Shown here: piece after piece, positions 1 through 64,000 of the stretch
How the letters are laid out: each line of letters opens with the position of its first letter
Position numbering within the stretch: the stretch's first letter is position 1
NCBI GenBank assembly: GCA_030524635.1
Contig: JAUNGG010000016.1
Coordinates: 1-64,000, forward strand
Source: Lachnospiraceae bacterium
GTDB lineage: Bacteria > Bacillota > Clostridia > Lachnospirales > Lachnospiraceae
Length of the DNA stretch: 64,000 nucleotides
Direction: 5' to 3'
Translations under genes and position numbers: made by a program
The notes under the pieces: model-generated
Databases searched by the model: none
The model's input: the letters and a program-made list of their open reading frames with translations, nothing else
What the model was told of the DNA's origin: nothing

Positions 1-132
1 CCAAGTCCATAGGAGTGACTTCTTACAGCTTATTATAGAACTTAGGGTTCGGCTTTTATAAGAGACTTATGTATATGGGCGTAAATCCCATTGATGTTGC
101 AATGCTGTAGTGATTTTAGTAACATTGTATTT

Positions 133-1026
133 TCAAGTTGTATTTGCCCCAAACACTTTCTGAAATGCCCGAATGCAGGATTGGCTGGATGAACGATCTA
201 ATACTGCAAATATAACGGATTCAAACTGCTTGGCAAAACCTTCATCCAGCAGTTCCTTCCACCATAAGGCAATTTGATCTGGATCATTGCGGAATACACC
301 GCAGCCATATGCTCCCAGAATCACCTTTTGGCATCTCTGATGAGCAAAGATGGCGAGAGCCAGCTTCATGCGGCGTCTCATCGTCTGTTCAGCTTGGCAG
401 ACGTCCTCTCCTTTCCGTTTTACCTGCCCCATATTAACAGCTGGAAGAGTCAGGACGGATGCAGTAACTGGCTGAGGAAGCAGCCGAAATTTTCCATCCC
501 GGAAAAAAGGCACGCCAGGAGAATAAATACTGTAATCCGTGTACATCATAGAATTGCAGGCACGGTTATTTTTATAATAATCCTCATGGGCAATCAATGT
601 TTCATAAAGGCTGCTGGAAGCTGCCAGGCTTTCTTCCTGAGCCATAGCGCCGTTTAGAAAGCCTCCTCCAGGATTTTTTGCACTGGCAAAATTGAGAACG
701 GCAATATTTATTTCTGATTGCGGCCTTAGATTGGGATTCATGCGGCTGTCTGCATCTGCTTTTAGGATTGCATCTACTGTGGAACAATTCCAGACTTTAA
801 TGTCTGCAGTATTCTTTGACGCAGAAGGCACTGCATCCGCTGTGGAATGTGCGGCATTCGCTGGCAGATTCTCGAGCAGATTCTTGCCCTCCTGTGGGGT
901 CAGAAGAAAACTGTTTGTTACAGCATATTCCTGGAGTTTGGAGATATCTGCCCTCCCGCTGTCTGTTTCATAATATCCATTTTTCATGATCGCCAGGGTT
1001 TCTCTGGCAGTTGCTTTTCGATCCAT
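133..1026 (-). CDS. TIGR02452-type microbial PARG (macrodomain) protein
   Basis: Predicted poly(ADP-ribose) glycohydrolase-type macrodomain protein of 297 aa, cytoplasmic. The visible signature is the PARG motif PGGGFLNGAMAQEE: the glycine triplet at about residues 120-122 and the Gln-Glu-Glu near 130-132 that carries the catalytic glutamate in this family. The open frame extends 11 codons further to a TTG, but the ATG at 1026 has AAAAGGAG seven bases upstream and is chosen. It is the last gene of a three-gene operon and begins 30 bases after the Nudix gene stops. The family removes ADP-ribose from its targets; the substrate here cannot be read from sequence. No terminator was recognised in the 132 bases after it. 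Confidence 0.85.
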   Translation of the reverse strand: MDRKATARETLAIMKNGYYETDSGRADISKLQEYAVTNSFLLTPQEGKNLLENLPANAAHSTADAVPSASKNTADIKVWNCSTVDAILKADADSRMNPNLRPQSEINIAVLNFASAKNPGGGFLNGAMAQEESLAASSSLYETLIAHEDYYKNNRACNSMMYTDYSIYSPGVPFFRDGKFRLLPQPVTASVLTLPAVNMGQVKRKGEDVCQAEQTMRRRMKLALAIFAHQRCQKVILGAYGCGVFRNDPDQIALWWKELLDEGFAKQFESVIFAVLDRSSSQSCIRAFQKVFGANTT

Positions 1027-1055
1027 GTAATCTCCTTTTCGTATTCCGTTAATAT

Positions 1056-1994
1056 TCAATTAATCATGTTTTCCCATTTCCTTCGGTAAAGCCTGGATGG
1101 GCGATGGCCTTCATTTTCGGTGTAACAATCTGTTTCTTCTACCAGATCAGCGATTTTGCGGCGAAAGGCAGGCTTTAAGAGCTGTTTTCCAAGTATTACT
1201 TCATATACCTGCTGGAGCTGGGTCAAGGTGAATCGTGATGGCATCAGGTGCAGGGCAAGGCCGGTATATTCTACTTTCCCGCGCAGGCGTTCCAGCGCAT
1301 ATGCAATGATTTTGGCGTGATCAAAGGCAAGTCCATCATTTTCAAGGATGGAATATTCGATTGTACTGGAATGTTCTGTTTGGATCTGCTTTCTCTGAAT
1401 GACAGAATGCAGAACGATATCGTCAGCTGATAAGGTCAATTCATAGCTTTGGGTGAAAGAAATAGCGGTTATCGCATCATGCTGATAACTTTTTCGCTCC
1501 TCAAGCAGACGGAAGGAAATGCGGAACCATTTGGCGTTGTCAGCATCGTCTCCCGCCTGCAGCTTTCGTTGGCTGCTGTCGATCAGAGCCATATATGCGC
1601 AGCTCATCACCCAGGTCCTAGGATCACGATCTGGTTCGCTGAAGGTGTACAGCTGTTCCATATACACCTGGTTCAGGCCGGTTTCTTCGTACAGTTCTCG
1701 TTTTGCAGCCTGTTCCGTAGTTTCCTCCGGCCGGACAAAGCCTCCTGGAAGGGCCCAGCAGCCCAGATAGGGATGTACACCTCTCTGAATGAGAAGAATG
1801 CTTAACTGTTTCTCTGGCAGCTTTCTGTAATTGGTTTCTGGTTTTTCAGTAATGGTAAAGATTGCCATATCGGTTGCCACGGAAGGATGCTTAAAATCGT
1901 CTGCCTGATAGGATGTTAAGTATTCCGTTTCTGTTAATCCCTGTTTGTCGCGGAGCGGTTCCTGGCTGTGGCGAAGAGGATATTTCTCGATCAT
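1056..1994 (-). CDS. Nudix hydrolase with C-terminal winged-helix region (NrtR-like)
   Basis: 312 aa. A complete Nudix box (G-x5-E-x7-REL-x-EE-x-GL) lies at residues 85-107, so hydrolase activity on ADP-ribose or a similar nucleoside diphosphate is plausible. The C-terminal third, ending TDCYTENEGHRPSRLYRR, resembles the DNA-binding half of NrtR-type NAD regulators. The open frame runs 66 codons upstream inside the NADAR gene. The ATG at 1994 overlaps the NADAR stop as ATGA and has GGAGG about 10 bases upstream, so it is taken as the start. It could be an enzyme, an ADP-ribose-sensing repressor of its own operon, or both. A perfect Nudix box argues against a purely degenerate sensor. Confidence 0.85.
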   Translation of the reverse strand: MIEKYPLRHSQEPLRDKQGLTETEYLTSYQADDFKHPSVATDMAIFTITEKPETNYRKLPEKQLSILLIQRGVHPYLGCWALPGGFVRPEETTEQAAKRELYEETGLNQVYMEQLYTFSEPDRDPRTWVMSCAYMALIDSSQRKLQAGDDADNAKWFRISFRLLEERKSYQHDAITAISFTQSYELTLSADDIVLHSVIQRKQIQTEHSSTIEYSILENDGLAFDHAKIIAYALERLRGKVEYTGLALHLMPSRFTLTQLQQVYEVILGKQLLKPAFRRKIADLVEETDCYTENEGHRPSRLYRRKWENMIN

Positions 1995-2572
1995 TCGAGT
2001 GCCGCCTCCTCTTCCTTCAAAAGCAGAATGTCGCGGGCTTCTGTCAGGGCAAAACCGAGAAGATTTGTGCCTTTCCATTTTAATGGACATTCTGCGTCTG
2101 GATTGCTTTTGCCCATGCCAATTCCCCATATGCGGTCCCTGGGGCTGGCTTCCACTAAAATTCGCTTTTTGGTTGATTTCAGGAAATTCCAAAGCTCTGG
2201 ATTTTGAGAAAATTTGGCCACATTTCCCTTTTTCACCAGTTCATAGCAGGCATGATCCCATGTAGTTTTGTCAAAATTTTTTACTGCTCGTCCATAGGCC
2301 TTCATTTCCTTGGGATGTTTGGCGTTCATAATCTGTTCCAGCATCTCCTGGTCATGAAACATTCGTGCTTTTTCTGCCATCATATATTGTTCAGCGCAGG
2401 TATAGGTGATCCCGTCTATTGTAAAATTGCACATCCACCATTGACTGCAGCAGGTTTCTGTGATCCTTCCGTCTGCGGAAGGGGTATGGCCCCAGAAGAA
2501 TAGAAATTGAAAGGTCTCTCCTTCCTGGTATCGCTTTTTTAAATCGTCTAAGGTATATACGGTATTTGTCAT
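1991..2572 (-). CDS. NADAR family protein (YbiA-like)
   Basis: 193 aa. Residues such as FFWGHTPS near the start, the CAEQYMMAEKARMF segment in the middle, and GMGKSNPDAECPLKWKG plus NLLGFAL near the end are typical of NADAR/YbiA proteins. Family members cleave N-glycosidic bonds in ADP-ribose-type substrates, and some reverse ADP-ribosylation of guanine. The start has an AAGGAGG site. It is the first gene of the ADP-ribose operon and overlaps the Nudix gene by ATGA, which implies coupled translation. An inverted repeat lies about 80-120 bases upstream. No ADP-ribosyltransferase such as DarT is visible nearby, so the source of the modification is unknown. Confidence 0.88.
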   Translation of the reverse strand: MTNTVYTLDDLKKRYQEGETFQFLFFWGHTPSADGRITETCCSQWWMCNFTIDGITYTCAEQYMMAEKARMFHDQEMLEQIMNAKHPKEMKAYGRAVKNFDKTTWDHACYELVKKGNVAKFSQNPELWNFLKSTKKRILVEASPRDRIWGIGMGKSNPDAECPLKWKGTNLLGFALTEARDILLLKEEEAALE

Positions 2573-2649
2573 GGCGGTTTCCTCCTTATCTCAGCAATCC
2601 CCATATTTATCATGGCTTTATGTTCAGACTGCCGAAATTCACTTACAAA

Positions 2650-2692
2650 ATATGTTAGTATGATTCTGTTAATATCAATATGATACTAACAT
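2650..2692. promoter_or_regulatory. 11-bp-arm inverted repeat upstream of the NADAR operon
   Basis: The arms TATGTTAGTAT (2650-2660) and ATACTAACATA (2682-2692) are exact inverted repeats separated by 21 bases. The spacer contains AT-rich promoter-like sequence reading toward the NADAR gene, including TTGATA as a possible -35. Its position just upstream of an operon encoding an NrtR-like protein suggests an operator; this is inference. It is not followed by a T-run and is unlikely to be a terminator. Confidence 0.5.
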
Positions 2693-2735
2693 AATAACAG
2701 GAAATCGATATGCTGTCAAGTTCAAACAGGATCTT

Positions 2736-2779
2736 GAAAAAAACATTGGTTCACATAAAAAAATTATGTGAACCAATGT
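2736..2779 (-). terminator. Rho-independent terminator after the LCP gene
   Basis: A perfect 16-bp stem (2743-2758 with 2764-2779) and a 5-base loop, followed on the minus strand by seven T. It lies 37 bases beyond the LCP-family stop codon and closes the NlpC/P60-LCP transcription unit. Confidence 0.9.
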
Positions 2780-2815
2780 AAAAAACCTATTATTTCCAAA
2801 ATGATTCCGCCTCGC

Positions 2816-4432
2816 CTATTGATTCTCAAAACCAGGTCCATAGCTTTCTGTAGAAGGCTCTACTGGCTTCGTGTGAATGACATTCGGACTGTCTGAGGGA
2901 GGATTTGCGGCACCTGGGCCTTCCGGAATCTGTTCATTGGATAAGGTGGTTTCTTCCGGTGTCAGCGGCTCTACAATGGCAGGCTGTGAAGAAGCTTCTT
3001 CTTCCTGGCCATCTGCTTTTGTACTTGCACCATCATCATTCTCAGACCCTGTTTCATCGTCTGAAGATTCCGGGGCCGATTCTGATACGGATTCCATAAG
3101 CTCTTCTGGTTCTGGCGCCTGCATGCCCTGCTGCTCATCATTGGAGCCAGCAGAAACGTTAGAACCTCCTCCGTTGCCGGAACTGCTGCCATTTCCGGAG
3201 CTGCCGCTGGAACCAGTCAGATTCTGATCAGCGCCGGCTGCCTTGCCTTCCTCGTAAATGCCGGTCTTCTCACTGATGATTCCGCTGATGGTCTTTACCG
3301 AGGCGGATGGTTGATAATTTTCCGTATCAAATAGGAACTGATGCAGAAGAACCACATTGGATTCCAGTGTCATAGGAATTACACAGTCCATCTTTCCAAC
3401 CATTGCAGTTGTTTTAGCAAATGGGAATCCGGCTGTCTGTCCCAGATGGTAGCGCTTGACATTTTTTGCCAGCGGAATCACATCTTCAATGCCGATGCTG
3501 GTGGAGATCTCAGGTATGACAGTACCTGCAATGGTTTTCAAGGTATTGAAATCCGCCTGCTTTGCTTTTTCCAGTGCCAGGAAAACCACCTTCCGCTGCC
3601 GCTCTGTCCGGTTGAAATCGGTATCCATCAGACGCAGGCGGCAGTAGGCTACAGCCTGAACGCCGTCCAGATGATTCATTCCGGCACTTTGCAGATGCTG
3701 GGAATAGACGCCTGTGGATTCAACTGTTTCCGTGATAAAGGAATTGATATAGGCAAATTCCTTATCGGTGATCTCCAGGTCGATGCCGCCCAGAATATTG
3801 ATGGCATCGGCTACTGCTTTCCAGTTAAAGGTAGCATAATCATCTACGGTGATATCCAGATTTCGTTTCAGTGTGTCCAGTGCCTGCGGATATCCGCCTT
3901 TAAAGTAAGCTTCATTGATTTTATGGAAGTCGCCCTCATCGTTGATCTGAACATATGTATCACGGAATACGGATACCAGTCGGATCTCACCTGTTTTTTT
4001 ATTAATGCTGGCAAGCATCTGCACATCGGCCAGAGCGCCCTTTCCCAGATTACTGTCACGGGAATCTACGCCGAAAACAGCAATGTTCCAGTAGCCGTCA
4101 CGATCTTTCATCCAGCGCTTTCCATATAACACAATGACCATAGCTGCAACGGCCAAAAGGAAAAGCTTAACGCCTCTCCCCTTCTTTCTTCGCGGCTTCC
4201 GTCTGGCTGGAGGAGGCGCCTGTCTGCGGTCTTGTCTTCTTCCATTTCTCTGCCCTCGGTTGGAAGCATGTCCGGACTTCGGCTTCAAGTTATCATCCTC
4301 CTCAAGATATTCAATCTGGAAATCATCATCGATGCGGCTGGAAACGGCCGATGGTTGTTTCTTTCGTTTTCTCTGGGCCCGCATGCGGTCCAGTTCATCT
4401 TCATACTCATCTTCAAAATCATAGCTTGACAT
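2816..4432 (-). CDS. LytR-CpsA-Psr (LCP) family glycopolymer transferase
   Basis: 538 aa. LCP proteins attach secondary wall polymers from lipid carriers to peptidoglycan on the outer face of the membrane. Layout: a charged cytoplasmic N-terminus rich in Arg/Lys (about residues 15-85), one membrane helix at about 88-104, then the LCP domain from about 116 (AVFGVDSRD, SVFRDTYV and later RLMDTDFNRTERQR, which carry the conserved Asp/Arg residues). A Ser/Gly/Glu-rich, probably disordered tail fills roughly the last 150 residues. The ATG at 4432 has AGAGGG seven bases upstream; an in-frame TTG two codons earlier is less likely. It lies 23 bases after the NlpC/P60 gene, so the two are probably cotranscribed. 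Confidence 0.9.
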   Translation of the reverse strand: MSSYDFEDEYEDELDRMRAQRKRKKQPSAVSSRIDDDFQIEYLEEDDNLKPKSGHASNRGQRNGRRQDRRQAPPPARRKPRRKKGRGVKLFLLAVAAMVIVLYGKRWMKDRDGYWNIAVFGVDSRDSNLGKGALADVQMLASINKKTGEIRLVSVFRDTYVQINDEGDFHKINEAYFKGGYPQALDTLKRNLDITVDDYATFNWKAVADAINILGGIDLEITDKEFAYINSFITETVESTGVYSQHLQSAGMNHLDGVQAVAYCRLRLMDTDFNRTERQRKVVFLALEKAKQADFNTLKTIAGTVIPEISTSIGIEDVIPLAKNVKRYHLGQTAGFPFAKTTAMVGKMDCVIPMTLESNVVLLHQFLFDTENYQPSASVKTISGIISEKTGIYEEGKAAGADQNLTGSSGSSGNGSSSGNGGGSNVSAGSNDEQQGMQAPEPEELMESVSESAPESSDDETGSENDDGASTKADGQEEEASSQPAIVEPLTPEETTLSNEQIPEGPGAANPPSDSPNVIHTKPVEPSTESYGPGFENQ

Positions 4433-4455
4433 AATCAACCCTCTTTTTCGTACTG

Positions 4456-6489
4456 CTAATCTACTAATTTCCGGTAGTAAGGCCAGGCGGCATCCATGGT
4501 CTTGATGGTAACATTGTTGACAGAGGCACTGGATTCATGAATTACGTTCATGCGGCCGTCCGCTGACCAGCTGAGAAACATAACCACATGAGCGCTTGTG
4601 CCGGTTCGGACGATAATGTCACCAGGCTTTAAATCGCTGCGGCTGATCTTCTCTCCGCAGAGGATCAGGCTGCTGGTGCTGGAGCCTGCCAGCCGTTTCC
4701 CAGTGGCGGACCAGTATACCCAGTCGATCCAGCCGGAGCAGTCTAAGCCCTTCAGGATGCGGCCCTCATGGTCAGAAGGAACCAGTGCACCGAATTGATT
4801 TCCCTCATATCCGGCATGGGATGCCTTACCGCCCCAATAGTAAGGAACTCTTCCAACGGAAGAAAGGGCAAAGTGTATAATCTCCCTGCGTGTCTCAGAG
4901 AGATCCTTCGGAAGCTGATCCATATAATCGGCAATTTCCTGACCAGACAGGGGAGTGCTCAGCGAGATGGCTGAGATGCTTAAGCCGTAATCAGCAAACC
5001 AGTCCTGGCTGCTGATTGCATTGACATAGGAAAGCGTCTCCTCCGTCCATCCCTGCCAGCCGTCTGCTGTTATGGAATCTGGATCGTTTCCGATGGCATC
5101 GATGGAAATCAGGCCATTGCGGTCATTTAATCCCAGTAATTTAACTTGAATGTACAGATCCACATGGCCGGGACAATTCCCATAGCTGTGCTCTGCGTGC
5201 TTTGAGGAATTCTCTTCTGTTTCGGATCCACGTTCCAGACTGGAATCGGCTTCGGTCGGTTCGGTTAACATGGCTTCAGCATTGGAATTGGATGCAATGT
5301 CCGATGCTGCGGCACCCGATGCCGGATCGGATCCTGCAAAACCAGGTGTTCCGGTATCTCCCGGAGAAGCAAAGGAAGTGTCTTCCGGCACCGTACTTCG
5401 TCGGATAACCGTCACCGACTCGGATGATGGCTCCAAGTCAGGTGACGGTTTCGAAGCAGCTGATGATTCAAAATCCGATGATGACTCAGATGCAGAGGTC
5501 TGTTCTGAATCTGAAACTTCTGAACCTGAAATTCCAAAATCAGAAGTAGCCGGATTGGAATGATCAGAGGCAGGTGCTCCGGCTGCTGAGTCACCGGCAG
5601 ACTCTTCCTCGTCGGATAATGCAGCGGCAGCAAATCCTTCCTCACTGGATAATGCAGCGGCAGCCGCTTCCTCATCCATCTCCTCTTCCATGGCGATCTC
5701 TTCGTCCGTTTTATCCATGCAGCCGTCGCAGTAATAAACATCTCCCATTCGGATGGTGTAGCTGTGTGAAGCCTCCCAGAGCTGTCTGGCATAAGCAGAA
5801 AAAGCATCCACATCCATCATATCGGTATAATATGTGTATACGCTGGCCATGGAAAGGATATCCTTTACATTAGAAAAACCAGAAATCGCTCTGCCGTCTC
5901 CGTCAGCGAATGACACATGGATCCGCTTCCAGTTGTTGATCGTCCAGGAGGATGGATCCTCTGGATCATGGGCCTCGTCCTTAAGATTATAAGTGCCCAT
6001 AATAGAATCCTGGCTTTTTCCCAGCCGCTGGGCCATTGCTGAGGGCTTTACATCAGCCAGCTCATAAATATCGGCCAGCCATTCGGAATCTAGGATGGTC
6101 AGCTCCTGGAATACCTGGCCGGCATAGCTGTCGATGATCTCAGAGGAATCGCTGTCCTCCGGGTAAAAGTAAGCCAGATTCAGCTTGTCTGGAGAGGGCT
6201 GATCGGCTGCTTCTGTTTCCGGCTGGGTTTCCTCCCTGGTTACAGCTTCGAAAGCAGCTTCTGTTTCCTCCAGCTCTTTCTGGCGTTCCAGTTCTGCTGC
6301 AGCGAAAGCCTGGGCGGCAGCCAGCGCTTCTGCCTGTCTCTGCTGCTGGCGAATGCCATAGAGCTGTCCGGTCCTTCCCAGGGCAGTTCCTGTGCCCATA
6401 AAAATAAGCGCTGTGATCAGCTTGCATTTATTTTTGTTGATCCGTTTCTGATCGTGTTTTTTTTCTTTTTCTGTCCGTATTCGTTTCAC
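4456..6489 (-). CDS. Membrane-anchored NlpC/P60 peptidoglycan hydrolase
   Basis: 677 aa. Predicted gamma-D-glutamyl-diamino acid endopeptidase acting on the wall. A short basic N-terminus and one hydrophobic segment (about residues 22-45) serve as signal or anchor. An Ala/Glu-rich stretch, a middle region of unknown fold and a long Ser/Asp/Glu/Ala-rich linker (about 270-430) follow. The NlpC/P60 domain occupies the last 130 residues, with Cys584 in GLDCSGW, His634 in SAHVVMF and His651 in VIHES as the likely catalytic triad. The start is a GTG with a poor ribosome-binding site. The linker is compositionally repetitive and has probably expanded by slippage. Confidence 0.87.
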   Translation of the reverse strand: MKRIRTEKEKKHDQKRINKNKCKLITALIFMGTGTALGRTGQLYGIRQQQRQAEALAAAQAFAAAELERQKELEETEAAFEAVTREETQPETEAADQPSPDKLNLAYFYPEDSDSSEIIDSYAGQVFQELTILDSEWLADIYELADVKPSAMAQRLGKSQDSIMGTYNLKDEAHDPEDPSSWTINNWKRIHVSFADGDGRAISGFSNVKDILSMASVYTYYTDMMDVDAFSAYARQLWEASHSYTIRMGDVYYCDGCMDKTDEEIAMEEEMDEEAAAAALSSEEGFAAAALSDEEESAGDSAAGAPASDHSNPATSDFGISGSEVSDSEQTSASESSSDFESSAASKPSPDLEPSSESVTVIRRSTVPEDTSFASPGDTGTPGFAGSDPASGAAASDIASNSNAEAMLTEPTEADSSLERGSETEENSSKHAEHSYGNCPGHVDLYIQVKLLGLNDRNGLISIDAIGNDPDSITADGWQGWTEETLSYVNAISSQDWFADYGLSISAISLSTPLSGQEIADYMDQLPKDLSETRREIIHFALSSVGRVPYYWGGKASHAGYEGNQFGALVPSDHEGRILKGLDCSGWIDWVYWSATGKRLAGSSTSSLILCGEKISRSDLKPGDIIVRTGTSAHVVMFLSWSADGRMNVIHESSASVNNVTIKTMDAAWPYYRKLVD

Positions 6490-6522
6490 ATTTTCACATT
6501 CTTTTCTCGCATTTTCCGGTAT

Positions 6523-6551
6523 AGTATATCATATTCTATTTTTAAAAAACA
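6523..6551 (-). promoter_or_regulatory. Probable promoter for the NlpC/P60-LCP operon
   Basis: Extended -10 TGATATACT on the minus strand (TATACT at 6523-6528) with a poor -35 (GTTTTT) 17 bases away. It lies 34 bases upstream of the NlpC/P60 GTG start. Confidence 0.5.
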
Positions 6552-6593
6552 GAGAAAGATTATTTAAAAAAGTTTAATTTATTGTTAAGAAAG

Positions 6594-6622
6594 TTGACGA
6601 TTCTGATACTTCGAGATATAAT
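6594..6622 (+). promoter_or_regulatory. SigA-type promoter of glmS
   Basis: TTGACG (6594-6599), a 17-base spacer and TATAAT (6617-6622). Transcription should begin near 6629, about 50 bases before the ribozyme cleavage site. Confidence 0.85.
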
Positions 6623-6651
6623 GTGACCAATCTGCTTATAAGGAGGAGCAG

Positions 6652-6705
6652 ATGCAGGATTACTTCAATACGAACAAGCGCCATGCACCGGTTTTGGGGT
6701 CGTGA
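6652..6705 (+). CDS. 17-codon reading frame over the ribozyme cleavage site
   Basis: ATG at 6652 preceded by AAGGAGG with 5 bases between; the peptide would be MQDYFNTNKRHAPVLGS. It starts about 23 bases after the predicted transcription start. The ribozyme cleavage position falls inside codon 9 and the stop lies inside the ribozyme's 5' hairpin. The Shine-Dalgarno sequence is one of the best in this region, but there is no independent evidence of translation. Either this is a leader peptide that interferes with ribozyme folding, or the purine-rich element is chance. Confidence 0.3.
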   Translation: MQDYFNTNKRHAPVLGS

Positions 6706-6870
6706 AGGCTTCTGAGAAGGATGGCTGAATATGACAGACTGGAAGCTTCTGGAATCGGTTAACGAGGTGGAGAGAGAATCGAATTATTCGGCGGGTGCTC
6801 TCCCGTGCCGCTTTGAGCATGTGATCGCTGCTGAAAATATGCGGGTAACTGCAAAACAAAAGGCAGGGAA
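6665..6870 (+). ncRNA. glmS ribozyme-riboswitch
   Basis: A self-cleaving RNA that uses glucosamine-6-phosphate as cofactor and shuts off glmS. The conserved parts are present in order: the AAGCGCC cleavage region (cut expected between 6677 and 6678), a variable P1/P2 arm, the core AACGAGGTGGAG, then AATCGAA, TTCGGCGGGTGCTCTCCCG, and 3' pairing elements ending near GGCAGGG. It sits directly upstream of glmS on the same strand, as expected. Outer boundaries are approximate. Confidence 0.95.
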
Positions 6871-6906
6871 TCAAAGCAATAAAAAAAAGAAATGGAATGA
6901 AGGATT

Positions 6907-8727
6907 ATGTGTGGAATTATTGGATATACCGGCCCATTGGAGGCCAAACGTTTATTAATAGAAGGCCTTGCTGGTCTTGAGTACCGCGGCTATGACAGCG
7001 CGGGCATTGCATTTTTTCGAACGGATTCTAAAATCCAGGTAATTAAGCAGGTGGGAAAGGTAGCTGCCCTGAAGGAGGCCTGCGAAGGAATTTCTGTTGG
7101 CTCCCACTGCGGCATCGGTCATACCCGCTGGGCTACCCACGGCGGTGTGACCAATGAAAATGCCCATCCCCACCAGGCAGGGCAGGTAACCCTGATCCAT
7201 AATGGGATCATTGAAAATTACCATCAGCTTACCGAAGAGTTTCAGCTTCAGGATGAGCTGGTATCTCAGACAGACAGCGAGGTGGCAGCCCGGGTCCTGG
7301 ACCGGTTTTATCAGGGAGATCCATTTGTGGCGATCCAGAAGCTGGTGGGAAAGCTGGAGGGCTCCTATGGCTTCTGCATCCTGTTTGCTGACCGTCCAGG
7401 AGAGATCTACGCCGTCCGCAGCGTAAGCCCGCTGGTAGCAGCCTATACCCATTCCGGTGCGGTGATCGCCTCCGACCTGACGGCACTGATCCCTTATACC
7501 CAGTCCTACTTTGTGGTTCCGGAGGGCGAGATCGTCCGCCTGACACCTTACAAGGTTCAGACTTACGACCTGCAGACCTTTGCAAAGACACAGCCGCCTG
7601 TCATGACAGTAAACTGGAACATGGATGCGGCAATGAAAAATGGATTTCCCCACTTTATGCTGAAGGAGATCCACGAACAGCCGGAAGCGATGAAGAATAC
7701 CATTCTGCCCCGGTTGAGCAAGGGCCTTCCGGATTTCACAGATGATGGAATCGACGATGAGATCTTCCGCTCCTGCACCCAGGTCCACATCATTGCCTGC
7801 GGAACTGCCATGCATGCAGGTATGGTGGCCAAGACGGTGATGGAGCCGCTTTTACGGATTCCGGTAACCGTCACCATCGCATCAGAATTCCGGTATCAGC
7901 AGCCGCTGATCGATGAGCACACACTGGTCATCGTGATCTCCCAATCCGGTGAGACCATCGATACCCTGGCTGCTATGCGGCTTGCCCGGGAGTATGGCTC
8001 CCAGACGCTGGCGATCGTCAATGTGAAGGGCTCTACCATTGCCAGGGAAAGCGGATATGTTCTCTACACCCACGCTGGCCCGGAGATCGCAGTGGCCAGC
8101 ACCAAGGCATATTCCGTTCAGCTTGCCGCCCTTTACCTGATTGCCTGCCGGATGGCGCTGGTTCGCGGCAAATATACGAAGGAACAGGCGCGGACATTTC
8201 TGGCAGAATTTCTGGATGTGATCCCTGCTATGGAAGAGATGATCAAGCGGCGGGAAGAAATGAAGGCAGTGGTCACCCATATTATCAACAGCCCGGATGC
8301 GTTCTTTATCGGCAGGGGTCTGGATTATGCCTTTTCTCTGGAAGGAGCCCTGAAGCTGAAGGAGATCTCCTACATCCACGCAGAGGCCTATGCGGCAGGA
8401 GAACTGAAGCACGGCACCATTGCACTAATCTCTGATCAGGTTCCGGTGATCGCCACCGCGACCCAGGATAATATTTTTGCAAAGTCCATGTCCAATGTGC
8501 GTGAGGTCAAGGCCAGAGGTGCTTTTGTGATCCTGATTACCAAGGAAGGGGCAAAAGTGGATGGGGATCTGGCGGATATCCATATTATGATCCCTGCTGT
8601 GAGGGATATCTTTACTGTGTTCCCAATCGCGGTAGTGCTGCAGCTAATCGCCTACTACGCTTCTCTGGGGAAGAATCTGGATGTGGATCAGCCGCGAAAT
8701 CTGGCAAAGTCGGTTACGGTGGAATAA
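6907..8727 (+). CDS. glmS: Glutamine-fructose-6-phosphate aminotransferase
   Basis: 606 aa, normal length. Makes glucosamine-6-phosphate from fructose-6-phosphate and glutamine, the first step toward UDP-GlcNAc and peptidoglycan. The N-terminal glutaminase begins MCGIIGYTG with the nucleophile Cys2 and shows the HTRWATHG and HNGIIENY motifs. Two SIS sugar-binding domains follow (VISQSGETIDTLAA, STKAYSVQL, and the C-terminal KEISYIHAEAY and DQPRNLAKSVTVE). AAGGATT precedes the ATG. It is monocistronic: its own promoter and ribozyme lie upstream and a bidirectional terminator downstream. Confidence 0.98.
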   Translation: MCGIIGYTGPLEAKRLLIEGLAGLEYRGYDSAGIAFFRTDSKIQVIKQVGKVAALKEACEGISVGSHCGIGHTRWATHGGVTNENAHPHQAGQVTLIHNGIIENYHQLTEEFQLQDELVSQTDSEVAARVLDRFYQGDPFVAIQKLVGKLEGSYGFCILFADRPGEIYAVRSVSPLVAAYTHSGAVIASDLTALIPYTQSYFVVPEGEIVRLTPYKVQTYDLQTFAKTQPPVMTVNWNMDAAMKNGFPHFMLKEIHEQPEAMKNTILPRLSKGLPDFTDDGIDDEIFRSCTQVHIIACGTAMHAGMVAKTVMEPLLRIPVTVTIASEFRYQQPLIDEHTLVIVISQSGETIDTLAAMRLAREYGSQTLAIVNVKGSTIARESGYVLYTHAGPEIAVASTKAYSVQLAALYLIACRMALVRGKYTKEQARTFLAEFLDVIPAMEEMIKRREEMKAVVTHIINSPDAFFIGRGLDYAFSLEGALKLKEISYIHAEAYAAGELKHGTIALISDQVPVIATATQDNIFAKSMSNVREVKARGAFVILITKEGAKVDGDLADIHIMIPAVRDIFTVFPIAVVLQLIAYYASLGKNLDVDQPRNLAKSVTVE

Positions 8728-8740
8728 GGCTGAGAAAATA

Positions 8741-8799
8741 AAAAAAGAACCTTTTCTTTCGATACAAATGGCAGTATACGAAATAAAAGGTTCTTTTTT
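8741..8799. terminator. Bidirectional terminator between glmS and trkH
   Basis: AAAAAAGAACCTTTT and its near-perfect complement AAAAGGTTCTTTTTT form a long stem (8741-8763 with 8777-8799, about two mismatches). A-runs and T-runs flank it, so it serves both convergent transcripts. Confidence 0.9.
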
Positions 8800-8821
8800 C
8801 CATATATACAGCTTTTTAAAT

Positions 8822-10267
8822 TTAAAACCCTTTCTTCCACGTCCCAGGTGAGAATAACAGCAGCATTGGGAAGATCTCCAGGCGGCCTGCCAGCATGTCA
8901 AACATAAACACATACTTGGAAAAGGCAGAGAACTGGCTCCAGTTGCAGGTTGGCCCCACCTTGGCAAGGCCAGGTCCGATATTGTTAAATGTGGCTGCCA
9001 CTGCCGTCACATTCGTGGTGAAGTCAAAGTTATTCAGACTGATCAGAATAACAGATGCAGCAAAGATAATGGCATATGCCAGGAAATAGCCGTTGGCGGA
9101 GCGGACCACATTGTGCTCCAGCTTCTTTCCCTCCAGCCGCAGGATCTTTACACTTTTGGGATGAACCAGATTGCCCAGCTCCTTTTTCACCTGCTTAAAT
9201 GCAATAATGATCCGGGATACCTTCATGCCGCCTCCGGTGCTGCCGGCACAGGCTCCGCAGAACATCAGAAGTACCAGAATGGTCTTGGAAAGCTCCGGCC
9301 ACAGGTCGAAATCTGTGGTGGCAAAGCCGGTGGTGGTAATAATCGTTCCTACCTGGAAGGCTGCGTGATGGAAGGCCAGCATCAGGCTTGGGAACATATG
9401 GCGGATGTTCAGAGCGATGACTATGGTGGAAACCAGTATGATTCCCAGGTAGACCCTGGCCTCCTCACATCCGAAGGCATCCTTCGGCTTTCGGATCCAG
9501 AGCAGGTAGTATACGTTGAAATTGACACCAAATAAGATCATAAATACGGTGATAATAGCCTGCTGCAGGTATGTATAGGACGCTGTACTGTCATTCAGGA
9601 TACCGAAGCCGCCGGTTCCTGCTGTACCGAAGCTGATGCAGAGGGTATCAAACAGAGGCATCCCGCTGATAAGCAGAAGGAGCATCTGAATCACGGTGAT
9701 TCCAAAATAAAGCAGATACAGGATCTTGGCTGTCTGCCGCACCTTCGGCACCAGCTTTCCCACAGAGGGACCGGGGCTTTCTGCACGCATGATGTGCATA
9801 TTGTAGCCGCCGCCTGCCAGAGGAAGCACTGCCAGCATAAATACGATCACGCCCATACCGCCTACCCAGTGGGTAAAGCTGCGCCAGATCAGCATACAGT
9901 GGCTTAAGGCTTCCACATCCGGAAGAATGCTGGAGCCGGTGGTGGTAAAACCGGAAATAACTTCAAACAAAGCATCCTCAAACAGCGGGATCTCTCCGCT
10001 TAAGTAAAATGGCAGGGCCCCGAAAATACTGAGGATGATCCAGCTTAAGGCAACACACACAAAGCCTTCCTTCGCATAAAATACCGTATTTTTCGGCTTG
10101 CGGAAGGTGGCCAGGATCCCCAGGATTCCGCAGGCAGCCAGGGTGACGATGAAGTAGATGCCGCTTTTCTCCCCATAGATCAAAGCTGTGACGCACGGCA
10201 GCAGCATCAGGACTGCTTCCACATTTAATATCCATCCAAGGAAATATATGATAATTGCTATATTCAT
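8822..10267 (-). CDS. trkH: TrkH-type potassium uptake membrane subunit
   Basis: 481 aa, integral membrane. Forms the K+ translocation pore together with the TrkA gating subunit. The four pore repeats show the expected glycine signatures: FTTTGSSILPD, FGTAGTGGFGIL, ITTTGFATTDFD and NNIGPGLAKVGP. Many hydrophobic helices run through the protein. It lies 18 bases downstream of trkA, giving a complete Trk/Ktr-like system in one operon. It shares a transcript with RNA-related genes, so it may be constitutively expressed. Confidence 0.93.
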   Translation of the reverse strand: MNIAIIIYFLGWILNVEAVLMLLPCVTALIYGEKSGIYFIVTLAACGILGILATFRKPKNTVFYAKEGFVCVALSWIILSIFGALPFYLSGEIPLFEDALFEVISGFTTTGSSILPDVEALSHCMLIWRSFTHWVGGMGVIVFMLAVLPLAGGGYNMHIMRAESPGPSVGKLVPKVRQTAKILYLLYFGITVIQMLLLLISGMPLFDTLCISFGTAGTGGFGILNDSTASYTYLQQAIITVFMILFGVNFNVYYLLWIRKPKDAFGCEEARVYLGIILVSTIVIALNIRHMFPSLMLAFHHAAFQVGTIITTTGFATTDFDLWPELSKTILVLLMFCGACAGSTGGGMKVSRIIIAFKQVKKELGNLVHPKSVKILRLEGKKLEHNVVRSANGYFLAYAIIFAASVILISLNNFDFTTNVTAVAATFNNIGPGLAKVGPTCNWSQFSAFSKYVFMFDMLAGRLEIFPMLLLFSPGTWKKGF

Positions 10268-10285
10268 CTCTTGTCCATGCCGCCT

Positions 10286-11641
10286 TTACTTTAAAATATC
10301 CTTTAAGTCATTCAATCCCTTATTCGTGGTTACGATAATAACGGTATCGCCTACTTCCATGGTATCCTTACCACGGGGGGTGATGATCTGGCCGTTGCGG
10401 TTGATGCAGGCTACCAGAAGATTATTCTTTAATTTCAGCTTTTCCAACGGGATTCCCACCATAGGAGCATCCCGCCCGACACGAAACTCCAGGGCCTCCG
10501 CCCGGTCATCTGCGATCCGGTACAGCGTTTCTACATTGCTTCCCAGGGAGTTCTGCATTGCACGCACATACTGAAGGATGATGTCAGCTGTTAAAAGCTT
10601 TGGATAGATAACGCTTCCCAAATTTAAGGAGTTGACCACATCCTCAAAGGCGGTCCGGTTTACCTTCGTGATCAGCTTTGTATTGGACTGGCTGGCAGCG
10701 TATAAGGACAGCATGATATTTTCCTCATCGAAGCCGGTCAGAGATGCGAACGCCTCGATCTGGCTGATTCCTTCTGCCGCCAGCAGCTGCTGGTCTGAGC
10801 CGTCGCCGTGAATGATCATGGCGTATGGCAGCAGCTCGCTTAACTCATTGCACCGCTCAAAATTCTGCTCAATGATCTTGATCTTGATCTTCGTGTCCTT
10901 TAAAAGCCGCGCCAGATAGTAGGTAAGCTTTCCGCCGCCTATAATCATAACCGATTTTACGCCGTTGTTCACCACGCCTACCTTTTGGAAGAAATCCATG
11001 GAGTCCTTCTGCGATGCAATAAAAGAAATCTTATCTCCCGCCTGCAGTTCGAAATTACCGCCGGGAATTACCACATCCCTGCCCCGCTCTACCACACAGA
11101 TCAGCACATTGCATTTTAATTTCGTGCTGACCTCCATGATCTTCATATGATCCAGCTTGGAATGATTTGGAATAATGAATTTAAGCAGCTCGGTCCGCCC
11201 TTTGGCAAAGGTATCGATCTTAATGGCAGATGGGAAACGCAGGAGTCTGGAGATCTCCTGGGCAGCCGCCAGCTCCGGATTGATTGCCAGCGACAGGTTC
11301 AGCTCCTCACGGATGAAGCTGATCTCGGAAGAGTATTCTGGGTTGCGGATTCTGGCAATGGTGTGGCAGTTGCCAGCTTTTTTGGCAATCAGACAGCACA
11401 GCATATTTAACTCATCCGAATTCGTAGTGGCGATCAGCAGGTCGGCATCTGCAATTCCAGCCTCCATCTGGACCTGATAGATGGCGCCATTGCCTGTAAC
11501 GGACATCACGTCAATGCTGTCTGCCACAGAACGGAGCGTCTCCGAATCACTGTCGATCAATGTAATGTCGTGATTTTCACGGTTCAGCTTCTCGGCCAGG
11601 GTAACCCCCACCTTGCCGCAGCCCACAATTATAATCTTCAT
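10286..11641 (-). CDS. trkA: TrkA-type potassium channel regulatory subunit
   Basis: 451 aa, cytoplasmic. Two tandem RCK units, each with a Rossmann NAD(H)/nucleotide-binding part followed by a TrkA-C part. The first nucleotide loop is VGCGKVGVTLAEKL at the N-terminus, and the second is IIGGGKLTYYLARLL near residue 235. TrkA-C segments appear around 140-220 and 370-451. Its ATG overlaps the upstream RNase G stop (ATGA), so translation is coupled. It gates TrkH, encoded directly downstream. Confidence 0.93.
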   Translation of the reverse strand: MKIIIVGCGKVGVTLAEKLNRENHDITLIDSDSETLRSVADSIDVMSVTGNGAIYQVQMEAGIADADLLIATTNSDELNMLCCLIAKKAGNCHTIARIRNPEYSSEISFIREELNLSLAINPELAAAQEISRLLRFPSAIKIDTFAKGRTELLKFIIPNHSKLDHMKIMEVSTKLKCNVLICVVERGRDVVIPGGNFELQAGDKISFIASQKDSMDFFQKVGVVNNGVKSVMIIGGGKLTYYLARLLKDTKIKIKIIEQNFERCNELSELLPYAMIIHGDGSDQQLLAAEGISQIEAFASLTGFDEENIMLSLYAASQSNTKLITKVNRTAFEDVVNSLNLGSVIYPKLLTADIILQYVRAMQNSLGSNVETLYRIADDRAEALEFRVGRDAPMVGIPLEKLKLKNNLLVACINRNGQIITPRGKDTMEVGDTVIIVTTNKGLNDLKDILK

Positions 11642-12858
11642 ACCAGTGTCTCCTTCGTGTTCCCGCTTGTCTTACGCCATGCCGAGAGCTGCTCATGCAG
11701 CGGCCGGTGAATCTTTTTGCGGGTCAGTTCTACTAAATTTAATTTGGTGATATCCACCACAGTGGTCTTTACCGGATCCAGCCGCACCACAGCTTCCAGA
11801 TGCTCTAACAGCCGCTTCCGGTCCTCCTCTGCCGCCATATCGATAAAATCAACAATAATGATCCCGGACAGGTTCCGCAGCCGAAGCTGCCGTCCGATCT
11901 CCTCCGCAGCTTCCAGGTTGATCTTCAGGATCGTCTCCTGCATGGTCTTCTTGCCGGAATATTTTCCTGTGTTTACATCGATGACGACCAGCGCTTCTGT
12001 CGGTTCGATAACCAGATAACCGCCGGATTTTAACCAGACCCGGTCTGCCGTAACATCCTCCATGGCCTTATCCAGGCAGTAAAGGCTGCTTAAGGAAAGC
12101 AGATCATCCTGATACAGGCGAAGTTTTCCGGCGTCCTCCGGCTGTTCCTGCTTTAGGAAGCCGTCGATCTGCTCATAAAGGCTGGTATCGTCGGTGACGA
12201 TCTCCTGAAGCTGATCGGCATAGGCATCCCGGATTCCTGCCAAAAAAGCAGCCGGGGCCTGATACAGACGGCTGTAGCAGCTTCGATACGGTGCACTTTT
12301 CATAATATCGCTGCAGGTCTTCTTTAATGAGCGGATCTCCGCCAGAAGCTCCTTAGATGAGGCATCTTTTCCATTGGTCCGAACGATCAGGCCGTAGCCC
12401 TCTCCCACTTCCTGCTCTAAGACCGGCCGGAGCGCATTCTTCCACTGGCGGTCTGTGATCTTATTGGAAAAGCCTACACCGCTTTTTCCGGCTGTCAGCA
12501 CCGTTAATTTCCCAGTAAAGACCAGATTTCCGGACAGAACCGGAGCCTTTGTCTTTACTGCCTCCCTGGAAACCTGGACGATGATCTCATCCCCTACCCG
12601 AAGCTCCTTATGGGTGCCTGGATTTACATACTGGTGATTCTGGTTGTCCGTCAGGCTGTAGTAGCCGGTGATGCCGCCTCCGATATCCACAAAGGCAGCA
12701 TTGATATTTTTCCGGATATTCTGTACCTTTCCAATGTAGATGCTGTTCAGCAGCGTTTCCCCCTCATCCGGCTCCAGGCGGATCTGCAGGATCTTCCGGT
12801 CTCCTGCAAGGGCCGTACATATCAATTGGTTCCAACGAGTAATAATCAGCTTATTCAA
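11638..12858 (-). CDS. rng: RNase E/G family ribonuclease, short form
   Basis: 406 aa. Single-strand endoribonuclease of the RNase G type, involved in rRNA and mRNA processing. An S1-like RNA-binding segment lies near residues 35-110 (IYIGKVQNIRKNINAAFVDIG). The catalytic region includes VIDVNTGKYSGK and IIVDFIDM, whose aspartates bind Mg. The protein ends right after LTRKKIHRPLHEQL and lacks the CPxCxG zinc-link and tail usually found after that point. The start is TTG at 12858 with GGGGGAG five bases upstream, overlapping the preceding gene by 8 bases; the longer frame has no such site. The overlap with trkA shows that the short end is real and not a frameshift. Confidence 0.88.
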   Translation of the reverse strand: MNKLIITRWNQLICTALAGDRKILQIRLEPDEGETLLNSIYIGKVQNIRKNINAAFVDIGGGITGYYSLTDNQNHQYVNPGTHKELRVGDEIIVQVSREAVKTKAPVLSGNLVFTGKLTVLTAGKSGVGFSNKITDRQWKNALRPVLEQEVGEGYGLIVRTNGKDASSKELLAEIRSLKKTCSDIMKSAPYRSCYSRLYQAPAAFLAGIRDAYADQLQEIVTDDTSLYEQIDGFLKQEQPEDAGKLRLYQDDLLSLSSLYCLDKAMEDVTADRVWLKSGGYLVIEPTEALVVIDVNTGKYSGKKTMQETILKINLEAAEEIGRQLRLRNLSGIIIVDFIDMAAEEDRKRLLEHLEAVVRLDPVKTTVVDITKLNLVELTRKKIHRPLHEQLSAWRKTSGNTKETLV

Positions 12859-13564
12859 TGGTCTCCCCCAACAGTTCCAGGGGAAGGAAGCGGGAACCGC
12901 CCTTCTGACTGGAATTTTCTGCAAAAACTTCCTCACGCTGTACCAGGAACGCAAAGGCAGGGCGTTCTTCTCCCAGCTTCTGATAATAGGCATCCAGCAC
13001 CAGCTCCGGCTTAATGTTCTCGGAGCTTCCGGTGGAAATCAAGATGCGGACAGAAGGGCCTTCTGCCTGGATCTCATAGACCAGAGATTTCAGATCCAGC
13101 TCCTTCTCCCCCTTTTTCGTCTTTTTTGTGATCCGAATCTGATCCTGCCCGTAGAAGGCTTCCAGCTCCTTCATCCACATTTCCGGATCCTTCGGCTCAT
13201 AGCCAGGTCGGAAGGCGATGGTGTACGCCGCTGCAGCCACAATGGACATGGCATTGCCTGCATCATCTGGAAGACGGCGGCAGCTTTCTATATGAAAGCC
13301 CTCTGCCATGGTTTCATTCATCCGTTCCTTCATCGTTGTCAGATCTTCGGTATCATCTACCTCAATATCCAGATATTCTCCCATGCTGGTGATGCCCACT
13401 CCAAGAGGCGCCGCAAAGGACATGATCTGATGCGGGCTGAAGCCACCGCTGTAATGAATGCTCACATCCGCCCGGCGCATCACCTTCTGAAAATACCGCA
13501 TTACATCCAGATGACCGATAAACTTGGCCGGCCCCTGTTTGGAAAACTTAATTCTTACCTTCAT
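12851..13564 (-). CDS. TIGR03936 / DUF2344 radical-SAM-associated protein
   Basis: 237 aa. Family of unknown biochemical role found as a partner of the TIGR03960 radical SAM protein, often next to RNase G. Recognised by the N-terminal IKFSKQGPAKFIGHLD, the HYSGGFSPHQ segment and LGVGITSMGEYLDIE. The ATG at 13564 has GGGAGG eight bases upstream and is preferred over a GTG three codons earlier. It overlaps the upstream gene by 17 bases and the downstream rng by 8, so the three genes form a tight unit. Confidence 0.88.
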   Translation of the reverse strand: MKVRIKFSKQGPAKFIGHLDVMRYFQKVMRRADVSIHYSGGFSPHQIMSFAAPLGVGITSMGEYLDIEVDDTEDLTTMKERMNETMAEGFHIESCRRLPDDAGNAMSIVAAAAYTIAFRPGYEPKDPEMWMKELEAFYGQDQIRITKKTKKGEKELDLKSLVYEIQAEGPSVRILISTGSSENIKPELVLDAYYQKLGEERPAFAFLVQREEVFAENSSQKGGSRFLPLELLGETIE

Positions 13565-15416
13565 AGCAGACACCTCCCTTAAACTTCATGGCTCCGCAGC
13601 CCGCGCATTTCTGGCGGCAGTTTGGAGTCACAGTTTCACCGATGGCCTTCTGCCATTCTCTCTTTAAAAATTCCTTGGAAACGCCGGCATCAATAAAATC
13701 CCATGGGAAGATCTCATCCAGCCCCCGCTCCCTGGTGGTGTAAAAGTCGATGGATACGCCGCAGGTCTCAAAGGCCTTCATCCAGATATCATTGTGGAAA
13801 TATTCGGACCAGGAATCGAACAGGGCGCCGTTTTTATACGCCTCCTCGATAACGGCAGCCATCCGGCGGTCGCCTCGTGCCAGCACGCCTTCCAGAACCG
13901 TCAGCTCCGCCTCGTGCCAGTTGTACTTTAAGCTCTTATAGTTTAACATTTCCCGGAACTTCTGGCGGACGATATTCGCACGCTCGATAAACTCGTCCTT
14001 GGTACACATTCTGGCCCACTGGAATGGGGTAAAGGGCTTGGGCACAAAGAAGGAGGAGCTTGCCACCACCTGAACCTTGCCGTGGCGCTGTTCCTTTGGA
14101 ATCTCGTCGTAATAGGTCTCCGCTACCTTTTCAGAAAGCAGGGCAATGCCTTCCATATCTTCTCTGGTTTCTGTGGGAAGTCCCAGCATAAAATACAGCT
14201 TCACCCGGTTCCAGCCGCCGTGGAAGGCCTGAGCTGCTCCGGTTAAGATATCCTCCTCCGTCAGCCCCTTGTTGATCACATCCCGAAGACGCTGGGAGCC
14301 GGCCTCCGGCGCGAAGGTTAGGCTGCTCTTCTTCACATCCTGTACCTTGCTCATTACATCTAAGGAGAAGGCATCGATTCGAAGGGATGGCAGGGAGATA
14401 TTGACTCCTTTCCCCTTAAATTCATCGATGAGGAAGTTGATCAGCTCCTCCAGCTGAGAATAATCACTGGAGCTTAAGGAGCTTAAGGAGATCTCCTCAT
14501 GTCCCGTAGACTTTAACATTTTAAAGGCATGATCCTTTAAATACTCCAGGCCCTTTTCCCGCATAGGGCGGTAGATATTACCTGCCTGACAGAACCGGCA
14601 GCCGCGGATACAGCCACGCATAATCTCCAGCACCACACGGTCCTGAGTAACCTTAATAAAGGGAACCAGAGGCTTCTCCAGGTAATCCACCTGATCCATA
14701 TCCACCACCAGCTCTTTGGTGATGGTTTCTTTTGCGTGTGGATTGTTGGGCGTAAAGCTTTTAATCGTGCCGTCCTCATGGTAAGCTACATCATAGAAGG
14801 AAGGCACATAGATGCCGGGAACCTCTGCCGCCAGCTCCAAAAACTGCTTCCTGGTCCCGCCCGCTTTTTTGTTTGCCTTATAACGGTCCATCAGCTCATA
14901 GTAAACCGTTTCCGCCTCACCGATATAAAACAGGTCAAAAAACTCTGCGATCGGCTCCGGATTATAGGCACATGGGCCGCCGCCGATCACCAGAGGCATG
15001 TCCTCTCCCCGCTCACTTGCATGAAGAGGGATCTGGGAAAGCTCTAAGATCTGCAGAATATTGGTGTAGCTCATCTCATATTGAAGGGTAATTCCCAGGA
15101 AGTCAAAGTCCTTGATGGGATCCTGGGATTCCAGTGCGAACAGCGGGATATGCTCCTTTCGCATGATCTGATCTAAGTCAGCCCACGGGGAATAGACCCG
15201 CTCGCAGTAGATATCATCCCGCCGGTTAAACATATCATATATGATCTGAATGCCCAGATGGGACATGCCGATGTCATAAACATCGGGGAAGCACATACAG
15301 AAGCGGATATCTACCTTAGAAGGGTCCTTCACCACCATGTTCACCTCGCCGCCGATGTAGCGGGCCGGCTGCTGGATGGATAGTAATATTTCGTCACTTA
15401 ATGCTAATTTTCTCAT
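13548..15416 (-). CDS. TIGR03960 B12-binding-type radical SAM protein
   Basis: 622 aa. An N-terminal cobalamin-binding-like region (DVYDIGMSHLGIQIIYD, then PLVIGGGPCAYNPEP) is followed by a radical SAM core with the 4Fe-4S motif CIRGCRFCQAG (CxxxCxxC). The C-terminal Cys motifs CRQKCAGCG may bind a further cluster. The reaction is unknown; the constant link to DUF2344 and RNase G suggests an RNA- or ribosome-related modification (inference). First gene of the operon, with its own promoter upstream. Confidence 0.9.
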   Translation of the reverse strand: MRKLALSDEILLSIQQPARYIGGEVNMVVKDPSKVDIRFCMCFPDVYDIGMSHLGIQIIYDMFNRRDDIYCERVYSPWADLDQIMRKEHIPLFALESQDPIKDFDFLGITLQYEMSYTNILQILELSQIPLHASERGEDMPLVIGGGPCAYNPEPIAEFFDLFYIGEAETVYYELMDRYKANKKAGGTRKQFLELAAEVPGIYVPSFYDVAYHEDGTIKSFTPNNPHAKETITKELVVDMDQVDYLEKPLVPFIKVTQDRVVLEIMRGCIRGCRFCQAGNIYRPMREKGLEYLKDHAFKMLKSTGHEEISLSSLSSSDYSQLEELINFLIDEFKGKGVNISLPSLRIDAFSLDVMSKVQDVKKSSLTFAPEAGSQRLRDVINKGLTEEDILTGAAQAFHGGWNRVKLYFMLGLPTETREDMEGIALLSEKVAETYYDEIPKEQRHGKVQVVASSSFFVPKPFTPFQWARMCTKDEFIERANIVRQKFREMLNYKSLKYNWHEAELTVLEGVLARGDRRMAAVIEEAYKNGALFDSWSEYFHNDIWMKAFETCGVSIDFYTTRERGLDEIFPWDFIDAGVSKEFLKREWQKAIGETVTPNCRQKCAGCGAMKFKGGVCYEGKN

Positions 15417-15477
15417 TTTTGTTCCTTTTTGTTGATTGTACTTGCTTGTGGTTTTCTATAAACCATCATTCCGGATA

Positions 15478-15506
15478 ATTATACGGTATTTTATTTGCAC
15501 TGGCAA
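15478..15506 (-). promoter_or_regulatory. SigA-type promoter of the radical SAM-rng-trk operon
   Basis: TTGCCA (15501-15506), a 17-base spacer and a perfect TATAAT (15478-15483), read on the minus strand about 60 bases upstream of the TIGR03960 start. Confidence 0.8.
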
Positions 15507-15592
15507 GCCCTTCTTCCGGATTTACCTCCCGAAGTTATCCTGCGGTTGCTTTTTATACCCAGCCAATCACTCCGGAAATTGCCCGGCAAATC

Positions 15593-15638
15593 AAAATACC
15601 GCCGTATACGGAATCAATTCCTGTACGACGGTATTTCA
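15593..15638 (-). terminator. Probable terminator of the iron-type ABC importer operon
   Basis: AAATACCG...CGGTATTT arms form an imperfect stem of about 18 bp around GGAATCAATTCC. On the minus strand it is followed by a weak T-rich tract (TTTTGATTT). It lies about 65 bases beyond the ABC ATPase stop. Confidence 0.65.
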
Positions 15639-15699
15639 ATCTATGGCTCTTTCACCACAAAGCTCCCGCCCTAGCACGGAACAGAAGCTGCACGGCCTC

Positions 15700-16776
15700 C
15701 TATAAAATATAAACTCCCTGGGGATCAAATGCCAGACAGGCTGTCTCGCCCACCTCATAGATCCTGCGGTTTACCGGATTATAATCGGTGATCTGAATCT
15801 CCATGTCTCCAACCATCATCTGATAGTACTGGTAAGCCCCCATGAATGTGGACAAGGTCACCTTACCTTCCAGAATTCCCTGATCCGCCAGCGCGGCTGC
15901 CTCCGGACGGATCACCAGCACGGCAGAGGAGCCTGGGGCGGCATTGGCGAAGTTGCTGACCTCCAGCTCCCTTCCGGCTACCTGTATCTTTGCTTTCTCA
16001 CCGTTTACGGCCAGAACCTTTGCATTCAGGAAATTAGCCTCCCCGATGAAGTCTGCCACAAACCGGGAATTGGGATGATAATAAATCTCCCGGGGCGTGC
16101 CGATCTGCTCTACCTTGCCCTTGCTCATAATAATGATCTGATCGGAGATACTCATTGCCTCCGACTGGTCATGAGTAACGTAAATTGCCGTAATTCCCAC
16201 CTTCTGCTGGATCTTGCGGATCTCTGTCCGCATGGTAACCCGCAGCTTGGCATCCAGGTTGCTGAGGGGCTCGTCAAAAAGCAGCACGCCGGGCTCCAGA
16301 ACCAAGGCGCGGGCCAAGGCCACACGCTGCTGCTGACCGCCGGAAAGCTGGTTGGTCATACGAGATTCCATGCCGTCCATCTCCACCAGCTTGAGAATAT
16401 TCAGTACCCGCTGACGGATCTCCTCCTTGGGAAGCTTCCGGATCTTCAGACCATAGGCCACATTGTCAAATACATTGTAATGGGGAAGCAGCGCATAGCT
16501 TTGGAATACCATGGCTGTGTCCCGCTTATTGGGAGTCAGGCTGTTGATGGCCTCACCGCCCAGATAGATCTCTCCCTCATCCGGACTTTCAAAGCCGGCG
16601 ATCATGCGAAGGGTGGTAGTCTTGCCGCAGCCGGAGGGCCCAAGCAGCGTTACAAAGCTGCCGGGCTCAATGTCAAGGGTGGTATCCTCCACCGCATAAA
16701 AATCCTTTCCCGTCTTTGGATCCTGGTAAATTTTTGAAATATGTTCCAGGCGTACGCCCTTTTTTTGTTTTTCCAT
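15700..16776 (-). CDS. ABC transporter ATP-binding protein (FbpC/PotA type)
   Basis: 358 aa. ATPase subunit of an importer: Walker A LLGPSGCGKTT near residue 45, signature LSGGQQQRVALARAL, Walker B VLLFDEPLSNLDAKLR, and a H-loop in YVTHDQSEAMS. The last 120 residues form a TOBE-type regulatory domain, as in ferric-iron, polyamine and thiamine importers. It lies 6 bases downstream of the permease gene. The domain make-up does not decide the substrate; the gene set best fits Fe(III) import. Confidence 0.88.
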   Translation of the reverse strand: MEKQKKGVRLEHISKIYQDPKTGKDFYAVEDTTLDIEPGSFVTLLGPSGCGKTTTLRMIAGFESPDEGEIYLGGEAINSLTPNKRDTAMVFQSYALLPHYNVFDNVAYGLKIRKLPKEEIRQRVLNILKLVEMDGMESRMTNQLSGGQQQRVALARALVLEPGVLLFDEPLSNLDAKLRVTMRTEIRKIQQKVGITAIYVTHDQSEAMSISDQIIIMSKGKVEQIGTPREIYYHPNSRFVADFIGEANFLNAKVLAVNGEKAKIQVAGRELEVSNFANAAPGSSAVLVIRPEAAALADQGILEGKVTLSTFMGAYQYYQMMVGDMEIQITDYNPVNRRIYEVGETACLAFDPQGVYIL

Positions 16777-16782
16777 ATCCTG

Positions 16783-18492
16783 CTATGCCTCCTCTTTTAT
16801 CTTCCTGCTGACACCGAAATACTTGATCAGCGTATTCATGATCAGTACGGCGCCGTATGTAATCGCAATCAGCACAGTGGCGTAAGCGCAGGCCACACCG
16901 TAGTTGCCCTTCTCAGCCTGCTCATTGATCTGGCAGGTGATCAGCAGGAAGTCCGGCGTTACCAGCAGAATGATTGCGGAAATTGCCGTGATGCTCCGCA
17001 CAAAAGCGGTCACCAGGCCGCTGAAGAAGGAATCCTTGATTAAAGGCAGCGTCACAGTCATAAATACCCTGGCGGAATTGGCACCCATGTCATACGCCGA
17101 TTCTTCAATGGATTTATCGATCTGGCGCAGCGCCGAGATACCGCTTCGGGTACCGGTGGGCAGGCTTCGCACGATAAATACGATGATCAGGATCAGGCCG
17201 GTTCCGTAAAGGCCGCTCATAAAGCCGGTGCGGAACAGGCCGTTAGCATAACCGCGGATATATCCGATGCCAAGCACCGTTCCCGGCACCGCCATAGCCA
17301 GCATGGAAACAAACTCAATAAAGCCTTTGGACCGGAATTTTTTCTTTACTACCAGATAAGAAATCACCATAGACAGGAATGCGGTAATAGGAGAAGCGAT
17401 CAGGGACAGCACAAAGGAATCCTTGAAAGCTTTCAGGCCGCTGGTCTTAAACATATACTGGAACCATTTCAGGGAGAGGCTGTAATCTCTTCCCCACAGC
17501 GTAAATAACGCACCAAAGGGCACCATAATGTACATCAGCAGTACAAATGCAGCTACCAGACCGCAGAAGATAGTAAGCGGTACGGTTACGCTCTTATCCT
17601 CGATCAGCATGCGCATCCGGGATGCCTTGCCGGTAAGGGTGGCCGCCGTCTTCTTCTCCAGATAATATTTCTGAATCAGGAACAGCACTACCGTCAAAGA
17701 CAGCAGCACCACGGACATGGCAGCAGCTCCGGTGGAGTCGTAGGCTCCGGTCACCTGCAGATAGATTGTGGTAGCCAATGTATCGTAAGAGCCTCCGATC
17801 AGCATAGGGTTGGCAAAATCCGCAACCGATTCAATAAAGGTTACCAGGAATGCGTTTCCAAGACCTGGAAGCAGCAGCGGAAATGTAACGCTGGTAAACA
17901 CCTTCCAGCGAGTCGCTCCCATATCCCGGGTCGCCTCTTCCAGAGAAGGATCGATATTTTTCAAAAGGCCTTTCAGCATCAGATAGCAGACCGGGAAAAA
18001 GGTCATGGTCTGTACAATGGCAATTCCTTTCAGCCCATATACATTAGAATCATAGATCCCCAGCAGAGAACGGGTGATGATACCGCTTCTTCCAAACAGC
18101 ATGATCATGGACAGGGACAGTACAAAAGGCGGAGATACTACCGGAAGCATGGATACCAGTGCAAACAGCTTCTCCAAAAGCTTTGTTTTCAGCTTTACAT
18201 ATACTTCCACATAGGCAAACAGCAGACCGATGGCCGTAGATGCCAGGCCGGTAATAAAGCCCAGCACCAGAGTATTGCTGAATGCCTTGCGGAAACGTTC
18301 CAGACTCAATACCCGCTTAAATACATTTATGGTCACATGTCCGTCCTCGATAAAGCTGTCCACCAGCAGCATCAGAAGCGGGTAAAGGATAAACAGTGCC
18401 AGAAATATCAGCAGCACCACGATCATACTGATCAAAATCGGGTCGGAAAAGAATTTTTTGCGCTCAAGGCTGGCGCTTTGTCTTCTGGCCAC
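16783..18492 (-). CDS. ABC transporter permease, two fused domains (FbpB/ThiP type)
   Basis: 569 aa, about 12 membrane helices. Two binding-protein-dependent permease domains are fused in one chain: the first carries the EAA loop EEATRDMGATRWKVFTSV near residue 185, the second EESAYDMGANSARVFMTV near residue 470. This arrangement is usual for ferric-iron and thiamine importers. The start is GTG with GGAGG nine bases upstream; the site lies in a small AAGGAG/CTCCTT palindrome that could reduce initiation. A terminator-like hairpin separates it from the binding-protein gene. Confidence 0.9.
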   Translation of the reverse strand: MARRQSASLERKKFFSDPILISMIVVLLIFLALFILYPLLMLLVDSFIEDGHVTINVFKRVLSLERFRKAFSNTLVLGFITGLASTAIGLLFAYVEVYVKLKTKLLEKLFALVSMLPVVSPPFVLSLSMIMLFGRSGIITRSLLGIYDSNVYGLKGIAIVQTMTFFPVCYLMLKGLLKNIDPSLEEATRDMGATRWKVFTSVTFPLLLPGLGNAFLVTFIESVADFANPMLIGGSYDTLATTIYLQVTGAYDSTGAAAMSVVLLSLTVVLFLIQKYYLEKKTAATLTGKASRMRMLIEDKSVTVPLTIFCGLVAAFVLLMYIMVPFGALFTLWGRDYSLSLKWFQYMFKTSGLKAFKDSFVLSLIASPITAFLSMVISYLVVKKKFRSKGFIEFVSMLAMAVPGTVLGIGYIRGYANGLFRTGFMSGLYGTGLILIIVFIVRSLPTGTRSGISALRQIDKSIEESAYDMGANSARVFMTVTLPLIKDSFFSGLVTAFVRSITAISAIILLVTPDFLLITCQINEQAEKGNYGVACAYATVLIAITYGAVLIMNTLIKYFGVSRKIKEEA

Positions 18493-18582
18493 AGAAGGAG
18501 ACCTCCTTTCTCATTATCAGACGAAATCAAGAAGCTCCATGTTCTTGATGGGAAATGCAGTCATACCTGGCATGACAGATTA

Positions 18583-18621
18583 TAAAAAACGCTGCGCAAT
18601 GCGTTGGCCGCACCGCGCAGC
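18583..18621 (-). terminator. Intra-operon terminator/attenuator after the binding-protein gene
   Basis: GCTGCGC and TGCG (18591-18603) pair with CGCA and GCGCAGC (18609-18621), followed on the minus strand by six T. It lies between the substrate-binding-protein gene and the permease gene. Partial read-through would give more binding protein than membrane components, as is common in ABC importers. Confidence 0.75.
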
Positions 18622-18667
18622 ATCTGCCATTCATGTCAGGGCATGATACGGGGAAACAAACTTCTCT

Positions 18668-19837
18668 TTATTCTGTCTTAAATCGATCATCGCCGGAGCT
18701 TCCCAGTGCGTTGAAGAAATCTTCCACGTATTTTGCGCTGTTTGCTTTCGCATCCTCGAAATCATAGTCGATGGTATTGTTCATATCCAGACCGAACTCG
18801 GTAGCCTCCTTGGGCTGCTCTGCATTGCTCAGTACCAGGAACTGATAGGAGCCATTGTCCTTTGCAATATTTACGCAGTCCGGAGAAAGCGCATACTCGA
18901 TCCACAGCTTTGCTGCGTTCGGATGGGTGCAGCCCTTGAAGATTGCGGTAGCGCCTACCTCAAAGGAGGTGCCGTCTTCTGGAACGATCAGCTGGATATT
19001 GTCATAGCCCTGCAGAATCTGATAGATACCGTCATGCAGGAAGCCTACGCCGATCACACACTCGCCAGGGCCTACCATCTTGGATGGGCCGGAGCCGGAC
19101 TTGGTGTACTGGGATACATTGGGATCCAGCTTCTTGAAGTATTCCATCGCCTCGTCATGGCCCTTCATCTGAACCATGGTATTGATCACCAGCTTTGCGG
19201 TACCTGCTGTATTAGGATTAGACAGCATAATCAGGCCCTTGTACTCCTCCTTGGTCAGATCGTCCCAGGTCTTCGGCGCCTCCAGTCCAAGGCGCTCCAG
19301 CTCCTCGGTGTTCGTCATAAAGCCCAGGATGCCTTTGTAGATGCCGTACCAGCAGTTGGTAGGATCTTTGTAATCCTCGCTGATCAGGTTTGCTGCATTG
19401 ATCGCCTCATACGGCTCCAGAAGGCCGTCTGCCACCGCCTCATTGTACGGATCGGTAGTGCCGCCGAACCATACGTCTGCTGACGGCTTTCCTGCTTCCT
19501 CAGAAATCTTGGTATAAACCTCAGAAGTGGAAAGTCTTTGGAATTTGGTCTTAATGCCGTAGAGCTTCTCAAAGTTCTGGCAGGCAGCGGAAAGGTACTC
19601 CTCCTCACAGGAACCATAAACCGTCAGCTCGCCCTCTGCCTTTGCCGCTTCGATCAGGGCATCCAGGCCGCCGGCCTCGCTTTCTGCTGCTTCTGTCTCA
19701 GCCTCTGCGCTGGCTGCTTCTGAGGCTGCTTCGGTGGCCGGTGCTGCAGTTGTCTCCGGTGCTGCTTCCTTGCTGCCGCATGCCGTCATGCCAAGCATCA
19801 TGGATGCTGCAAGAAGTAATGCTAATTTCTTTTTCAT
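18668..19837 (-). CDS. ABC substrate-binding lipoprotein, iron(III) type
   Basis: 389 aa. Exported lipoprotein: signal peptide with lipobox LGMTAC. A Thr/Ala/Glu-rich linker is followed by a periplasmic-binding fold of the FbpA/AfuA superfamily (EGELTVYGSCEEE, SADVWFGGTTD, GIGVGFLHDG-like segment, and GSYQFLVLSNAEQP near the end). The start at 19837 has GGAGGAGG upstream; the longer frame has no site. Classical FbpA proteins hold iron through paired tyrosines, which are not obvious here, so the ligand could be another anion or chelate. First gene of the operon. Confidence 0.85.
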   Translation of the reverse strand: MKKKLALLLAASMMLGMTACGSKEAAPETTAAPATEAASEAASAEAETEAAESEAGGLDALIEAAKAEGELTVYGSCEEEYLSAACQNFEKLYGIKTKFQRLSTSEVYTKISEEAGKPSADVWFGGTTDPYNEAVADGLLEPYEAINAANLISEDYKDPTNCWYGIYKGILGFMTNTEELERLGLEAPKTWDDLTKEEYKGLIMLSNPNTAGTAKLVINTMVQMKGHDEAMEYFKKLDPNVSQYTKSGSGPSKMVGPGECVIGVGFLHDGIYQILQGYDNIQLIVPEDGTSFEVGATAIFKGCTHPNAAKLWIEYALSPDCVNIAKDNGSYQFLVLSNAEQPKEATEFGLDMNNTIDYDFEDAKANSAKYVEDFFNALGSSGDDRFKTE

Positions 19838-19969
19838 GTTGAATTTCCTCCTCCTTTTATATTGCCTGTGACAGCACGTCTTTCCCCTTTGGGCAAAGCG
19901 TACAGGAATTTCTGTAAGCTTCCTGTTTCTTCTTTTATTTCTCACGCACTTCACATTGCTTTCTTGAAT

Positions 19970-19997
19970 AGTATACCACATTTTCCGAAAATTGCCA
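19970..19997 (-). promoter_or_regulatory. Candidate promoter and palindrome before the binding-protein gene
   Basis: -10 TATACT (19970-19975) and weak -35 TGGCAA (19992-19997) with a 16-base spacer. A 13-bp palindrome ATTTTC-C-GAAAAT (19980-19992) fills the spacer and would place a bound repressor under RNA polymerase. The promoter lies about 130 bases upstream of the start. Confidence 0.5.
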
Positions 19998-20078
19998 TAG
20001 CTTTTGTGTAAAAATATCAATTTTCAAGAAAATAGTGCAGAAAAATATTCTATTTTCACAATTAAGATTTTCACAATT

Positions 20079-20119
20079 AAAAAAGAGAAGACGCGGCTCA
20101 AAACGCGGTCTTCTCTTTT
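20079..20119 (-). terminator. Terminator overlapping the end of the ABC ATPase gene
   Basis: AAAAGAGAAGA-CGCG (20081-20095) pairs with CGCG-G-TCTTCTCTTTT (20104-20119), with a T-run following on the minus strand. The upstream arm codes for the last residues of the ATPase (EKTAF), so coding sequence and terminator share bases. Confidence 0.85.
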
Positions 20120-21204
20120 CCAAGCTCGGCAAGCACTTGATTCTTCTGATTCATGGTTCCAAATTCTGTCAGGCAGCAGATCACCTGCTCACAGGAAGCC
20201 ATCACAGAGGCGGCCCGCTGAAAGCTGCCTTCTTTGATGGGTTCAAAGGGCTGCTCTTCAATAACTTCTGCTGCCAGCGCCTTTGCAATGGGATATTCCA
20301 CATCATTTTTATGGAGCACCCCGGCAGCAAAGGGGATCCCCTGTCTCTGCAGCCGGCGGTATACAGGAATTCCGCTTCCATTTCCGCCGATGACAAACAC
20401 CTTCGGCGTTCCCTTCACCGGTTCCAGCTCCAGGCATCCCAGCTCAGCCTGGAAGCTTCCTTTGGTAATGCCATATAATTCTGAAATATAGGAAGAGGTA
20501 AAAATCTCCTCAGGAGTTCCCAGGCGGTCGATCCGGTTCTGGCTGACACAGACCACATAGTCAGAAATCTTTTGTGCCAGATCCAGCTCATGAAGTGACA
20601 TCAGCACCGCTGTTTTCTTTTGCCGCACCAGCTCCTTTAAGATCGCCAGGATTTCCAGCTTATGACGGATATCCAGAAATGAAGTAGGTTCATCCAGCAC
20701 GATCACCTGGGGCTCCTGGCAGATGGCGCGGGCAAGGAGGATCCTCTGCCGCTGCCCGTCACTGATCTGGGAAAAATCCTGCCCGGCAAGTGCTTCCCCG
20801 TGAACCAGCTGCAAGGCTTCTTTCACCTTCCGTTTGTCCTGCTCATGAAGGATTCCAAGCCGTCCGGTATAAGGATAACGTCCGGTGGCCACCACCTCCT
20901 CACAGGTCATCAGCTCCGGGTGGATCCGTTCTGTCATCAGCACTGCCATTCGGGTTGCGATCTCCTTTTCCGACATCTTCATCATGGAAGTCCCGTCCAG
21001 ATACACCGTTCCGCCCAGCAGCTTCAGCTGACGGATTATGGTCTTCAATATAGTAGATTTCCCGGCTCCGTTAGGCCCGATCAGCGTTACGATCTCCCCT
21101 TTTTTAATATGAAGCCGGATCTGGCGGATCAGCGGCGTTTTTCCGTAGCCTACCGTCAGATCATCGGTATAAACAAAGTCATTGGTCACGCAATCATCCC
21201 TCAA
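20098..21204 (-). CDS. FecE/BtuD-type ABC ATPase with an extra C-terminal domain
   Basis: 368 aa against about 255 for a usual FecE/BtuD ATPase. Walker A GPNGAGKST is near residue 45, followed by a signature motif in a variant form (ISDGQRQRILLARA), Walker B VIVLDEPTSFLD and H-loop SLHELDLA. The last 110 residues add a separate segment beginning PKVFVIGGNGSGIPVYRR, which resembles a small Rossmann-like nucleotide-binding fold; its role is unknown. The start is TTG with GAGGAGG seven bases upstream. Last gene of the riboswitch operon; powers the FecCD permease encoded upstream. Confidence 0.88.
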   Translation of the reverse strand: MRDDCVTNDFVYTDDLTVGYGKTPLIRQIRLHIKKGEIVTLIGPNGAGKSTILKTIIRQLKLLGGTVYLDGTSMMKMSEKEIATRMAVLMTERIHPELMTCEEVVATGRYPYTGRLGILHEQDKRKVKEALQLVHGEALAGQDFSQISDGQRQRILLARAICQEPQVIVLDEPTSFLDIRHKLEILAILKELVRQKKTAVLMSLHELDLAQKISDYVVCVSQNRIDRLGTPEEIFTSSYISELYGITKGSFQAELGCLELEPVKGTPKVFVIGGNGSGIPVYRRLQRQGIPFAAGVLHKNDVEYPIAKALAAEVIEEQPFEPIKEGSFQRAASVMASCEQVICCLTEFGTMNQKNQVLAELGKEKTAF

Positions 21205-21227
21205 GCAAATACCTCCTCAATCATTTC

Positions 21228-22244
21228 TTAAAGCTGATGAACCGTCCGCTTTACCATCATATAGATCACAACAGGTGCGCCGAACACTGCTGTCACGGAA
21301 CTGATTCCCAGCTCCGTAGGCGAAAAAAGGGTTCTGGCGATCAGGTCGCAGAACAGGCAGAATACAGCCCCTCCCAGGAAGCAGCCAGGAATGATCAGAA
21401 GCGGCTTGGAGGTGCCAAACAGGCTTTTTACCAGATGAGGAACGGCAATTCCCACAAAGGAGATGGGGCCAGCGAAGGCTGTCACGCAGGCTGCCAGGAT
21501 GCTGGAAAGCAAAATCAGTTCTCCACGGAAGCGGCGGATATTGACTCCCATGCTCTGGGCATAGACCTCTCCCATCTGATAGGCGCCGATGGGCTTTGCC
21601 ATCATCATTACCAGCACCAGGGAGATGGAAATGATCACAGCCATCACCTGGACATTCTCCCAGGATATCCCGGAAAAGCTTCCCATGGACCAGTTATGCA
21701 GATTGACGATATTGGCATCCTCAGCAAAGGTGACGGCAAAATCCGTTACAGCTGAGCAGATATAGCTGATCATGACGCCGCAGATCACCAGAGTGGACAT
21801 CCGCTTTACCCGGCCGGAAATCAGCAGGACGAAGCCCATGGAGATCATGGCACCTGCAAAGGCCGCCAGGATCATGGCTGCCGAAGTGATGGTCAGCCCC
21901 TTTCCTAAAAACAGGATCATCACAAGAGAAACGGACAGCTTCGCACCAGAGGAGATTCCCAGAACAAAGGGCCCTGCGATCGGATTGGAAAAGAAGGTCT
22001 GAAGGAGGAAGCCGGATACGGAAAGAGCTCCTCCCATCATAGCCGCCGCCAGGATCCTGGGCAGGCGGATGTCCCAGATGATGTGGCAGGCTGTGTTGTT
22101 GCTGCTTTTTCGAAGCAAAATCTCCCAGATCTCCATTATGGACAGATGAATGCTGCCGGAATTGATGCTGCAGAAAAATAGAAACAGTACTGCAGCTGCC
22201 AGCAGGCACAGGAAAAACAGGTGGTTGATATGTGGTCGTTTCAT
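21228..22244 (-). CDS. FecCD/BtuC-type ABC permease
   Basis: 338 aa, about ten membrane helices. Family members carry siderophores, haem or corrinoids. Typical features are DIRLPRILAAAMMGGALSVSGF near residue 57, the FSNPIAGPFVLGISSGA segment, and the cytoplasmic FVGIAVPHLVKSL coupling helix near residue 267. It lies between the binding-protein and ATPase genes. With the cobalamin riboswitch upstream, corrinoid or another tetrapyrrole is the likeliest cargo. Confidence 0.9.
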   Translation of the reverse strand: MKRPHINHLFFLCLLAAAVLFLFFCSINSGSIHLSIMEIWEILLRKSSNNTACHIIWDIRLPRILAAAMMGGALSVSGFLLQTFFSNPIAGPFVLGISSGAKLSVSLVMILFLGKGLTITSAAMILAAFAGAMISMGFVLLISGRVKRMSTLVICGVMISYICSAVTDFAVTFAEDANIVNLHNWSMGSFSGISWENVQVMAVIISISLVLVMMMAKPIGAYQMGEVYAQSMGVNIRRFRGELILLSSILAACVTAFAGPISFVGIAVPHLVKSLFGTSKPLLIIPGCFLGGAVFCLFCDLIARTLFSPTELGISSVTAVFGAPVVIYMMVKRTVHQL

Positions 22245-22278
22245 TGAAACCTATCTCCTTTGCAGCAAAACAAAATTT

Positions 22279-23523
22279 TCATCGCAGTTGGTGCAGGTAA
22301 GTCATCGCCTCCGGATCCGGCTGATCTTCCGTCAGAAGCCGATGGATGTCCAGAATCATATCACCAAGCCCCATGGTCTCCTGAAACAGATTCTTTCCGG
22401 TACACCATACATGGCCTTCTTTCACTGCCTTAAAATCAGCAAAAAGACTGCTCTTTTCCAGAAATTCATCCAATGATTTCAGTTCTCCGTCAATGGTGCT
22501 GTTGTAGATGATGTAATCCGCATCCTTTGCTGCCCCATAGAAGGCTTCCATCTGCATATTCATGGTAGATAAGGCATTTTCTTCTTCATCCAGATCCTGG
22601 GGAACATAGGTGCCGCCGGCAAGCTGAATCATTTTCGCCACGTAATCACCGGATTTTCTTACATTCACCGAGCCGTTGGAGGTGACATAGAAAAATGCCG
22701 CCGTCTTTCCGGTAGCCTCCTGGGACATGACCGGCTCCAGCTGCTGAAACTGCTGATTCAGATAGCTCTCAGCCTGCTCCTCCTGATCCAGCAGGACGGC
22801 GTACAGCATCAGCCATTCCATCCTTCCCAGCGGATGGCTCTCGTAGCTGGAGCGCTCCACCAGAACCGGGATTCCCAGAGATTCCAATTGCTCCTTCACC
22901 TCCGGGGAATGGTAGATCATAGTGGATTCGATGGCAAGATCACAGTCCTTTGACAGGATCAGCTCATAATCCGGCGCGCTGTATTTGCCGGCATACTGCA
23001 TCCTTCCCTCCTCCAGTGCCTGCTTTGCTTCCTCAATATACCAGCCGGAGGCGGCAGTTCCGGACAAGGTAACGGCATCAATGCGGTCCAGGCTCTGAAA
23101 CAGATCCATGGCGGAGGTAGCTGCCAGATAAATATTATCCAAAGGCTTCTGGATGATAGTTACATCCTCCGGAAGTCCCTGTGGAACCGATCCCTGCTCC
23201 GGGATGACCAGATAGCGGTCTTTGCTCTGAATGGAGATCAGGGCCATTCCGTCCGGATAATAGTCTACAGAAAACTGGCTGGCGTAACGCAGCTTCAGAC
23301 TGTGCTCTGGAGTAAGGGAGTCCCAGGTTACTGCCGGTTTCCCACTGGAACCTGCGTCCAGGAGCTCTTCCGGAGCAGATTCCTTGTCTGCCCCATGGCC
23401 AATTCTGTCGCCCGCTCCATATTTTGCTCCGCAGCCTGCCGCCAGAAGAACAAACAGCCATACAGCTGCCATCAGCAGCCCGTTTCTCGCCGTTCTTGTT
23501 GTCATTTTAATCATATGCATCAT
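22279..23523 (-). CDS. BtuF/FecB-type substrate-binding lipoprotein
   Basis: 414 aa. Lipoprotein signal with lipobox LLAAGC (Cys31). A periplasmic-binding-type fold follows: a first lobe around YLAATSAMDLFQSLD, a long linking helix rich in Glu/Gln (SYLNQQFQQLEPV) and a second lobe with GGTYVPQDLDEEENALSTMNM. This is the type III binding-protein layout used for corrinoids, haem and siderophores. The first ATG overlaps the preceding stop (ATGA); two later ATG codons are possible starts and the ribosome-binding site is weak. It delivers ligand to the adjacent permease. Confidence 0.83.
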   Translation of the reverse strand: MMHMIKMTTRTARNGLLMAAVWLFVLLAAGCGAKYGAGDRIGHGADKESAPEELLDAGSSGKPAVTWDSLTPEHSLKLRYASQFSVDYYPDGMALISIQSKDRYLVIPEQGSVPQGLPEDVTIIQKPLDNIYLAATSAMDLFQSLDRIDAVTLSGTAASGWYIEEAKQALEEGRMQYAGKYSAPDYELILSKDCDLAIESTMIYHSPEVKEQLESLGIPVLVERSSYESHPLGRMEWLMLYAVLLDQEEQAESYLNQQFQQLEPVMSQEATGKTAAFFYVTSNGSVNVRKSGDYVAKMIQLAGGTYVPQDLDEEENALSTMNMQMEAFYGAAKDADYIIYNSTIDGELKSLDEFLEKSSLFADFKAVKEGHVWCTGKNLFQETMGLGDMILDIHRLLTEDQPDPEAMTYLHQLR

Positions 23524-24512
23524 TCAACCTTTTGTAAAGAGGCCGAGTCAAAGGTCAGGGTGTAGGTGACCTCGTGAGGAACGCTCATGGCGGTTGTATC
23601 TGCGATTACCGTCATCTTCCAGTCAAAGCCGGCTACCGGGATCTCAAATGTGGAGTGCTCTTCTGTCCCCGCCCACTGGTACTTCTCGTCATTTACCTTC
23701 ATATAGTCATAATTGGCACTTCCCCAGACGATGGTTGCATATACTGTTCCGTCCTCCACCCGCAGGCTGGCCGGAGATTCTACCGATGCCCGGCCGGAGC
23801 CGCCGTCTAATGCAACCTCTGCCGTGTACCTGCCGTCCTCCAGCCCCAGGTCCTCTGCTGTCACAAAGGTTTCGCCGGAAAAGGCATCTGCCGGAAGAGA
23901 GTCCGCGCGAAATACCAGGGTACGGTCATACCACTTTTCCTTCTTCTTGCTGTAGGCGCTGCAGGAGATCCCGGCATCCAGCGCTTCTACCGGCAGAAGG
24001 AAGGTGCAGGCGCCGGTTTCATCCTCTTCCGATAGAATATAATCCGTCTCTGCTGCCTTCACAGCCTCTTCTCCCGTTCCCAGATAAAGCTTTCCATATC
24101 CAGTACCGCTCATGGTGATCCTGGCCTCCATGATCCCGCTGGACACGGTCAGCTTACCGTCTGTAATATGAAACATGCTGGAGCTGGAATCTACCGTGAT
24201 CGGGTAAACACCATCCTTGATTTCCGTTCCGTAAATGGGCGTCATATCCTCTGTCACCACATCCACCGGACTGATCGTTTCATCGGCTGAAGCTACCTGA
24301 CCAGACTGGCTGTCAGATTCTGATGATTCATTTGCGTCTGTACTGCTTTCTGGATCCTGTGTTTGGATATCCGTTTCTTCTGTTCCGTTTTCCGCCTTTA
24401 CCGGCTCCGTTCCTTCCGTGCCGGAAGCAGCCGTTCTTCCCTGTCCGCACCCGGAGGCAAGGAGGGATACGGCAGCAATGATGGATGCTGTCTGCATTAA
24501 AAAGCGCTTCAT
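23520..24512 (-). CDS. Two-repeat surface lipoprotein, possibly NEAT-like
   Basis: 330 aa. Lipobox LLASGC (Cys22), then an acidic Ser/Thr/Glu linker to about residue 90. Two related beta-rich repeats follow at about 98-204 and 223-323. Both begin with a DG-x-Y element (IKDGVYPITV, LEDGRYTAEV), followed by a DGK/DGT turn and a Tyr-rich strand. The second repeat has YDYMKVNDEKY, reminiscent of the tyrosine pattern with which NEAT domains hold haem. Size and layout fit NEAT-like domains, but the match was not verified. Placed between the chelatase and the binding protein, it may pass tetrapyrrole between them (inference). Confidence 0.65.
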   Translation of the reverse strand: MKRFLMQTASIIAAVSLLASGCGQGRTAASGTEGTEPVKAENGTEETDIQTQDPESSTDANESSESDSQSGQVASADETISPVDVVTEDMTPIYGTEIKDGVYPITVDSSSSMFHITDGKLTVSSGIMEARITMSGTGYGKLYLGTGEEAVKAAETDYILSEEDETGACTFLLPVEALDAGISCSAYSKKKEKWYDRTLVFRADSLPADAFSGETFVTAEDLGLEDGRYTAEVALDGGSGRASVESPASLRVEDGTVYATIVWGSANYDYMKVNDEKYQWAGTEEHSTFEIPVAGFDWKMTVIADTTAMSVPHEVTYTLTFDSASLQKVE

Positions 24513-24589
24513 GTTTTTTCACCTGCAAATGGGCGATCAGCAACAGCTCCGACCGCCCACTCTTTCTATTGATTTCTTATATCCTTATC

Positions 24590-25645
24590 TTACTGTGCCA
24601 GACGGTCCATAGCTGCCTGCGCGTGCTCCACAAATAACTGCTGGATCGGCTCTAACTCACCCAGGCCGCGAACCACACAGGTAACCTCATATCCGGCATC
24701 TTCAAATGCCGTCTTCCAGGAACCTTCCTCATCACCGGCCATATCATTATTAGCATGATCACCGGCAACGATCATTAACGGTTCTAATACCACCTTTTTG
24801 TACTCACCGGCCTGAACGGCTTCCAGCACATCCTCCAGGGATGGCTCAGCCTCTACCGTTCCTACATAATAGTTGGTATATCCGGCAGCAGTCAGCATCT
24901 GCTGCATTTTAGCATAAATCTGATTGGACTCTGCCTCAGTGCCGTGTCCCATAAAGCAGATGGCCGTCTCACCGTCATCATATTCAGCGGTGGCCTCTGT
25001 AATGGCCTTCATCACAGCTGCGAAATCTTCATCCGAGGTCAGCAGCGGCTCGCCTACCTCAATCTGTTCAAAGGCATCGGCATATTCGGCCAGTTCATTT
25101 ACCAGATCGGTGTACTCCAGACCGTTCATCAGATGGGTGGGCTGCACCACCAGTGTCTTCACACCATTCTCTACAGCCCGGTCCAGAGCCTCGCCTACGT
25201 TATCAATGGAAACCTTGTCGCGGGATTTTACATGGTCAATGATGATCTGGCTGGTAAAGCCTCTTCTCACAGAATACTCCGGAAATGCCTTCTCCATGGC
25301 ATCCTCAATGGCACCGATGGTTAAACGGCGGTTGTCATTGTAGCTGGTACCGAAGCTGACTACCATCAGCTCCTTTTCACCGATCTCATCCTGGTTTCTG
25401 GTGTTGTCTAATGCAGCATCGCCGGTGTCATAATTTTCCTCGTCCTCTTCTGCTTCCGCCTCGGTCTCCTCTGCGCTGGTTTCCTCTGCCTCTGGGGTTG
25501 TTTCTTTCGTTTCTGCGGCGGTGGTCTCTGCAGAGGCTTCTGTAACTGCTGCCTCCGTCTCTGCCTGTCCTCCGGAGCATCCCGCTACGGCTGCGGCTGC
25601 CAGAGATACGGCTGCAAATAATAGGGCTGCTTTCTTCAATTTCAT
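24590..25645 (-). CDS. cbiK: Exported CbiK-type sirohydrochlorin cobaltochelatase, lipoprotein
   Basis: 351 aa. Residues 1-23 form a lipoprotein signal (lipobox around AVAGC, Cys23), followed by an acidic Thr/Glu linker to about 85 and a complete CbiK domain from KELMVVSFGTSY onward. Both catalytic/metal histidines are visible: His234 in FMGHGTE and His297 in AGDHANND. Cytoplasmic CbiK inserts Co2+ into sirohydrochlorin for anaerobic B12 synthesis; an anchored, extracytoplasmic copy cannot act directly in that pathway. It more likely binds or remodels tetrapyrroles or metal outside the cell. AAGGAGG precedes the ATG. First gene after the riboswitch. Confidence 0.88.
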   Translation of the reverse strand: MKLKKAALLFAAVSLAAAAVAGCSGGQAETEAAVTEASAETTAAETKETTPEAEETSAEETEAEAEEDEENYDTGDAALDNTRNQDEIGEKELMVVSFGTSYNDNRRLTIGAIEDAMEKAFPEYSVRRGFTSQIIIDHVKSRDKVSIDNVGEALDRAVENGVKTLVVQPTHLMNGLEYTDLVNELAEYADAFEQIEVGEPLLTSDEDFAAVMKAITEATAEYDDGETAICFMGHGTEAESNQIYAKMQQMLTAAGYTNYYVGTVEAEPSLEDVLEAVQAGEYKKVVLEPLMIVAGDHANNDMAGDEEGSWKTAFEDAGYEVTCVVRGLGELEPIQQLFVEHAQAAMDRLAQ

Positions 25646-25963
25646 CTTTTTCTCCTCCTTATTTCCTTCTGGAACATCGTTCCAGGACCGATGTTCCAGG
25701 CACTTTCATGAGCCTTTCGGCTGCCTGTATCAAGGTATCACGATGCAAGGGAATAAAAATTAAGAAACTAGGAGATAGAAATGGAAAGCAGCTCAAACGG
25801 GAAGAACCTGTGCAGGCTTATAAGCCGGGCACAGCATCTGAAAACCTATAAAACATTCCTGCTTGAGTCAGAGACCTGCAGCGCATATGCCGCAGACCGG
25901 CGCGATCAATTCCTCGTGATCTGGATTTGTAGCAATTCCGTAATTTCTATTTTCCTGCACCTG
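25646..25963 (-). promoter_or_regulatory. Leader between the cobalamin riboswitch and cbiK
   Basis: About 318 bases without a convincing gene. It holds a hairpin at 25809-25835 (CTGTGC/GCACAG and GGCTT/AAGCC arms). Just before the ribosome-binding site it holds a second one at 25669-25699, where CTGGAACATCG pairs with CGATGTTCCAG. The left arm of the latter can also fold on itself (CTGGAA/TTCCAG, 25669-25685), so two exclusive structures exist. These are candidates for the riboswitch expression platform; no strong T-run terminator is evident, so control may act on translation or on RNA stability. Confidence 0.5.
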
Positions 25964-26183
25964 CAGCTGGCAGGTTTCCTGACTTGCCGATCATCACATA
26001 TGACTGCCTTCCCAATCCAGATCCGGATCAGTGACCTTCTCACGCAGCAGCTCCATATAACTGCTCTTACGTTTTCTCTAAAATCATACGCTCCCGGGTT
26101 ACAGTGACGAGATCGCACAGGATTTCCACCTGTTTCCCTTTTACCCTTCAGCCTGCAAAGCAGCAGACCAAAGGCACCAGCTG
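25964..26183 (-). ncRNA. Cobalamin riboswitch
   Basis: Read on the minus strand, all the hallmark elements occur in order. P1 is CAGCTGG/CCAGCTG, closing 26177-26183 with 25964-25970. GGTGCC follows, then AAAAGGGAAACAGGTGGAAATCCTG, GTCACTGTAACCC, GGGAAGGCAG, and the B12-box-like AAGTCAGGAAACCTGCC. It would repress the downstream cbiK-transport operon when adenosylcobalamin or a related corrinoid is abundant. The consensus is slightly loose around GCGATCTCGTCAC. Confidence 0.93.
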
Positions 26184-26205
26184 TTCTTTACTCGATATGC
26201 CCTCT

Positions 26206-26234
26206 ATCCTACCACTGAATGGAGGAAATTGCAA
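26206..26234 (-). promoter_or_regulatory. Promoter of the cobalamin-riboswitch operon
   Basis: TTGCAA (26229-26234), a 17-base spacer and TAGGAT (26206-26211) preceded by TGG, on the minus strand. The transcript would start about 15-20 bases before the riboswitch P1 stem and only about 50 bases after the pepT stop. Confidence 0.75.
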
Positions 26235-26257
26235 GTAAGGATTGAAAGAGAGCGCTT

Positions 26258-27484
26258 TTATCTGGCCTCAAATTTTACAGCAATGGAAATCAGCAGCTGC
26301 ACGATCTTTTCCATAGACTGGATGCAGACATACTCATATTTTCCATGGAAGTTATGGCCGCCAGTACACAGGTTAGGGCAGGGAAGTCCCATATAGGAGA
26401 GCCGTGCGCCGTCTGTGCCGCCGCGGATCGGGCATACCTTAGGCTGGATATCCAGCTCTCTCATGGCCTCCTCTGCCAGATCGATCAGGTACATATGGGG
26501 TTCAATCTTTTCCTTCATGTTATAGTAGGAATCCTTCAGATCCACCTCCACTGTCCCGATGCCGTATTTCATGTTCAGGAAATCGGCGGTTCGTATAAAC
26601 TGATGCTTCTTCTGGGCAAACTTTCTACTGTCATGGTCACGGATGATATACTCCAGTTCTGTATTCTCCACATCACCGTTCATATGATTCAAGTGGTAAA
26701 AGCCTTCATAGCCTTCGGTGTACATGGGATTTTCAAATACCGGAAGCATGGACTGGAATTCCATTCCAATCAGGATGGCATTCTTCATGGTTCCCTTGGA
26801 GGAGCCGGTATGGATGCTCTTTCCATGGATGTGCACCTTAGCGCCTGCCGCATTGAAATTCTCATATTCCAGCTCGCCCAGGGCGCCGCCGTCCACGGTG
26901 TAGGCCACATCGGCGCCGAAACCTTCCACATCAAAGCCATCCGTACCTCTTCCTACCTCCTCATCCGGAGTGAAGCCGATACAGATCTTGCCATGCTTTA
27001 CCTCCGGGTGGGTCAGAAGATACTGGGCAGCAGTCATGATCTCCGCCACGCCTGTCTTATCATCTGCGCCTAACAAGGTGGTTCCATCCGTGGTGATCAG
27101 ATCCTTCCCGATATAGTCCGTAAGCTCCGGGAATTCTGCCGGATCCAGGGTAAGGCCCAGCTCCTCATTCAGGCAGATGGGGTTGCCGTCATAATCCTTC
27201 ACGATCTGAGGTTTGACGCCGCAGCCGGAAAAGGCCGGTGAGGTGTCCATATGGGAAATCAGGCCCAGCGCCGGAACGGACTTTTCGGTATTGGATGGGA
27301 TCACGGCAGTCACATAGCACTGGCTGCTCACCTTTACCTCGGAAGCACCCATAGCTTTTAACTCCTCTGCCAGTACATTGGCCAATACGAACTGCTTTTC
27401 CGTGCTTGGAAGCTGGGCAGCATCATCCATGGACTCGGTGTCATAGGAAATGTAACGTAAAAATTTGTCTACTACGGAAGACAT
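26258..27484 (-). CDS. pepT: Peptidase T (tripeptidase)
   Basis: 408 aa, standard length. Cytoplasmic zinc aminotripeptidase of the M20 family that releases the N-terminal residue from tripeptides. Metal and catalytic motifs: [11 protein letters not shown] (His and Asp), [10 protein letters not shown] (bridging Asp), [12 protein letters not shown] (catalytic Glu and metal Glu), YTVDGG, and [18 protein letters not shown] near the end. AAAAGGAG precedes the ATG. Monocistronic by context: its own promoter is upstream and the riboswitch operon promoter follows it. Confidence 0.96.
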
Positions 27485-27536
27485 GGTAATATTCTCCTTT
27501 TCTTTTTGTTTTCTTGTCAGGAACGGGAGGAAGCGG

Positions 27537-27571
27537 AAATGATTAACATAAAATTTTTATGTTAATCATTT
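27537..27571. repeat. Perfect 35-bp palindrome upstream of pepT
   Basis: Two 17-base arms (27537-27553 and 27555-27571) are exact inverted complements around one central T; the half-site reads AAATGATTAACATAAAA. It lies between the pepT promoter and the pepT start, in the leader, and about 210 bases from the divergent AAA/nuclease gene. It lacks the GC-rich stem and trailing T-run of a terminator. It may be a large operator or a strong mRNA hairpin. Confidence 0.8.
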
Positions 27572-27665
27572 AAGGCTGGCTCCTGATCCTTCTTCTCTCT
27601 GCCGGTTATTTTGCATGATTGCCCGCAGATTCCCTGTGAGCAGCAACAATTTAGGCACATTGGTT

Positions 27666-27695
27666 ATTGTAGCACAATACCCATATTATGTCCAA
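27666..27695 (-). promoter_or_regulatory. Probable pepT promoter
   Basis: TTGGAC (27690-27695), an 18-base spacer and TACAAT (27666-27671) on the minus strand. The 35-bp palindrome lies about 90 bases downstream of the -10, inside the transcribed leader. Confidence 0.65.
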
Positions 27696-27722
27696 TTCTG
27701 CTGCGATAAAAGGAAGAAAAAG

Positions 27723-27751
27723 TGGTAATTCAATCGGCAGCGTGTTATACT
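27723..27751 (+). promoter_or_regulatory. Candidate promoter for the AAA/nuclease gene
   Basis: Extended -10 TGTTATACT (TATACT at 27746-27751) with a weak -35 TGGTAA (27723-27728) and a 17-base spacer, 31 bases upstream of the start codon. Confidence 0.55.
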
Positions 27752-27782
27752 ATAAAAAGCCGGCAGCAGAGGAGGAATTGAT

Positions 27783-29468
27783 ATGGCGCGAACCATTGGG
27801 ATTGGTCAGCAGGATTTTGAAACGATCATCACACAGGATAATTTTTATATCGATAAAACGGATTTCATCCGGCAGTGGTGGAACTCTCGGGACGCAGTGA
27901 CTTTGATTACGCGTCCCCGCCGTTTTGGAAAAACATTGGCTATGAGTATGATCCAACAGTTTTTTTCTGTACAGTATTCTGGAAGAACGGATTTGTTTCA
28001 GCGTTTTTCGGTCTGGAAGGATGAAAAATTCCGAAATTTGCAGGGAAGTTATCCCGTTATCAGTCTTTCTTTTGCTAATATTAAAGAAAAAAATTACCTG
28101 ACGGCCCGGAGGAAGATCTGCCAGCTGATTGTAAATTCATATGAACAGCATGCGTATTTACTGAACAGTGATCGGTTATCAAATTATGACCGGGAGTTTA
28201 TTCAGCGGATTTCCATTGAAATGGAAGATGCGGAGGCTACCTTTGCGCTTTATCAACTTTCTTCCTATCTGTTTAAATATTATGGAAAAAAGGTAATCAT
28301 TCTTCTGGACGAATACGATACCCCAATGCAGGAGGCTTATGTTGACGGCTATTGGGAGGAGCTGGCTTCCTTTACCCGCAGCTTCTTGAATGCGACCTTT
28401 AAAACCAATCCCTATTTGGAGCGGGGGCTGATGACCGGAATTACCCGAATCAGCAAGGAGTCCATCTTCTCCGATCTGAATAATCTGGAAGTGGTCACCA
28501 CAACCTCCGAGAAATATGCAGATTGTTTTGGATTTACAGAAACAGAGGTATTTACAGCCTTAGATGAATATGGATTAGCTCACAAGAAAGACTCCGTAAA
28601 GGAATGGTATGATGGTTTTATCTTTGGAACAATATCAGATATTTATAATCCATGGTCGATCATTAATTTTCTGGATAAAAGGAAGCTGACTGCTTACTGG
28701 GCGAATACCAGTTCTAACAATCTGGTCAGTAAATTAATCCGGGAAGGCAGCCGGCAGATTAAGCAGGATTTTGAAACGCTGATGCAGGGAAATACATTAA
28801 TTGTTCCCATTGATGAACAGATTATTTATAATCAGCTTTCTGTAAGAAAAAGTTCGATCTGGAGCCTGCTGCTCGCCAGCGGATATTTAAAAGCGGTACA
28901 GACCAGGTTTATGGAATCCACCGGACGTGTTTATTATTACCTGGAAGTCACCAATAAGGAAGTACGGATCATGTTTGAAAATATGATCCGGGATTGGTTT
29001 TCGGAATATGATGATAACTATAACGATTTTATCCGGGCACTGCTCTTGGGAGATAAAAGCGCAATGAATCGGTATATGAATCAGGTAGCATTATCTACCT
29101 TCAGCTTTTTTGACAGCGGAACCCATCCTTCCGGGCAGTCCGAGCCGGAACGATTTTATCATGGCTTTGTGTTGGGATTGATCGTTGATCTGGCAGACCG
29201 ATATGCCATTACCTCAAATCGAGAAAGTGGATTTGGACGATATGATGTGATGCTGGAGCCCAAATTGGCTCAGGATGATGGAATCATCATTGAGTTTAAG
29301 GTTAGGAATCCAGATACTGAAAAGAGCTTGCAGGATACGGTGGCAGAGGCACTTGCACAGATTGAGCAGAGGCAGTACCAGACCGCGATGGAGGCAAAGG
29401 GAATTCCGGCGGAACATATTCGAAAGTATGGATTTGCCTTTGAGGGAAAAAAAGTTTTAATTGGATGA
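27783..29468 (+). CDS. AAA-ATPase-like / PD-(D/E)XK nuclease-like protein (DUF1703 group)
   Basis: 561 aa. The N-terminal AAA_ATPase-like domain starts at IGQQDFETII. It has the characteristic FYIDKTDFI, Walker A RPRRFGKT near residue 43, and Walker B VIILLDEYDTP near residue 178. The C-terminus has a PD-(D/E)XK-like core: GRYDVMLEP and IIIEFKVRN near residues 480-510. GGAGGAATTGAT precedes the ATG. The family is common and often multicopy in gut anaerobes; its function is not established, with proposals including mobile or defence roles. It is more AT-rich than its neighbours and stands alone between a promoter and a terminator, which suggests acquisition by transfer. Confidence 0.87.
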   Translation: MARTIGIGQQDFETIITQDNFYIDKTDFIRQWWNSRDAVTLITRPRRFGKTLAMSMIQQFFSVQYSGRTDLFQRFSVWKDEKFRNLQGSYPVISLSFANIKEKNYLTARRKICQLIVNSYEQHAYLLNSDRLSNYDREFIQRISIEMEDAEATFALYQLSSYLFKYYGKKVIILLDEYDTPMQEAYVDGYWEELASFTRSFLNATFKTNPYLERGLMTGITRISKESIFSDLNNLEVVTTTSEKYADCFGFTETEVFTALDEYGLAHKKDSVKEWYDGFIFGTISDIYNPWSIINFLDKRKLTAYWANTSSNNLVSKLIREGSRQIKQDFETLMQGNTLIVPIDEQIIYNQLSVRKSSIWSLLLASGYLKAVQTRFMESTGRVYYYLEVTNKEVRIMFENMIRDWFSEYDDNYNDFIRALLLGDKSAMNRYMNQVALSTFSFFDSGTHPSGQSEPERFYHGFVLGLIVDLADRYAITSNRESGFGRYDVMLEPKLAQDDGIIIEFKVRNPDTEKSLQDTVAEALAQIEQRQYQTAMEAKGIPAEHIRKYGFAFEGKKVLIG

Positions 29469-29476
29469 TGGAATAC

Positions 29477-29538
29477 AAAAAGAGCAGTGGAGAAGTATTC
29501 TGCAGCCATTGATGGGCAGCGTCTCCATTGCTCTTTTT
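29477..29538. terminator. Bidirectional terminator between the AAA/nuclease gene and the his operon
   Basis: AAAAAGAGCAGTGGAGA (29477-29493) pairs with TCTCCATTGCTCTTTTT (29522-29538), one mismatch, with T-runs in both directions. The loop is about 28 bases. Confidence 0.85.
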
Positions 29539-29597
29539 ATCTTCTTTTCTGTTTGATTTTATTTCATCGTTTATTGTTTGATATGTCTCTATGCCCG

Positions 29598-30962
29598 TTA
29601 CCGATTGGCCACTTCCTTGGTAATCTCCTCCCAGGTAACGCCCTTTTCTACCATCAGCACCATTACATGGTAGAGGAAATCTGCGATCTCATACTTGATC
29701 TCCTCCGGATCCGGGTTTTTCGCTGCGATAATGATCTCGGTGGCTTCCTCTCCCACCTTCTTTAAGATCTTATCAATTCCCTTGTCAAACAGATAATTGG
29801 TGTAAGAGCCTTCTTTCGGGTTCTCCTTCCGGTCCTGGATCACAGCATACTCATCCTCAAATACCTTTAATGGATTGGTTTCCTTATATTCCTTGGATGC
29901 CAGGGTCTGGAAGAAGCAGCTGCGGCTTCCTGTATGACAGGCGGCGCCGATCTGGTGAACCTTTGCCAGGATGGTATCGTTGTCGCAGTCCAGAGTCAGG
30001 GATTTTACATACTGGAAATGGCCGGAGGTTTCTCCCTTCAGCCAAAGCTTCTGGCGGCTGCGGCTGAAATAGGTCATGGTTCCGGTAGCCAGGGTCTTTT
30101 CAAAGGCCTCCTCATTCATGTAAGCCATCATCAGAACCTCATTGGTTTTATAGTCCTGGACAATGACCGGGATCAGGCCATCGCTGTTTAACTTAAATTG
30201 GCTCCACTGAATACTGGTCTCGAAGGTATCCACTGGAATCCCTTCTGCCTTCAGAGCCTGTTTCATTCCCATACAGCCTTCTGGCGGAAGCTGGTTTAAG
30301 ATGATCCCGGCCACGTTTGGAAGCGGAAGCAGGGAAGCCAAGGAATGATCAGAAACAAAAGCGGAAGCAGGCTGGCCTGCTATTATGAGCAGTGGTGCTT
30401 CCACCGCGGAGAGCACTTCTTTCTGCGCTTCCATTTTTGTTTCATCTGCCCCGTCAAATTCCACAGCGTCCAGAATGATCTTTGATGCCCCAAGCTGGGT
30501 ATATTCTTCTATGTTTTTCAGATATTTGAGATCCGGCAGGTAGGCATAGATCTTTTCACTTCCAAACCGGCTGGAGGCCTCCTTCATCAGATCCACATTT
30601 TCATCGATGCTTACATTTAAAAATACGGCGTTGGCTCCGGCATACAGATATTTCTTGACATCTTCTAACCGCTTTACCCTTCCTCCGGTGATAATGGGAG
30701 TATCCACCTCCCGGGCAATCTCCTTTAATGTACCGATGGTACGTTCATGGTCGCTGTCGTTTTCGGAACAGTCGATGATCAGAAGTTCATCCGCCCCGTT
30801 ATCGCTGTAATGCCGACACAGCTTGGTAATCCTGTCCTTAGAATCCGGCTCCAGTCCAATCTGCACCGTATTTTGCATGGCGTTCTGCAGCCTGTTGTTC
30901 AGGCTGACTGCTTTTCCCTCCCGGCATCCCAGTCCAAGAATTAAACGCTTGTATTCCCTCAT
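29598..30962 (-). CDS. hisIE: HisF-like / HisI / HisE fusion protein
   Basis: 454 aa, against about 210 for a plain HisIE. Residues 1 to about 225 form a (beta/alpha)8 HisF/HisA-like barrel in which the first catalytic aspartate position reads LGLGCREGK instead of CLDVKxG, so it is probably not an active HisF. Residues about 230-335 are HisI (phosphoribosyl-AMP cyclohydrolase) with metal ligands in DCDND and [11 protein letters not shown]. Residues about 355-454 are HisE (phosphoribosyl-ATP pyrophosphatase) with [11 protein letters not shown] and [13 protein letters not shown]. Together HisE and HisI carry out steps 2 and 3 of histidine synthesis. Last gene of the operon. Confidence 0.88.
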
Positions 30963-30986
30963 GATGGCAAATCCTTTCGTAATTGG

Positions 30987-31715
30987 TTATAAAATGATTG
31001 ATTCAAATCTGGCGATCGCTTCCCTCAGATTGATCCGGTTTTCATAAAGAGCTTTTCCGATAATGGCCCCATGGATTCCTTCCTGATAAAGCCGCTCCAG
31101 ATCCTCCATGCAGGACATTCCGCCGGAAGCGATGATATCCAGGCCGGTGTCTTCCGTCAGCTTCCTGGTTGCTTCCACGTTTGGTCCGGAAAGCATGCCG
31201 TCTCTGGAAATATCCGTGTATACAATGTGCTTTACTCCGTATTCCTTCATCTTCAGGCACAGATCAGAAGCCTTGACTGTGCTCACCTGCTCCCAGCCCT
31301 GGATGGCTACGAAACCATCCCTGGCGTCAATGCCGGCCACAATGGCGTCGCCGCCGAAAGTGTCCACCATTTCCTTTAAGAATTCCGGATGCTCTACCGC
31401 CTTGGTTCCGATGATCACACGCTTCACACCAAGGGAGAGCATGTTCCGGATCGCTTCTTCTGAGCGGATACCGCCGCCGATCTGGATGGGGATGGACACA
31501 GTTTCTGCGATTTTTCGGATCACCGGCTCATTGACAGAGTGTCCGGCTAATGCGCCGTCTAAGTCCACCAGGTGAAGAAAGGTGGCTCCCTGGGCCTGCC
31601 AGTAAGCGGCTACCTTTTCCGGTGCATCAGAATATACGGTGATATCTTTAAATTCTCCTTGTCTTAACCGGACGCACTGTCCGTTTTTCATGTCGATTGC
31701 AGGATAAAGCTGCAT
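30987..31715 (-). CDS. hisA: ProFAR isomerase
   Basis: 242 aa. Step 4 of histidine synthesis; a (beta/alpha)8 barrel. The first catalytic Asp is in YPAIDMKNGQCVRL at the N-terminus, the second in YTDISRDGM near residue 170. Phosphate loops IQIGGGIRS and IASGGMS are intact. CAGGAGG precedes the ATG. It lies 24 bases upstream of the HisF-like/HisIE fusion gene. Unlike that fusion's barrel, all expected catalytic residues are present. Confidence 0.95.
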   Translation of the reverse strand: MQLYPAIDMKNGQCVRLRQGEFKDITVYSDAPEKVAAYWQAQGATFLHLVDLDGALAGHSVNEPVIRKIAETVSIPIQIGGGIRSEEAIRNMLSLGVKRVIIGTKAVEHPEFLKEMVDTFGGDAIVAGIDARDGFVAIQGWEQVSTVKASDLCLKMKEYGVKHIVYTDISRDGMLSGPNVEATRKLTEDTGLDIIASGGMSCMEDLERLYQEGIHGAIIGKALYENRINLREAIARFESIIL

Positions 31716-31768
31716 GGCAAAATTCCTCCTGGGTTTTTGTTTCTTGTTACATAGGATAAAAGCAATGC

Positions 31769-32353
31769 TTATAAGCTTCCCTTTGTCGAAAGCACTCCTG
31801 TGATCCGGTCATCGTACCGGGTGGCTTCGTCCAGGGCCTTGGCAAATGCTTTAAAGGCACCTTCGATAATATGGTGATTATTGGAACCGGAAAACTGCTT
31901 TACATGGAGATTCATCTCGCCAGCATAGGATACCGCATAAAAGAATTCCTTGATCATTTCCGTCTCCAGATCGCCTACAAATTCCCGGTCCAGAGTCAGG
32001 TCATAAACCAGATAGGGGCGGCCGCACAGATCCAGTGCACATAAGATCAAAGCTTCGTCCATGGGGAGGATCTTAGAACCGTAGCGCACGATCCCCTTCT
32101 TCTCTCCCACAGCCTCTTTAATCGCTTTTCCCAGAACGATCCCCACATCCTCGATGGTGTGATGGGTGTCCACTTCCAAATCTCCCTTCACATGAAGGGT
32201 CAGATCAAACAGGCCATGTCTGGCAAAATTATTCAGCATGTGGTCGAAAAATCCAATGCCGGTGGAAATATCTGCCTTTCCGCTTCCGTCCAGATTCAGC
32301 GTCATAGATATGTTCGTTTCCTTTGTATTCCGTTCAATGGTTGCCTCTCGCAT
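31769..32353 (-). CDS. hisB: Imidazoleglycerol-phosphate dehydratase
   Basis: 194 aa, monofunctional (no phosphatase domain). Step 6 of histidine synthesis. Manganese-binding His motifs: GFFDHMLNNFARHG, DTHHTIEDVGI and, near the C-terminus, SGSNNHHIIEGAFKAFA. GAAGGAG precedes the ATG. Histidinol-phosphate phosphatase must be encoded elsewhere. Confidence 0.96.
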   Translation of the reverse strand: MREATIERNTKETNISMTLNLDGSGKADISTGIGFFDHMLNNFARHGLFDLTLHVKGDLEVDTHHTIEDVGIVLGKAIKEAVGEKKGIVRYGSKILPMDEALILCALDLCGRPYLVYDLTLDREFVGDLETEMIKEFFYAVSYAGEMNLHVKQFSGSNNHHIIEGAFKAFAKALDEATRYDDRITGVLSTKGSL

Positions 32354-32427
32354 AGCAGTCTCCTTCTTCCGCCTTTTGTCTGTTTTATTTCCTTTCGTTC
32401 TATCCCCTGCTGCCTGATTTCTCCCGA

Positions 32428-33738
32428 TTACGCCTGCGGCTTCTCCTCATCTTCAAACCGAACCCGGATGGAGTTGGCATGGGCCGTCAGATGCTCTGAG
32501 GTGGCAAAGGCTTCAATATCCTTGTGAACCTTCTGGAGCGCCTCTCTGGAGTAGTAGATAATGCTGGATTTCTTAATAAAATCATCCACGCCAAGGGGGG
32601 AGAAAAATTTCGCAGTGCCGTTGGTGGGAAGCACATGATTCGGTCCTGCAAAGTAATCGCCCAAGGGCTCGGAGCTGTATTCTCCAATAAAGATGGCGCC
32701 TGCATTCCGGATCTTAGTCATTACCTCAAATGGATTTTTCGTCACGATCTCCAGGTGCTCCGATGCGATGTCATTGGCAGTCTGAATTGCTTCATCCAGA
32801 GAATCTACCACTAGAATATAACCATAATTTTCCAAGGATTTTTCCAGGATCTCCTTCCGGGATAAGCCAGCCACAAACTGTTCTACCTGAGCGGAAACTG
32901 CCTCTGCCAGCTCCATGCTGGTGGTTACCAGGATCGCGGAAGCCAGTTCATCGTGCTCCGCCTGGCTCAGCAGATCGGCTGCCACATACCGTGGATTGGC
33001 AGTTTCATCTGCAATCACCAGGATCTCGCTTGGACCGGCAATACTGTCAATGCTCACATGGCCGTACACCGCCTTCTTTGCCAGAGCCACAAAGATATTT
33101 CCGGGGCCGACAATCTTATTCACTCTTGGAATCGACTGGGTTCCAAAGGCCAGCGCAGCAACCGCCTGGGCACCGCCTACCTTGTAGACCTCCGTGGCAC
33201 CGGCCAGATGAGCCGCTGTCAGCGTTACCGGATTCACCTTGCCGTCAGCGCCGGGAGGTGTCACCATCACGATCCGCTCTACACCCGCCACCTCTGCCGG
33301 AATGATATTCATCAATACGGTGGAGGGGTAAGCTGCCTTGCCCCCTGGCACATAGACGCCAACACTTTCTAAAGGAGTCACCTTCTGCCCTAGAATGGTT
33401 CCGTCCGGCTTGCTGTCAAACCAGCTCTGACGAACCTGGCGCTGGTGGTATTCCCGGATATTGGCCATGGACTTTTTCATAACCTCCAAAAGACCTGGCT
33501 CTACCTGCTTCATAGCCTCCTGGATCTCTTCCTCCGTGACCCGGATATTGGAAGCATCGATCCTGGCCTTATCAAACTTTTTCGTGTATGCAAAGAGAGC
33601 CTCATCTCTGCGCTCCTTAATATCATCCACGATCTGCTGAACGGTGTCCGCGTACTGGGTATAGTTGTTGGGGTCACGCTTTAACAGTCCCTCCAGAATA
33701 TTCTGCTTCGTACTTTCATCTAACTGAATGATTCTCAT
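32428..33738 (-). CDS. hisD: Histidinol dehydrogenase
   Basis: 436 aa. The last two oxidations of histidine synthesis, zinc- and NAD-dependent. Recognised by [55 protein letters not shown] (zinc ligands) and [30 protein letters not shown] precedes the ATG, which overlaps the hisG stop by 4 bases. Full length with no sign of decay. Confidence 0.97.
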
Positions 33739-34385
33739 GCCTGTTCCTCCCTTAGTATCTCCTGCAATCCCTTGATGATCTGGGTGATTTTTTCATTTTC
33801 CCGCTTCATGCTGACCTGATTCACCACCATACGGGCAGACAGGTCACACACCTCTTCCAACACTACCAGACCATTTTCCCGAAGGGTGCTGCCGGTCTCC
33901 ACAATATCCACGATCACATCGGCCAGTCCCACGATAGGCGCCAGCTCGATGGAACCGTTCAGCTTTATGATCTCAACGGTCTGATATTTTTTATTATAGA
34001 AATAATCCTTTGCGATATGCGGGTACTTGGTTGCCACCCGGATCAGTTCATGATGCTTTAACCGCTCTCTGGCCGCTTCCGGTCCGCACACGCACATGCG
34101 GCATTTTCCCATCCTAAGATCTAACACCTCATAAAGCTTCCGGCCTTCTTCCAGAATGGTGTCCTTTCCCACGATCCCGATATCAGCAGCTCCGTATTCC
34201 ACATAGGTAGGAACATCGTTTGCCTTTGCCAGGAAAAAACGCATTCCCAGATCCGGATTCTCAAAGATCAGCTTTCGGGAATTTTTATCCTTCATCTCCT
34301 CACAGCTGATCCCGATTTTATCAAATAAATCCATGGCTTTATTTGCAAGCCTTCCCTTTGCCAGGGCTATGGTGATCTCTCTCAT
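33735..34385 (-). CDS. hisG: ATP phosphoribosyltransferase, short form
   Basis: 216 aa. First committed step of histidine synthesis. This is the short HisG lacking the C-terminal regulatory domain, which works only with HisZ; hisZ is the adjacent upstream gene. Motifs: ALAKGRLANKAMDLF at the N-terminus, GAADIGIVGKDT, and the PRPP-binding segment DVIVDIVETGSTLRENGL. The ATG at 34385 overlaps the hisZ stop and has GGAGG five bases upstream; a TTG four codons earlier is rejected. Confidence 0.95.
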   Translation of the reverse strand: MREITIALAKGRLANKAMDLFDKIGISCEEMKDKNSRKLIFENPDLGMRFFLAKANDVPTYVEYGAADIGIVGKDTILEEGRKLYEVLDLRMGKCRMCVCGPEAARERLKHHELIRVATKYPHIAKDYFYNKKYQTVEIIKLNGSIELAPIVGLADVIVDIVETGSTLRENGLVVLEEVCDLSARMVVNQVSMKRENEKITQIIKGLQEILREEQA

Positions 34386-35668
34386 TCCGTCCTCCAACTT
34401 TCTTCACTGCTTAAGTATTCCGTCATATCAATCACATCGAAGGCTCCGGTCCGGGCACAGTAGGCGCGTACCTGGCTTCCGTCTCCAAACACATATAATA
34501 CATTTGAGATTCCGCTCCGAACTGCCATCTGGAGATAATCCTCCACAGAAGGTGTCTGGTGCTTCCGCTGGAACTGCACCGGGTGGTTCTGTTCCCGGAA
34601 ATGCTTGGCAAGCTGGATGGCAGGAACCCGTGCCGAGACATCAAAAAGAATCATGGTATTCACCTTCTCCACCGGAAGAGAGATCCCCTGGCTGGCCAGG
34701 GCCATCAGGAGGCGGTCTACTACAATACCGAAGCCAACTGCCGGCGCATCCTTGCCGAACTGCTGCAGCAGCTTATCGTAGCGGCCTCCGGTTACCACAT
34801 AATCGCCGGTGCCGTAGGTGTAGGCCTTAAAGATGATGCCGGTATAATACTGATACTTGCTCAGCATCCCTAAGTCAAAGGATACATACTCCGAGAGGCC
34901 GTAATTTTCCATGATCTCATGGACCTTCTCCAGCCGGTCAATGGCAAATCGTGCCCGCTTGTTTGTGGTCAGAGAGCGGGCCTGGCGGATCTGGTCAATG
35001 GAGCCGAACAGCTCTGGCAGGCGGAGGAAAACCTCCTTTAATTCCGGCTTCAGGGGATGAGCATTCAACAGCTCCTCCACGCCGAAAAAGTTCTTATTTT
35101 CGATCAAATCGCGAAGCTGCTCCTGGGTCTCCTCATCCAGCCCGGCCTCCTCCACCAGCCCGCGGTAGAATTCCACCTGGCCCAGCTCAACCTGAAATTC
35201 CTTCAGTCCGGCCGCCTTCAGACAGTCGATCACCAGAGCGATCATTTCGGCATCTGCATCGCTGGAATCATCTCCGATCATTTCGGCTCCGGTCTGGGTG
35301 GATTCCTTTAACCGTCCCTGATAGCTGGTGTTGTTGGTAAAGGTGCGCTCTAAGTAGCAGAGGCGCAGAGGCATTGTCTCCTCGGAGAAATATTTGGACA
35401 CACAGCGGGCAATGGCCGGCGTCATATCCGGGCGCAGTACCAGCGTGTTATTGTCACGGTCAAAAAATTTAAACATTTCCTGGGAGCTTACGCTTCCCCG
35501 GTCTTTATTAAAAATATCGAAAAATTCAAAGCTTGGGGTTTCGATATGCTGATATCCATAGCGGTACAGGGTCTTTAAGATCTTCTCCTGCACCGTAAGC
35601 TTCTGCATACATTCTGCGTCATAGATATCCCGGACGCCTTCGGGGGTATGGATCAATTTATTCGCCAT
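34382..35668 (-). CDS. hisZ: ATP phosphoribosyltransferase regulatory subunit
   Basis: 428 aa. Class II aminoacyl-tRNA-synthetase-like paralogue of HisRS that binds histidine and activates short HisG. Motif 2 region is LVLRPDMTPAIARCV; the PRLCYLERTF-like segment is present as PLRLCYLERTF; the GGRYDKLLQQFG motif lies near residue 310. It lacks an anticodon-binding domain of the HisRS type, consistent with HisZ rather than a tRNA synthetase. First gene of the his operon, with AAGGAG before the ATG. Confidence 0.93.
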   Translation of the reverse strand: MANKLIHTPEGVRDIYDAECMQKLTVQEKILKTLYRYGYQHIETPSFEFFDIFNKDRGSVSSQEMFKFFDRDNNTLVLRPDMTPAIARCVSKYFSEETMPLRLCYLERTFTNNTSYQGRLKESTQTGAEMIGDDSSDADAEMIALVIDCLKAAGLKEFQVELGQVEFYRGLVEEAGLDEETQEQLRDLIENKNFFGVEELLNAHPLKPELKEVFLRLPELFGSIDQIRQARSLTTNKRARFAIDRLEKVHEIMENYGLSEYVSFDLGMLSKYQYYTGIIFKAYTYGTGDYVVTGGRYDKLLQQFGKDAPAVGFGIVVDRLLMALASQGISLPVEKVNTMILFDVSARVPAIQLAKHFREQNHPVQFQRKHQTPSVEDYLQMAVRSGISNVLYVFGDGSQVRAYCARTGAFDVIDMTEYLSSEESWRTE

Positions 35669-35740
35669 GTGGTCTCCTTACTGCTGCAATAGTATTTTGT
35701 CGCTGCATGTTATCATGAACAGCTCACCTGCGCCTCCTGC

Positions 35741-35770
35741 AGGCTTGCTGAGGCATGCTGAGGCATGCTT
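35741..35770. repeat. Three tandem 10-bp repeats in the his leader
   Basis: AGGCTTGCTG, AGGCATGCTG and AGGCATGCTT follow one another head to tail between the his promoter and hisZ. Each unit contains GCATGC or a one-base variant. They could be helically phased sites for a regulator, or parts of leader hairpins. No T-box or run of His codons is visible in the roughly 140-base leader. Confidence 0.6.
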
Positions 35771-35816
35771 CAATTACTTTCGTATGGTACAGTGCTAATC
35801 CAATAACGTGCCTTTT

Positions 35817-35845
35817 ATTATAGGAAACAAAGTGTATCTTGTCAA
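35817..35845 (-). promoter_or_regulatory. Consensus SigA promoter of the his operon
   Basis: TTGACA (35840-35845), 17-base spacer and TATAAT (35817-35822) on the minus strand; both boxes match consensus perfectly. The -35 begins 8 bases after the recU stop codon. Such a strong promoter suggests control in the leader or by a repressor. Confidence 0.92.
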
Positions 35846-35852
35846 CTGGTTC

Positions 35853-36392
35853 TTACGAATTTTGTTTCCGGTCCAGATCCCGCTGCAGCGGCTCTAAGTA
35901 ATGCACATACATATCCCGATGGGAATGGATCTGGTAAGACTTATCAATTTCCTCATAGGTAAAGCTTTTCCGCCCTCCATCTTCCATTCTCTTCCAAAAT
36001 TCCGCCACATGGTCAAATGGCAGATAGTAAATCTCATTTTTGGCTGTGTAGGACAAAATAATGAAGGAAACTCCTCCCTGGATCTCAAACTCCTTCATAA
36101 ATGCGATCTGGTGAGGGTGGATATTGTGAAGGGGGAAGGTGTCGGTCCGGCATTCCTTGGCATCAAAGCAGACCGGAATGCCCTGTATGGCTCCGATATA
36201 GTCCACCGTACTCTTCTGATCAAAGTAGGCCAGTGTAATGTGGCGGCTGGTCTTGTCGATCTCAATGGGGGTGATGGGGGTGGGGACCTTCTGGATCAGG
36301 GCCAGCCCTTTTTCCCGGTAACGGTCATTGGTGTGATTGATCAGGTCCTCCAGCCCGGAGCCCCGAAGGCCTCTGGTGTGCCAGGTTCCCAT
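35853..36392 (-). CDS. recU: Holliday junction resolvase RecU
   Basis: 179 aa. Cuts four-way junctions in recombination in Firmicutes. Family features: HTRGLRGSGLEDLINHTN at the start, KVPTPITP, then the PD-(D/E)XK catalytic core KSTVDYIGAIQG and CFDAKECR, and a later PLHNIHPHQIAFM. The ATG at 36392 has AAAGGAG eight bases upstream. The frame is open for 39 further codons into the trpS terminator, which argues against the longer start. No promoter was recognised between that terminator and the gene. Confidence 0.9.
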   Translation of the reverse strand: MGTWHTRGLRGSGLEDLINHTNDRYREKGLALIQKVPTPITPIEIDKTSRHITLAYFDQKSTVDYIGAIQGIPVCFDAKECRTDTFPLHNIHPHQIAFMKEFEIQGGVSFIILSYTAKNEIYYLPFDHVAEFWKRMEDGGRKSFTYEEIDKSYQIHSHRDMYVHYLEPLQRDLDRKQNS

Positions 36393-36487
36393 ACTTTCAG
36401 CTCCTTTCTCCTTTTCCATCTGTAAGCTTGCCGTCAGCAGGTTTGCCATTGAAGTGGGGGAATCAAAAGCATCCATATGCTGCCGAT

Positions 36488-36535
36488 GAAAAAAGGAAGG
36501 ACACTGCAAGACTGACTCAGTATTGCAGCGTCCTT
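36488..36535 (-). terminator. Terminator after trpS
   Basis: AAGGACACTGCAA (36497-36509) pairs with TTGCAGCGTCCTT (36523-36535), one mismatch, and a T-run follows on the minus strand at 36488-36494. It lies about 110 bases beyond the trpS stop, with another inverted repeat in between. Confidence 0.8.
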
Positions 36536-36547
36536 TTCATACGCTTA

Positions 36548-36598
36548 TCGTAACAGTTCCGTACCTTCACAATGCACAGGTTTACGGAATCGTTACTG
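36548..36598. repeat. Imperfect inverted repeat between trpS and its terminator
   Basis: CGTAACAGTTCCGTACC (36549-36565) and GGTTTACGGAATCGTTAC (36579-36596) form a stem of about 16 pairs with small bulges, around the loop TTCACAATGCACA. There is no T-run on either side. It resembles dispersed intergenic palindromes (REP-type) but only one copy lies in this window. Confidence 0.6.
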
Positions 36599-36646
36599 CC
36601 TATCATAACTGCAAACCCGCAGGACAGCCTGCGCTCCCCACGATTG

Positions 36647-37732
36647 CTATGCCTGGAAACGCTTGGACTGCTCTTCGATCAGGGCATGATCCTCAAAGTA
36701 ATTGATCTTCATGGAACGCTTTACATCCGCCAGGGTCTGGGCTGCCACGGCCTCCGCCTTCCGGCTTCCCTCCTCCAGCATCTTATAGACAGCCGGAATA
36801 TCCTTTTCAAATTCTTTTCTTCTTTCCCGAATCGGCGCCAGCTCATCCTGAATCACCTTATTCAGGAATTTCTTTACCTTTACATCTCCCAGTCCGCCTC
36901 TTGTATAGTGTGCCTTCAACTCGTCCAGATTCTTATAGTCAGGAAGGAATTTTTCAAAATGTTCATCCTTGCAGAATGCATCCAGATAGATAAAGACCGG
37001 ATTGCCCTCCACGCAGCCTGGATCCTCCACCCGCAGATGGTTGGGATCGGTGAACATGGACATAATCTTCTTTCTTACTTCCTCTTCCGTGTCGGATAAA
37101 TAAATGCAGTTGCCTAAGGACTTGCTCATCTTTGCCTTGCCGTCAATGCCTGGCAGACGAAGGCATGCCTTATTGTCCGGGAGCAGGATGTCCGGCATTA
37201 CCAGGGTATCCCCATAAACAGAATTAAACTTGTGAACGATCTCCCTGGTCTGCTCCAGCATCGGCATCTGATCCTCGCCTACCGGAACGGTGGTTGCCTT
37301 AAATGCTGTGATATCTGCGGCCTGGCTGATCGGGTAGGTGAAGAAGCCTACCGGGATGCTTGCCTCAAAGTTCCGCATCTGGATCTCCGCCTTTACCGTA
37401 GGATTTCTCTGAAGGCGGGATACGGTCACCAGGTTCATATAATAGAAGGATAATTCACACAGCTCCGGAATCTGAGACTGGATGAACAGTGTGGACTTAG
37501 CCGGGTCCAGTCCGGCAGCCAGATAGTCCAGAGCCACCTCGATAATATTCTGGCGGACCTTCTCCGGGTTATCGGCATTATCCGTCAAAGCCTGTGCATC
37601 TGCGATCATAATAAAGATCTGGTCATATTCTCCGGAGTTCTGAAGCTCTACTCTCCGCTTTAAAGAGCCCACATAATGGCCGACATGAAGTCTTCCTGTA
37701 GGTCTGTCGCCTGTTAAAATAATTTTTCCCAT
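36647..37732 (-). CDS. trpS: Tryptophanyl-tRNA synthetase
   Basis: 361 aa, about 30 longer than the Bacillus enzyme. Charges tRNA-Trp; class I fold. The HIGH-equivalent is [13 protein letters not shown] near the N-terminus and KMSKS is intact in [11 protein letters not shown] near residue 200. [14 protein letters not shown] is the Trp/ATP-pocket segment. It has its own consensus promoter 50 bases upstream and no T-box leader, which is unusual for Firmicutes trpS. Confidence 0.96.
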
Positions 37733-37774
37733 AATTGTATAATTCCTTCCAAAATTGTCTCATGCTATCTTAAT

Positions 37775-37803
37775 AATATACCCTTTGGGCGGACGGATGT
37801 CAA
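37775..37803 (-). promoter_or_regulatory. Consensus promoter of trpS
   Basis: TTGACA (37798-37803), 17-base spacer and TATATT (37775-37780) on the minus strand. The -35 overlaps the stop codon of the upstream pseudouridine synthase gene. The leader is too short for a T-box. Confidence 0.85.
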
Positions 37804-38822
37804 GTGTTGTTGTACGTGGCTTCGGGCTGAAAAGGTATGGAAGCAAAGGCCTCTCCTTCTTCCATCCGCCGGAAGGCAGGGGGCAGGGAGGCTGTAAATT
37901 CTTTTCCGCTTAAGTAGGCCATGGGCTCCGGGAGCTTAGGCATTACCAGCTTCCAGGAGTGGAGCATTTGGGAGCGGATGCCGTAGGTTTGTTTTGCCCA
38001 TGCATTGACGGAATCGATGCCGTACTTGTAATCCCCTACGATGGGATGGCCGATGGAGGCTAAATGGGCACGGATCTGATGGGTTCGTCCGGTGATCAGG
38101 GTGACGGCCAGAAGGGTGTACCGGTCGCTGCCTGCCAGGGGAAGGTATTCGGTCATAATGGGGACGCTGTTTTCTACCTCCAGAGGGTAGATAGTCACCT
38201 GATTGGATTCTTCATCCTTTCGAAGGAATCCGGCAATCACCTGCTTCTTGGTAAGGCGTCCGGACACGATGCACTGGTAATATTTATGGATGCTCCGGTC
38301 CTTTAACACCTCTGACATGATCTGCAGTCCTGCCAGGGATTTTCCGGCTACCACCAGGCCGCTGGTGTTTCGGTCCAGCCGGTTGCACACCGATGGACGG
38401 AAGGTGCGGAGCTGCTCGATCCGGATATGCTTGGAATCGATCAGGTAATTGATGATCTCCTCCACCAGGGAGTGATCCGAATCCTTTGCCTTCTGGGAAA
38501 GCATCCCGGCCGGCTTGTTGACGATAAGAAGATGGTCATCCTCGTAAATAATATCCAGCTTCGGCCGTCTGGCAGCTGCTTGGGAGGGCGCGTAGGATTT
38601 TGACTGGGAAAACTTGCTGATGGTATCATCAGACAAAAAGAACCGGATCTCATCTCCCACCTCCAGCTTTTCGGAGCCCTCACACCGTTTGCCGTTTAAC
38701 GTGATATTTTTTTTCCGCATCATCTTATAGAGAAAGCTTTTGGGGGCAAGGTTTAAATATTTGGCAAGCAGCTTATCTAAACGCTGTCCGGCTTCATTTT
38801 CAGTTATGGTTAATGCCTGCAT
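37800..38822 (-). CDS. RluC/RluD-family 23S rRNA pseudouridine synthase
   Basis: 340 aa. An N-terminal S4 RNA-binding domain (RLDKLLAKYLNLAPKSFLYK, residues about 13-75) precedes a pseudouridine synthase domain with catalytic Asp in CNRLDRNTSGLVV near residue 150 and TGRTHQIRAHLA near residue 245. Cytoplasmic; modifies uridines in large-subunit rRNA, exact sites unknown. Probably the last gene of a cluster running from the RsmF-like gene, since the trpS promoter begins at its stop. Confidence 0.92.
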   Translation of the reverse strand: MQALTITENEAGQRLDKLLAKYLNLAPKSFLYKMMRKKNITLNGKRCEGSEKLEVGDEIRFFLSDDTISKFSQSKSYAPSQAAARRPKLDIIYEDDHLLIVNKPAGMLSQKAKDSDHSLVEEIINYLIDSKHIRIEQLRTFRPSVCNRLDRNTSGLVVAGKSLAGLQIMSEVLKDRSIHKYYQCIVSGRLTKKQVIAGFLRKDEESNQVTIYPLEVENSVPIMTEYLPLAGSDRYTLLAVTLITGRTHQIRAHLASIGHPIVGDYKYGIDSVNAWAKQTYGIRSQMLHSWKLVMPKLPEPMAYLSGKEFTASLPPAFRRMEEGEAFASIPFQPEATYNNT

Positions 38823-38854
38823 GGTGGCATGTCCTTTCTTGTATGTTTGATGGA

Positions 38855-39430
38855 TTACATGGAAAGATTTTTCAGCAGATTTACTGTGTACTCCACGCTG
38901 CCGTCATCTTCATATTCGCTGGCTGGCTTTAAGGATGCAGCCCGTTTAAAAAATGATTTCTCATCCGTAAGGATCTTAACATGGGGATCCAGACGGTGGG
39001 ACTGAAACATTTGATTTAAGAAGACTTCTGCCTTCTGGACGGAAAGCTTTGGGTTGGTGCAGTAGCAATAGACACCAGTGGGATGAATCAGGATCCCGTC
39101 CATAGGCATGATGTACTCCTTTGATGTCAGGATCAGATCATACAGCACTGCTGTGCGGTCTTCATAAGGCATCAGCTTCTGGTGGAAATCCTCGCCGGGC
39201 GTCCGGTATGGAAAGGCAGCCAGAAGGGGTGCTGCCAGATTGGCTACGGGAAGGACGGACACGATCGCCATAACCGTCAGAAGGTTCTGAAGAGATACCC
39301 GTTCTGTCAGCATCCTGGCGCCAAGCTGGATCAGGATAACGGCAGCGCCTGCGGCGATCTTAAGAAGCTCTGCTTTTTTATGATAATTCCGGTAGCCATA
39401 CTGGCCTTTTTCCGGGTGTGTTCGTTTCAA
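38855..39430 (-). CDS. Unrecognised membrane protein with two N-terminal helices
   Basis: 191 aa; family not recognised. A basic, Tyr-rich N-terminus is followed by two hydrophobic segments at about 24-41 (IAAGAAVILIQLGARML) and 50-74 (VMAIVSVLPVANLAAPLLAA). A soluble C-terminal part of about 115 residues has mixed alpha/beta composition and contains EDRTAVLYDLILTSKEY and HPTGVYCYCTN. It probably sits in the membrane with its C-terminus inside. It lies between the SDR gene (8 bases) and the pseudouridine synthase gene in the same direction. No function can be inferred from its neighbours. Confidence 0.75.
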   Translation of the reverse strand: MKRTHPEKGQYGYRNYHKKAELLKIAAGAAVILIQLGARMLTERVSLQNLLTVMAIVSVLPVANLAAPLLAAFPYRTPGEDFHQKLMPYEDRTAVLYDLILTSKEYIMPMDGILIHPTGVYCYCTNPKLSVQKAEVFLNQMFQSHRLDPHVKILTDEKSFFKRAASLKPASEYEDDGSVEYTVNLLKNLSM

Positions 39431-39437
39431 TTGCTGG

Positions 39438-40220
39438 TCATCTCTTTTCTTTTTGGATTAACATACATTCCCAAACCGCCAGGATCAGGGAATGAGGAAG
39501 CAGCCTGCAGAGCAGGAAAAACAGCTTCATCAGCAGTCCGTAGACAGACACCGTCTTTCCCATCATACTGTCGCGGATGGCTTTTTTTACCACCTTTTTC
39601 GGGTCTGCCATGGCAAGCTGCTTGTAGGCAGGCATATGGCCGGTGGTCTCTGCAATGTCAAAAAATTCGGTTTGAACCGGGCCTGGACATACGGCGGTGA
39701 CACAGATCCCCCGTTCCTTCAGCTCCGTGTGCAGGGCGCGGCTGTAGCTTAGGACAAATGACTTGCTGGCCGCATAGATGGCAAAATTAGGCTGAGGAAG
39801 GAAGGCGGCCGAGGAGGCATACTGGAGGATGCGCCCATTTCGTGCCATGTAGGGAAGGACCAGATGGGTAACAGCGCACAGTGCCTGACAGTTAAGCTGA
39901 ACCATTCCCAGCTCATCGGTCAGGGATACCTGTCCTACTGCACCGATCTTTCCATAGCCGGCTGCATTTACCAGAAATACCACCTGCGGAGTGTGCTCCT
40001 CCAGCGCCATCTTCAGCTTCTCCAATTGGATTCGGTCTGTAATATCAATGGAAAACAGCCGAAGGGCGGCCGGAAGGCGGCCTTCCAACTCCTCCATCCG
40101 CTCCTTTCGCCTGGCGATCAGCCAGATCTCATCCAGCTTTCCTCCAAAACGGTCTGCAAGCTGGATCACACTTTCTCTTCCCATCCCGGAGGAAGCTCCG
40201 GTTACAATTGCGATCTTCAT
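39438..40220 (-). CDS. Short-chain dehydrogenase/reductase
   Basis: 260 aa. Classical SDR fold: cofactor loop TGASSGMG at residues 7-14, NAAGYG, catalytic Ser in YASSAAF and YAASK (Tyr-x-x-x-Lys) near residue 150, then CPGPVQTEFF. A hydrophobic C-terminal segment (LLMKLFFLLCRLLPHSLILAVW) could anchor it to the membrane, as in acyl-oxidoreductase-like SDRs. Substrate unknown. It follows the YgiQ gene by 4 bases, so the two are cotranscribed. Confidence 0.88.
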   Translation of the reverse strand: MKIAIVTGASSGMGRESVIQLADRFGGKLDEIWLIARRKERMEELEGRLPAALRLFSIDITDRIQLEKLKMALEEHTPQVVFLVNAAGYGKIGAVGQVSLTDELGMVQLNCQALCAVTHLVLPYMARNGRILQYASSAAFLPQPNFAIYAASKSFVLSYSRALHTELKERGICVTAVCPGPVQTEFFDIAETTGHMPAYKQLAMADPKKVVKKAIRDSMMGKTVSVYGLLMKLFFLLCRLLPHSLILAVWECMLIQKEKR

Positions 40221-40224
40221 CAGG

Positions 40225-42114
40225 TCACCTCTTCTTTTTATGAATATTCCGAATGGTTTTCTTTTTCGCCGGCGGCCGGTCTGAAGGATACTCTTTCCTG
40301 CCTGTTTTGGCTCCCCGGGGGCGGATCAGGCATTTCGGCCCAAAGCCGATCAGATCCCGCCGCCCTGCCTTGATCAGGGCCTCTTCCACCAGATCATACA
40401 TCTCCGGATTCCGGTATTGGATCAGCGCACGCTGCATGGCCTTTTCATGAGGGCTGACCGGAACATACACCGGCTCCATATTCCGCGGGTCCAGCCCAGT
40501 GTAATACATGCAGGTGGAGATGGTGGACGGTGTGGGATAAAAATCCTGCACCTGCTCCGGCATATACCCCAGGTCACGGACATATTCTGCCAGCTCCACT
40601 GCTTCCTTTAAAGACGAGCCCGGATGGGAGGACATCAGATATGGAACCAGATACTGCTTCATACCAAGCTGCTCATTCATATCTGCATATTCCTTCATAA
40701 ACCGGCGGTAAACCTGATTCTTAGGCTTTCCCATCTTAGACAGCACCCCATCGGAAACATGCTCCGGCGCAACCTTAAGCTGTCCGCTGACGTGATACTG
40801 GCAAAGCTCTCTTAAAAACTTCCGGCTGGGATCCGCCAGCAGGTAGTCGAACCGGATGCCGGAGCGGATGAAAACTTTTTTTACTTTTGGAAGACTTCGA
40901 AGCTTCTGCAGCAGGGCGATATAGTCGGAGTGATCTGCCTTTAAATTCCGGCAGGGCTCTGGAAACAGGCACTGCTTGTGGGTGCATGCGCCGTGGCTCA
41001 TCTGCTTGTCACAGGCCGGAAAACGGAAGTTAGCGGTGGGGCCGCCTACATCATGGATATATCCTTTAAAATCCTTATCCTCCGTCAGAAGTTTTGCCTC
41101 CTCCAGCAGGGATTCATGGCTTCTTGCCTGGATGATCCTCCCCTGGTGGAAGGTTAACGCACAGAAGCTGCAGGCCCCGAAGCAGCCCCGGTTGCTGATC
41201 AGGCTGAATTTGATCTCCCGAATGGCCGGGATCCCGCCGGCAGCCTCATAGGAAGGATGATAGGTTCTCATATAGGGAAGCCGGTACACATCATCCATCT
41301 CCTCCTGGCTGAGAGGCTTGGCAGGCGGATTCTGTACCACGTACAGATTCTCCCGGTAAGGCTCCACCAGCCGTTTTCCAGAGAAGGGGTCTGTGTTGCA
41401 GTACTGGATATAAAAGCTTTCTGCGTAGCGCTTCTTATTGGCCCGCAGCTCATCAAAGGAGGGCAGGACGGTGGCATCATACACCGAATCCAGGCTTTTC
41501 GTCTTATAGACGGTTCCCTGGATAAAGGTGATATCTGACACTGCCAGCCCGCTGGCCAGAGCGTCAGCAATTTCCACGATGGAGCGCTCTCCCATCCCAT
41601 AGGAAATCAGGTCCGCCTGGGAATCCACCAGAATGGAATGCTTCAGCTGGTTGGACCAGTAATCGTAGTGAGCCAGTCTCCGCAGGCTGGCTTCGATCCC
41701 GCCGATGATGATGGGGGTCTTTTTAAAGGTGCGCCGGATCAGATTGCAGTAGACCACCACCGCATAATCTGGCCGCTTTCCCATCACCCCGCCAGGGGTG
41801 TAGCTGTCCTCCCGCCGTCTTTTTTTAGAAACGGAATAATGATTGACCATGGAATCCATATTTCCGGCAGAAACCAGAAATCCCAGTCTGGGCTCCCCCA
41901 GAAGAGCAATGCTGTCATCCTCCTTCCAGTCCGGCTGGGCAATGATTCCCACCCGGTATCCGTGTGCCTCCAGAACCCGGCTGATGATGGCCGTCCCAAA
42001 GGAAGGATGATCCACATAGGCATCCCCGGTAATATATACGAAATCACACTGCTCCCAGCCTCGTTTTTTCATATCAGCCGGGCTGACCGGCAGAAAATCA
42101 GATTTTGTATCCAT
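40225..42114 (-). CDS. YgiQ/UPF0313 radical SAM protein
   Basis: 629 aa. An N-terminal B12-binding-like region ([27 protein letters not shown]) precedes the radical SAM core with CxxxCxxC in [19 protein letters not shown] near residue 320. A basic C-terminal tail follows ([14 protein letters not shown]). The family is widespread and its reaction undetermined. TTGGAGG precedes the ATG. Embedded in a set of RNA-modification genes, which may hint at its role (inference). Confidence 0.9.
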
Positions 42115-42158
42115 ACATATTCCTCCAAATGATAACCGTTCTGCACCGCTCCGTCTCT

Positions 42159-42821
42159 TTAACTGGAAAAAAGCTCCAGGTAATTTTCAATATAATGATC
42201 GGCCAGAGCCTTTTTCTCCTCCTGCATGTTTCTGGAAAATTCATCGGCCACGGCGATTACCGTCATACCGGCCGCCTTTCCGGCACGAATCCCGGCAGGC
42301 ACATCCTCAAATACCAGACAATGCTCCGGCTCTGCTCCCAAATGCTCTGCCACCTTTAAATAGATATCTGGTGCCGGCTTTCCCATGGCCACCTCACACC
42401 CGGTGGTGATATTGGCAAAATACTGGCTGATGGATAAGGCATTTAATACCGCATCCACCATCTCACGGCCATTGCTGGTGGCAATCCCCATAGGGATGCC
42501 GGCCTGCTTCACATAAGCCAGAAAGGATTCTGCTCCCTCCTTCAGGGGAACCTGAGTGCGGTATTTGTCGATGGACATTCTGGTCCAGGCTGCTTTGATC
42601 TCCTCAATGGTGCTGTCCAGCTGAAACCGCTTCTTAAAATAATGCGCCGTTTCGGTAAAGCTCATACCTTCAATGGATTTCTGCAGATCCGGCGGACAAG
42701 CATAGCCGAAGCTGCCCAGATATTCAATATCGATGGCCTTCCACATCCACATGGAATCCACCAGAGTTCCATCTAAATCGAAGATCACTGCCTGTTTCTG
42801 ATGTAATAACGTATTGATCAT
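42159..42821 (-). CDS. HAD-superfamily phosphatase (beta-phosphoglucomutase-like)
   Basis: About 220 aa. Nucleophile motif [12 protein letters not shown] at residues 10-21, cap domain, motif [10 protein letters not shown], then the lysine and acidic motif [13 protein letters not shown] and [17 protein letters not shown]. The cap and length place it in the beta-PGM/phosphoglycolate-phosphatase subgroup; the substrate is not predictable. An ATG at 42830 overlaps the upstream stop, but AAGGA lies eight bases before the ATG at 42821, which is preferred. Confidence 0.88.
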
Positions 42822-42826
42822 ACCCA

Positions 42827-43612
42827 TCATCCTTCCGGTTTTTCTATGCAGACAGCAGCACAGCTCCCTTCACTGCTGCCTTCTGTCTGATCAAGCTGCC
42901 GAAGCATCTTAAGCTCTTCTTTGCGCAGCGGACGATACTGTCCGGGAGCCAGCGCTTCATCCAGCTTCAGTGGTCCCATAGACAGCCGCTTTAAATAGAC
43001 CACATGACAGCCAAGGGCCTCAAACATCCGTTTTACCTGATGAAACTTTCCTTCCTGGATCGTCAGCATAACAGAAGCTGCTGTGCTGTCAGAATCAGGA
43101 AGGATGGTGAGGGAGGCAGGAAGAGTCTTCGTTCCATCCTTCAGCACCAGTCCCCTGGCCATCTGCTCCGGGCTGTCTTCTGGAAGATTTCCCTCTACCC
43201 TGGCAAAGTATACCTTGTCCACATGCTTCCTCGGTGATAGCAGCCGGTGGGCAAGATCACCGTCATTGGTGATCAGAAGAAGTCCCTCTGTATCAAGATC
43301 CAGCCGTCCCACTGGAAACAGATCCTTTCTCCTGGCATCGGTGATCAGATCGATCACCGTAGGATAGGTTCGGTCCTCTGTGGCAGATACAACGCCCTGA
43401 GGCTTATTTAATAAATAGTATTCCCAGGCAGCATAGGAAATCTCACGTCCGTCTACCTGGACCACATCCTGTTCCGGGTCGATCTTCCGGTCGCTTTTCT
43501 TTTCCGTCTGACCATTTACCCTTACCCGTCCCTTTCGTGCCATTTCTTTGATCTGGGTGCGGGTCCCCACCCCCATCTCTCCTAAAAATTTATCTAAACG
43601 CATCTGCGCCAT
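42827..43612 (-). CDS. RsuA/RluB-family pseudouridine synthase
   Basis: 261 aa. An N-terminal S4 domain (RLDKFLGEMGVGTRTQIKEM) is followed by a pseudouridine synthase domain with catalytic Asp in VGRLDLDTEGLLLITNDG near residue 105 and EGKFHQVKRMFEALGCHV near residue 190. Could be the 16S or 23S type; sequence alone does not settle the target. AGGAGA precedes the ATG, and the gene is 30 bases downstream of the RsmF-like gene. Confidence 0.92.
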   Translation of the reverse strand: MAQMRLDKFLGEMGVGTRTQIKEMARKGRVRVNGQTEKKSDRKIDPEQDVVQVDGREISYAAWEYYLLNKPQGVVSATEDRTYPTVIDLITDARRKDLFPVGRLDLDTEGLLLITNDGDLAHRLLSPRKHVDKVYFARVEGNLPEDSPEQMARGLVLKDGTKTLPASLTILPDSDSTAASVMLTIQEGKFHQVKRMFEALGCHVVYLKRLSMGPLKLDEALAPGQYRPLRKEELKMLRQLDQTEGSSEGSCAAVCIEKPEG

Positions 43613-43642
43613 ATGATGATTCTCCTGTTCTGCATCCGTTCC

Positions 43643-45070
43643 TTATTGATAACGCCAGCCGGGATAATATTTATTCTTTAAGGTCATTCCAGACGCCTTG
43701 GCCCAGCCCAGCGGAAAGTCCTCCACACATACCAGACACCAGCCCTTTCGCGGCTCTTCCCCTTCTGTCAGGGCAATGGTTTCCCCTTTCAGATACCGGA
43801 TGACCCGCTGATCATCGTGAGGGAAATGAATGGCATTGGAAAACTGCTCCGGTTTCAATGCCATGGCCAGAGGCTGGCTGGGCTCAAAGCGCTCCCGCTT
43901 TAATTCCCCAAGAAGAAGTCCGGTGCGCAGATAGCGCAGACGAAGGCCCTCCGGAAACTGCTCCGGCAGATAATAGATGCTGTCCTGGATCCGCCGGATT
44001 TGGGATAATGGAAACGAGACAGACAACTGACGGAAAAATTCCGGGAAATCTCCCAGTTCTTGTGAGGACCTGGAGGGCTGGCTGGCGGAGGCATGCCTGC
44101 CCTTTCCTTTGGCATTGTTCTTGTTAAAACCTTCTGCAGCATCTTTCATCCGGCTTCCGGTACTTCTAAGCGCCTTTCGAAGCAGCGCAAGGAAGTGTCC
44201 CTCTCCCCTGACCTTATGGGGAAAGAGCCGGAGAACGCCAGAAAGTCCGAAGCCGTCAGCAGCACCTGCAAAGTGCTCCAGCGGCACCAGCTCCATTTCC
44301 GGACAGCTTTTCATCAGGGCGATCACATTCTCCTCATCCTCCATTCGGGAAAAGGTGCAGGTAGAATACAAAAGGTACCCGCCCGGCTTCAGCAGCCGGA
44401 CCGCCTGCTGCAGGATCGCCTGCTGAATGGGCGCGTAATAGCTGGGGCCTTTTTCTACCCAGTCCTTTACCATATCCGGCTCCTTTCGGAACATTCCCTC
44501 ACCAGAACAGGGGGCATCCACCAGGATCTTGTCAAAAAATTCCGGCAGACATTCCGCCAGCTTTTCCGGCGTTTCGCTGGTAACACAGATATTTGGGATC
44601 CCAAACAGCTCCAGATTCTTCAGCAGCGCTTTGGCACGGGAGCTGCTGATATCATTGGCAAACAGCATTCCCCGGCCTTTCAGCCGGGCACCTAATTCTG
44701 TGGACTTCCCCCCTGGTGCAGCACACAGATCCAAAACCATATCACCTGGTTCAATGGGAAGCCGGCTGGCCGGCGTCATGGCACTTGGCTCCTGAAGATA
44801 ATACAGTCCGGCGAAATAGTAAGGATCCTTCGATGCCGTCCACTGGGAATCGTAGTAAAATCCATTGGAAATCCAGGGAACTGGCTCCAGCTTTTGTCCA
44901 CTCCTTTCGGCAAGCAGAGAAGCCAGGTTTCCTGGCAAAAGCTTTTGTTCATTGACCCGGAGACTGCGGTTCCAGGGCTGTGCAAAGGATTCCAGGTAGG
45001 AAGGGTATTCCTCTCCCAGAAGCTGATTCATTTCATCTAAAAAAGACTGTGGTAATTCGGTATATTTCAC
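43643..45070 (-). CDS. RsmF-like rRNA cytosine-C5 methyltransferase (NOL1/NOP2/Sun)
   Basis: 475 aa. SAM-dependent methyltransferase: SAM loop DLCAAPGGKSTELGA near residue 105, motif IV VDAPCSGEGMFRKEPD and motif VI YSTCTFSRMEDEENV, with the two catalytic cysteines in PCSGEG and STCTF. C-terminal RsmF-type and PUA-like regions follow. GTG at 45070 has GAGGAG upstream; a TTG nine codons earlier lacks a site. First gene of the RNA-modification cluster, with a dyad over its promoter. Confidence 0.9.
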   Translation of the reverse strand: MKYTELPQSFLDEMNQLLGEEYPSYLESFAQPWNRSLRVNEQKLLPGNLASLLAERSGQKLEPVPWISNGFYYDSQWTASKDPYYFAGLYYLQEPSAMTPASRLPIEPGDMVLDLCAAPGGKSTELGARLKGRGMLFANDISSSRAKALLKNLELFGIPNICVTSETPEKLAECLPEFFDKILVDAPCSGEGMFRKEPDMVKDWVEKGPSYYAPIQQAILQQAVRLLKPGGYLLYSTCTFSRMEDEENVIALMKSCPEMELVPLEHFAGAADGFGLSGVLRLFPHKVRGEGHFLALLRKALRSTGSRMKDAAEGFNKNNAKGKGRHASASQPSRSSQELGDFPEFFRQLSVSFPLSQIRRIQDSIYYLPEQFPEGLRLRYLRTGLLLGELKRERFEPSQPLAMALKPEQFSNAIHFPHDDQRVIRYLKGETIALTEGEEPRKGWCLVCVEDFPLGWAKASGMTLKNKYYPGWRYQ

Positions 45071-45131
45071 AGATCTCCTCTTTCTCAATTTTCTCAATTG
45101 ATTTTATGGTTGTTTCCAAGCATTTGCTTAT

Positions 45132-45182
45132 CTTTCGCAAAATGCAATTTATAGTATATCATAAGCATAAATTTCGCGAAAG
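45132..45182 (-). promoter_or_regulatory. Promoter with flanking dyad before the RsmF-like gene
   Basis: TATACT (-10, 45153-45158) with a weak -35. It is bracketed by CTTTCGC-AAAATGC (45132-45145) and its near-complement GCATAAATTTCGCGAAAG (45165-45182). The two CTTTCGC/GCGAAAG ends are exact inverted repeats about 50 bases apart. The geometry fits an operator over the promoter. Confidence 0.5.
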
Positions 45183-45235
45183 ACTTTCTTCTCAAACTTA
45201 CCCAAATCCTTTCATATGAACTTGGGACTCTGATA

Positions 45236-46117
45236 TCATTCATATTCCGCTTTTCTCATAAACCGTTCACTGTACTTTAAGACCCAATAGGGATTGATGC
45301 TTAATTCATCATAATGGTCTGTGGGCAGGTAGATGCCCAGGTGAAGGTGTACGTCAAAGTTTCCAACCGTTCCCTCCTGCATCCCGTATCCGGAATCCCC
45401 CATATATCCCAGCAGCGTTCCAGGCTGAACCAGATCGCCTTCCTTCCAGTCCTCGGCATACCGGTACAGATGAGCATAATAAAAATAAGCTCCTGAGGGA
45501 GTTCGGATTCCGATGCGCCAGCCGCCTTTTTCCAGCCATCCCACCTTCTCAATGCTTCCGGATGTCATGGAAAGCACCGGATAATGGCCCCGCGGCGCAT
45601 TGGTTCCCATAAGATCACAGCCCTCATGCTGCCGTTCTCCGCCGTAGGTTCTTGGTTCCAGGAAGCTGTCCTGATAGGTGATAAAAGCCGCAGCTTCCGA
45701 AGAATCGGATGGGGAGCCGGAACCACTGACGCTTTTGGATGATTTGGGAATGGGAAAGCAGCCGATATCCTGAAAGACCATCTCATAGGCCCGCCGCAGC
45801 TTTTTATATTCCACCGGCTTCCTGCGCAGCAGGGAAGCCCTTATGGTCTGCCATTGCTTTAATTCTTCCCCATCCAAGTCCTGAAGATCATACTGGTGCT
45901 GGATCATAAGGGAGGTAAGGCAGTCATAATTCAGCTCCGGCTGTCTGGAAACCGCATCGATCCAGGCATTTCCCAGCAGCATCCGCCGGAAGTCTTCACA
46001 TTCCCAGGTATAGGCATCCAACTGGTAAAAATCAGGGTTTATCAGGAAATAATCGGTAAAGGCAGTTTGATAGACCGAAAGGAGAAGGATCAGGAACCAA
46101 ATCCAAATCATATGCAT
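45236..46117 (-). CDS. Membrane-anchored M23 (LytM-type) metallopeptidase
   Basis: 293 aa. One N-terminal helix (IWFLILLLSVYQTAFTDYF) is followed by an extracytoplasmic part of about 135 residues of unknown fold. The M23 domain is C-terminal: zinc ligands in HEGCDLMG (His-x3-Asp) and the HLHLG motif near residue 260. Expected to cut peptidoglycan cross-links or to act as an activator if inactive; both zinc motifs are intact. ATG at 46117 has GAGG six bases upstream. Divergent from the ylbJ-like gene and close to coaD/rsmD, which suggests a sporulation or envelope role (inference). Confidence 0.88.
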   Translation of the reverse strand: MHMIWIWFLILLLSVYQTAFTDYFLINPDFYQLDAYTWECEDFRRMLLGNAWIDAVSRQPELNYDCLTSLMIQHQYDLQDLDGEELKQWQTIRASLLRRKPVEYKKLRRAYEMVFQDIGCFPIPKSSKSVSGSGSPSDSSEAAAFITYQDSFLEPRTYGGERQHEGCDLMGTNAPRGHYPVLSMTSGSIEKVGWLEKGGWRIGIRTPSGAYFYYAHLYRYAEDWKEGDLVQPGTLLGYMGDSGYGMQEGTVGNFDVHLHLGIYLPTDHYDELSINPYWVLKYSERFMRKAEYE

Positions 46118-46176
46118 AGCAGGCCTCAACATATATTGTATTAATAATGTATACGCGTCCGGCTGGGAGAAAAAAC

Positions 46177-47124
46177 GTGAAGAGAAGAAATTTTTTCGGC
46201 GCTGCTGCCGCTGCCGTTATGATTCTGCTGCTGAGCTTTCCAAGGCTTTCCCTGGAAGGAGCGCGAAATGGGCTGCTCCTCTGGTATCAGACTGTGCTGC
46301 CTACCCTGCTGCCCTTCATGGTATGTACCAATCTGGTGGTCAGCATGAACGGGGTGGTTTTTTTGACGGCGCCTATCGCCCCGCTGTTGAAACGGCTCCT
46401 GGGCATTTCCGACTCCGGCTGCTTCGTGCTGCTGGGAGGGATGCTGTGCGGATATCCCATGGGCGCGAAAAACTGCAGTGAATTTCTCTCCCAGGGCTGC
46501 CTCTCTCTGCCGGAAGCACGCTGCCTTTATGCAGTCAGCAGTTTTCCAAGCCCAATGTTTCTGGCCGGATACATGATGGCAAAGGCTTCCCAGTCTGCTG
46601 GAACTTCCCTTCTGGTCCCGCTGTGGAAAATGGCAGCCGCTGTCTATCTTCCCATATTCCCCATGTTTTATCTGGCATCCCTGCTGTATGGATTTCATGA
46701 TTCTCGTAGAATCTGCCAAGCTGCCCCGGAAAGCCTGAAGCTGTTTCCCTCTCTCTCCCTGGATGAAGCACTTATGTCCTCCATCCAGATCATGGTAAAG
46801 ATCGGCGGTTACCTGATGATGTTCTCTATTTTAGCACGCTTTCTCAAGCTTCTTCCCATCGCCAGTCCTAAGCTGACCTGCCTTCTGGTTTCCGCCGCTG
46901 AGATGACCACCGGCATGGAGGAAACGTCGAAATCCATCTCCGGCCTTTCTGGTGTGCGGCTGATTTTGGCAGCCGGAGCCTTCGGCGGCTTCTCCGGCGT
47001 ATTCCAGGTAAAAAGTGTAACAAAAAATGCCGGATTATCCATCCGGCATTATATCCTGTGGAAAGCACTTCATTGTGTGCTGGCCTGTCTGATCCTTACC
47101 CTTCTGCTGGCGTTTCCCCGTTAG
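46177..47124 (+). CDS. YlbJ-like sporulation integral membrane protein
   Basis: 315 aa, eight or so hydrophobic segments. The WYQTVLPTLLPFMVCTNLV segment and a gate-like GGMLCGYPMGAKNCSEF match the YlbJ/nucleoside-recognition type proteins used in sporulation. Bacillus ylbJ lies next to coaD and rsmD, as here. The start is GTG at 46177 with GGGAG seven bases upstream; the longer ATG has no site. Its last 29 bases overlap the convergent coiled-coil gene. Confidence 0.8.
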   Translation: MKRRNFFGAAAAAVMILLLSFPRLSLEGARNGLLLWYQTVLPTLLPFMVCTNLVVSMNGVVFLTAPIAPLLKRLLGISDSGCFVLLGGMLCGYPMGAKNCSEFLSQGCLSLPEARCLYAVSSFPSPMFLAGYMMAKASQSAGTSLLVPLWKMAAAVYLPIFPMFYLASLLYGFHDSRRICQAAPESLKLFPSLSLDEALMSSIQIMVKIGGYLMMFSILARFLKLLPIASPKLTCLLVSAAEMTTGMEETSKSISGLSGVRLILAAGAFGGFSGVFQVKSVTKNAGLSIRHYILWKALHCVLACLILTLLLAFPR

Positions 47125-47680
47125 CAGGCTCCTCCTCCCGCACGATACCGCCAGCCAGCTCATTGCGGTTGGAGGATACAATATCATAGCTGGACTGCAT
47201 GGAGGTCATGAAAGCGTCAAACCGTCCCTTGGCGCCGTCCATGGTGTGATTGATGATAGTCTGAAGGCTGCGGAGCATGTCATCGGTGTACTGAACAGCA
47301 CCCTGGCGGATGTTGTTGGCATCCGTTACTGCATTGTCCACGATGGTCTGGGCCTGGGCATTGGCCTGCTCGATCACCTCATTGGCATGAGCATAAGCTC
47401 TCTGCATGATCTCATGCTCATTTACCAGTTCATTGGTCTGAGCAGTGGCCTCGGCAACCATGGTGTCCGCCTGGCTTCTGGCTTCATTTAAGATCGCCTC
47501 CTGATTGCTGATGATCTTCTGGTACTGCTTGATCTCATCCGGGATCCGAAGCCGGAGCTCCACTAAAAGCTCTTCTAACTCTTCTTTATTTACTAAAATC
47601 TTGGTGGAGGACAGAGGCTGATACTTGCAACTGTCAATATACTCTTCGATTTCATCAATTAACTGCTCAATTCTGCTCAT
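47096..47680 (-). CDS. Coiled-coil protein, DivIVA/ATPase-subunit-like
   Basis: 194 aa, no signal or membrane segment. It starts MSRIEQLIDEIEEYID, then a long Glu/Ala/Gln-rich helix (about residues 30-130) with heptad-like spacing, including EARSQADTMVAEATAQTNEL. Composition resembles DivIVA-type and V-ATPase subunit E/H coiled coils, without a specific match. GAGGAG precedes the ATG. It follows coaD by 16 bases, so it is probably in the rsmD-coaD transcript. Confidence 0.75.
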   Translation of the reverse strand: MSRIEQLIDEIEEYIDSCKYQPLSSTKILVNKEELEELLVELRLRIPDEIKQYQKIISNQEAILNEARSQADTMVAEATAQTNELVNEHEIMQRAYAHANEVIEQANAQAQTIVDNAVTDANNIRQGAVQYTDDMLRSLQTIINHTMDGAKGRFDAFMTSMQSSYDIVSSNRNELAGGIVREEEPANGETPAEG

Positions 47681-47696
47681 AATTTATCTCCTCACT

Positions 47697-48188
47697 TTAC
47701 TCGCTTTGTAGCGCTGCGTACTTTTTTAATACATATTCTGCGATATGCGGATGTAAAAACTCTGAAATATCACCGCCTAAGGATGCGATCTCCTTCACAA
47801 TACTGGAACTGAGATAGGAATACTTTAAGCTGGTGGTTAAAAACATGGTATCGATCTCCGGCGCAATCACCCGGTTGGTCTGGGCCAGCTGGAGCTCATA
47901 CTCAAAATCCGTAACTGCCCGCAGTCCGCGGATCACAACATTGGCATGATTGCGGCGGGCAAAATCAATGGTAAGCCCATCGAAGCTTTGAATCTCCACA
48001 TTAGGCAGCGTCACGGTCACGCTCTTAAGCATCTCCACCCGCTCCGCCACGGAAAAAAGAGGCTTCTTGGACTGATTGTTTAATACTCCAATGATCACCC
48101 GGTCCATAATCTGGGCGGTCCGATATATAATATCATAATGTCCTAGGGTCACCGGGTCAAAGCTTCCCGGGTATACTGCTACTGACAT
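47697..48188 (-). CDS. coaD: Phosphopantetheine adenylyltransferase
   Basis: 163 aa. Makes dephospho-CoA from ATP and 4'-phosphopantetheine. Nucleotidyltransferase motif [16 protein letters not shown] (TxGH) at residues 5-20, plus [17 protein letters not shown] and [17 protein letters not shown] near the end. Four bases separate it from rsmD; rsmD-coaD is a widely conserved pair. AAAGGAGAATG precedes the ATG. Confidence 0.97.
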
Positions 48189-48191
48189 TCA

Positions 48192-48749
48192 TCATTCTCC
48201 TTTGGTAATAAAAATATGTTTGTTGGTCTTGTAATCCTTCACCTTCTCAACATGCCATCCCATAGGCTGGATCCAGTCAATGGCCGTCTCCTTCGATGCC
48301 TCCACGATCACTGTGGTATCGCCGTCGGCAAGCTTCGAGCCAGTCAGGTATTCCAAAACCATCCGCTCATGCTGATGATTATAGGGCGGGTCCATAAAAA
48401 TAAAATCAAAGGGACCGCTCCGATCTTCTAACCGCTTCAGTGCACTGAGCACATCCATCGACATCACCATGGCACGATCTTCCAGGCGGGTCGTTTTTAA
48501 ATTTTCCTTAATACAGGAAACCGCGCGGGGATTCTGTTCTACAAAGACCGCTTCCGATGCGCCTCGGCTTAACGCTTCGATTCCGATCCCGCCGCTGCCG
48601 GAGAACAGATCGAGAAACCGGCATCCGGCGATCTGGTACTGAAGCATATTGAATAAGGTCTCCTTGATCCGGTCGGTAGTTGGCCTGGTATCCATCCCTT
48701 CAATTGTTTTCAGCGTCAGATGTCTGGCGCTTCCTGCAATGACTCTCAT
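48192..48749 (-). CDS. rsmD: 16S rRNA (guanine966-N2)-methyltransferase
   Basis: 185 aa. SAM-dependent methylation of 16S rRNA. Motifs: RPTTDRIKETLFNML, SAM loop FLDLFSGSGGIGIEALSRG near residue 45, and catalytic DPPYNH near residue 118. First gene of the rsmD-coaD-coiled-coil unit, with its own promoter. Confidence 0.96.
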   Translation of the reverse strand: MRVIAGSARHLTLKTIEGMDTRPTTDRIKETLFNMLQYQIAGCRFLDLFSGSGGIGIEALSRGASEAVFVEQNPRAVSCIKENLKTTRLEDRAMVMSMDVLSALKRLEDRSGPFDFIFMDPPYNHQHERMVLEYLTGSKLADGDTTVIVEASKETAIDWIQPMGWHVEKVKDYKTNKHIFITKGE

Positions 48750-48782
48750 ATGATCTCCTTAAAACCTAACTTTATCCCATTT

Positions 48783-48811
48783 AGTATAATATGAATATTC
48801 CAGATATACAA
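48783..48811 (-). promoter_or_regulatory. Promoter of rsmD
   Basis: TTGTAT (48806-48811), 17-base spacer and TATACT (48783-48788) on the minus strand, about 35 bases before the ATG. Confidence 0.7.
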
Positions 48812-48943
48812 GGGATTTTTCAATTTTTCGATGTTTTTTGTTCTGTAATTCCTTCTATATTATAATTCGATCCGCTCACATTCTCACCAGATCTTGCAGC
48901 TGTCATCCTCCTAATTTCTTACATTTTTCGAAAAACCTTCTAG

Positions 48944-48971
48944 TGTATTCCCGAAATGAAAGCACATAATA
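48944..48971 (+). promoter_or_regulatory. Candidate sigma-G-type promoter of the spore protein gene
   Basis: CATAATA (48965-48971) matches the sigma-G -10 pattern. TGTATT (48944-48949) resembles its -35, but the 15-base spacing is shorter than the usual 17-18. Supported mainly by the gene it precedes. Confidence 0.4.
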
Positions 48972-49089
48972 GGAGTGTAGCAAACAACAAACCGCATCGA
49001 AAGAAAGCAGCCGGAAGCAAAACAACGGCGCGTTCAAAAGACAAATCAAAAATACAGATGCGGCAAGCGAAGAAAAGGAGGCACATCAT

Positions 49090-49296
49090 ATGGCAAGCAA
49101 TTCTTCTAACACTACAAATGTACCTGAGGCAAGAGAGGCAATGGACCGTCTGAAGATGGAGGTGGCAAACGAGATCGGTGTTCCGTTAAGCAACGGTTAC
49201 AACGGCAACTTAACCTCCGCACAGAATGGTTCTGTAGGCGGCTATATGGTAAAGAAAATGATCGAGGCGCAGGAGCGTCAGATGGCAGGCAAGTAA
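49090..49296 (+). CDS. Small acid-soluble spore protein, alpha/beta type
   Basis: 68 aa. Coats and protects DNA in dormant spores and is degraded by GPR on germination. Characteristic segments: MEVANEIGVPL (GPR cleavage region) and SVGGYMVKKMIEAQE near the C-terminus. AAAAGGAGG lies eight bases before the ATG. Monocistronic, ended by a strong terminator. It is the clearest evidence that the organism makes spores. Confidence 0.96.
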   Translation: MASNSSNTTNVPEAREAMDRLKMEVANEIGVPLSNGYNGNLTSAQNGSVGGYMVKKMIEAQERQMAGK

Positions 49297-49380
49297 GCAT
49301 ACGCTGCGAAGCCTTCCGGCAGAGCTTCAGCTTCTGATGGATGAAAGACGCTGATCCGCTGGATTAGAAGCACAGCCTGA

Positions 49381-49436
49381 AAAAACCGCTGCAAGATGGG
49401 TAATGTATTCCTAGCATTCCCATCCTGCAGCGGTTT
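49381..49436. terminator. Bidirectional terminator between the spore protein and nitroreductase genes
   Basis: AAAACCGCTGCA-GATGGG (left arm) pairs with CCCATC-CTGCAGCGGTTTT (right arm, to 49436) around a loop of about 18 bases. T-rich sequence follows in both directions. Confidence 0.9.
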
Positions 49437-49439
49437 TAT

Positions 49440-49958
49440 TTATTTGATATACTCCACCTGTCCGATCCGTGCTTTCGGCTGGATGGGCGTATCATCTCGG
49501 TAGCCGAGTGCAGCCAGTCCGTAAACCACATGGTCCGCCGGAATATGCAGCTCATCCAGAATCTCCCGGACAGCCGGCACATCGCAGATGGTGCGGAGCT
49601 GGTTGATCCATACACAGCCGATTCCTAAGGATTCTGCTGCCAGGTAAATATTTTCCATGGCGCAGGCATTATCCTCCATTCCGAAGGGGCTTTCCTTTGA
49701 ATTGGAGGGGATGATCAGCACCTCCGGATCATACATATTGTAGCCCTCACGGCCTAATTCCCTTCCAACCACAGCTGCCAATCTTTGGATCTTCTCACGG
49801 TTTTCCACAACGGTAAACTTCCAGGTCTGCCGTCCCATGCCGCTTGGGGCGTGAAGGGCACAGTCAACTATAAGCTTTAAATCCTCTTCCTTCAGGGCTT
49901 TCCGGCAAAAGCTTCTGGTACTTCTGCGCTTTAAGATGGTTTCAATGGTTTGATTCAT
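49440..49958 (-). CDS. Nitroreductase-family flavoprotein
   Basis: 172 aa. FMN-dependent oxidoreductase fold: RRSTRSFCRKAL at the N-terminus (phosphate-binding arginines), CALHAPSGMGRQTWKFTVV, and NIYLAAESLGIGCVWI with the C-terminal LGYRDD. Short for the family; the physiological substrate is unknown. It follows recG by 13 bases and ends at the shared terminator, so it is probably the last gene of that transcript. Confidence 0.9.
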   Translation of the reverse strand: MNQTIETILKRRSTRSFCRKALKEEDLKLIVDCALHAPSGMGRQTWKFTVVENREKIQRLAAVVGRELGREGYNMYDPEVLIIPSNSKESPFGMEDNACAMENIYLAAESLGIGCVWINQLRTICDVPAVREILDELHIPADHVVYGLAALGYRDDTPIQPKARIGQVEYIK

Positions 49959-49971
49959 ATTACGATTCCTC

Positions 49972-52032
49972 CTATAAATTCAATTTCTCATATCGATTCT
50001 GAAGATACTGATCCAGATGCCGCTTCAGCTCCAGGTGTTCCTCCTGCTCCAGCTCCGGGTCATCATCTAGCAGGCGGTTGACCTCCTCTGACACGGTTTT
50101 TAAGAGATTGGCATCGGTAAAAATATCCGCCAGCTTAAATTCCAGCTCTCCGCTCTGGCGCATTCCAAAGATATCTCCCGGCCCCCGCAGCTTCAGATCC
50201 TGAGAGGCGATGTAAAAACCGTCATTGGAACGGTTTAAAATGTCCAGACGCTCACTGGTATCACCGTCCTCTGCACAATTTACCATGATACAATAGGACT
50301 GATGCTTTCCCCGGCCTACCCGGCCTCGCAGCTGGTGAAGCTGGGCTAAGCCGAACCGCTCTGCATTTTCAATCATCATTACCGTGGCATTTGGCACATT
50401 GACCCCAACCTCGATCACGGTGGTGGATACCAGTACCTGGATCTCCCCTGCTGCAAACCGCTCCATGATCTGATTCTTTTCCTTTCCCTTCATTTTTCCG
50501 TGGAGATACTCCACTGTGATCTCAGAGGGAAGCTCTTTTTTCAGCGTTTTTGTGTAATCCAGCACATTTTCCGCCTCGATCATCTCGCTCTCCTCCACCA
50601 TGGGACAGATCACGTAGGCCTGCCGTCCCTGGGCGATCTGCTTTGCCATAAAGGAATAGGCATTCTTCCGGTAATCCGTTCCCACAACACAGTTTTTGAT
50701 GGGAAGACGGTTGGAAGGAAGCTGGTCGATGACGGAGATATCCAGGTCTCCGTACAGGATGATCGCCAGCGTTCTGGGGATGGGGGTTGCACTCATCACC
50801 AGTACATGGGGCGTCTCTCCCCCGCTTTTTGCTCCTAACGCCTCCCGCTGGCCCACTCCAAAGCGGTGCTGCTCATCGGTGATGACCAGAGCCAGCTTAT
50901 CGTACTCCACCTTCTCCTGGATCAAGGCATGGGTTCCGATAATAATATCCGCCTCATGGGAACGGATCTTTTCGTAGGCCAGCCGCTTTTCCTTCGCCGT
51001 CATGGAGCCGGTGACCAGAATCGGAACCTTTGCGATCTCATGCTCCGTGAAAAGCTGGACGATGGATTCATAATGCTGCTTCGCTAAAACCTCAGTAGGC
51101 ACCATCAAGGCGCCCTGATAACCATTGGATGCGGCTTCCAAAAGGGCCAGGATGGCGATGATCGTCTTTCCGGAGCCTACATCTCCCTGGATCAGCCGGT
51201 TCATGGCAAGACCGCCCCCCAGATCTGCCCGCACTTCCGACCAGGTCCTCTCCTGGGCATCGGTCAGATGATAAGGGAGAGATGCTTTCAATGCATCCGC
51301 TTCCTGGGAAGGCTTCATAGGGAAGCTGGATTTCTGATCCGCCCGCTTCTCCTTCAGCCGGCGCACCCCGATCAAAAACAGGAAGAATTCATCAAATACC
51401 AGCCGTTTTCTGGCAAATAAAAGCTCCTGCTGATCCTTCGGATAATGGATATGTTCAATGGCAAAATTATATTCAGCCAGCTGATACTTTGTTCGAAACT
51501 CCTTGGGCATATATTCCCGTTCCAGCTTCCGGACCTCTAAAGCCTGGGATACCGCCTTCGCGATGGCCTTATTTCCAAGTCCTCTGGTCTGGCTGTAGAT
51601 CGGCTGAAGGGAATGGACCAGCTGCTGGAAGCTTTCCGGCGTATATACCTCCGGCTGCTCCATGACAAGACGCCCGCGCTTACGCACCACCCTGCCCCGA
51701 AAAATATAAGGAGTTCCGGTTTTCAGATTGGTACGCATATAGGGCATATGATACCAGGCCAGCTGCAGGCTTCCTGTCAGGTCCTTTAATGATACCGACA
51801 CCATCATAAGTCCGTTAAACCGCAGCAGGTCTGCCGGCTTTACCAGTACTCCCGCCACCGCATTTACCCTGTTTTCCTTAAGCTGCCCGATGGGAAGCGG
51901 CTCCTCGAAAGCATCATAATCACGGGGATAGTACTGCAAAAGATCCGCCACTGTCTCGATCCCAAGCTTCCGAAACAGCTTCCCTGTCTTTTCTCCAATT
52001 CCCTTCAGCTCCTCTATGGGCTGTGTATTCAT
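49972..52032 (-). CDS. recG: ATP-dependent DNA helicase RecG
   Basis: 686 aa, full length. Remodels stalled forks and Holliday junctions. An N-terminal wedge/OB domain (residues about 60-150) precedes helicase motifs: Walker A QGDVGSGKT near residue 285, DEQH box ITDEQHRFGVGQR near 380, SATPIPRT, and the C-terminal GRVGRGKHQSYC. The neighbourhood with fakA, the Gls24 gene and rpmB is conserved in Firmicutes. It is separated from fakA by 250 bases in which no terminator or gene was recognised. Confidence 0.97.
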   Translation of the reverse strand: MNTQPIEELKGIGEKTGKLFRKLGIETVADLLQYYPRDYDAFEEPLPIGQLKENRVNAVAGVLVKPADLLRFNGLMMVSVSLKDLTGSLQLAWYHMPYMRTNLKTGTPYIFRGRVVRKRGRLVMEQPEVYTPESFQQLVHSLQPIYSQTRGLGNKAIAKAVSQALEVRKLEREYMPKEFRTKYQLAEYNFAIEHIHYPKDQQELLFARKRLVFDEFFLFLIGVRRLKEKRADQKSSFPMKPSQEADALKASLPYHLTDAQERTWSEVRADLGGGLAMNRLIQGDVGSGKTIIAILALLEAASNGYQGALMVPTEVLAKQHYESIVQLFTEHEIAKVPILVTGSMTAKEKRLAYEKIRSHEADIIIGTHALIQEKVEYDKLALVITDEQHRFGVGQREALGAKSGGETPHVLVMSATPIPRTLAIILYGDLDISVIDQLPSNRLPIKNCVVGTDYRKNAYSFMAKQIAQGRQAYVICPMVEESEMIEAENVLDYTKTLKKELPSEITVEYLHGKMKGKEKNQIMERFAAGEIQVLVSTTVIEVGVNVPNATVMMIENAERFGLAQLHQLRGRVGRGKHQSYCIMVNCAEDGDTSERLDILNRSNDGFYIASQDLKLRGPGDIFGMRQSGELEFKLADIFTDANLLKTVSEEVNRLLDDDPELEQEEHLELKRHLDQYLQNRYEKLNL

Positions 52033-52283
52033 AGCGATTCCTCATTTCATATCTCATAAAACAGACATTCCGCGCTGCGGGCTGCCGCCTGCAGAAAGCA
52101 GCAAAGGAAAGCAGCAAAGTCAGGCCATCCGTTATCACAAAAAGGAGCCGCAAGCCAGCCCGGGAACCGTTTGTTTCCTTTCGGACGGAAGGCATGCTGC
52201 CCCTATTTGTCAATCAGGTTTCATCGTTACATTCCGTAGGTCTTCGCAAGGCCTGCTCCGGCGATAGGAGCCAATTCCTGCTC

Positions 52284-53984
52284 TTACTCTACGGAAATCA
52301 TATAGTAATACACCGGCTGTCCGCCGTTCTGAAGTTCGATCTCCACATCCGGGAACCGTTCGCCCGCCAGGGCAAGCAGCCCTTCGGCATCCTCCTCCGA
52401 TACATCAGCACCGTAATAAATGGTTACCAGCTCCGACTCTTCGTCGATCATAGCCTCCAGCGCCTTTAATGCAGCTTCCGGAATACTCTTATCCACAGCC
52501 AGCATACCCTGATCACCGATGGCCATGATATCACCCTCCGTAATGTCCATGCCGTCGATATTGGTGGTGCGGACTGCATAGGTGATCTGTCCGGTCTTTA
52601 CCCGCGCCATTTCAGCCTTCATATTTTCCAGATTCTCCTCCGCAGATAAATCCGGCATAAAGTTGATCAGCGCTGTGATTCCCTGGGGAACCGTCCTGGA
52701 GGGAACCACAATGATGTTCTTATCCTCCACCAGATATACCGCCTGCTCGGCTGCAAGGATGATATTCTTATTGTTTGGAAGAACGAAAATCGTATCCGCA
52801 TTCACATGATCCACTGCATTTAAGATATCTTCCGTGCTGGGATTCATGGTCTGTCCGCCCTCGATCAGATAGTCGGCGCCGATTCCCTTAAAGATTTCGG
52901 TTAATCCTTCTCCTACTGATACGGCGATAAAGCCAAATGGCTTTCTAGGCTTATCCTCTGTCTTCGCTGCCTTTTTCGCCTCATCTTCTGCTTTCTGCTG
53001 GGCTGCCACCTTTTCCGCATCCTGAATCAGCCGCTCCTGGTGCTCCTCACGCATATTGTCGATCTTCATGCGGGACAGAGAACCGTAGGTTAAAGCCTTC
53101 TCAAAGGCAAGTCCAGGGTGATTGGTGTGGACATGGACCTTTACCACATCCTCATCTGCCACCACAACGATAGAATCTCCAAGCTCCTCCAGATATGCCT
53201 TGAAGGAAAGCTCATCCTCATCGGTAAATTCTTTTTCTGTATTAATAATAAATTCGGTGCAGTAACCAAACTTGATATCTGCTGTGTCGATCTGAGACTT
53301 ATCCATCGGCGCAGAAACAGCAGCGCTGGCAGAAGTCGGCTTCGGCGTGCTCTCCACTGCCAGGGAGATCTCCTTCCCCTGAAGGCCGTCTAAGCAGCCC
53401 TTTAATACCTGCATCAGACCCTGGCCGCCGGAGTCTACCACACCGGCCTGCTTCAGTACCGGAAGCATCTCCGGTGTCTGGCTTAATACATAGTCGCCTT
53501 CCTCGATCACCTTCTCGCAGAATTCCAGAATATCATCTGTCTGCTCCGCCAGCAAAGCGGCCTTCTCGGACATCCCCTTCGCTACCGTCAGGATGGTTCC
53601 TTCCTTCGGCTTCATAACGGCCTTGTAGGCTGTTTCCGTAGCCCGGACAAAAGCGCTGGCAAGAATGGCGGTATTGATCTGCTGTACTCCCTTGATCTCC
53701 TTTGTAAATCCGCGGAATAACTGGGACAGGATAACGCCGGAATTACCTCTGGCGCCCCGCAGGGAACCGGAAGAGATGGCCTTTGCCAGCGCATCCATGG
53801 TAGGATTCTCAATGGCAGCCACTTCCTTTGCTGCGGACATGATAGTAAGCGTCATGTTGGTTCCCGTATCTCCGTCCGGAACGGGGAATACATTTAATTC
53901 GTTAATCCACTCCTTCTTCGCCTCAAGGCTGCTGGCTCCGGCTAAAAACGCCTTCTGGAGCAGTTTTGCATCAATGGTATTCAT
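52284..53984 (-). CDS. fakA: Fatty acid kinase FakA-type DAK2 protein (YloV)
   Basis: 566 aa. Kinase subunit that phosphorylates exogenous fatty acids held by FakB (DegV) proteins. The N-terminal DhaL/DAK2 domain has NVFPVPDGDTGTNMTLT (Mg-ATP aspartates) near residue 30 and the SLRGARGNSGVILSQLFRG segment. A Lys/Ala/Glu-rich linker lies near 340. The C-terminal part contains VLPNNKNIILAAEQA and VVPSRTVPQGITAL. ATG at 53984 has GGAGG upstream; an in-frame TTG eight codons earlier is less likely. Sixteen bases separate it from the Gls24 gene. Confidence 0.93.
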   Translation of the reverse strand: MNTIDAKLLQKAFLAGASSLEAKKEWINELNVFPVPDGDTGTNMTLTIMSAAKEVAAIENPTMDALAKAISSGSLRGARGNSGVILSQLFRGFTKEIKGVQQINTAILASAFVRATETAYKAVMKPKEGTILTVAKGMSEKAALLAEQTDDILEFCEKVIEEGDYVLSQTPEMLPVLKQAGVVDSGGQGLMQVLKGCLDGLQGKEISLAVESTPKPTSASAAVSAPMDKSQIDTADIKFGYCTEFIINTEKEFTDEDELSFKAYLEELGDSIVVVADEDVVKVHVHTNHPGLAFEKALTYGSLSRMKIDNMREEHQERLIQDAEKVAAQQKAEDEAKKAAKTEDKPRKPFGFIAVSVGEGLTEIFKGIGADYLIEGGQTMNPSTEDILNAVDHVNADTIFVLPNNKNIILAAEQAVYLVEDKNIIVVPSRTVPQGITALINFMPDLSAEENLENMKAEMARVKTGQITYAVRTTNIDGMDITEGDIMAIGDQGMLAVDKSIPEAALKALEAMIDEESELVTIYYGADVSEEDAEGLLALAGERFPDVEIELQNGGQPVYYYMISVE

Positions 53985-54000
53985 ATCACCGGTTTCCTCC

Positions 54001-54357
54001 TTAATCAATCACTCTCACACCTTCTACGTAGATGTTGATTTTGTCAACTTCCATTCCGGTGAATTCTTCAACTTTGTATTTCACATTTTCAATCAGGTTG
54101 TCAGCAACTGCACAGATGCTGACACCATAGGATACGATTACATGAAAATCAATGGTCATGTGATTATCTTTAATATCAACATTAATTCCATGAGTCAGGC
54201 TTTCCCGCTTTAACAGCTTTACCAGACCGTCCTTCATGCTGATCGCAGCCATGCCCACGATACCGAAACACTCCACTGCAGTGGTGCCTGCGTACATTGC
54301 AATCACATCAGGATTTATCTGGATTTCGCCCAGCTTATTATTGATTCGACCCCTCAT
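54001..54357 (-). CDS. Asp23/Gls24 family protein (YloU-like)
   Basis: 118 aa, cytoplasmic. Family linked to envelope stress and membrane scaffolding. Typical features: GEIQINPDVIAMYAGTTAVECFGIVG at the N-terminus, VDIKDNHMTIDFHVIVSYGVSI and a C-terminal NIYVEGV. ATG at 54357 with AGGAGG is chosen over a frame 13 codons longer. Upstream of fakA, as in Bacillus yloU-yloV; divergent from rpmB. Confidence 0.93.
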   Translation of the reverse strand: MRGRINNKLGEIQINPDVIAMYAGTTAVECFGIVGMAAISMKDGLVKLLKRESLTHGINVDIKDNHMTIDFHVIVSYGVSICAVADNLIENVKYKVEEFTGMEVDKINIYVEGVRVID

Positions 54358-54434
54358 ATTGTAGCCTCCTAAAGATTTATATTGACAAGTATACACTATT
54401 TTGCGAAAAAAAGAAATAAATTTTTAAATTTCAC

Positions 54435-54463
54435 TTGCTTTTTTTAGCGCTTTCTGTTAAGAT
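54435..54463 (+). promoter_or_regulatory. Promoter of rpmB
   Basis: TTGCTT (54435-54440), 17-base spacer and TAAGAT (54458-54463), 60 bases upstream of the start codon. Confidence 0.65.
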
Positions 54464-54522
54464 ACACTTGTTGTGGATTTTTGAAATAAGAATCCAAGTA
54501 CCGACAAAGGAGGTGCAAAGTC

Positions 54523-54708
54523 ATGGCTAAATGTGCAATCTGCGAAAAGGCTGCTCACTTCGGTAATGCTGTGAGCCATTCCCATAGAAGATCTAACAAG
54601 ATGTGGAAAGCTAACGTAAAATCTGTAAGAGTGAAGACCACTGGTGGCTCCCAGAAGATGTATGTATGTACTTCTTGCTTACGCTCCGGTTTAGTTGAAA
54701 GAGCTTAA
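54523..54708 (+). CDS. rpmB: 50S ribosomal protein L28
   Basis: 61 aa. Zinc-ribbon form: CAIC at residues 4-7 and CTSC at about 51-54. The AHFGNAVSHSHRRSN segment is the L28 signature. AAAGGAGG precedes the ATG. Monocistronic, with promoter and terminator on each side. Confidence 0.98.
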   Translation: MAKCAICEKAAHFGNAVSHSHRRSNKMWKANVKSVRVKTTGGSQKMYVCTSCLRSGLVERA

Positions 54709-54741
54709 TCAAAAGACTCTGTCATCAGAAACGTAATGAAT

Positions 54742-54768
54742 CCCCGACCATTGGGCCGGGGGTTTTTT
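54742..54768 (+). terminator. Terminator after rpmB
   Basis: CCCCG-ACC-ATT-GGGC-CGGGG hairpin followed by GTTTTTT, 34 bases after the stop codon. No T-run on the minus strand. Confidence 0.92.
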
Positions 54769-54794
54769 GCATTTTCTATTTGGTTTTGATCTGA

Positions 54795-54932
54795 TCAGCA
54801 GCAAAACAGGTTATACCCTACGATCAGACATGCGATAATAAAAATCAACGTGGTCAGCGTCACCGGAATAAACAAAAGGGTGACCATACCACAGCTAAAG
54901 CAAAACAGCATCAACCCATATACCCGCTTCAT
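54795..54932 (-). CDS. Small hydrophobic membrane protein
   Basis: 45 aa: MKRVYGLMLF, then two closely spaced hydrophobic stretches (to IFIIACLIVG) and a Cys-Cys end. The ATG at 54932 has AAAAGGAAGG upstream, while the longer frame has no site. Two membrane helices joined by a tight turn are likely. Unknown family. It may be the last gene of the gerW transcript, or independent. Confidence 0.6.
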   Translation of the reverse strand: MKRVYGLMLFCFSCGMVTLLFIPVTLTTLIFIIACLIVGYNLFCC

Positions 54933-55069
54933 AGGATATTCCTTCCTTTTGTCCTTATGAGATATCCTATGCGGGATGAATGAAATCCATTCCTGGTTGA
55001 TGCTGTTTTTCATAATTCCCTTATCAATTGCTTATGCTGCGGATAAAATGGCATGCCAGCGCATTATGA

Positions 55070-55471
55070 TTACTTCCCTGCCATCTCCTCCGCCGCTTCC
55101 ATAGCCTCCGGCGAGATCTCACCAGCTCCCTTCGGGCCGCCTACAAATTTATTTACCAGGTCAGGAACCATATCAAGAGCTTTGGTCACCGGATCCTGAT
55201 GGCGTACACTGACAAGCTTGGTGGCGCCGTTCTGGATCACAAGTACAGCGCTGGGGGTGATCTTGGCGCTCATGCCGCCGGCTCCGTTGTCCTTGTTCTT
55301 GCCGCCGTCTGCAAATGCCCCTGCCGCCATACCGCAGGATACGTCCACCAGCGGAAGGATAATGGCATCATCCACCTTAACGGCTTCTCCTACCACTGTC
55401 TTTGTGGTGACAAAATGATCCATGCCTTTAAAAAGAGCTTCTATTGTTGATGAAAAGTGATTATCTGCCAT
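55070..55471 (-). CDS. GerW/YtfJ sporulation protein
   Basis: 133 aa. In Bacillus, YtfJ (GerW) is a sporulation/germination protein made in the forespore. Recognised by the N-terminal TIEALFKGMDHFVTTKTVVGEA and the Gly-rich middle CGMAAGAFADGGK, then KITPSAVLVIQNG. It follows a DUF2953 gene by 15 bases; the ytfI-ytfJ pair has the same arrangement in Bacillus, supporting both calls. Confidence 0.92.
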   Translation of the reverse strand: MADNHFSSTIEALFKGMDHFVTTKTVVGEAVKVDDAIILPLVDVSCGMAAGAFADGGKNKDNGAGGMSAKITPSAVLVIQNGATKLVSVRHQDPVTKALDMVPDLVNKFVGGPKGAGEISPEAMEAAEEMAGK

Positions 55472-55486
55472 ATCAATCCTCCTGAT

Positions 55487-56536
55487 TTATGATTTCCCTG
55501 TTTGGGATTTTTTTGCAGTTTGCTTTCGGGAAGGGCGAAGCTGCCTCCACAACCGCTGCCGGATATTCCGGTCAAATAATAATCGCAGTACATATCCAAG
55601 CAGCTGTCCTATGCGGACATGCCCGCGGATGTGTATCTCCCCATCCAGAACAGCCTGATCGAAGACAGGATGGAGTATCAATATCTTATGCGTAAACGGA
55701 TAAAGCAGGCTGGCAGCAGAAAGAATCTGCCCCATCTGGTATGGATCCTGGATCCCGAAGGTGATCTCTGCCGTCCCTTTCCGCGGAAACAAGTGCTTTA
55801 AAATCTTCTTGATCTGCCGCAGAATCAGCTTCGCTGATTTTTGATTGGCAGGATCCTGGATGAAATCCTGAGCCATATCCCATTTTTCCTGCAGCCAGTG
55901 AATACGTTCTTCTGCTTGTTTTAGTTTACCACAAAATAACTGAATTGAAAACTTTAGTTTCGCAATTATGGAAGAAATTCGGTTCCGAAGGCGGCTGTAC
56001 AACCTTCGGAACATACGAAGCAGCCTTCCCTCCGCCTGGGTGTCCTGATTTACCGGCTGGCCTGACTGCTGATCTTCCTGACAGCTTTCAGCAGAATCGA
56101 TATCGCTGTCATTGGATAACACATGTTTCCGGTCTGTTTCAGGAGCATTTTGAGGCTCTGGAAGCCTTTGGTTCTCGGCCGGGGCATTCCTGCTGGTATC
56201 CTCACTGTGATCCGCGTTCGTCAGAATCTCATCTGTTCCCGACTCACCAGCGAAGTCATCCTCTTCGTTCTCTGCCCCAGCCATCTTCCAGATCGTCCGG
56301 CCAAATACCTTCACCGCGATCCGCAGCTCATCCTGATACTCTGCCGTGACGGAAAGGATCCACAGCAGCCAGGTGACTTTCACTCTGCCTTCCAGGTTTT
56401 TTCCCTGTTTTTTTCCATCTATTTGATAACGGATGGCAGAAAATAGCACGAAAAGCAGGATCCCGAGAATAATTCCCAGAATCCCCAGTAATATCCAGCC
56501 AATTATCTTTAAAATCAAGCAAAGTATATGAATCAT
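55487..56536 (-). CDS. DUF2953 membrane protein (YtfI-like)
   Basis: 349 aa. One strong N-terminal hydrophobic segment (about residues 3-34, Ile/Leu/Gly-rich). A beta-strand-rich stretch (KVTWLLWILSVTAEY) and a Glu/Asp/Ser-rich linker at about 90-170 follow. The C-terminal part with LRQIKKILKHLFPRKG and ILHPVFDQAVLDGEIHIRG is typical of DUF2953. Upstream of gerW as in Bacillus; a role in spore formation is likely but unproven. ATG overlaps the preceding stop as ATGA. Confidence 0.87.
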   Translation of the reverse strand: MIHILCLILKIIGWILLGILGIILGILLFVLFSAIRYQIDGKKQGKNLEGRVKVTWLLWILSVTAEYQDELRIAVKVFGRTIWKMAGAENEEDDFAGESGTDEILTNADHSEDTSRNAPAENQRLPEPQNAPETDRKHVLSNDSDIDSAESCQEDQQSGQPVNQDTQAEGRLLRMFRRLYSRLRNRISSIIAKLKFSIQLFCGKLKQAEERIHWLQEKWDMAQDFIQDPANQKSAKLILRQIKKILKHLFPRKGTAEITFGIQDPYQMGQILSAASLLYPFTHKILILHPVFDQAVLDGEIHIRGHVRIGQLLGYVLRLLFDRNIRQRLWRQLRPSRKQTAKKSQTGKS

Positions 56537-56886
56537 TCCGTCACACCCGAATCGTATTCCGCCAGCCCCAGGTAGCTTCTGAAATCAAAGCCTCCGGTAG
56601 CGCGGTAAATCTCATCCACCATCCGCCCCGCCAGCTGCAGCGCATCCTGATACCCCCAGGCGATCCCCAGAATCAGCAGTTCCCTTCCCGCCTGCCTGCG
56701 CCGTTCCTCCTCCTGGGGTGTGCAGACCTCTGCGGCTGGGTAGATATCCAGCAGATTCCTGGGATTGGCAGCCGGGACAATCACATAAGCAGATGCAGGG
56801 ACTGCCCCGGAGCGGATCTTCTGTATGATGGCAAATCTTTTTTTCTCTGCCATTTCACCGGTATAAAGCTTTTTATACCAAAGCAT
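56533..56886 (-). CDS. Unrecognised small protein between the 444-aa gene and DUF2953
   Basis: About 117 aa, soluble, mixed composition; no family recognised. It contains AYVIVPAANPRNLLDIYPAAEV and LGIAWGYQDALQLAGRMVDEIYRATGG. The ATG at 56886 has GGAG seven bases upstream; a GTG two codons earlier is possible. It overlaps the upstream gene by about 14 bases and the downstream gene by 4, so translation of the three is coupled and the products may cooperate. Confidence 0.75.
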   Translation of the reverse strand: MLWYKKLYTGEMAEKKRFAIIQKIRSGAVPASAYVIVPAANPRNLLDIYPAAEVCTPQEEERRRQAGRELLILGIAWGYQDALQLAGRMVDEIYRATGGFDFRSYLGLAEYDSGVTE

Positions 56887-58207
56887 CTTCACTCTCCATG
56901 ATCATACGAATCAAATCAACGCTGGCATTCTTTTCTGGAAGATCGGTACAGGCGGCTAAGGCGCCGCTGACAAACTGCCGGATCTCATCAGAGGAAGTAA
57001 AAAACATGGGAAGAACTGCCAGAAGCTTTGCCATCACAGCACGAACCACACACTTGGGCATTCCCTTCCATGCTGCTTCCAGATCAGCAAACAGCGGCTC
57101 ACACAGCTCTTCTACAGCCCTGCGGCTTAAAAGAATGCCTTCTTCTTCCCGGATCTCCTCCTGGTCTAAGGTCATAAAGGAGCTGGTAGAAAGAAGACGG
57201 TCAATCTTCCACAGCTTCTGATATTCTTCAGAAACCTTCTCCTTTGCCGGAACCGATTCCAGATCTGCCATCTCATAGGCGGACCACTGTTCATAGTAGC
57301 GCTCCTGCCTGCCTTCCATCTGGATCAGAAGATCATCCATCTCCTCCTCCGGCATGGAGTAATCCTTCTGGCTCATCTTCTCCCATACATTGGAAATGAT
57401 GGAATGGAACAAAGCTTCCTCCTGATTATCCATCAAGGTATCGGGACGGGTAAGGCAGATGACATAGAAATCATTGACCAGATCCATCATAATCATACAG
57501 TCAGAAGAAGCATTTGACAACATTTCTTCTGCCAGGGTCAGGCTGCTCTGCAGCTCCTGAAACTCTTCGGCAGTCATATTTTTATAATTGCCGCCCCGCA
57601 GCTTCTCCAGAATACGGTACAGTTCTTCATGTCCCGTTTCCATATCCTCAGGAAGCCCCAGCATCGCCTCGGTGCGGATCATGTAGATCACATCCTCCAG
57701 GCTCTTCTTGTCGGTGCCTTCATAGATGGACAGTGCCTGAGAGACCAGGGAGAAGAATTTTGCCTTGGTAAACCGCACCGGAAGCTGTTCCAGCACAGAT
57801 TTGATCCGCTCATTCTGCTCTGCACTTTCCTTCGCAGAAACGATGTATCTCATAATCTCATCCACCACAGCCTCATCATCGATCAGCGGATGGGTTTCCT
57901 CTGAAAATCGTCCCTCCATTCGATTCAGCACATGCTCATAGATCTGAAAACAGTCTACATAAGAAGTGATAACGGCCATTTCCTCAATGATCTGACGGCG
58001 CAGCACATCCAGTTCCTCTAACGGGTATTCCCCCTGCAGGAAGCGTCCTGTCAGGTTTAAAAAGGTATCCTGAAATCCGGCCTGCTGCTGTGACTGTACC
58101 GGAGTTTCTGAAAGCATCTCATAAAACATGTAGTCATTCAACACAAACCTGCTGTAAGCGTAGCGGCAGGCAGCTGCTAACATTCTTTTTCCATTTCGGT
58201 GTTCCAA
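56873..58207 (-). CDS. Unrecognised 444-aa alpha-helical protein
   Basis: 444 aa, no membrane segment or signal, almost entirely helical and Glu/Met/Leu-rich; no family recognised. It begins MEHRNGKRMLAAACRYAYSR and contains no nucleotide-binding or metal motif that I can see. It lies 18 bases downstream of cinA and overlaps the small gene that precedes DUF2953-gerW. The placement suggests a sporulation or house-keeping role in this lineage, but this is a guess. Confidence 0.8.
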   Translation of the reverse strand: MEHRNGKRMLAAACRYAYSRFVLNDYMFYEMLSETPVQSQQQAGFQDTFLNLTGRFLQGEYPLEELDVLRRQIIEEMAVITSYVDCFQIYEHVLNRMEGRFSEETHPLIDDEAVVDEIMRYIVSAKESAEQNERIKSVLEQLPVRFTKAKFFSLVSQALSIYEGTDKKSLEDVIYMIRTEAMLGLPEDMETGHEELYRILEKLRGGNYKNMTAEEFQELQSSLTLAEEMLSNASSDCMIMMDLVNDFYVICLTRPDTLMDNQEEALFHSIISNVWEKMSQKDYSMPEEEMDDLLIQMEGRQERYYEQWSAYEMADLESVPAKEKVSEEYQKLWKIDRLLSTSSFMTLDQEEIREEEGILLSRRAVEELCEPLFADLEAAWKGMPKCVVRAVMAKLLAVLPMFFTSSDEIRQFVSGALAACTDLPEKNASVDLIRMIMESEDALV

Positions 58208-58225
58208 AATTATATCCTCCTGAAT

Positions 58226-59473
58226 TTACCGATAATTATCTAAAATAGAGCGGCGAAGCAGATCCAGCGCCTTAACCACTGACTGCTCCCGGATCTTATT
58301 GCGGTCGCCCTTAAACTGGTATTTTTCTACGGTAACATTATCCTTTAAATAGCAGGCAATATAAACCAGTCCAACCGGCTTCTCATCCGTTCCGCCGTCA
58401 GGGCCGGCTAATCCGGTGATGGCGATGCACACATCCGCATCGGTAGCGAATACGCCGCCGGTTGCCATCTCCTTTGCGGTCTGCTCGCTGACAGCGCCGT
58501 ACTTTTTCAGAGTGCTCTTGCTGACACCCAGGATCTTGCGTTTGGATTTATTGGCATATGTAATAAATCCTTCCCGGAATACATCTGAAACACCGGGAAC
58601 ATTAACCAGACGGGCAGCCAGCATACCGCCGGTGCAGGATTCCGCCGTTGTTACGGTCAGCTCCAGCTTCTTTAGCAGCTTTACCACTGCCATCTCCAGG
58701 GTTTCATCTTCTTTTACGGAATAAACACTGTCGCCGAACCGCTTTTTGATCTCCTTCACCACCGGCTTGATCAGCTTGTCTGCTTCCTCCTCGCTGGCAG
58801 CCTTGGCAGTCACCCGAAGATGGACCTCACCGGTTTTGGCATAGGTGGCAATGGTGGGATTGGTCTGCTTGTCAATTAAGTCCAGCAGCGTATCCTCCAC
58901 ACGGCTTTCTCCCACGCCGCAGATCTTCACCATCTGGGACCGGATGATCTCCGGCTGAAGGTTCTGAAGATAAGGATACACCTGGTTCATAAACATGGGG
59001 ATCAGCTCGTTTGGCGGCCCAGGAAGAAGGATGGCGGATTTGCCGTACTTCTCCAGGATCAGTCCGGGAGCGGTGCCGTTGTCATTATCCAAAATCTTTG
59101 CGCCGTCCGGAACCATGGCCTGCTTCCAGTTATTGTCTGTGATCTGCTTATAAATGCTGTTTTTAAAATATTCCACCAGACGTTCCTTGGTGTGGGCATC
59201 CTCCACCAGCGGGAAGTCCATAACCTCGGAACAGACCTCCTTTGTCAGGTCATCCTCTGTAGGCCCCAGGCCGCCGCACAGAATCACGATATCCGAACGC
59301 TTTAAGGCAGTTCGGATCACTTCTGCCAGACGCTCCTTATTATCGCCCACCGTAACCTGATGATACATGGAAAGGCCCAAGAGGGCACATTTCTCCGCCA
59401 GAAACTGGGTGTTTGTATTTACAATATTTCCCAGCAGAAGCTCGGTTCCCACCGATATTAATTCGCAAACCAT
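58226..59473 (-). CDS. cinA: CinA, nicotinamide-nucleotide amidase / competence-damage protein
   Basis: 415 aa, two domains. The N-terminal MoaB-like (COG1058) part has ISVGTELLLGNIVNTN and GGLGPTEDDLTKEV. The C-terminal CinA domain has TTAESCTGGMLAARLVNVPGVS with the serine of the NMN deamidase active site. In Firmicutes it often precedes recA, but here it is followed by an unknown gene. Five bases separate it from pgsA. Confidence 0.95.
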   Translation of the reverse strand: MVCELISVGTELLLGNIVNTNTQFLAEKCALLGLSMYHQVTVGDNKERLAEVIRTALKRSDIVILCGGLGPTEDDLTKEVCSEVMDFPLVEDAHTKERLVEYFKNSIYKQITDNNWKQAMVPDGAKILDNDNGTAPGLILEKYGKSAILLPGPPNELIPMFMNQVYPYLQNLQPEIIRSQMVKICGVGESRVEDTLLDLIDKQTNPTIATYAKTGEVHLRVTAKAASEEEADKLIKPVVKEIKKRFGDSVYSVKEDETLEMAVVKLLKKLELTVTTAESCTGGMLAARLVNVPGVSDVFREGFITYANKSKRKILGVSKSTLKKYGAVSEQTAKEMATGGVFATDADVCIAITGLAGPDGGTDEKPVGLVYIACYLKDNVTVEKYQFKGDRNKIREQSVVKALDLLRRSILDNYR

Positions 59474-59478
59474 AATTC

Positions 59479-60021
59479 TTACATACTCCCTTCTGTCAGT
59501 ACCTTGTGATTCTTCATAATGTAATCAACTAATGAAATAATAGTAAGAGCTAATGCGATCCACACGCACAGAGTGGTGATCAGGGATAATGCCGGAATGT
59601 TTAAGATCAGCAGTATCACAGCGATCATCTGAAACGTGGTCTTAAATTTTCCCCAGTAGCTGGCGGCGATGACGATGCCGTTGTCCGATGCTACCAGGCG
59701 GAAGCCGCTGATAATAAATTCACGGCTGATAATGATAATGACCATCCAGGCAGGAAGCTGTCCCAGCTCGATCAGGCAGATCAGCGCCGAGCATACCAGC
59801 AGCTTATCCGCAAGCGGGTCCATAAACTTGCCGAAATTGGTAACCAGATTGTATTTTCTTGCGATCTTTCCGTCTAACAGATCGGTCAGACTGGCAATGA
59901 TAAAGATGGCAAGGGCAATGTAGCGGAATGTCAGGTTGCTTCCGCCCTGGTACAGAAGGAAAAATACAAAAAATGGGATCAAGATCACTCTTGCGGTAGT
60001 CAGTTTATTGGGCAGATTCAT
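59479..60021 (-). CDS. pgsA: CDP-diacylglycerol-glycerol-3-phosphate 3-phosphatidyltransferase
   Basis: 180 aa, about five membrane helices. Makes phosphatidylglycerophosphate from CDP-diacylglycerol. The CDP-alcohol motif is complete in LTDLLDGKIARKY and GKFMDPLADK (DG-x2-AR-x8-G-x3-D-x3-D pattern). AGGAGAGG precedes the ATG; the gene overlaps the end of rimO by 17 bases. Confidence 0.97.
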   Translation of the reverse strand: MNLPNKLTTARVILIPFFVFFLLYQGGSNLTFRYIALAIFIIASLTDLLDGKIARKYNLVTNFGKFMDPLADKLLVCSALICLIELGQLPAWMVIIIISREFIISGFRLVASDNGIVIAASYWGKFKTTFQMIAVILLILNIPALSLITTLCVWIALALTIISLVDYIMKNHKVLTEGSM

Positions 60022-61348
60022 CGTACACCTCTCCTATCAAATCATATTCTGCAGCTCCGATCACCTTGACACGGACGAAATCGCCGCTCATCAGCTCCAG
60101 GTCTGCATTGACAAAAATCAAACCATCTACATTGGGACTGTCCATGTAGGTGCGGCCCACATAGGCAGCTTCATCCGCCACCTTGCCCTCGATCATCACA
60201 TCCAGGATGCGTCCCACCATAGACTCCGATTTTTCGAAGACGATCTCCTGCTGCAGCTCCATGATCTCATCCCGCCGTTCCTCCTTAAGCTCCTGAGGAA
60301 TCTGGTCCGGAAGCAGAGCTGCAGGGGTGTCCTCCTCCAGAGAATAGGGGAATACGCCAAGACGTTCAAACTCCATCTCATCCACAAAAGCCATCAGCTC
60401 CTCATGGTCCTCTTCGGTTTCTCCGGGGAATCCAGAAATCAGGGTAGTGCGGATGGCAATATCCGGGATCTCCCGCCGCAGCTTTTCAATGATATCCCGC
60501 AGCTCCTGCTGGTTCGTCCTGCGCCCCATCCGCTTTAAAACAGCATCACTGGCGTGCTGGATGGGCATGTCCAGATAGTGGCAGATCTTATCCTCCTCCT
60601 TGATCACCTGGATCAGTTCATCGGTGATCTCCTCCGGATAGCAGTACTGGATGCGGATCCACTGGATGCCCGGGATCGCTGCAAGCTCTCTGAGGAGAGC
60701 CGGAAGCCTTTTTTCACCATACAAGTCCACACCATACAATGTGGTTTCCTGGGCCACCAGGATCAGCTCCTTAACGCCTTCCCCGGCAAGCTCCTTCGCC
60801 TCCTGGATCAGCTCCTCCATGGGAACACTGCGGTACCTTCCCCGCAGAGAAGGGATGATACAGTAGGTACAATGCTTATCGCAGCCCTCTGCGATCTTTA
60901 AGAAGGCATAATGCCCCCCTGTGGTCATCATACGGCCGGAGGTGGTCTTCGGCAGCAGGTCAATGTCATGGAAACAGGAAATATGGGTCTCCTTTCCTGC
61001 CAGAACCGTCTGGATGACCCTGGCAATCTCATCATAGGTGGAGGTTCCTAGAATTCCATCCACCTCCGGGATCTCTGTCAGGATCTCATCCTTGTAGCGC
61101 TGCGCCAGGCAGCCGGTGACAATCAGAGCCTTGCAATTGCCGGACTCTTTATACTGGGCCATTTCCAGGATCGTGTTGACACTCTCCTCCTTGGCATCCC
61201 CGATGAAGCAGCAGGTATTCACCACAATAATATCTGCCTCATCCTCAGAATCCGTGAAGGAAAAGCCTTCCTTTCCCAGCACTCCCAGCATCTTTTCCGT
61301 ATCCACCAGGTTTTTATCACAACCCAGTGAAACAAATAATATTTTCAT
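60005..61348 (-). CDS. rimO: Ribosomal protein S12 methylthiotransferase
   Basis: 447 aa. Radical SAM enzyme that adds a methylthio group to an Asp of S12. The N-terminal UPF0004 domain carries three cysteines (SLGCDKN, NTCCF, VTGCLAQRY). The radical SAM core has CDKHCTYCIIP near residue 155, and a C-terminal TRAM domain ends at VIGAAEYDLIGEV. Length and TRAM placement fit RimO rather than MiaB. Coupled to pgsA by a 17-base overlap. Confidence 0.95.
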   Translation of the reverse strand: MKILFVSLGCDKNLVDTEKMLGVLGKEGFSFTDSEDEADIIVVNTCCFIGDAKEESVNTILEMAQYKESGNCKALIVTGCLAQRYKDEILTEIPEVDGILGTSTYDEIARVIQTVLAGKETHISCFHDIDLLPKTTSGRMMTTGGHYAFLKIAEGCDKHCTYCIIPSLRGRYRSVPMEELIQEAKELAGEGVKELILVAQETTLYGVDLYGEKRLPALLRELAAIPGIQWIRIQYCYPEEITDELIQVIKEEDKICHYLDMPIQHASDAVLKRMGRRTNQQELRDIIEKLRREIPDIAIRTTLISGFPGETEEDHEELMAFVDEMEFERLGVFPYSLEEDTPAALLPDQIPQELKEERRDEIMELQQEIVFEKSESMVGRILDVMIEGKVADEAAYVGRTYMDSPNVDGLIFVNADLELMSGDFVRVKVIGAAEYDLIGEVYDESAQ

Positions 61349-61425
61349 AATCGCGTTCTAATCCTCAGTTTCTTGTGATGTAATTTGTAATAGAAATCAT
61401 GTAACTGCTTTCACATATAAGCCAA

Positions 61426-61472
61426 TTAAAGGAGGGCCTTACAAAACGAATCTGTTCGCAATCCCTCCCTTT
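61426..61472 (-). terminator. Possible terminator after rpoZ
   Basis: AAAGGAGGG (61428-61436) can pair with CCCTCCCTTT (61463-61472) with one bulge, and an inner CGAA/TTCG hairpin lies between them. The trailing T-tract on the minus strand is weak, so termination may be partial. Confidence 0.4.
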
Positions 61473-61477
61473 GTTCT

Positions 61478-61807
61478 TTACTGCGCCTGTGCAGCCTCTG
61501 TTTCCTCTGCTTCAATTGTTTCTGTAGATTCTGCTTCCGGCTCTATACCTGCCAAAGCAGCTTCCTCTTCCGGCTCTTCCTCGCCGATGATCTTTACCTT
61601 ACCCTTATAAAGCTCATCAACGGCTACGGATAATGGTTTCTTCCGGTAGGAACCTCCCACTAACGGCTCGGAGCCATCGATCAGCTGTCTTGCTCTCTTG
61701 GAAGCAGCGATCACAATGGAATAACGGCTCTGTACCACCGGCTGCTCACCCGGCTCGATGTCGCTGTTTACTGCTTCGATTAAATCACTGTATGATGGAC
61801 GTAACAT
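61478..61807 (-). CDS. rpoZ: RNA polymerase omega subunit
   Basis: 109 aa. Assembly and stability subunit of RNA polymerase. The first 70 residues have the omega features (MLRPSYSDLIEAV, SRYSIVIAASKRARQLIDG, KPLSVAVDELYKGKVKI). A 30-residue Glu/Ala-rich tail is typical of clostridial omega. Downstream of gmk, as in many Firmicutes. Confidence 0.95.
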   Translation of the reverse strand: MLRPSYSDLIEAVNSDIEPGEQPVVQSRYSIVIAASKRARQLIDGSEPLVGGSYRKKPLSVAVDELYKGKVKIIGEEEPEEEAALAGIEPEAESTETIEAEETEAAQAQ

Positions 61808-61861
61808 GTAAAATCTCCTTTCGATGAAAACATTTCATTTCAATTCATTTTATATAAAATT

Positions 61862-62482
61862 TTAAAGCTGACTTAATCCCTTCCGCATCTCATTGATGAA
61901 ATCAAGGCGATTGGAAGTTTTATTATGCTGTGCCTGGATCAGCTGGTGAAGCTCCTCCACGCAGGTGTCAATGGTGTCATTGATCACAATGTAATCATAA
62001 GCCTCAATCCCAACCGCTTCCTCGGCAGCCCGCTTCAGCCTGGCCTCGATCACCTCCAGCGGCTCCGTTCCCCGGCTTACCAGGCGGCGTTTCAGCTCCT
62101 CTGCGCTGGGGGGCATCACAAACAGCAATAAGGTTTCCGGGAACTTTTTCTTGATCTTTAATGCGCCCTGGATCTCAATCTCCAAAATCACATCCTTACC
62201 GGCTTCCCGCTGCTTTTCTACGTAATCCTTCGGCGTGCCGTAGAAATTCTCTACATACTGTGCGTACTCGATCAGAGCATCATTCTCCACCATGGATTTA
62301 AAATGCTCCTGCGATACAAAGAAATATTCTCTGCCGTCTACCTCTCCGGCCCGCGGCTGGCGGGTAGTTGCAGATACCGATAATGCGTAATTGTCATACT
62401 TTTCCATCAAGGCCTTCATCAAAGTGCCTTTTCCGGCTCCGGAAAACCCGGAGATCACTACTAAGATTCCCTGCTGATTCAT
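61862..62482 (-). CDS. gmk: Guanylate kinase
   Basis: 206 aa. Phosphorylates GMP to GDP. P-loop VISGFSGAGKGTL near the N-terminus, GMP-binding TTRQPRAGEVDGREYFF and DVILEIEIQGALKIKKKFP. The ATG at 62482 has GGAGG six bases upstream; the frame runs seven codons further without a better site. It sits 33 bases after the YicC gene, with no remA gene between them. Confidence 0.97.
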   Translation of the reverse strand: MNQQGILVVISGFSGAGKGTLMKALMEKYDNYALSVSATTRQPRAGEVDGREYFFVSQEHFKSMVENDALIEYAQYVENFYGTPKDYVEKQREAGKDVILEIEIQGALKIKKKFPETLLLFVMPPSAEELKRRLVSRGTEPLEVIEARLKRAAEEAVGIEAYDYIVINDTIDTCVEELHQLIQAQHNKTSNRLDFINEMRKGLSQL

Positions 62483-62515
62483 AACATTCCTCCGACTTAT
62501 CATTCCAGATACTTG

Positions 62516-63394
62516 TTATTCGATATTTTGAATCTGCTCTCTCACCTTTTCAATCTCAGTTTTTAATGCGATGGCTTTATCTGCTGTTTCCAGGTCATTG
62601 GCCTTAGACAGGGTGGTATTCGCTTCCCGGTTCATCTCCTGGGCAATGAAATCCAGTTCACGGCCAATACTGCCGCCTGCAATCAGCTTGCTCTTCATGG
62701 TCTCAATATGGCTCTTTAACCGAACCATCTCTTCATCGATACAGATCTTATCTGCGTAGATCGTCACCTCTGTGGCGATTCGGTTCTCATCCACAGCAGC
62801 GCCATTCAGAAGCTCCTGCACCTTCTCGGTCAGCTTTTTCCGATATTCCTCGATGATCCGCGGAGAACGCTCCTCGATGTAGGCTACCAGCTCCGCCATG
62901 TAGTCCAGCTTCTTAATCAAATCTTCCTTCAGGTGTTCCCCTTCTGTGATGCGGGTCTCCACAAAACGCTCCGCTGCCGCCTCAATTCCCTCGGACAATA
63001 CCTGCCAGAGATGCTCTTCATCCTCCGGTACCTGCTCCATGGTCAGAACCTCAGGGCACTTGGAAAGAGTGGATACGGTCACATCATTCCGGATGTCAAA
63101 CTGCTCCGCCATCTTCTGGAAAGCCTCCATATACTCGGCAGCCAGTGAACTGTTGTACTTCAGGCACATGTTGCCTTCCGTGTAATCTTCATAGCTGATA
63201 AATAAATCAACTTTACCCCGCTGGATATACTTTTTCAAAAGCGTCCGGATGGATGCTTCAAAGTAGTTGAATTTCTTCGGCATCTTGATGCTTAAATCCA
63301 GATACCGGTGATTTACGGCTTTCATTTCGACAGAAATCTTATACTCGTCCGTCACTGTTTCGTACCTGCCGAAACCAGTCATGCTTTTTAACAT
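62516..63394 (-). CDS. YicC family protein (YloC), endoribonuclease-like
   Basis: 292 aa. Recent family knowledge treats YicC proteins as RNA endonucleases. Signature regions: MLKSMTGFGRYE at the N-terminus, SVEMKAVNHRYLDLSIKMPKKF, and the C-terminal GRELDFIAQEMNREANTTLSKAN. Glu/Arg-rich helices fill the middle. First gene of the gmk-rpoZ cluster, with its own promoter. Confidence 0.95.
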   Translation of the reverse strand: MLKSMTGFGRYETVTDEYKISVEMKAVNHRYLDLSIKMPKKFNYFEASIRTLLKKYIQRGKVDLFISYEDYTEGNMCLKYNSSLAAEYMEAFQKMAEQFDIRNDVTVSTLSKCPEVLTMEQVPEDEEHLWQVLSEGIEAAAERFVETRITEGEHLKEDLIKKLDYMAELVAYIEERSPRIIEEYRKKLTEKVQELLNGAAVDENRIATEVTIYADKICIDEEMVRLKSHIETMKSKLIAGGSIGRELDFIAQEMNREANTTLSKANDLETADKAIALKTEIEKVREQIQNIE

Positions 63395-63428
63395 AGCACT
63401 AGCCTCTCTTTCGCCATAGTTAGTTTAC

Positions 63429-63457
63429 ATTATAAGGCAAGATGGGGGGCAAGTCAA
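63429..63457 (-). promoter_or_regulatory. Promoter of the yicC-gmk-rpoZ unit
   Basis: TTGACT (63452-63457), 17-base spacer and TATAAT (63429-63434) on the minus strand, 35 bases upstream of the start. Confidence 0.85.
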
Positions 63458-63471
63458 TAAAAAAGTTGTGA

Positions 63472-63500
63472 GAGACAGATTCTGCAATCTATGGTATAAT
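63472..63500 (+). promoter_or_regulatory. Promoter of rqcH
   Basis: Extended -10 TGGTATAAT (TATAAT at 63495-63500) with GAGACA as a weak -35 (63472-63477), spacer 17. The start codon is 61 bases downstream; back to back with the yicC promoter. Confidence 0.75.
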
Positions 63501-63560
63501 CATGTTCGTTATTATAAATAAAGAAAGCTCACAAACGTGGGCGCTGGTAAGGAGGCTCAC

Positions 63561-64000
63561 ATGGCATTTGACGGAATTACAATTGCAAACTTAGTACATG
63601 AATTAAAGCAGACCATCGAAGGAGGCAAGATTTCCAAGATTGCGCAGCCGGAGAAGGATGAGCTTTTATTTACGATAAAGAATCATAAAACCAGCTACCG
63701 GCTTCTTGTTTCGGCCAGCGCAAGTCTTCCCTTGATCTATCTGACGGAAACCAACAAGCAGAGTCCGCTGACGGCACCTAACTTCTGCATGCTGCTGCGG
63801 AAGCATATCGGAAATGCAAAGATCCTGGAGGTAAGCCAACCGGGGCTGGAGCGGATCATTGAGATGAAGCTGGAGCATTTGGATGAGCTGGGGGATCTGT
63901 GCCGGAAGCGGCTGATCATTGAGATGATGGGAAAGCACAGCAATATTATCTTCTGCCGGGAGGACGGCATGATCCTGGACAGCATTAAGCATATTTCCGC
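63561..64000 (+). CDS. rqcH: Rqc2/RqcH-type NFACT protein, 5' part
   Basis: The first 146 codons are present; the gene continues past the window. The N-terminal NFACT-N domain begins MAFDGITIANLVHELKQTI and contains PLTAPNFCMLLRKHIGNAKI and IIEMMGKHSNIIF. RqcH binds obstructed 50S subunits and adds alanine tails to stalled peptides; older annotations call it fibronectin-binding protein. GGAGGCTCAC precedes the ATG. Divergent from yicC, as the Bacillus yloA and yloC genes are near one another. Confidence 0.93.
   Translation, partial: MAFDGITIANLVHELKQTIEGGKISKIAQPEKDELLFTIKNHKTSYRLLVSASASLPLIYLTETNKQSPLTAPNFCMLLRKHIGNAKILEVSQPGLERIIEMKLEHLDELGDLCRKRLIIEMMGKHSNIIFCREDGMILDSIKHIS

Follow-up and report, generated by a model that had tools for sequence, protein, structure and literature searches.

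What does a gut bacterium of the Lachnospiraceae import with an operon that places a chelatase with an export-type N terminus and an ABC importer behind a cobalamin riboswitch? The operon lies in the window analyzed here, a stretch of 64,000 nucleotides from a genome that is about 94% complete. An earlier note, made by reading the DNA alone, had proposed a salvage route for corrinoids or metallo-tetrapyrroles. Our analysis instead favors the intake of cobalt together with a ring precursor for B12 biosynthesis, a reading to which we assign a probability of roughly 0.57.

Open reading frames and Rfam and Pfam matches confirm the operon that the note had outlined, with five genes in the order it gave, all on the minus strand, behind a cobalamin riboswitch aptamer (25952..26196, minus strand; RF00174, 92.3 bits versus a cut-off of 31.5, E 1.3e-21). 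Among the 150 candidates scored out of 278 from a first look, this aptamer is the sole RF00174 match in the window's own genome at E≤0.001. The leader from the aptamer to gene 1 (25640..25960, minus strand; fold z-score −2.60, 1 of 100 shuffles equally stable) is predicted to pair the AAGGAGG ribosome-binding site with a UCUCCU stretch upstream, which possibly constitutes the expression platform. The promoter claimed at 26206-26234 fared worse, being absent from the sites that reach the promoter-scan threshold, so that a resemblance is all that remains of it. At the other end, a terminator-like hairpin with a T run (20078..20116, minus strand) that overlaps the end of gene 5 was recognized by eye and is missing from the scan list.

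Gene 1 (24590..25645, minus strand; 351 amino acids) specifies a CbiK-family chelatase that is predicted to be an exported lipoprotein. It scores 278.5 bits against Pfam CbiK (gathering cut-off, 26.2) and 239.2 bits against the NCBIfam sirohydrochlorin cobaltochelatase equivalog, below the cut-off of 400, and therefore does not qualify as an equivalog. Its PDB relatives are CbiK (1qgo), FetB (9b86), presumably the former name of IhtB, and the CbiK-family protein 2xvx, which we take to be the periplasmic CbiK of Desulfovibrio vulgaris. Alignment with 1qgo locates a putative triad, H234, E265, and H297, that presumably binds metal and that is conserved in 144/144, 143/144, and 144/144 sequences with long N-terminal extensions, duplicate loci included. 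Genes 1 to 3 start with lipobox-type N termini (VAGC, ASGC, and AAGC, judged by eye), consistent with the claim that three of the five products are lipoproteins; for gene 1, the export-type start also fits the idea of a chelatase-fold protein outside the membrane.

Gene 2 (23520..24512, minus strand; 330 amino acids) encodes a predicted lipoprotein in which a NEAT-like repeat occurs twice in diverged form (about residues 98-205 and 224-322). The window protein remains below the Pfam NEAT gathering score (18.9 versus 32.8 bits, E 0.0022), 44 of the 51 members of its alignment, of which it is one, reach E≤0.05 against NEAT (best, 3.5e-11), and a PDB sequence search at E≤10 returned no match. Some relatives carry gene 2 as a fusion with gene 1 or with gene 3. 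The latter (22279..23523, minus strand; 414 amino acids) specifies a substrate-binding lipoprotein of the Peripla_BP_2 family (PF01497, 109.8 bits; cut-off, 27.5) that matches IsdE weakly (E 4.7e-4, far under the cut-off) and has no PDB sequence match at E≤0.01. The FecCD/BtuC-type permease of gene 4 (21228..22244, minus strand; 338 amino acids; Pfam FecCD, 280.5 bits; cut-off, 26.5) has BtuC as its top NCBIfam model, below the cut-off, and HmuU ahead of BtuC in the PDB ranking. Gene 5 (20098..21204, minus strand; 368 amino acids; TTG start) encodes an ABC ATPase (ABC_tran, 101.6 bits; cut-off, 25) without a PDB match at E≤1e-40; about 100 residues extend past its ABC domain, in line with the added domain noted previously, and the corrinoid-ATPase model NF007082 covers residues 13-347, also below its cut-off.

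Recurrence of this gene order far exceeds chance. Of 80 fetched loci, 66 have all five genes in the same arrangement, and 70 of 80 related loci have a covariance-model match to the cobalamin riboswitch. In 17 regions selected for a CbiD gene close to either gene 1 or gene 2, from a set gathered mostly on this basis and thus not a random sample, genes 1 to 5 invariably lie in order upstream of CbiD and the B12-synthesis genes (enzymes of regions L185 and L190 were named by NCBIfam); they are contiguous in 16, with four other open reading frames between genes 3 and 4 in the remaining one (L184), and are preceded by a riboswitch in 15. The tetrapyrrole theme attributed to the operon is supported.

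A survey of 299 genomes representing 298 genera of this one family placed gene 2 in 106 of them (E<1e-10; 9 of 115 genomes, with matches at E 1e-10 to 1e-3, are left out of the count), so that conservation reaches well beyond close relatives. CbiD is present in 104 of these 106 genomes, and only 2 of the 128 CbiD-negative genomes carry gene 2. The 171 CbiD-positive genomes comprise 94 with gene 2 only, 44 with cobalt-type CbiM only, 10 with both, and 23 with neither (Fisher, 1.2e-14), where CbiM matches weaker than 1e-20 were dropped and CbiM was separated from NikM by frame length and match end. The exclusion persists in a Pagel test (p 2e-11) on a quick CbiD tree that includes 140 of the 171 genomes and implies that gene 2 changed at least 34 times. 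This is the distribution expected of a cobalt importer that replaces CbiM in B12 makers. A gene that is nearly absent without corrin-ring synthesis, nearly excludes CbiM, and precedes B12 genes points to the supply of cobalt and a ring precursor for de novo synthesis.

The chelatase complement of these genomes is consistent with cobalt insertion at the surface. Among gene-2-bearing, CbiD-positive genomes with a single CbiK (n=52, of which G208 could not be resolved and 51 were examined for export), 49 of 51 have CbiK behind at least 75 residues and a hydrophobic start. Export was judged by a heuristic of our own on the N terminus, in place of a signal-peptide program. Because the hydrophobicity criterion was also triggered by short proteins that have no extension (L003, L064, and L065), the call relies on the 75 or more residues preceding the chelatase domain. 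CbiK matches weaker than 1e-20 were dropped in 21 of 190 genomes. A hidden CbiX chelatase was considered and rejected after a search of 63 genomes, i.e., these 52 and 11 CbiD-positive genomes devoid of CbiK. No separate CbiX appeared at E≤0.001 in any of the 52, where the listed matches are the CbiK gene itself; the 11 have no CbiX match and, thus, no chelatase that we could name. The available text of a study on Anaerostipes describes the anaerobic pathway without cbiK in most genomes (PMC12888040).

Early ring synthesis provides a second, weaker association. HemC is absent from 49 of the 94 CbiM-less gene-2 genomes versus 2 of the 44 CbiM-only genomes. Compared with a hand-picked panel of 22 HemC-positive controls, these 49 genomes rarely retain the neighboring steps: HemB was found in 0/49 versus 16/22, SUMT above the cut-off in 3/49 versus 22/22, and the precorrin-2 dehydrogenase domain PF13241 above 75 bits, a line of our own choice (80/80 genomes match at the curated cut-off), in 5/49 versus 22/22. 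Since 27 of the 49 also have no recognized CbiL, the ring taken up might be an intermediate beyond sirohydrochlorin. The link of gene 2 to HemC loss is weaker than that to CbiM: the Pagel test gives p 0.004, the Fisher test gives p 0.07 when gene 2 is called at 1e-30, and the comparison of independent pairs is not significant. In the genome that the window comes from, HemC, SUMT, and CbiL are present, along with a dehydrogenase match and a CbiK lacking the export-type extension; the operon is thus not the sole route here. HemB and CbiM gave no match in this genome. The only other sampled genome of the same genus (G111) has CbiD and HemC, with no match to gene 2 or CbiM.

We envisage that the CbiK-family lipoprotein acts as an extracellular cobaltochelatase, inserting Co2+ into a tetrapyrrole at the level of sirohydrochlorin outside the membrane. 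The NEAT-like and substrate-binding lipoproteins would then relay the metal-containing ring to the FecCD permease with its ATPase, which would bring it into the cbi pathway, and the riboswitch would turn the operon off when B12 is sufficient. The operon might thereby stand in for CbiMNQO and a cytosolic chelatase and, in many relatives, for the HemB-HemC-SUMT-dehydrogenase steps as well. For the more specific version, in which B12 biosynthesis includes an extracellular step, i.e., a surface cobaltochelatase loads cobalt onto a shared sirohydrochlorin-level ring that, once taken up as the complex, both carries the metal and is the starting point of the corrin, we see even odds.

The best-surviving alternative, although unlikely, is that the operon imports cobalt alone and uses its exported chelatase and NEAT-like protein to bind the metal, while species without HemC obtain their tetrapyrrole otherwise. 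The exclusion of CbiM, stronger than the link to HemC loss, and the ring steps from HemC onward in the window's genome suit this view, as does the precedent of CbtJKL from Sinorhizobium meliloti, described in the available text of PMC7689651 as a BtuF-like ABC importer that takes up cobalt and is controlled by an AdoCbl riboswitch, with no exported chelatase or NEAT-like part described there. Yet it leaves unexplained why a chelatase with an export-type start should keep its triad intact, the loss of HemB, HemC, and SUMT, and the lack of a further CbiK or CbiX match in most single-CbiK genomes. Import of B12 or cobinamide with the help of accessory lipoproteins seems still less probable. It would account for the riboswitch and for the top, sub-cut-off NCBIfam models of permease and ATPase, and the operon does share with BtuFCD its permease, ATPase, and binding-protein families and riboswitch control; nonetheless, it has two extra lipoproteins, precedes genes for de novo B12 synthesis, nearly excludes the cobalt importer, and, judged by gene 2, is nearly limited to B12 makers instead of occurring in B12 users unable to make the vitamin, where import is most needed. 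Of the salvage route proposed earlier, the riboswitch operon, the exported-looking chelatase, and the tetrapyrrole theme stand, and corrinoid salvage as the main role is rejected on this distribution. Least probable by our estimate is heme or iron uptake, as usually said of Porphyromonas gingivalis Iht, with the chelatase taking iron from heme: the NEAT-like repeats, the kinship of gene 1 with FetB, a heme-binding protein by its PDB name, HmuU as the closest solved permease, and the weak IsdE match are outweighed by B12 control, the position in B12 clusters, the tie to CbiD, and the exclusion of CbiM. Isd-type heme relays also combine a surface NEAT domain, a binding lipoprotein, and a FecCD-type permease; the operon differs in its B12 control, its exported chelatase, and a NEAT match below the cut-off.

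Returning to the joint intake of cobalt and ring, the Iht system of Porphyromonas, usually called a heme system, looks like the counterpart of the operon. According to the accessible parts of PMC3764172 and PMC10913741, P. gingivalis IhtABCDE comprises a CbiK-like lipoprotein (IhtB; PMC10913741), a binding protein, a permease, and an ATPase, with a B12 riboswitch before ihtA (PMC3764172); it differs by the TonB receptor IhtA, which has no equivalent among our five genes, and no NEAT-like protein is named for it in these parts. The same bacterium lacks the steps to precorrin-2, as stated in the accessible portion of PMC6461909, and the role given to Iht in that of PMC13227078 is, still in 2026, heme or iron. 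Our literature search, which covered few subscription papers or bioRxiv preprints, retrieved no description of the operon or of an extracellular route of cobalt insertion. PMC6461909, as far as available, counts 180 species as tetrapyrrole-precursor salvagers, with complete corrin synthesis and missing early steps; the three that Shelton et al. tested responded to ALA, a class distinct from the HemC-lacking genomes, and no importer for such ring precursors is named in the literature portions examined. The operon is a concrete candidate for this importer. If this reading is true, cobalt and ring would arrive together, gut bacteria would trade ring precursors, B12 synthesis in makers without a ring pathway, P. 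gingivalis included, would be explained, and Iht, "hardly characterized" in the words of PMC10913741 (partial text), would gain a new role. The operon also shows how annotation as BtuFCD or CbiK in genomes of this kind can misguide pathway reconstruction. The classical cobalt supply of the anaerobic pathway, CbiMNQO with CbiK or CbiX, relies in contrast on an ECF transporter and a cytosolic chelatase and is almost mutually exclusive with gene 2; in one CbiM-type cluster (L197), this chelatase is fused to the ATPase, and a riboswitch precedes the CbiM gene.

The five genes and the riboswitch ahead of them lie in the window where the earlier note had placed them, as judged by Rfam and by reading of the open frames. 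Rfam scores the cobalamin riboswitch aptamer (26196-25952, minus strand) at 92.3 bits; in the organism's own genome, where 150 of 278 candidates were scored, no other candidate matched at E<=0.001. Pfam and NCBIfam name gene 1 as CbiK, gene 3 as a periplasmic binding protein, gene 4 as a FecCD permease and gene 5 as an ABC ATPase, and lipoprotein-type signals are visible by eye at the N-termini of genes 1-3. The modeled leader fold would mask the ribosome-binding site of gene 1, which would fit translation control.

Both the parts of this system and its distribution were observed directly. A scan of genome contigs with an alignment of gene 2, the NEAT-like two-repeat lipoprotein, returned at least 590 stretches encoding relatives; among the best 80 loci, which were retained, 66 carry the five genes in the same order, so the conservation that the earlier note had proposed to look for is borne out. 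By our own reading, 8 of the other 14 loci end at a contig edge, and 6 depart from the full set (L079, L096, L110, L111, L120 and L138). With a covariance model based on 21 sequences, namely the window's riboswitch and 20 from relatives, a riboswitch is placed 5' of gene 1 in 69 of the 80 loci, and one is also found in L079, a locus without gene 1. Six of the 10 loci lacking a match have <360 bases of upstream sequence, and the remaining four (L111, L122, L142 and L144) genuinely lack a match at the threshold of this search. In L079, riboswitch and gene 2 follow each other at 6604-8183, and no gene-1 open frame was found; locus L077 has a second cobalamin riboswitch (6256-6465, minus strand) opposite in strand to the operon's own and beside it.

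The operon is closely tied to B12 synthesis. In a sample of 299 genomes from 298 genera of the family, gene 2, counted as present at E<1e-10, occurs in 106, of which 104 encode the corrin-ring enzyme CbiD; among the 128 CbiD-negative genomes, 2 have gene 2. The sole other sampled genome of the window's genus (G111) has CbiD and no gene-2 match. Of 20 regions fetched, 17 were selected for CbiD close to gene 1 or 2, and all 17 have genes 1-5 in order and on the same strand ahead of CbiD, contiguously in 16; in L184 four other open frames separate genes 3 and 4. The downstream genes read as cobyric acid synthase and further cob/cbi enzymes, with NCBIfam names covering L185 and L190 only. A riboswitch precedes gene 1 in 15 of these 17 regions; none was found there in L184 or in L190, whose sequence begins 120 bases before the gene.

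Gene 2 and the cobalt importer component CbiM tend to exclude each other. The 171 CbiD-positive genomes comprise 10 with gene 2 and a cobalt-type CbiM (an open frame <320 residues or a match ending by model position 202), 94 with gene 2 alone, 44 with CbiM alone and 23 with neither (Fisher 1.2e-14). The exclusion remains when any CbiM/NikM match is counted (p 1.1e-7) and is not seen between gene 2 and NikM-like matches (odds ratio 2.6, p 0.04). A quick gene tree of CbiD covering 140 genomes implies at least 34 changes of gene 2. Its well-supported branches give 9 independent pairs that differ in gene 2, of which an average of 5.4 have CbiM differing in the opposite direction and 0.1 in the same direction (median p 0.06), and a Pagel test in our own implementation gives p 2e-11, values to be read with the caveat that CbiD belongs to the same pathway and may share in transfers. 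The CbiM-type cluster L197 has a riboswitch ahead of the CbiM gene and, behind it, a chelatase and an ABC ATPase (CbiO by position) in one frame (2513-4174). Several further CbiM genomes have CbiK matches within frames of 550-600 residues.

The solved structures nearest to gene 1 are CbiK (1qgo), FetB (9b86, named haem-binding) and 2xvx. Its aligned H/E/H residues, which we take to be the CbiK metal site, are kept in 144/144, 143/144 and 144/144 relatives whose N-terminus carries a long extension (duplicate loci counted) and in 11/11 without one. Because this site is aligned and conserved, gene 1 is probably an active chelatase and more than a binding fold. It falls short of the NCBIfam equivalog cut-off for cobaltochelatase and is for that reason not filed as such. 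Fifty-two CbiD-positive genomes with gene 2 have a single CbiK match, and a CbiX search of these at E<=0.001 matched only within that CbiK. Among the 51 whose N-terminus was checked, 49 have at least 75 residues ahead of the chelatase domain and a hydrophobic export-type start, the exceptions being G026 (fused to an ATPase) and G203. The sole CbiK/CbiX candidate for cobalt insertion found in those 49 genomes is thus apparently, to judge from its sequence, an enzyme outside the cell. Eleven CbiD-positive genomes gave no strong CbiK match and no CbiX match (G003, G018, G040, G052, G094, G127, G130, G142, G167, G207 and G293).

The Pfam NEAT match of the window's gene 2 is weak; NEAT is matched at E<=0.05 by 44 of the 51 alignment members, the window's protein included (best 3.5e-11). 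In the second repeat, position H313 is H in 48, Y in 2 and V in 1 of 51 sequences, and Y317 is Y in all 51, making the pair a candidate metal-ligand motif. Five loci (L027, L028, L080, L110 and L118) have gene 2 joined to gene 1, and eight (L008, L009, L021, L026, L066, L081, L142 and L144) have it joined to gene 3; therefore, the three lipoproteins very likely work as a single unit. Several repeats of the gene-2 type are found together in very large frames, of about 930-1820 residues, in G102, G118, G040, G232, G124 and G291 (C98); in G232 and G191, such multi-repeat frames lie within about 10 kb of CbiD. Locus L122 encodes a second gene-2-type protein (15686-16867) 3' of the operon.

Many of these B12 makers lack early steps of ring synthesis. 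HemC is absent from 49 of the 94 CbiM-negative genomes with gene 2 (32 of 63 when limited to those >=95% complete) vs 2 of the 44 with CbiM only. When the tree is taken into account, gene 2 is less strongly associated with HemC loss: independent pairs are not significant and the Pagel p is 0.004. With the strictest threshold for gene 2, the Fisher p of this association is 0.07. All 58 HemC-negative CbiD-positive genomes (a gene-2 group of 49 plus 9 others) were combined with 22 HemC-positive controls into a panel of 80. SUMT exceeds its cut-off in 3/58 vs 22/22 controls; HemB is found in 0/49, 2/9 (one weak) and 16/22; and PF13241, of precorrin-2 dehydrogenase type, exceeds 75 bits in 5/49, 0/9 and 22/22, its curated cut-off being passed by all 80 genomes, weakly by those under 75 bits. 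CbiL is over its cut-off in 19/49 (3 more fall below, at 142-163 bits), 5/9 and 20/22. From these counts, the missing block stops at sirohydrochlorin in some genomes and seems to extend to CbiL in 27. The latter (e.g., G066, G131 and G297) are B12 makers with no recognised CbiL, most also without SUMT, and the step concerned is C20 methylation.

NEAT domains bind haem, and the substrate of CbiK is sirohydrochlorin. Iron, siderophores, haem and B12 are among the cargoes of FecCD-family importers (PMC2667541). We infer the chemistry and transport of the system from these family roles and the co-occurrence data, which favour a cobalt-loaded ring rather than free cobalt as the imported species. 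CbtJKL is a BtuF-like cobalt importer under B12-riboswitch control (PMC7689651). Shelton et al. (PMC6461909) define a class of tetrapyrrole-precursor salvagers, mostly Firmicutes, show three species to be ALA-dependent and list Porphyromonas gingivalis as without the steps to precorrin-2. In that bacterium, a B12 riboswitch precedes ihtA, in a locus that includes the chelatase IhtB (PMC3764172), and Iht is still assigned to haem or iron acquisition in PMC10913741 and PMC13227078. For many gut genomes, identifying the proteins that transport B12 and B12 precursors is described as a problem still open (PMC6593275). The searched literature, as far as its accessible text extends, yielded no proposal of an extracellular cobalt-insertion route. 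The operon can be regarded as a conserved variant, open to testing, of the Iht type, which is itself poorly understood.

In the window's own genome, another contig encodes CbiG, CbiD, CbiL, CbiF, CbiH and CbiJ/CbiE. HemC and SUMT are joined in one 833-residue frame, a dehydrogenase match is present, and there is a separate CbiK without N-terminal extension; searches of this genome (about 94% complete) found neither CbiM nor HemB. G049, G119, G138, G038 and G104 likewise gave no HemB match. In this organism, the operon may chiefly supply cobalt or supplement the ring.

Elsewhere in the window, a neighboring ABC operon (15700-19837, minus strand) comprises, by appearance, a binding protein, a permease and an ATPase; the top NCBIfam match of its binding protein is of a putative 2-aminoethylphosphonate type, under cut-off. 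An open frame of 561 residues (27783-29468, plus strand) gives the impression of encoding an AAA-ATPase-like protein whose C-terminus is of nuclease type, and a glmS ribozyme (6666-6879, plus strand, 59.6 bits) lies directly 5' of a glmS-like open frame (6907-8727).
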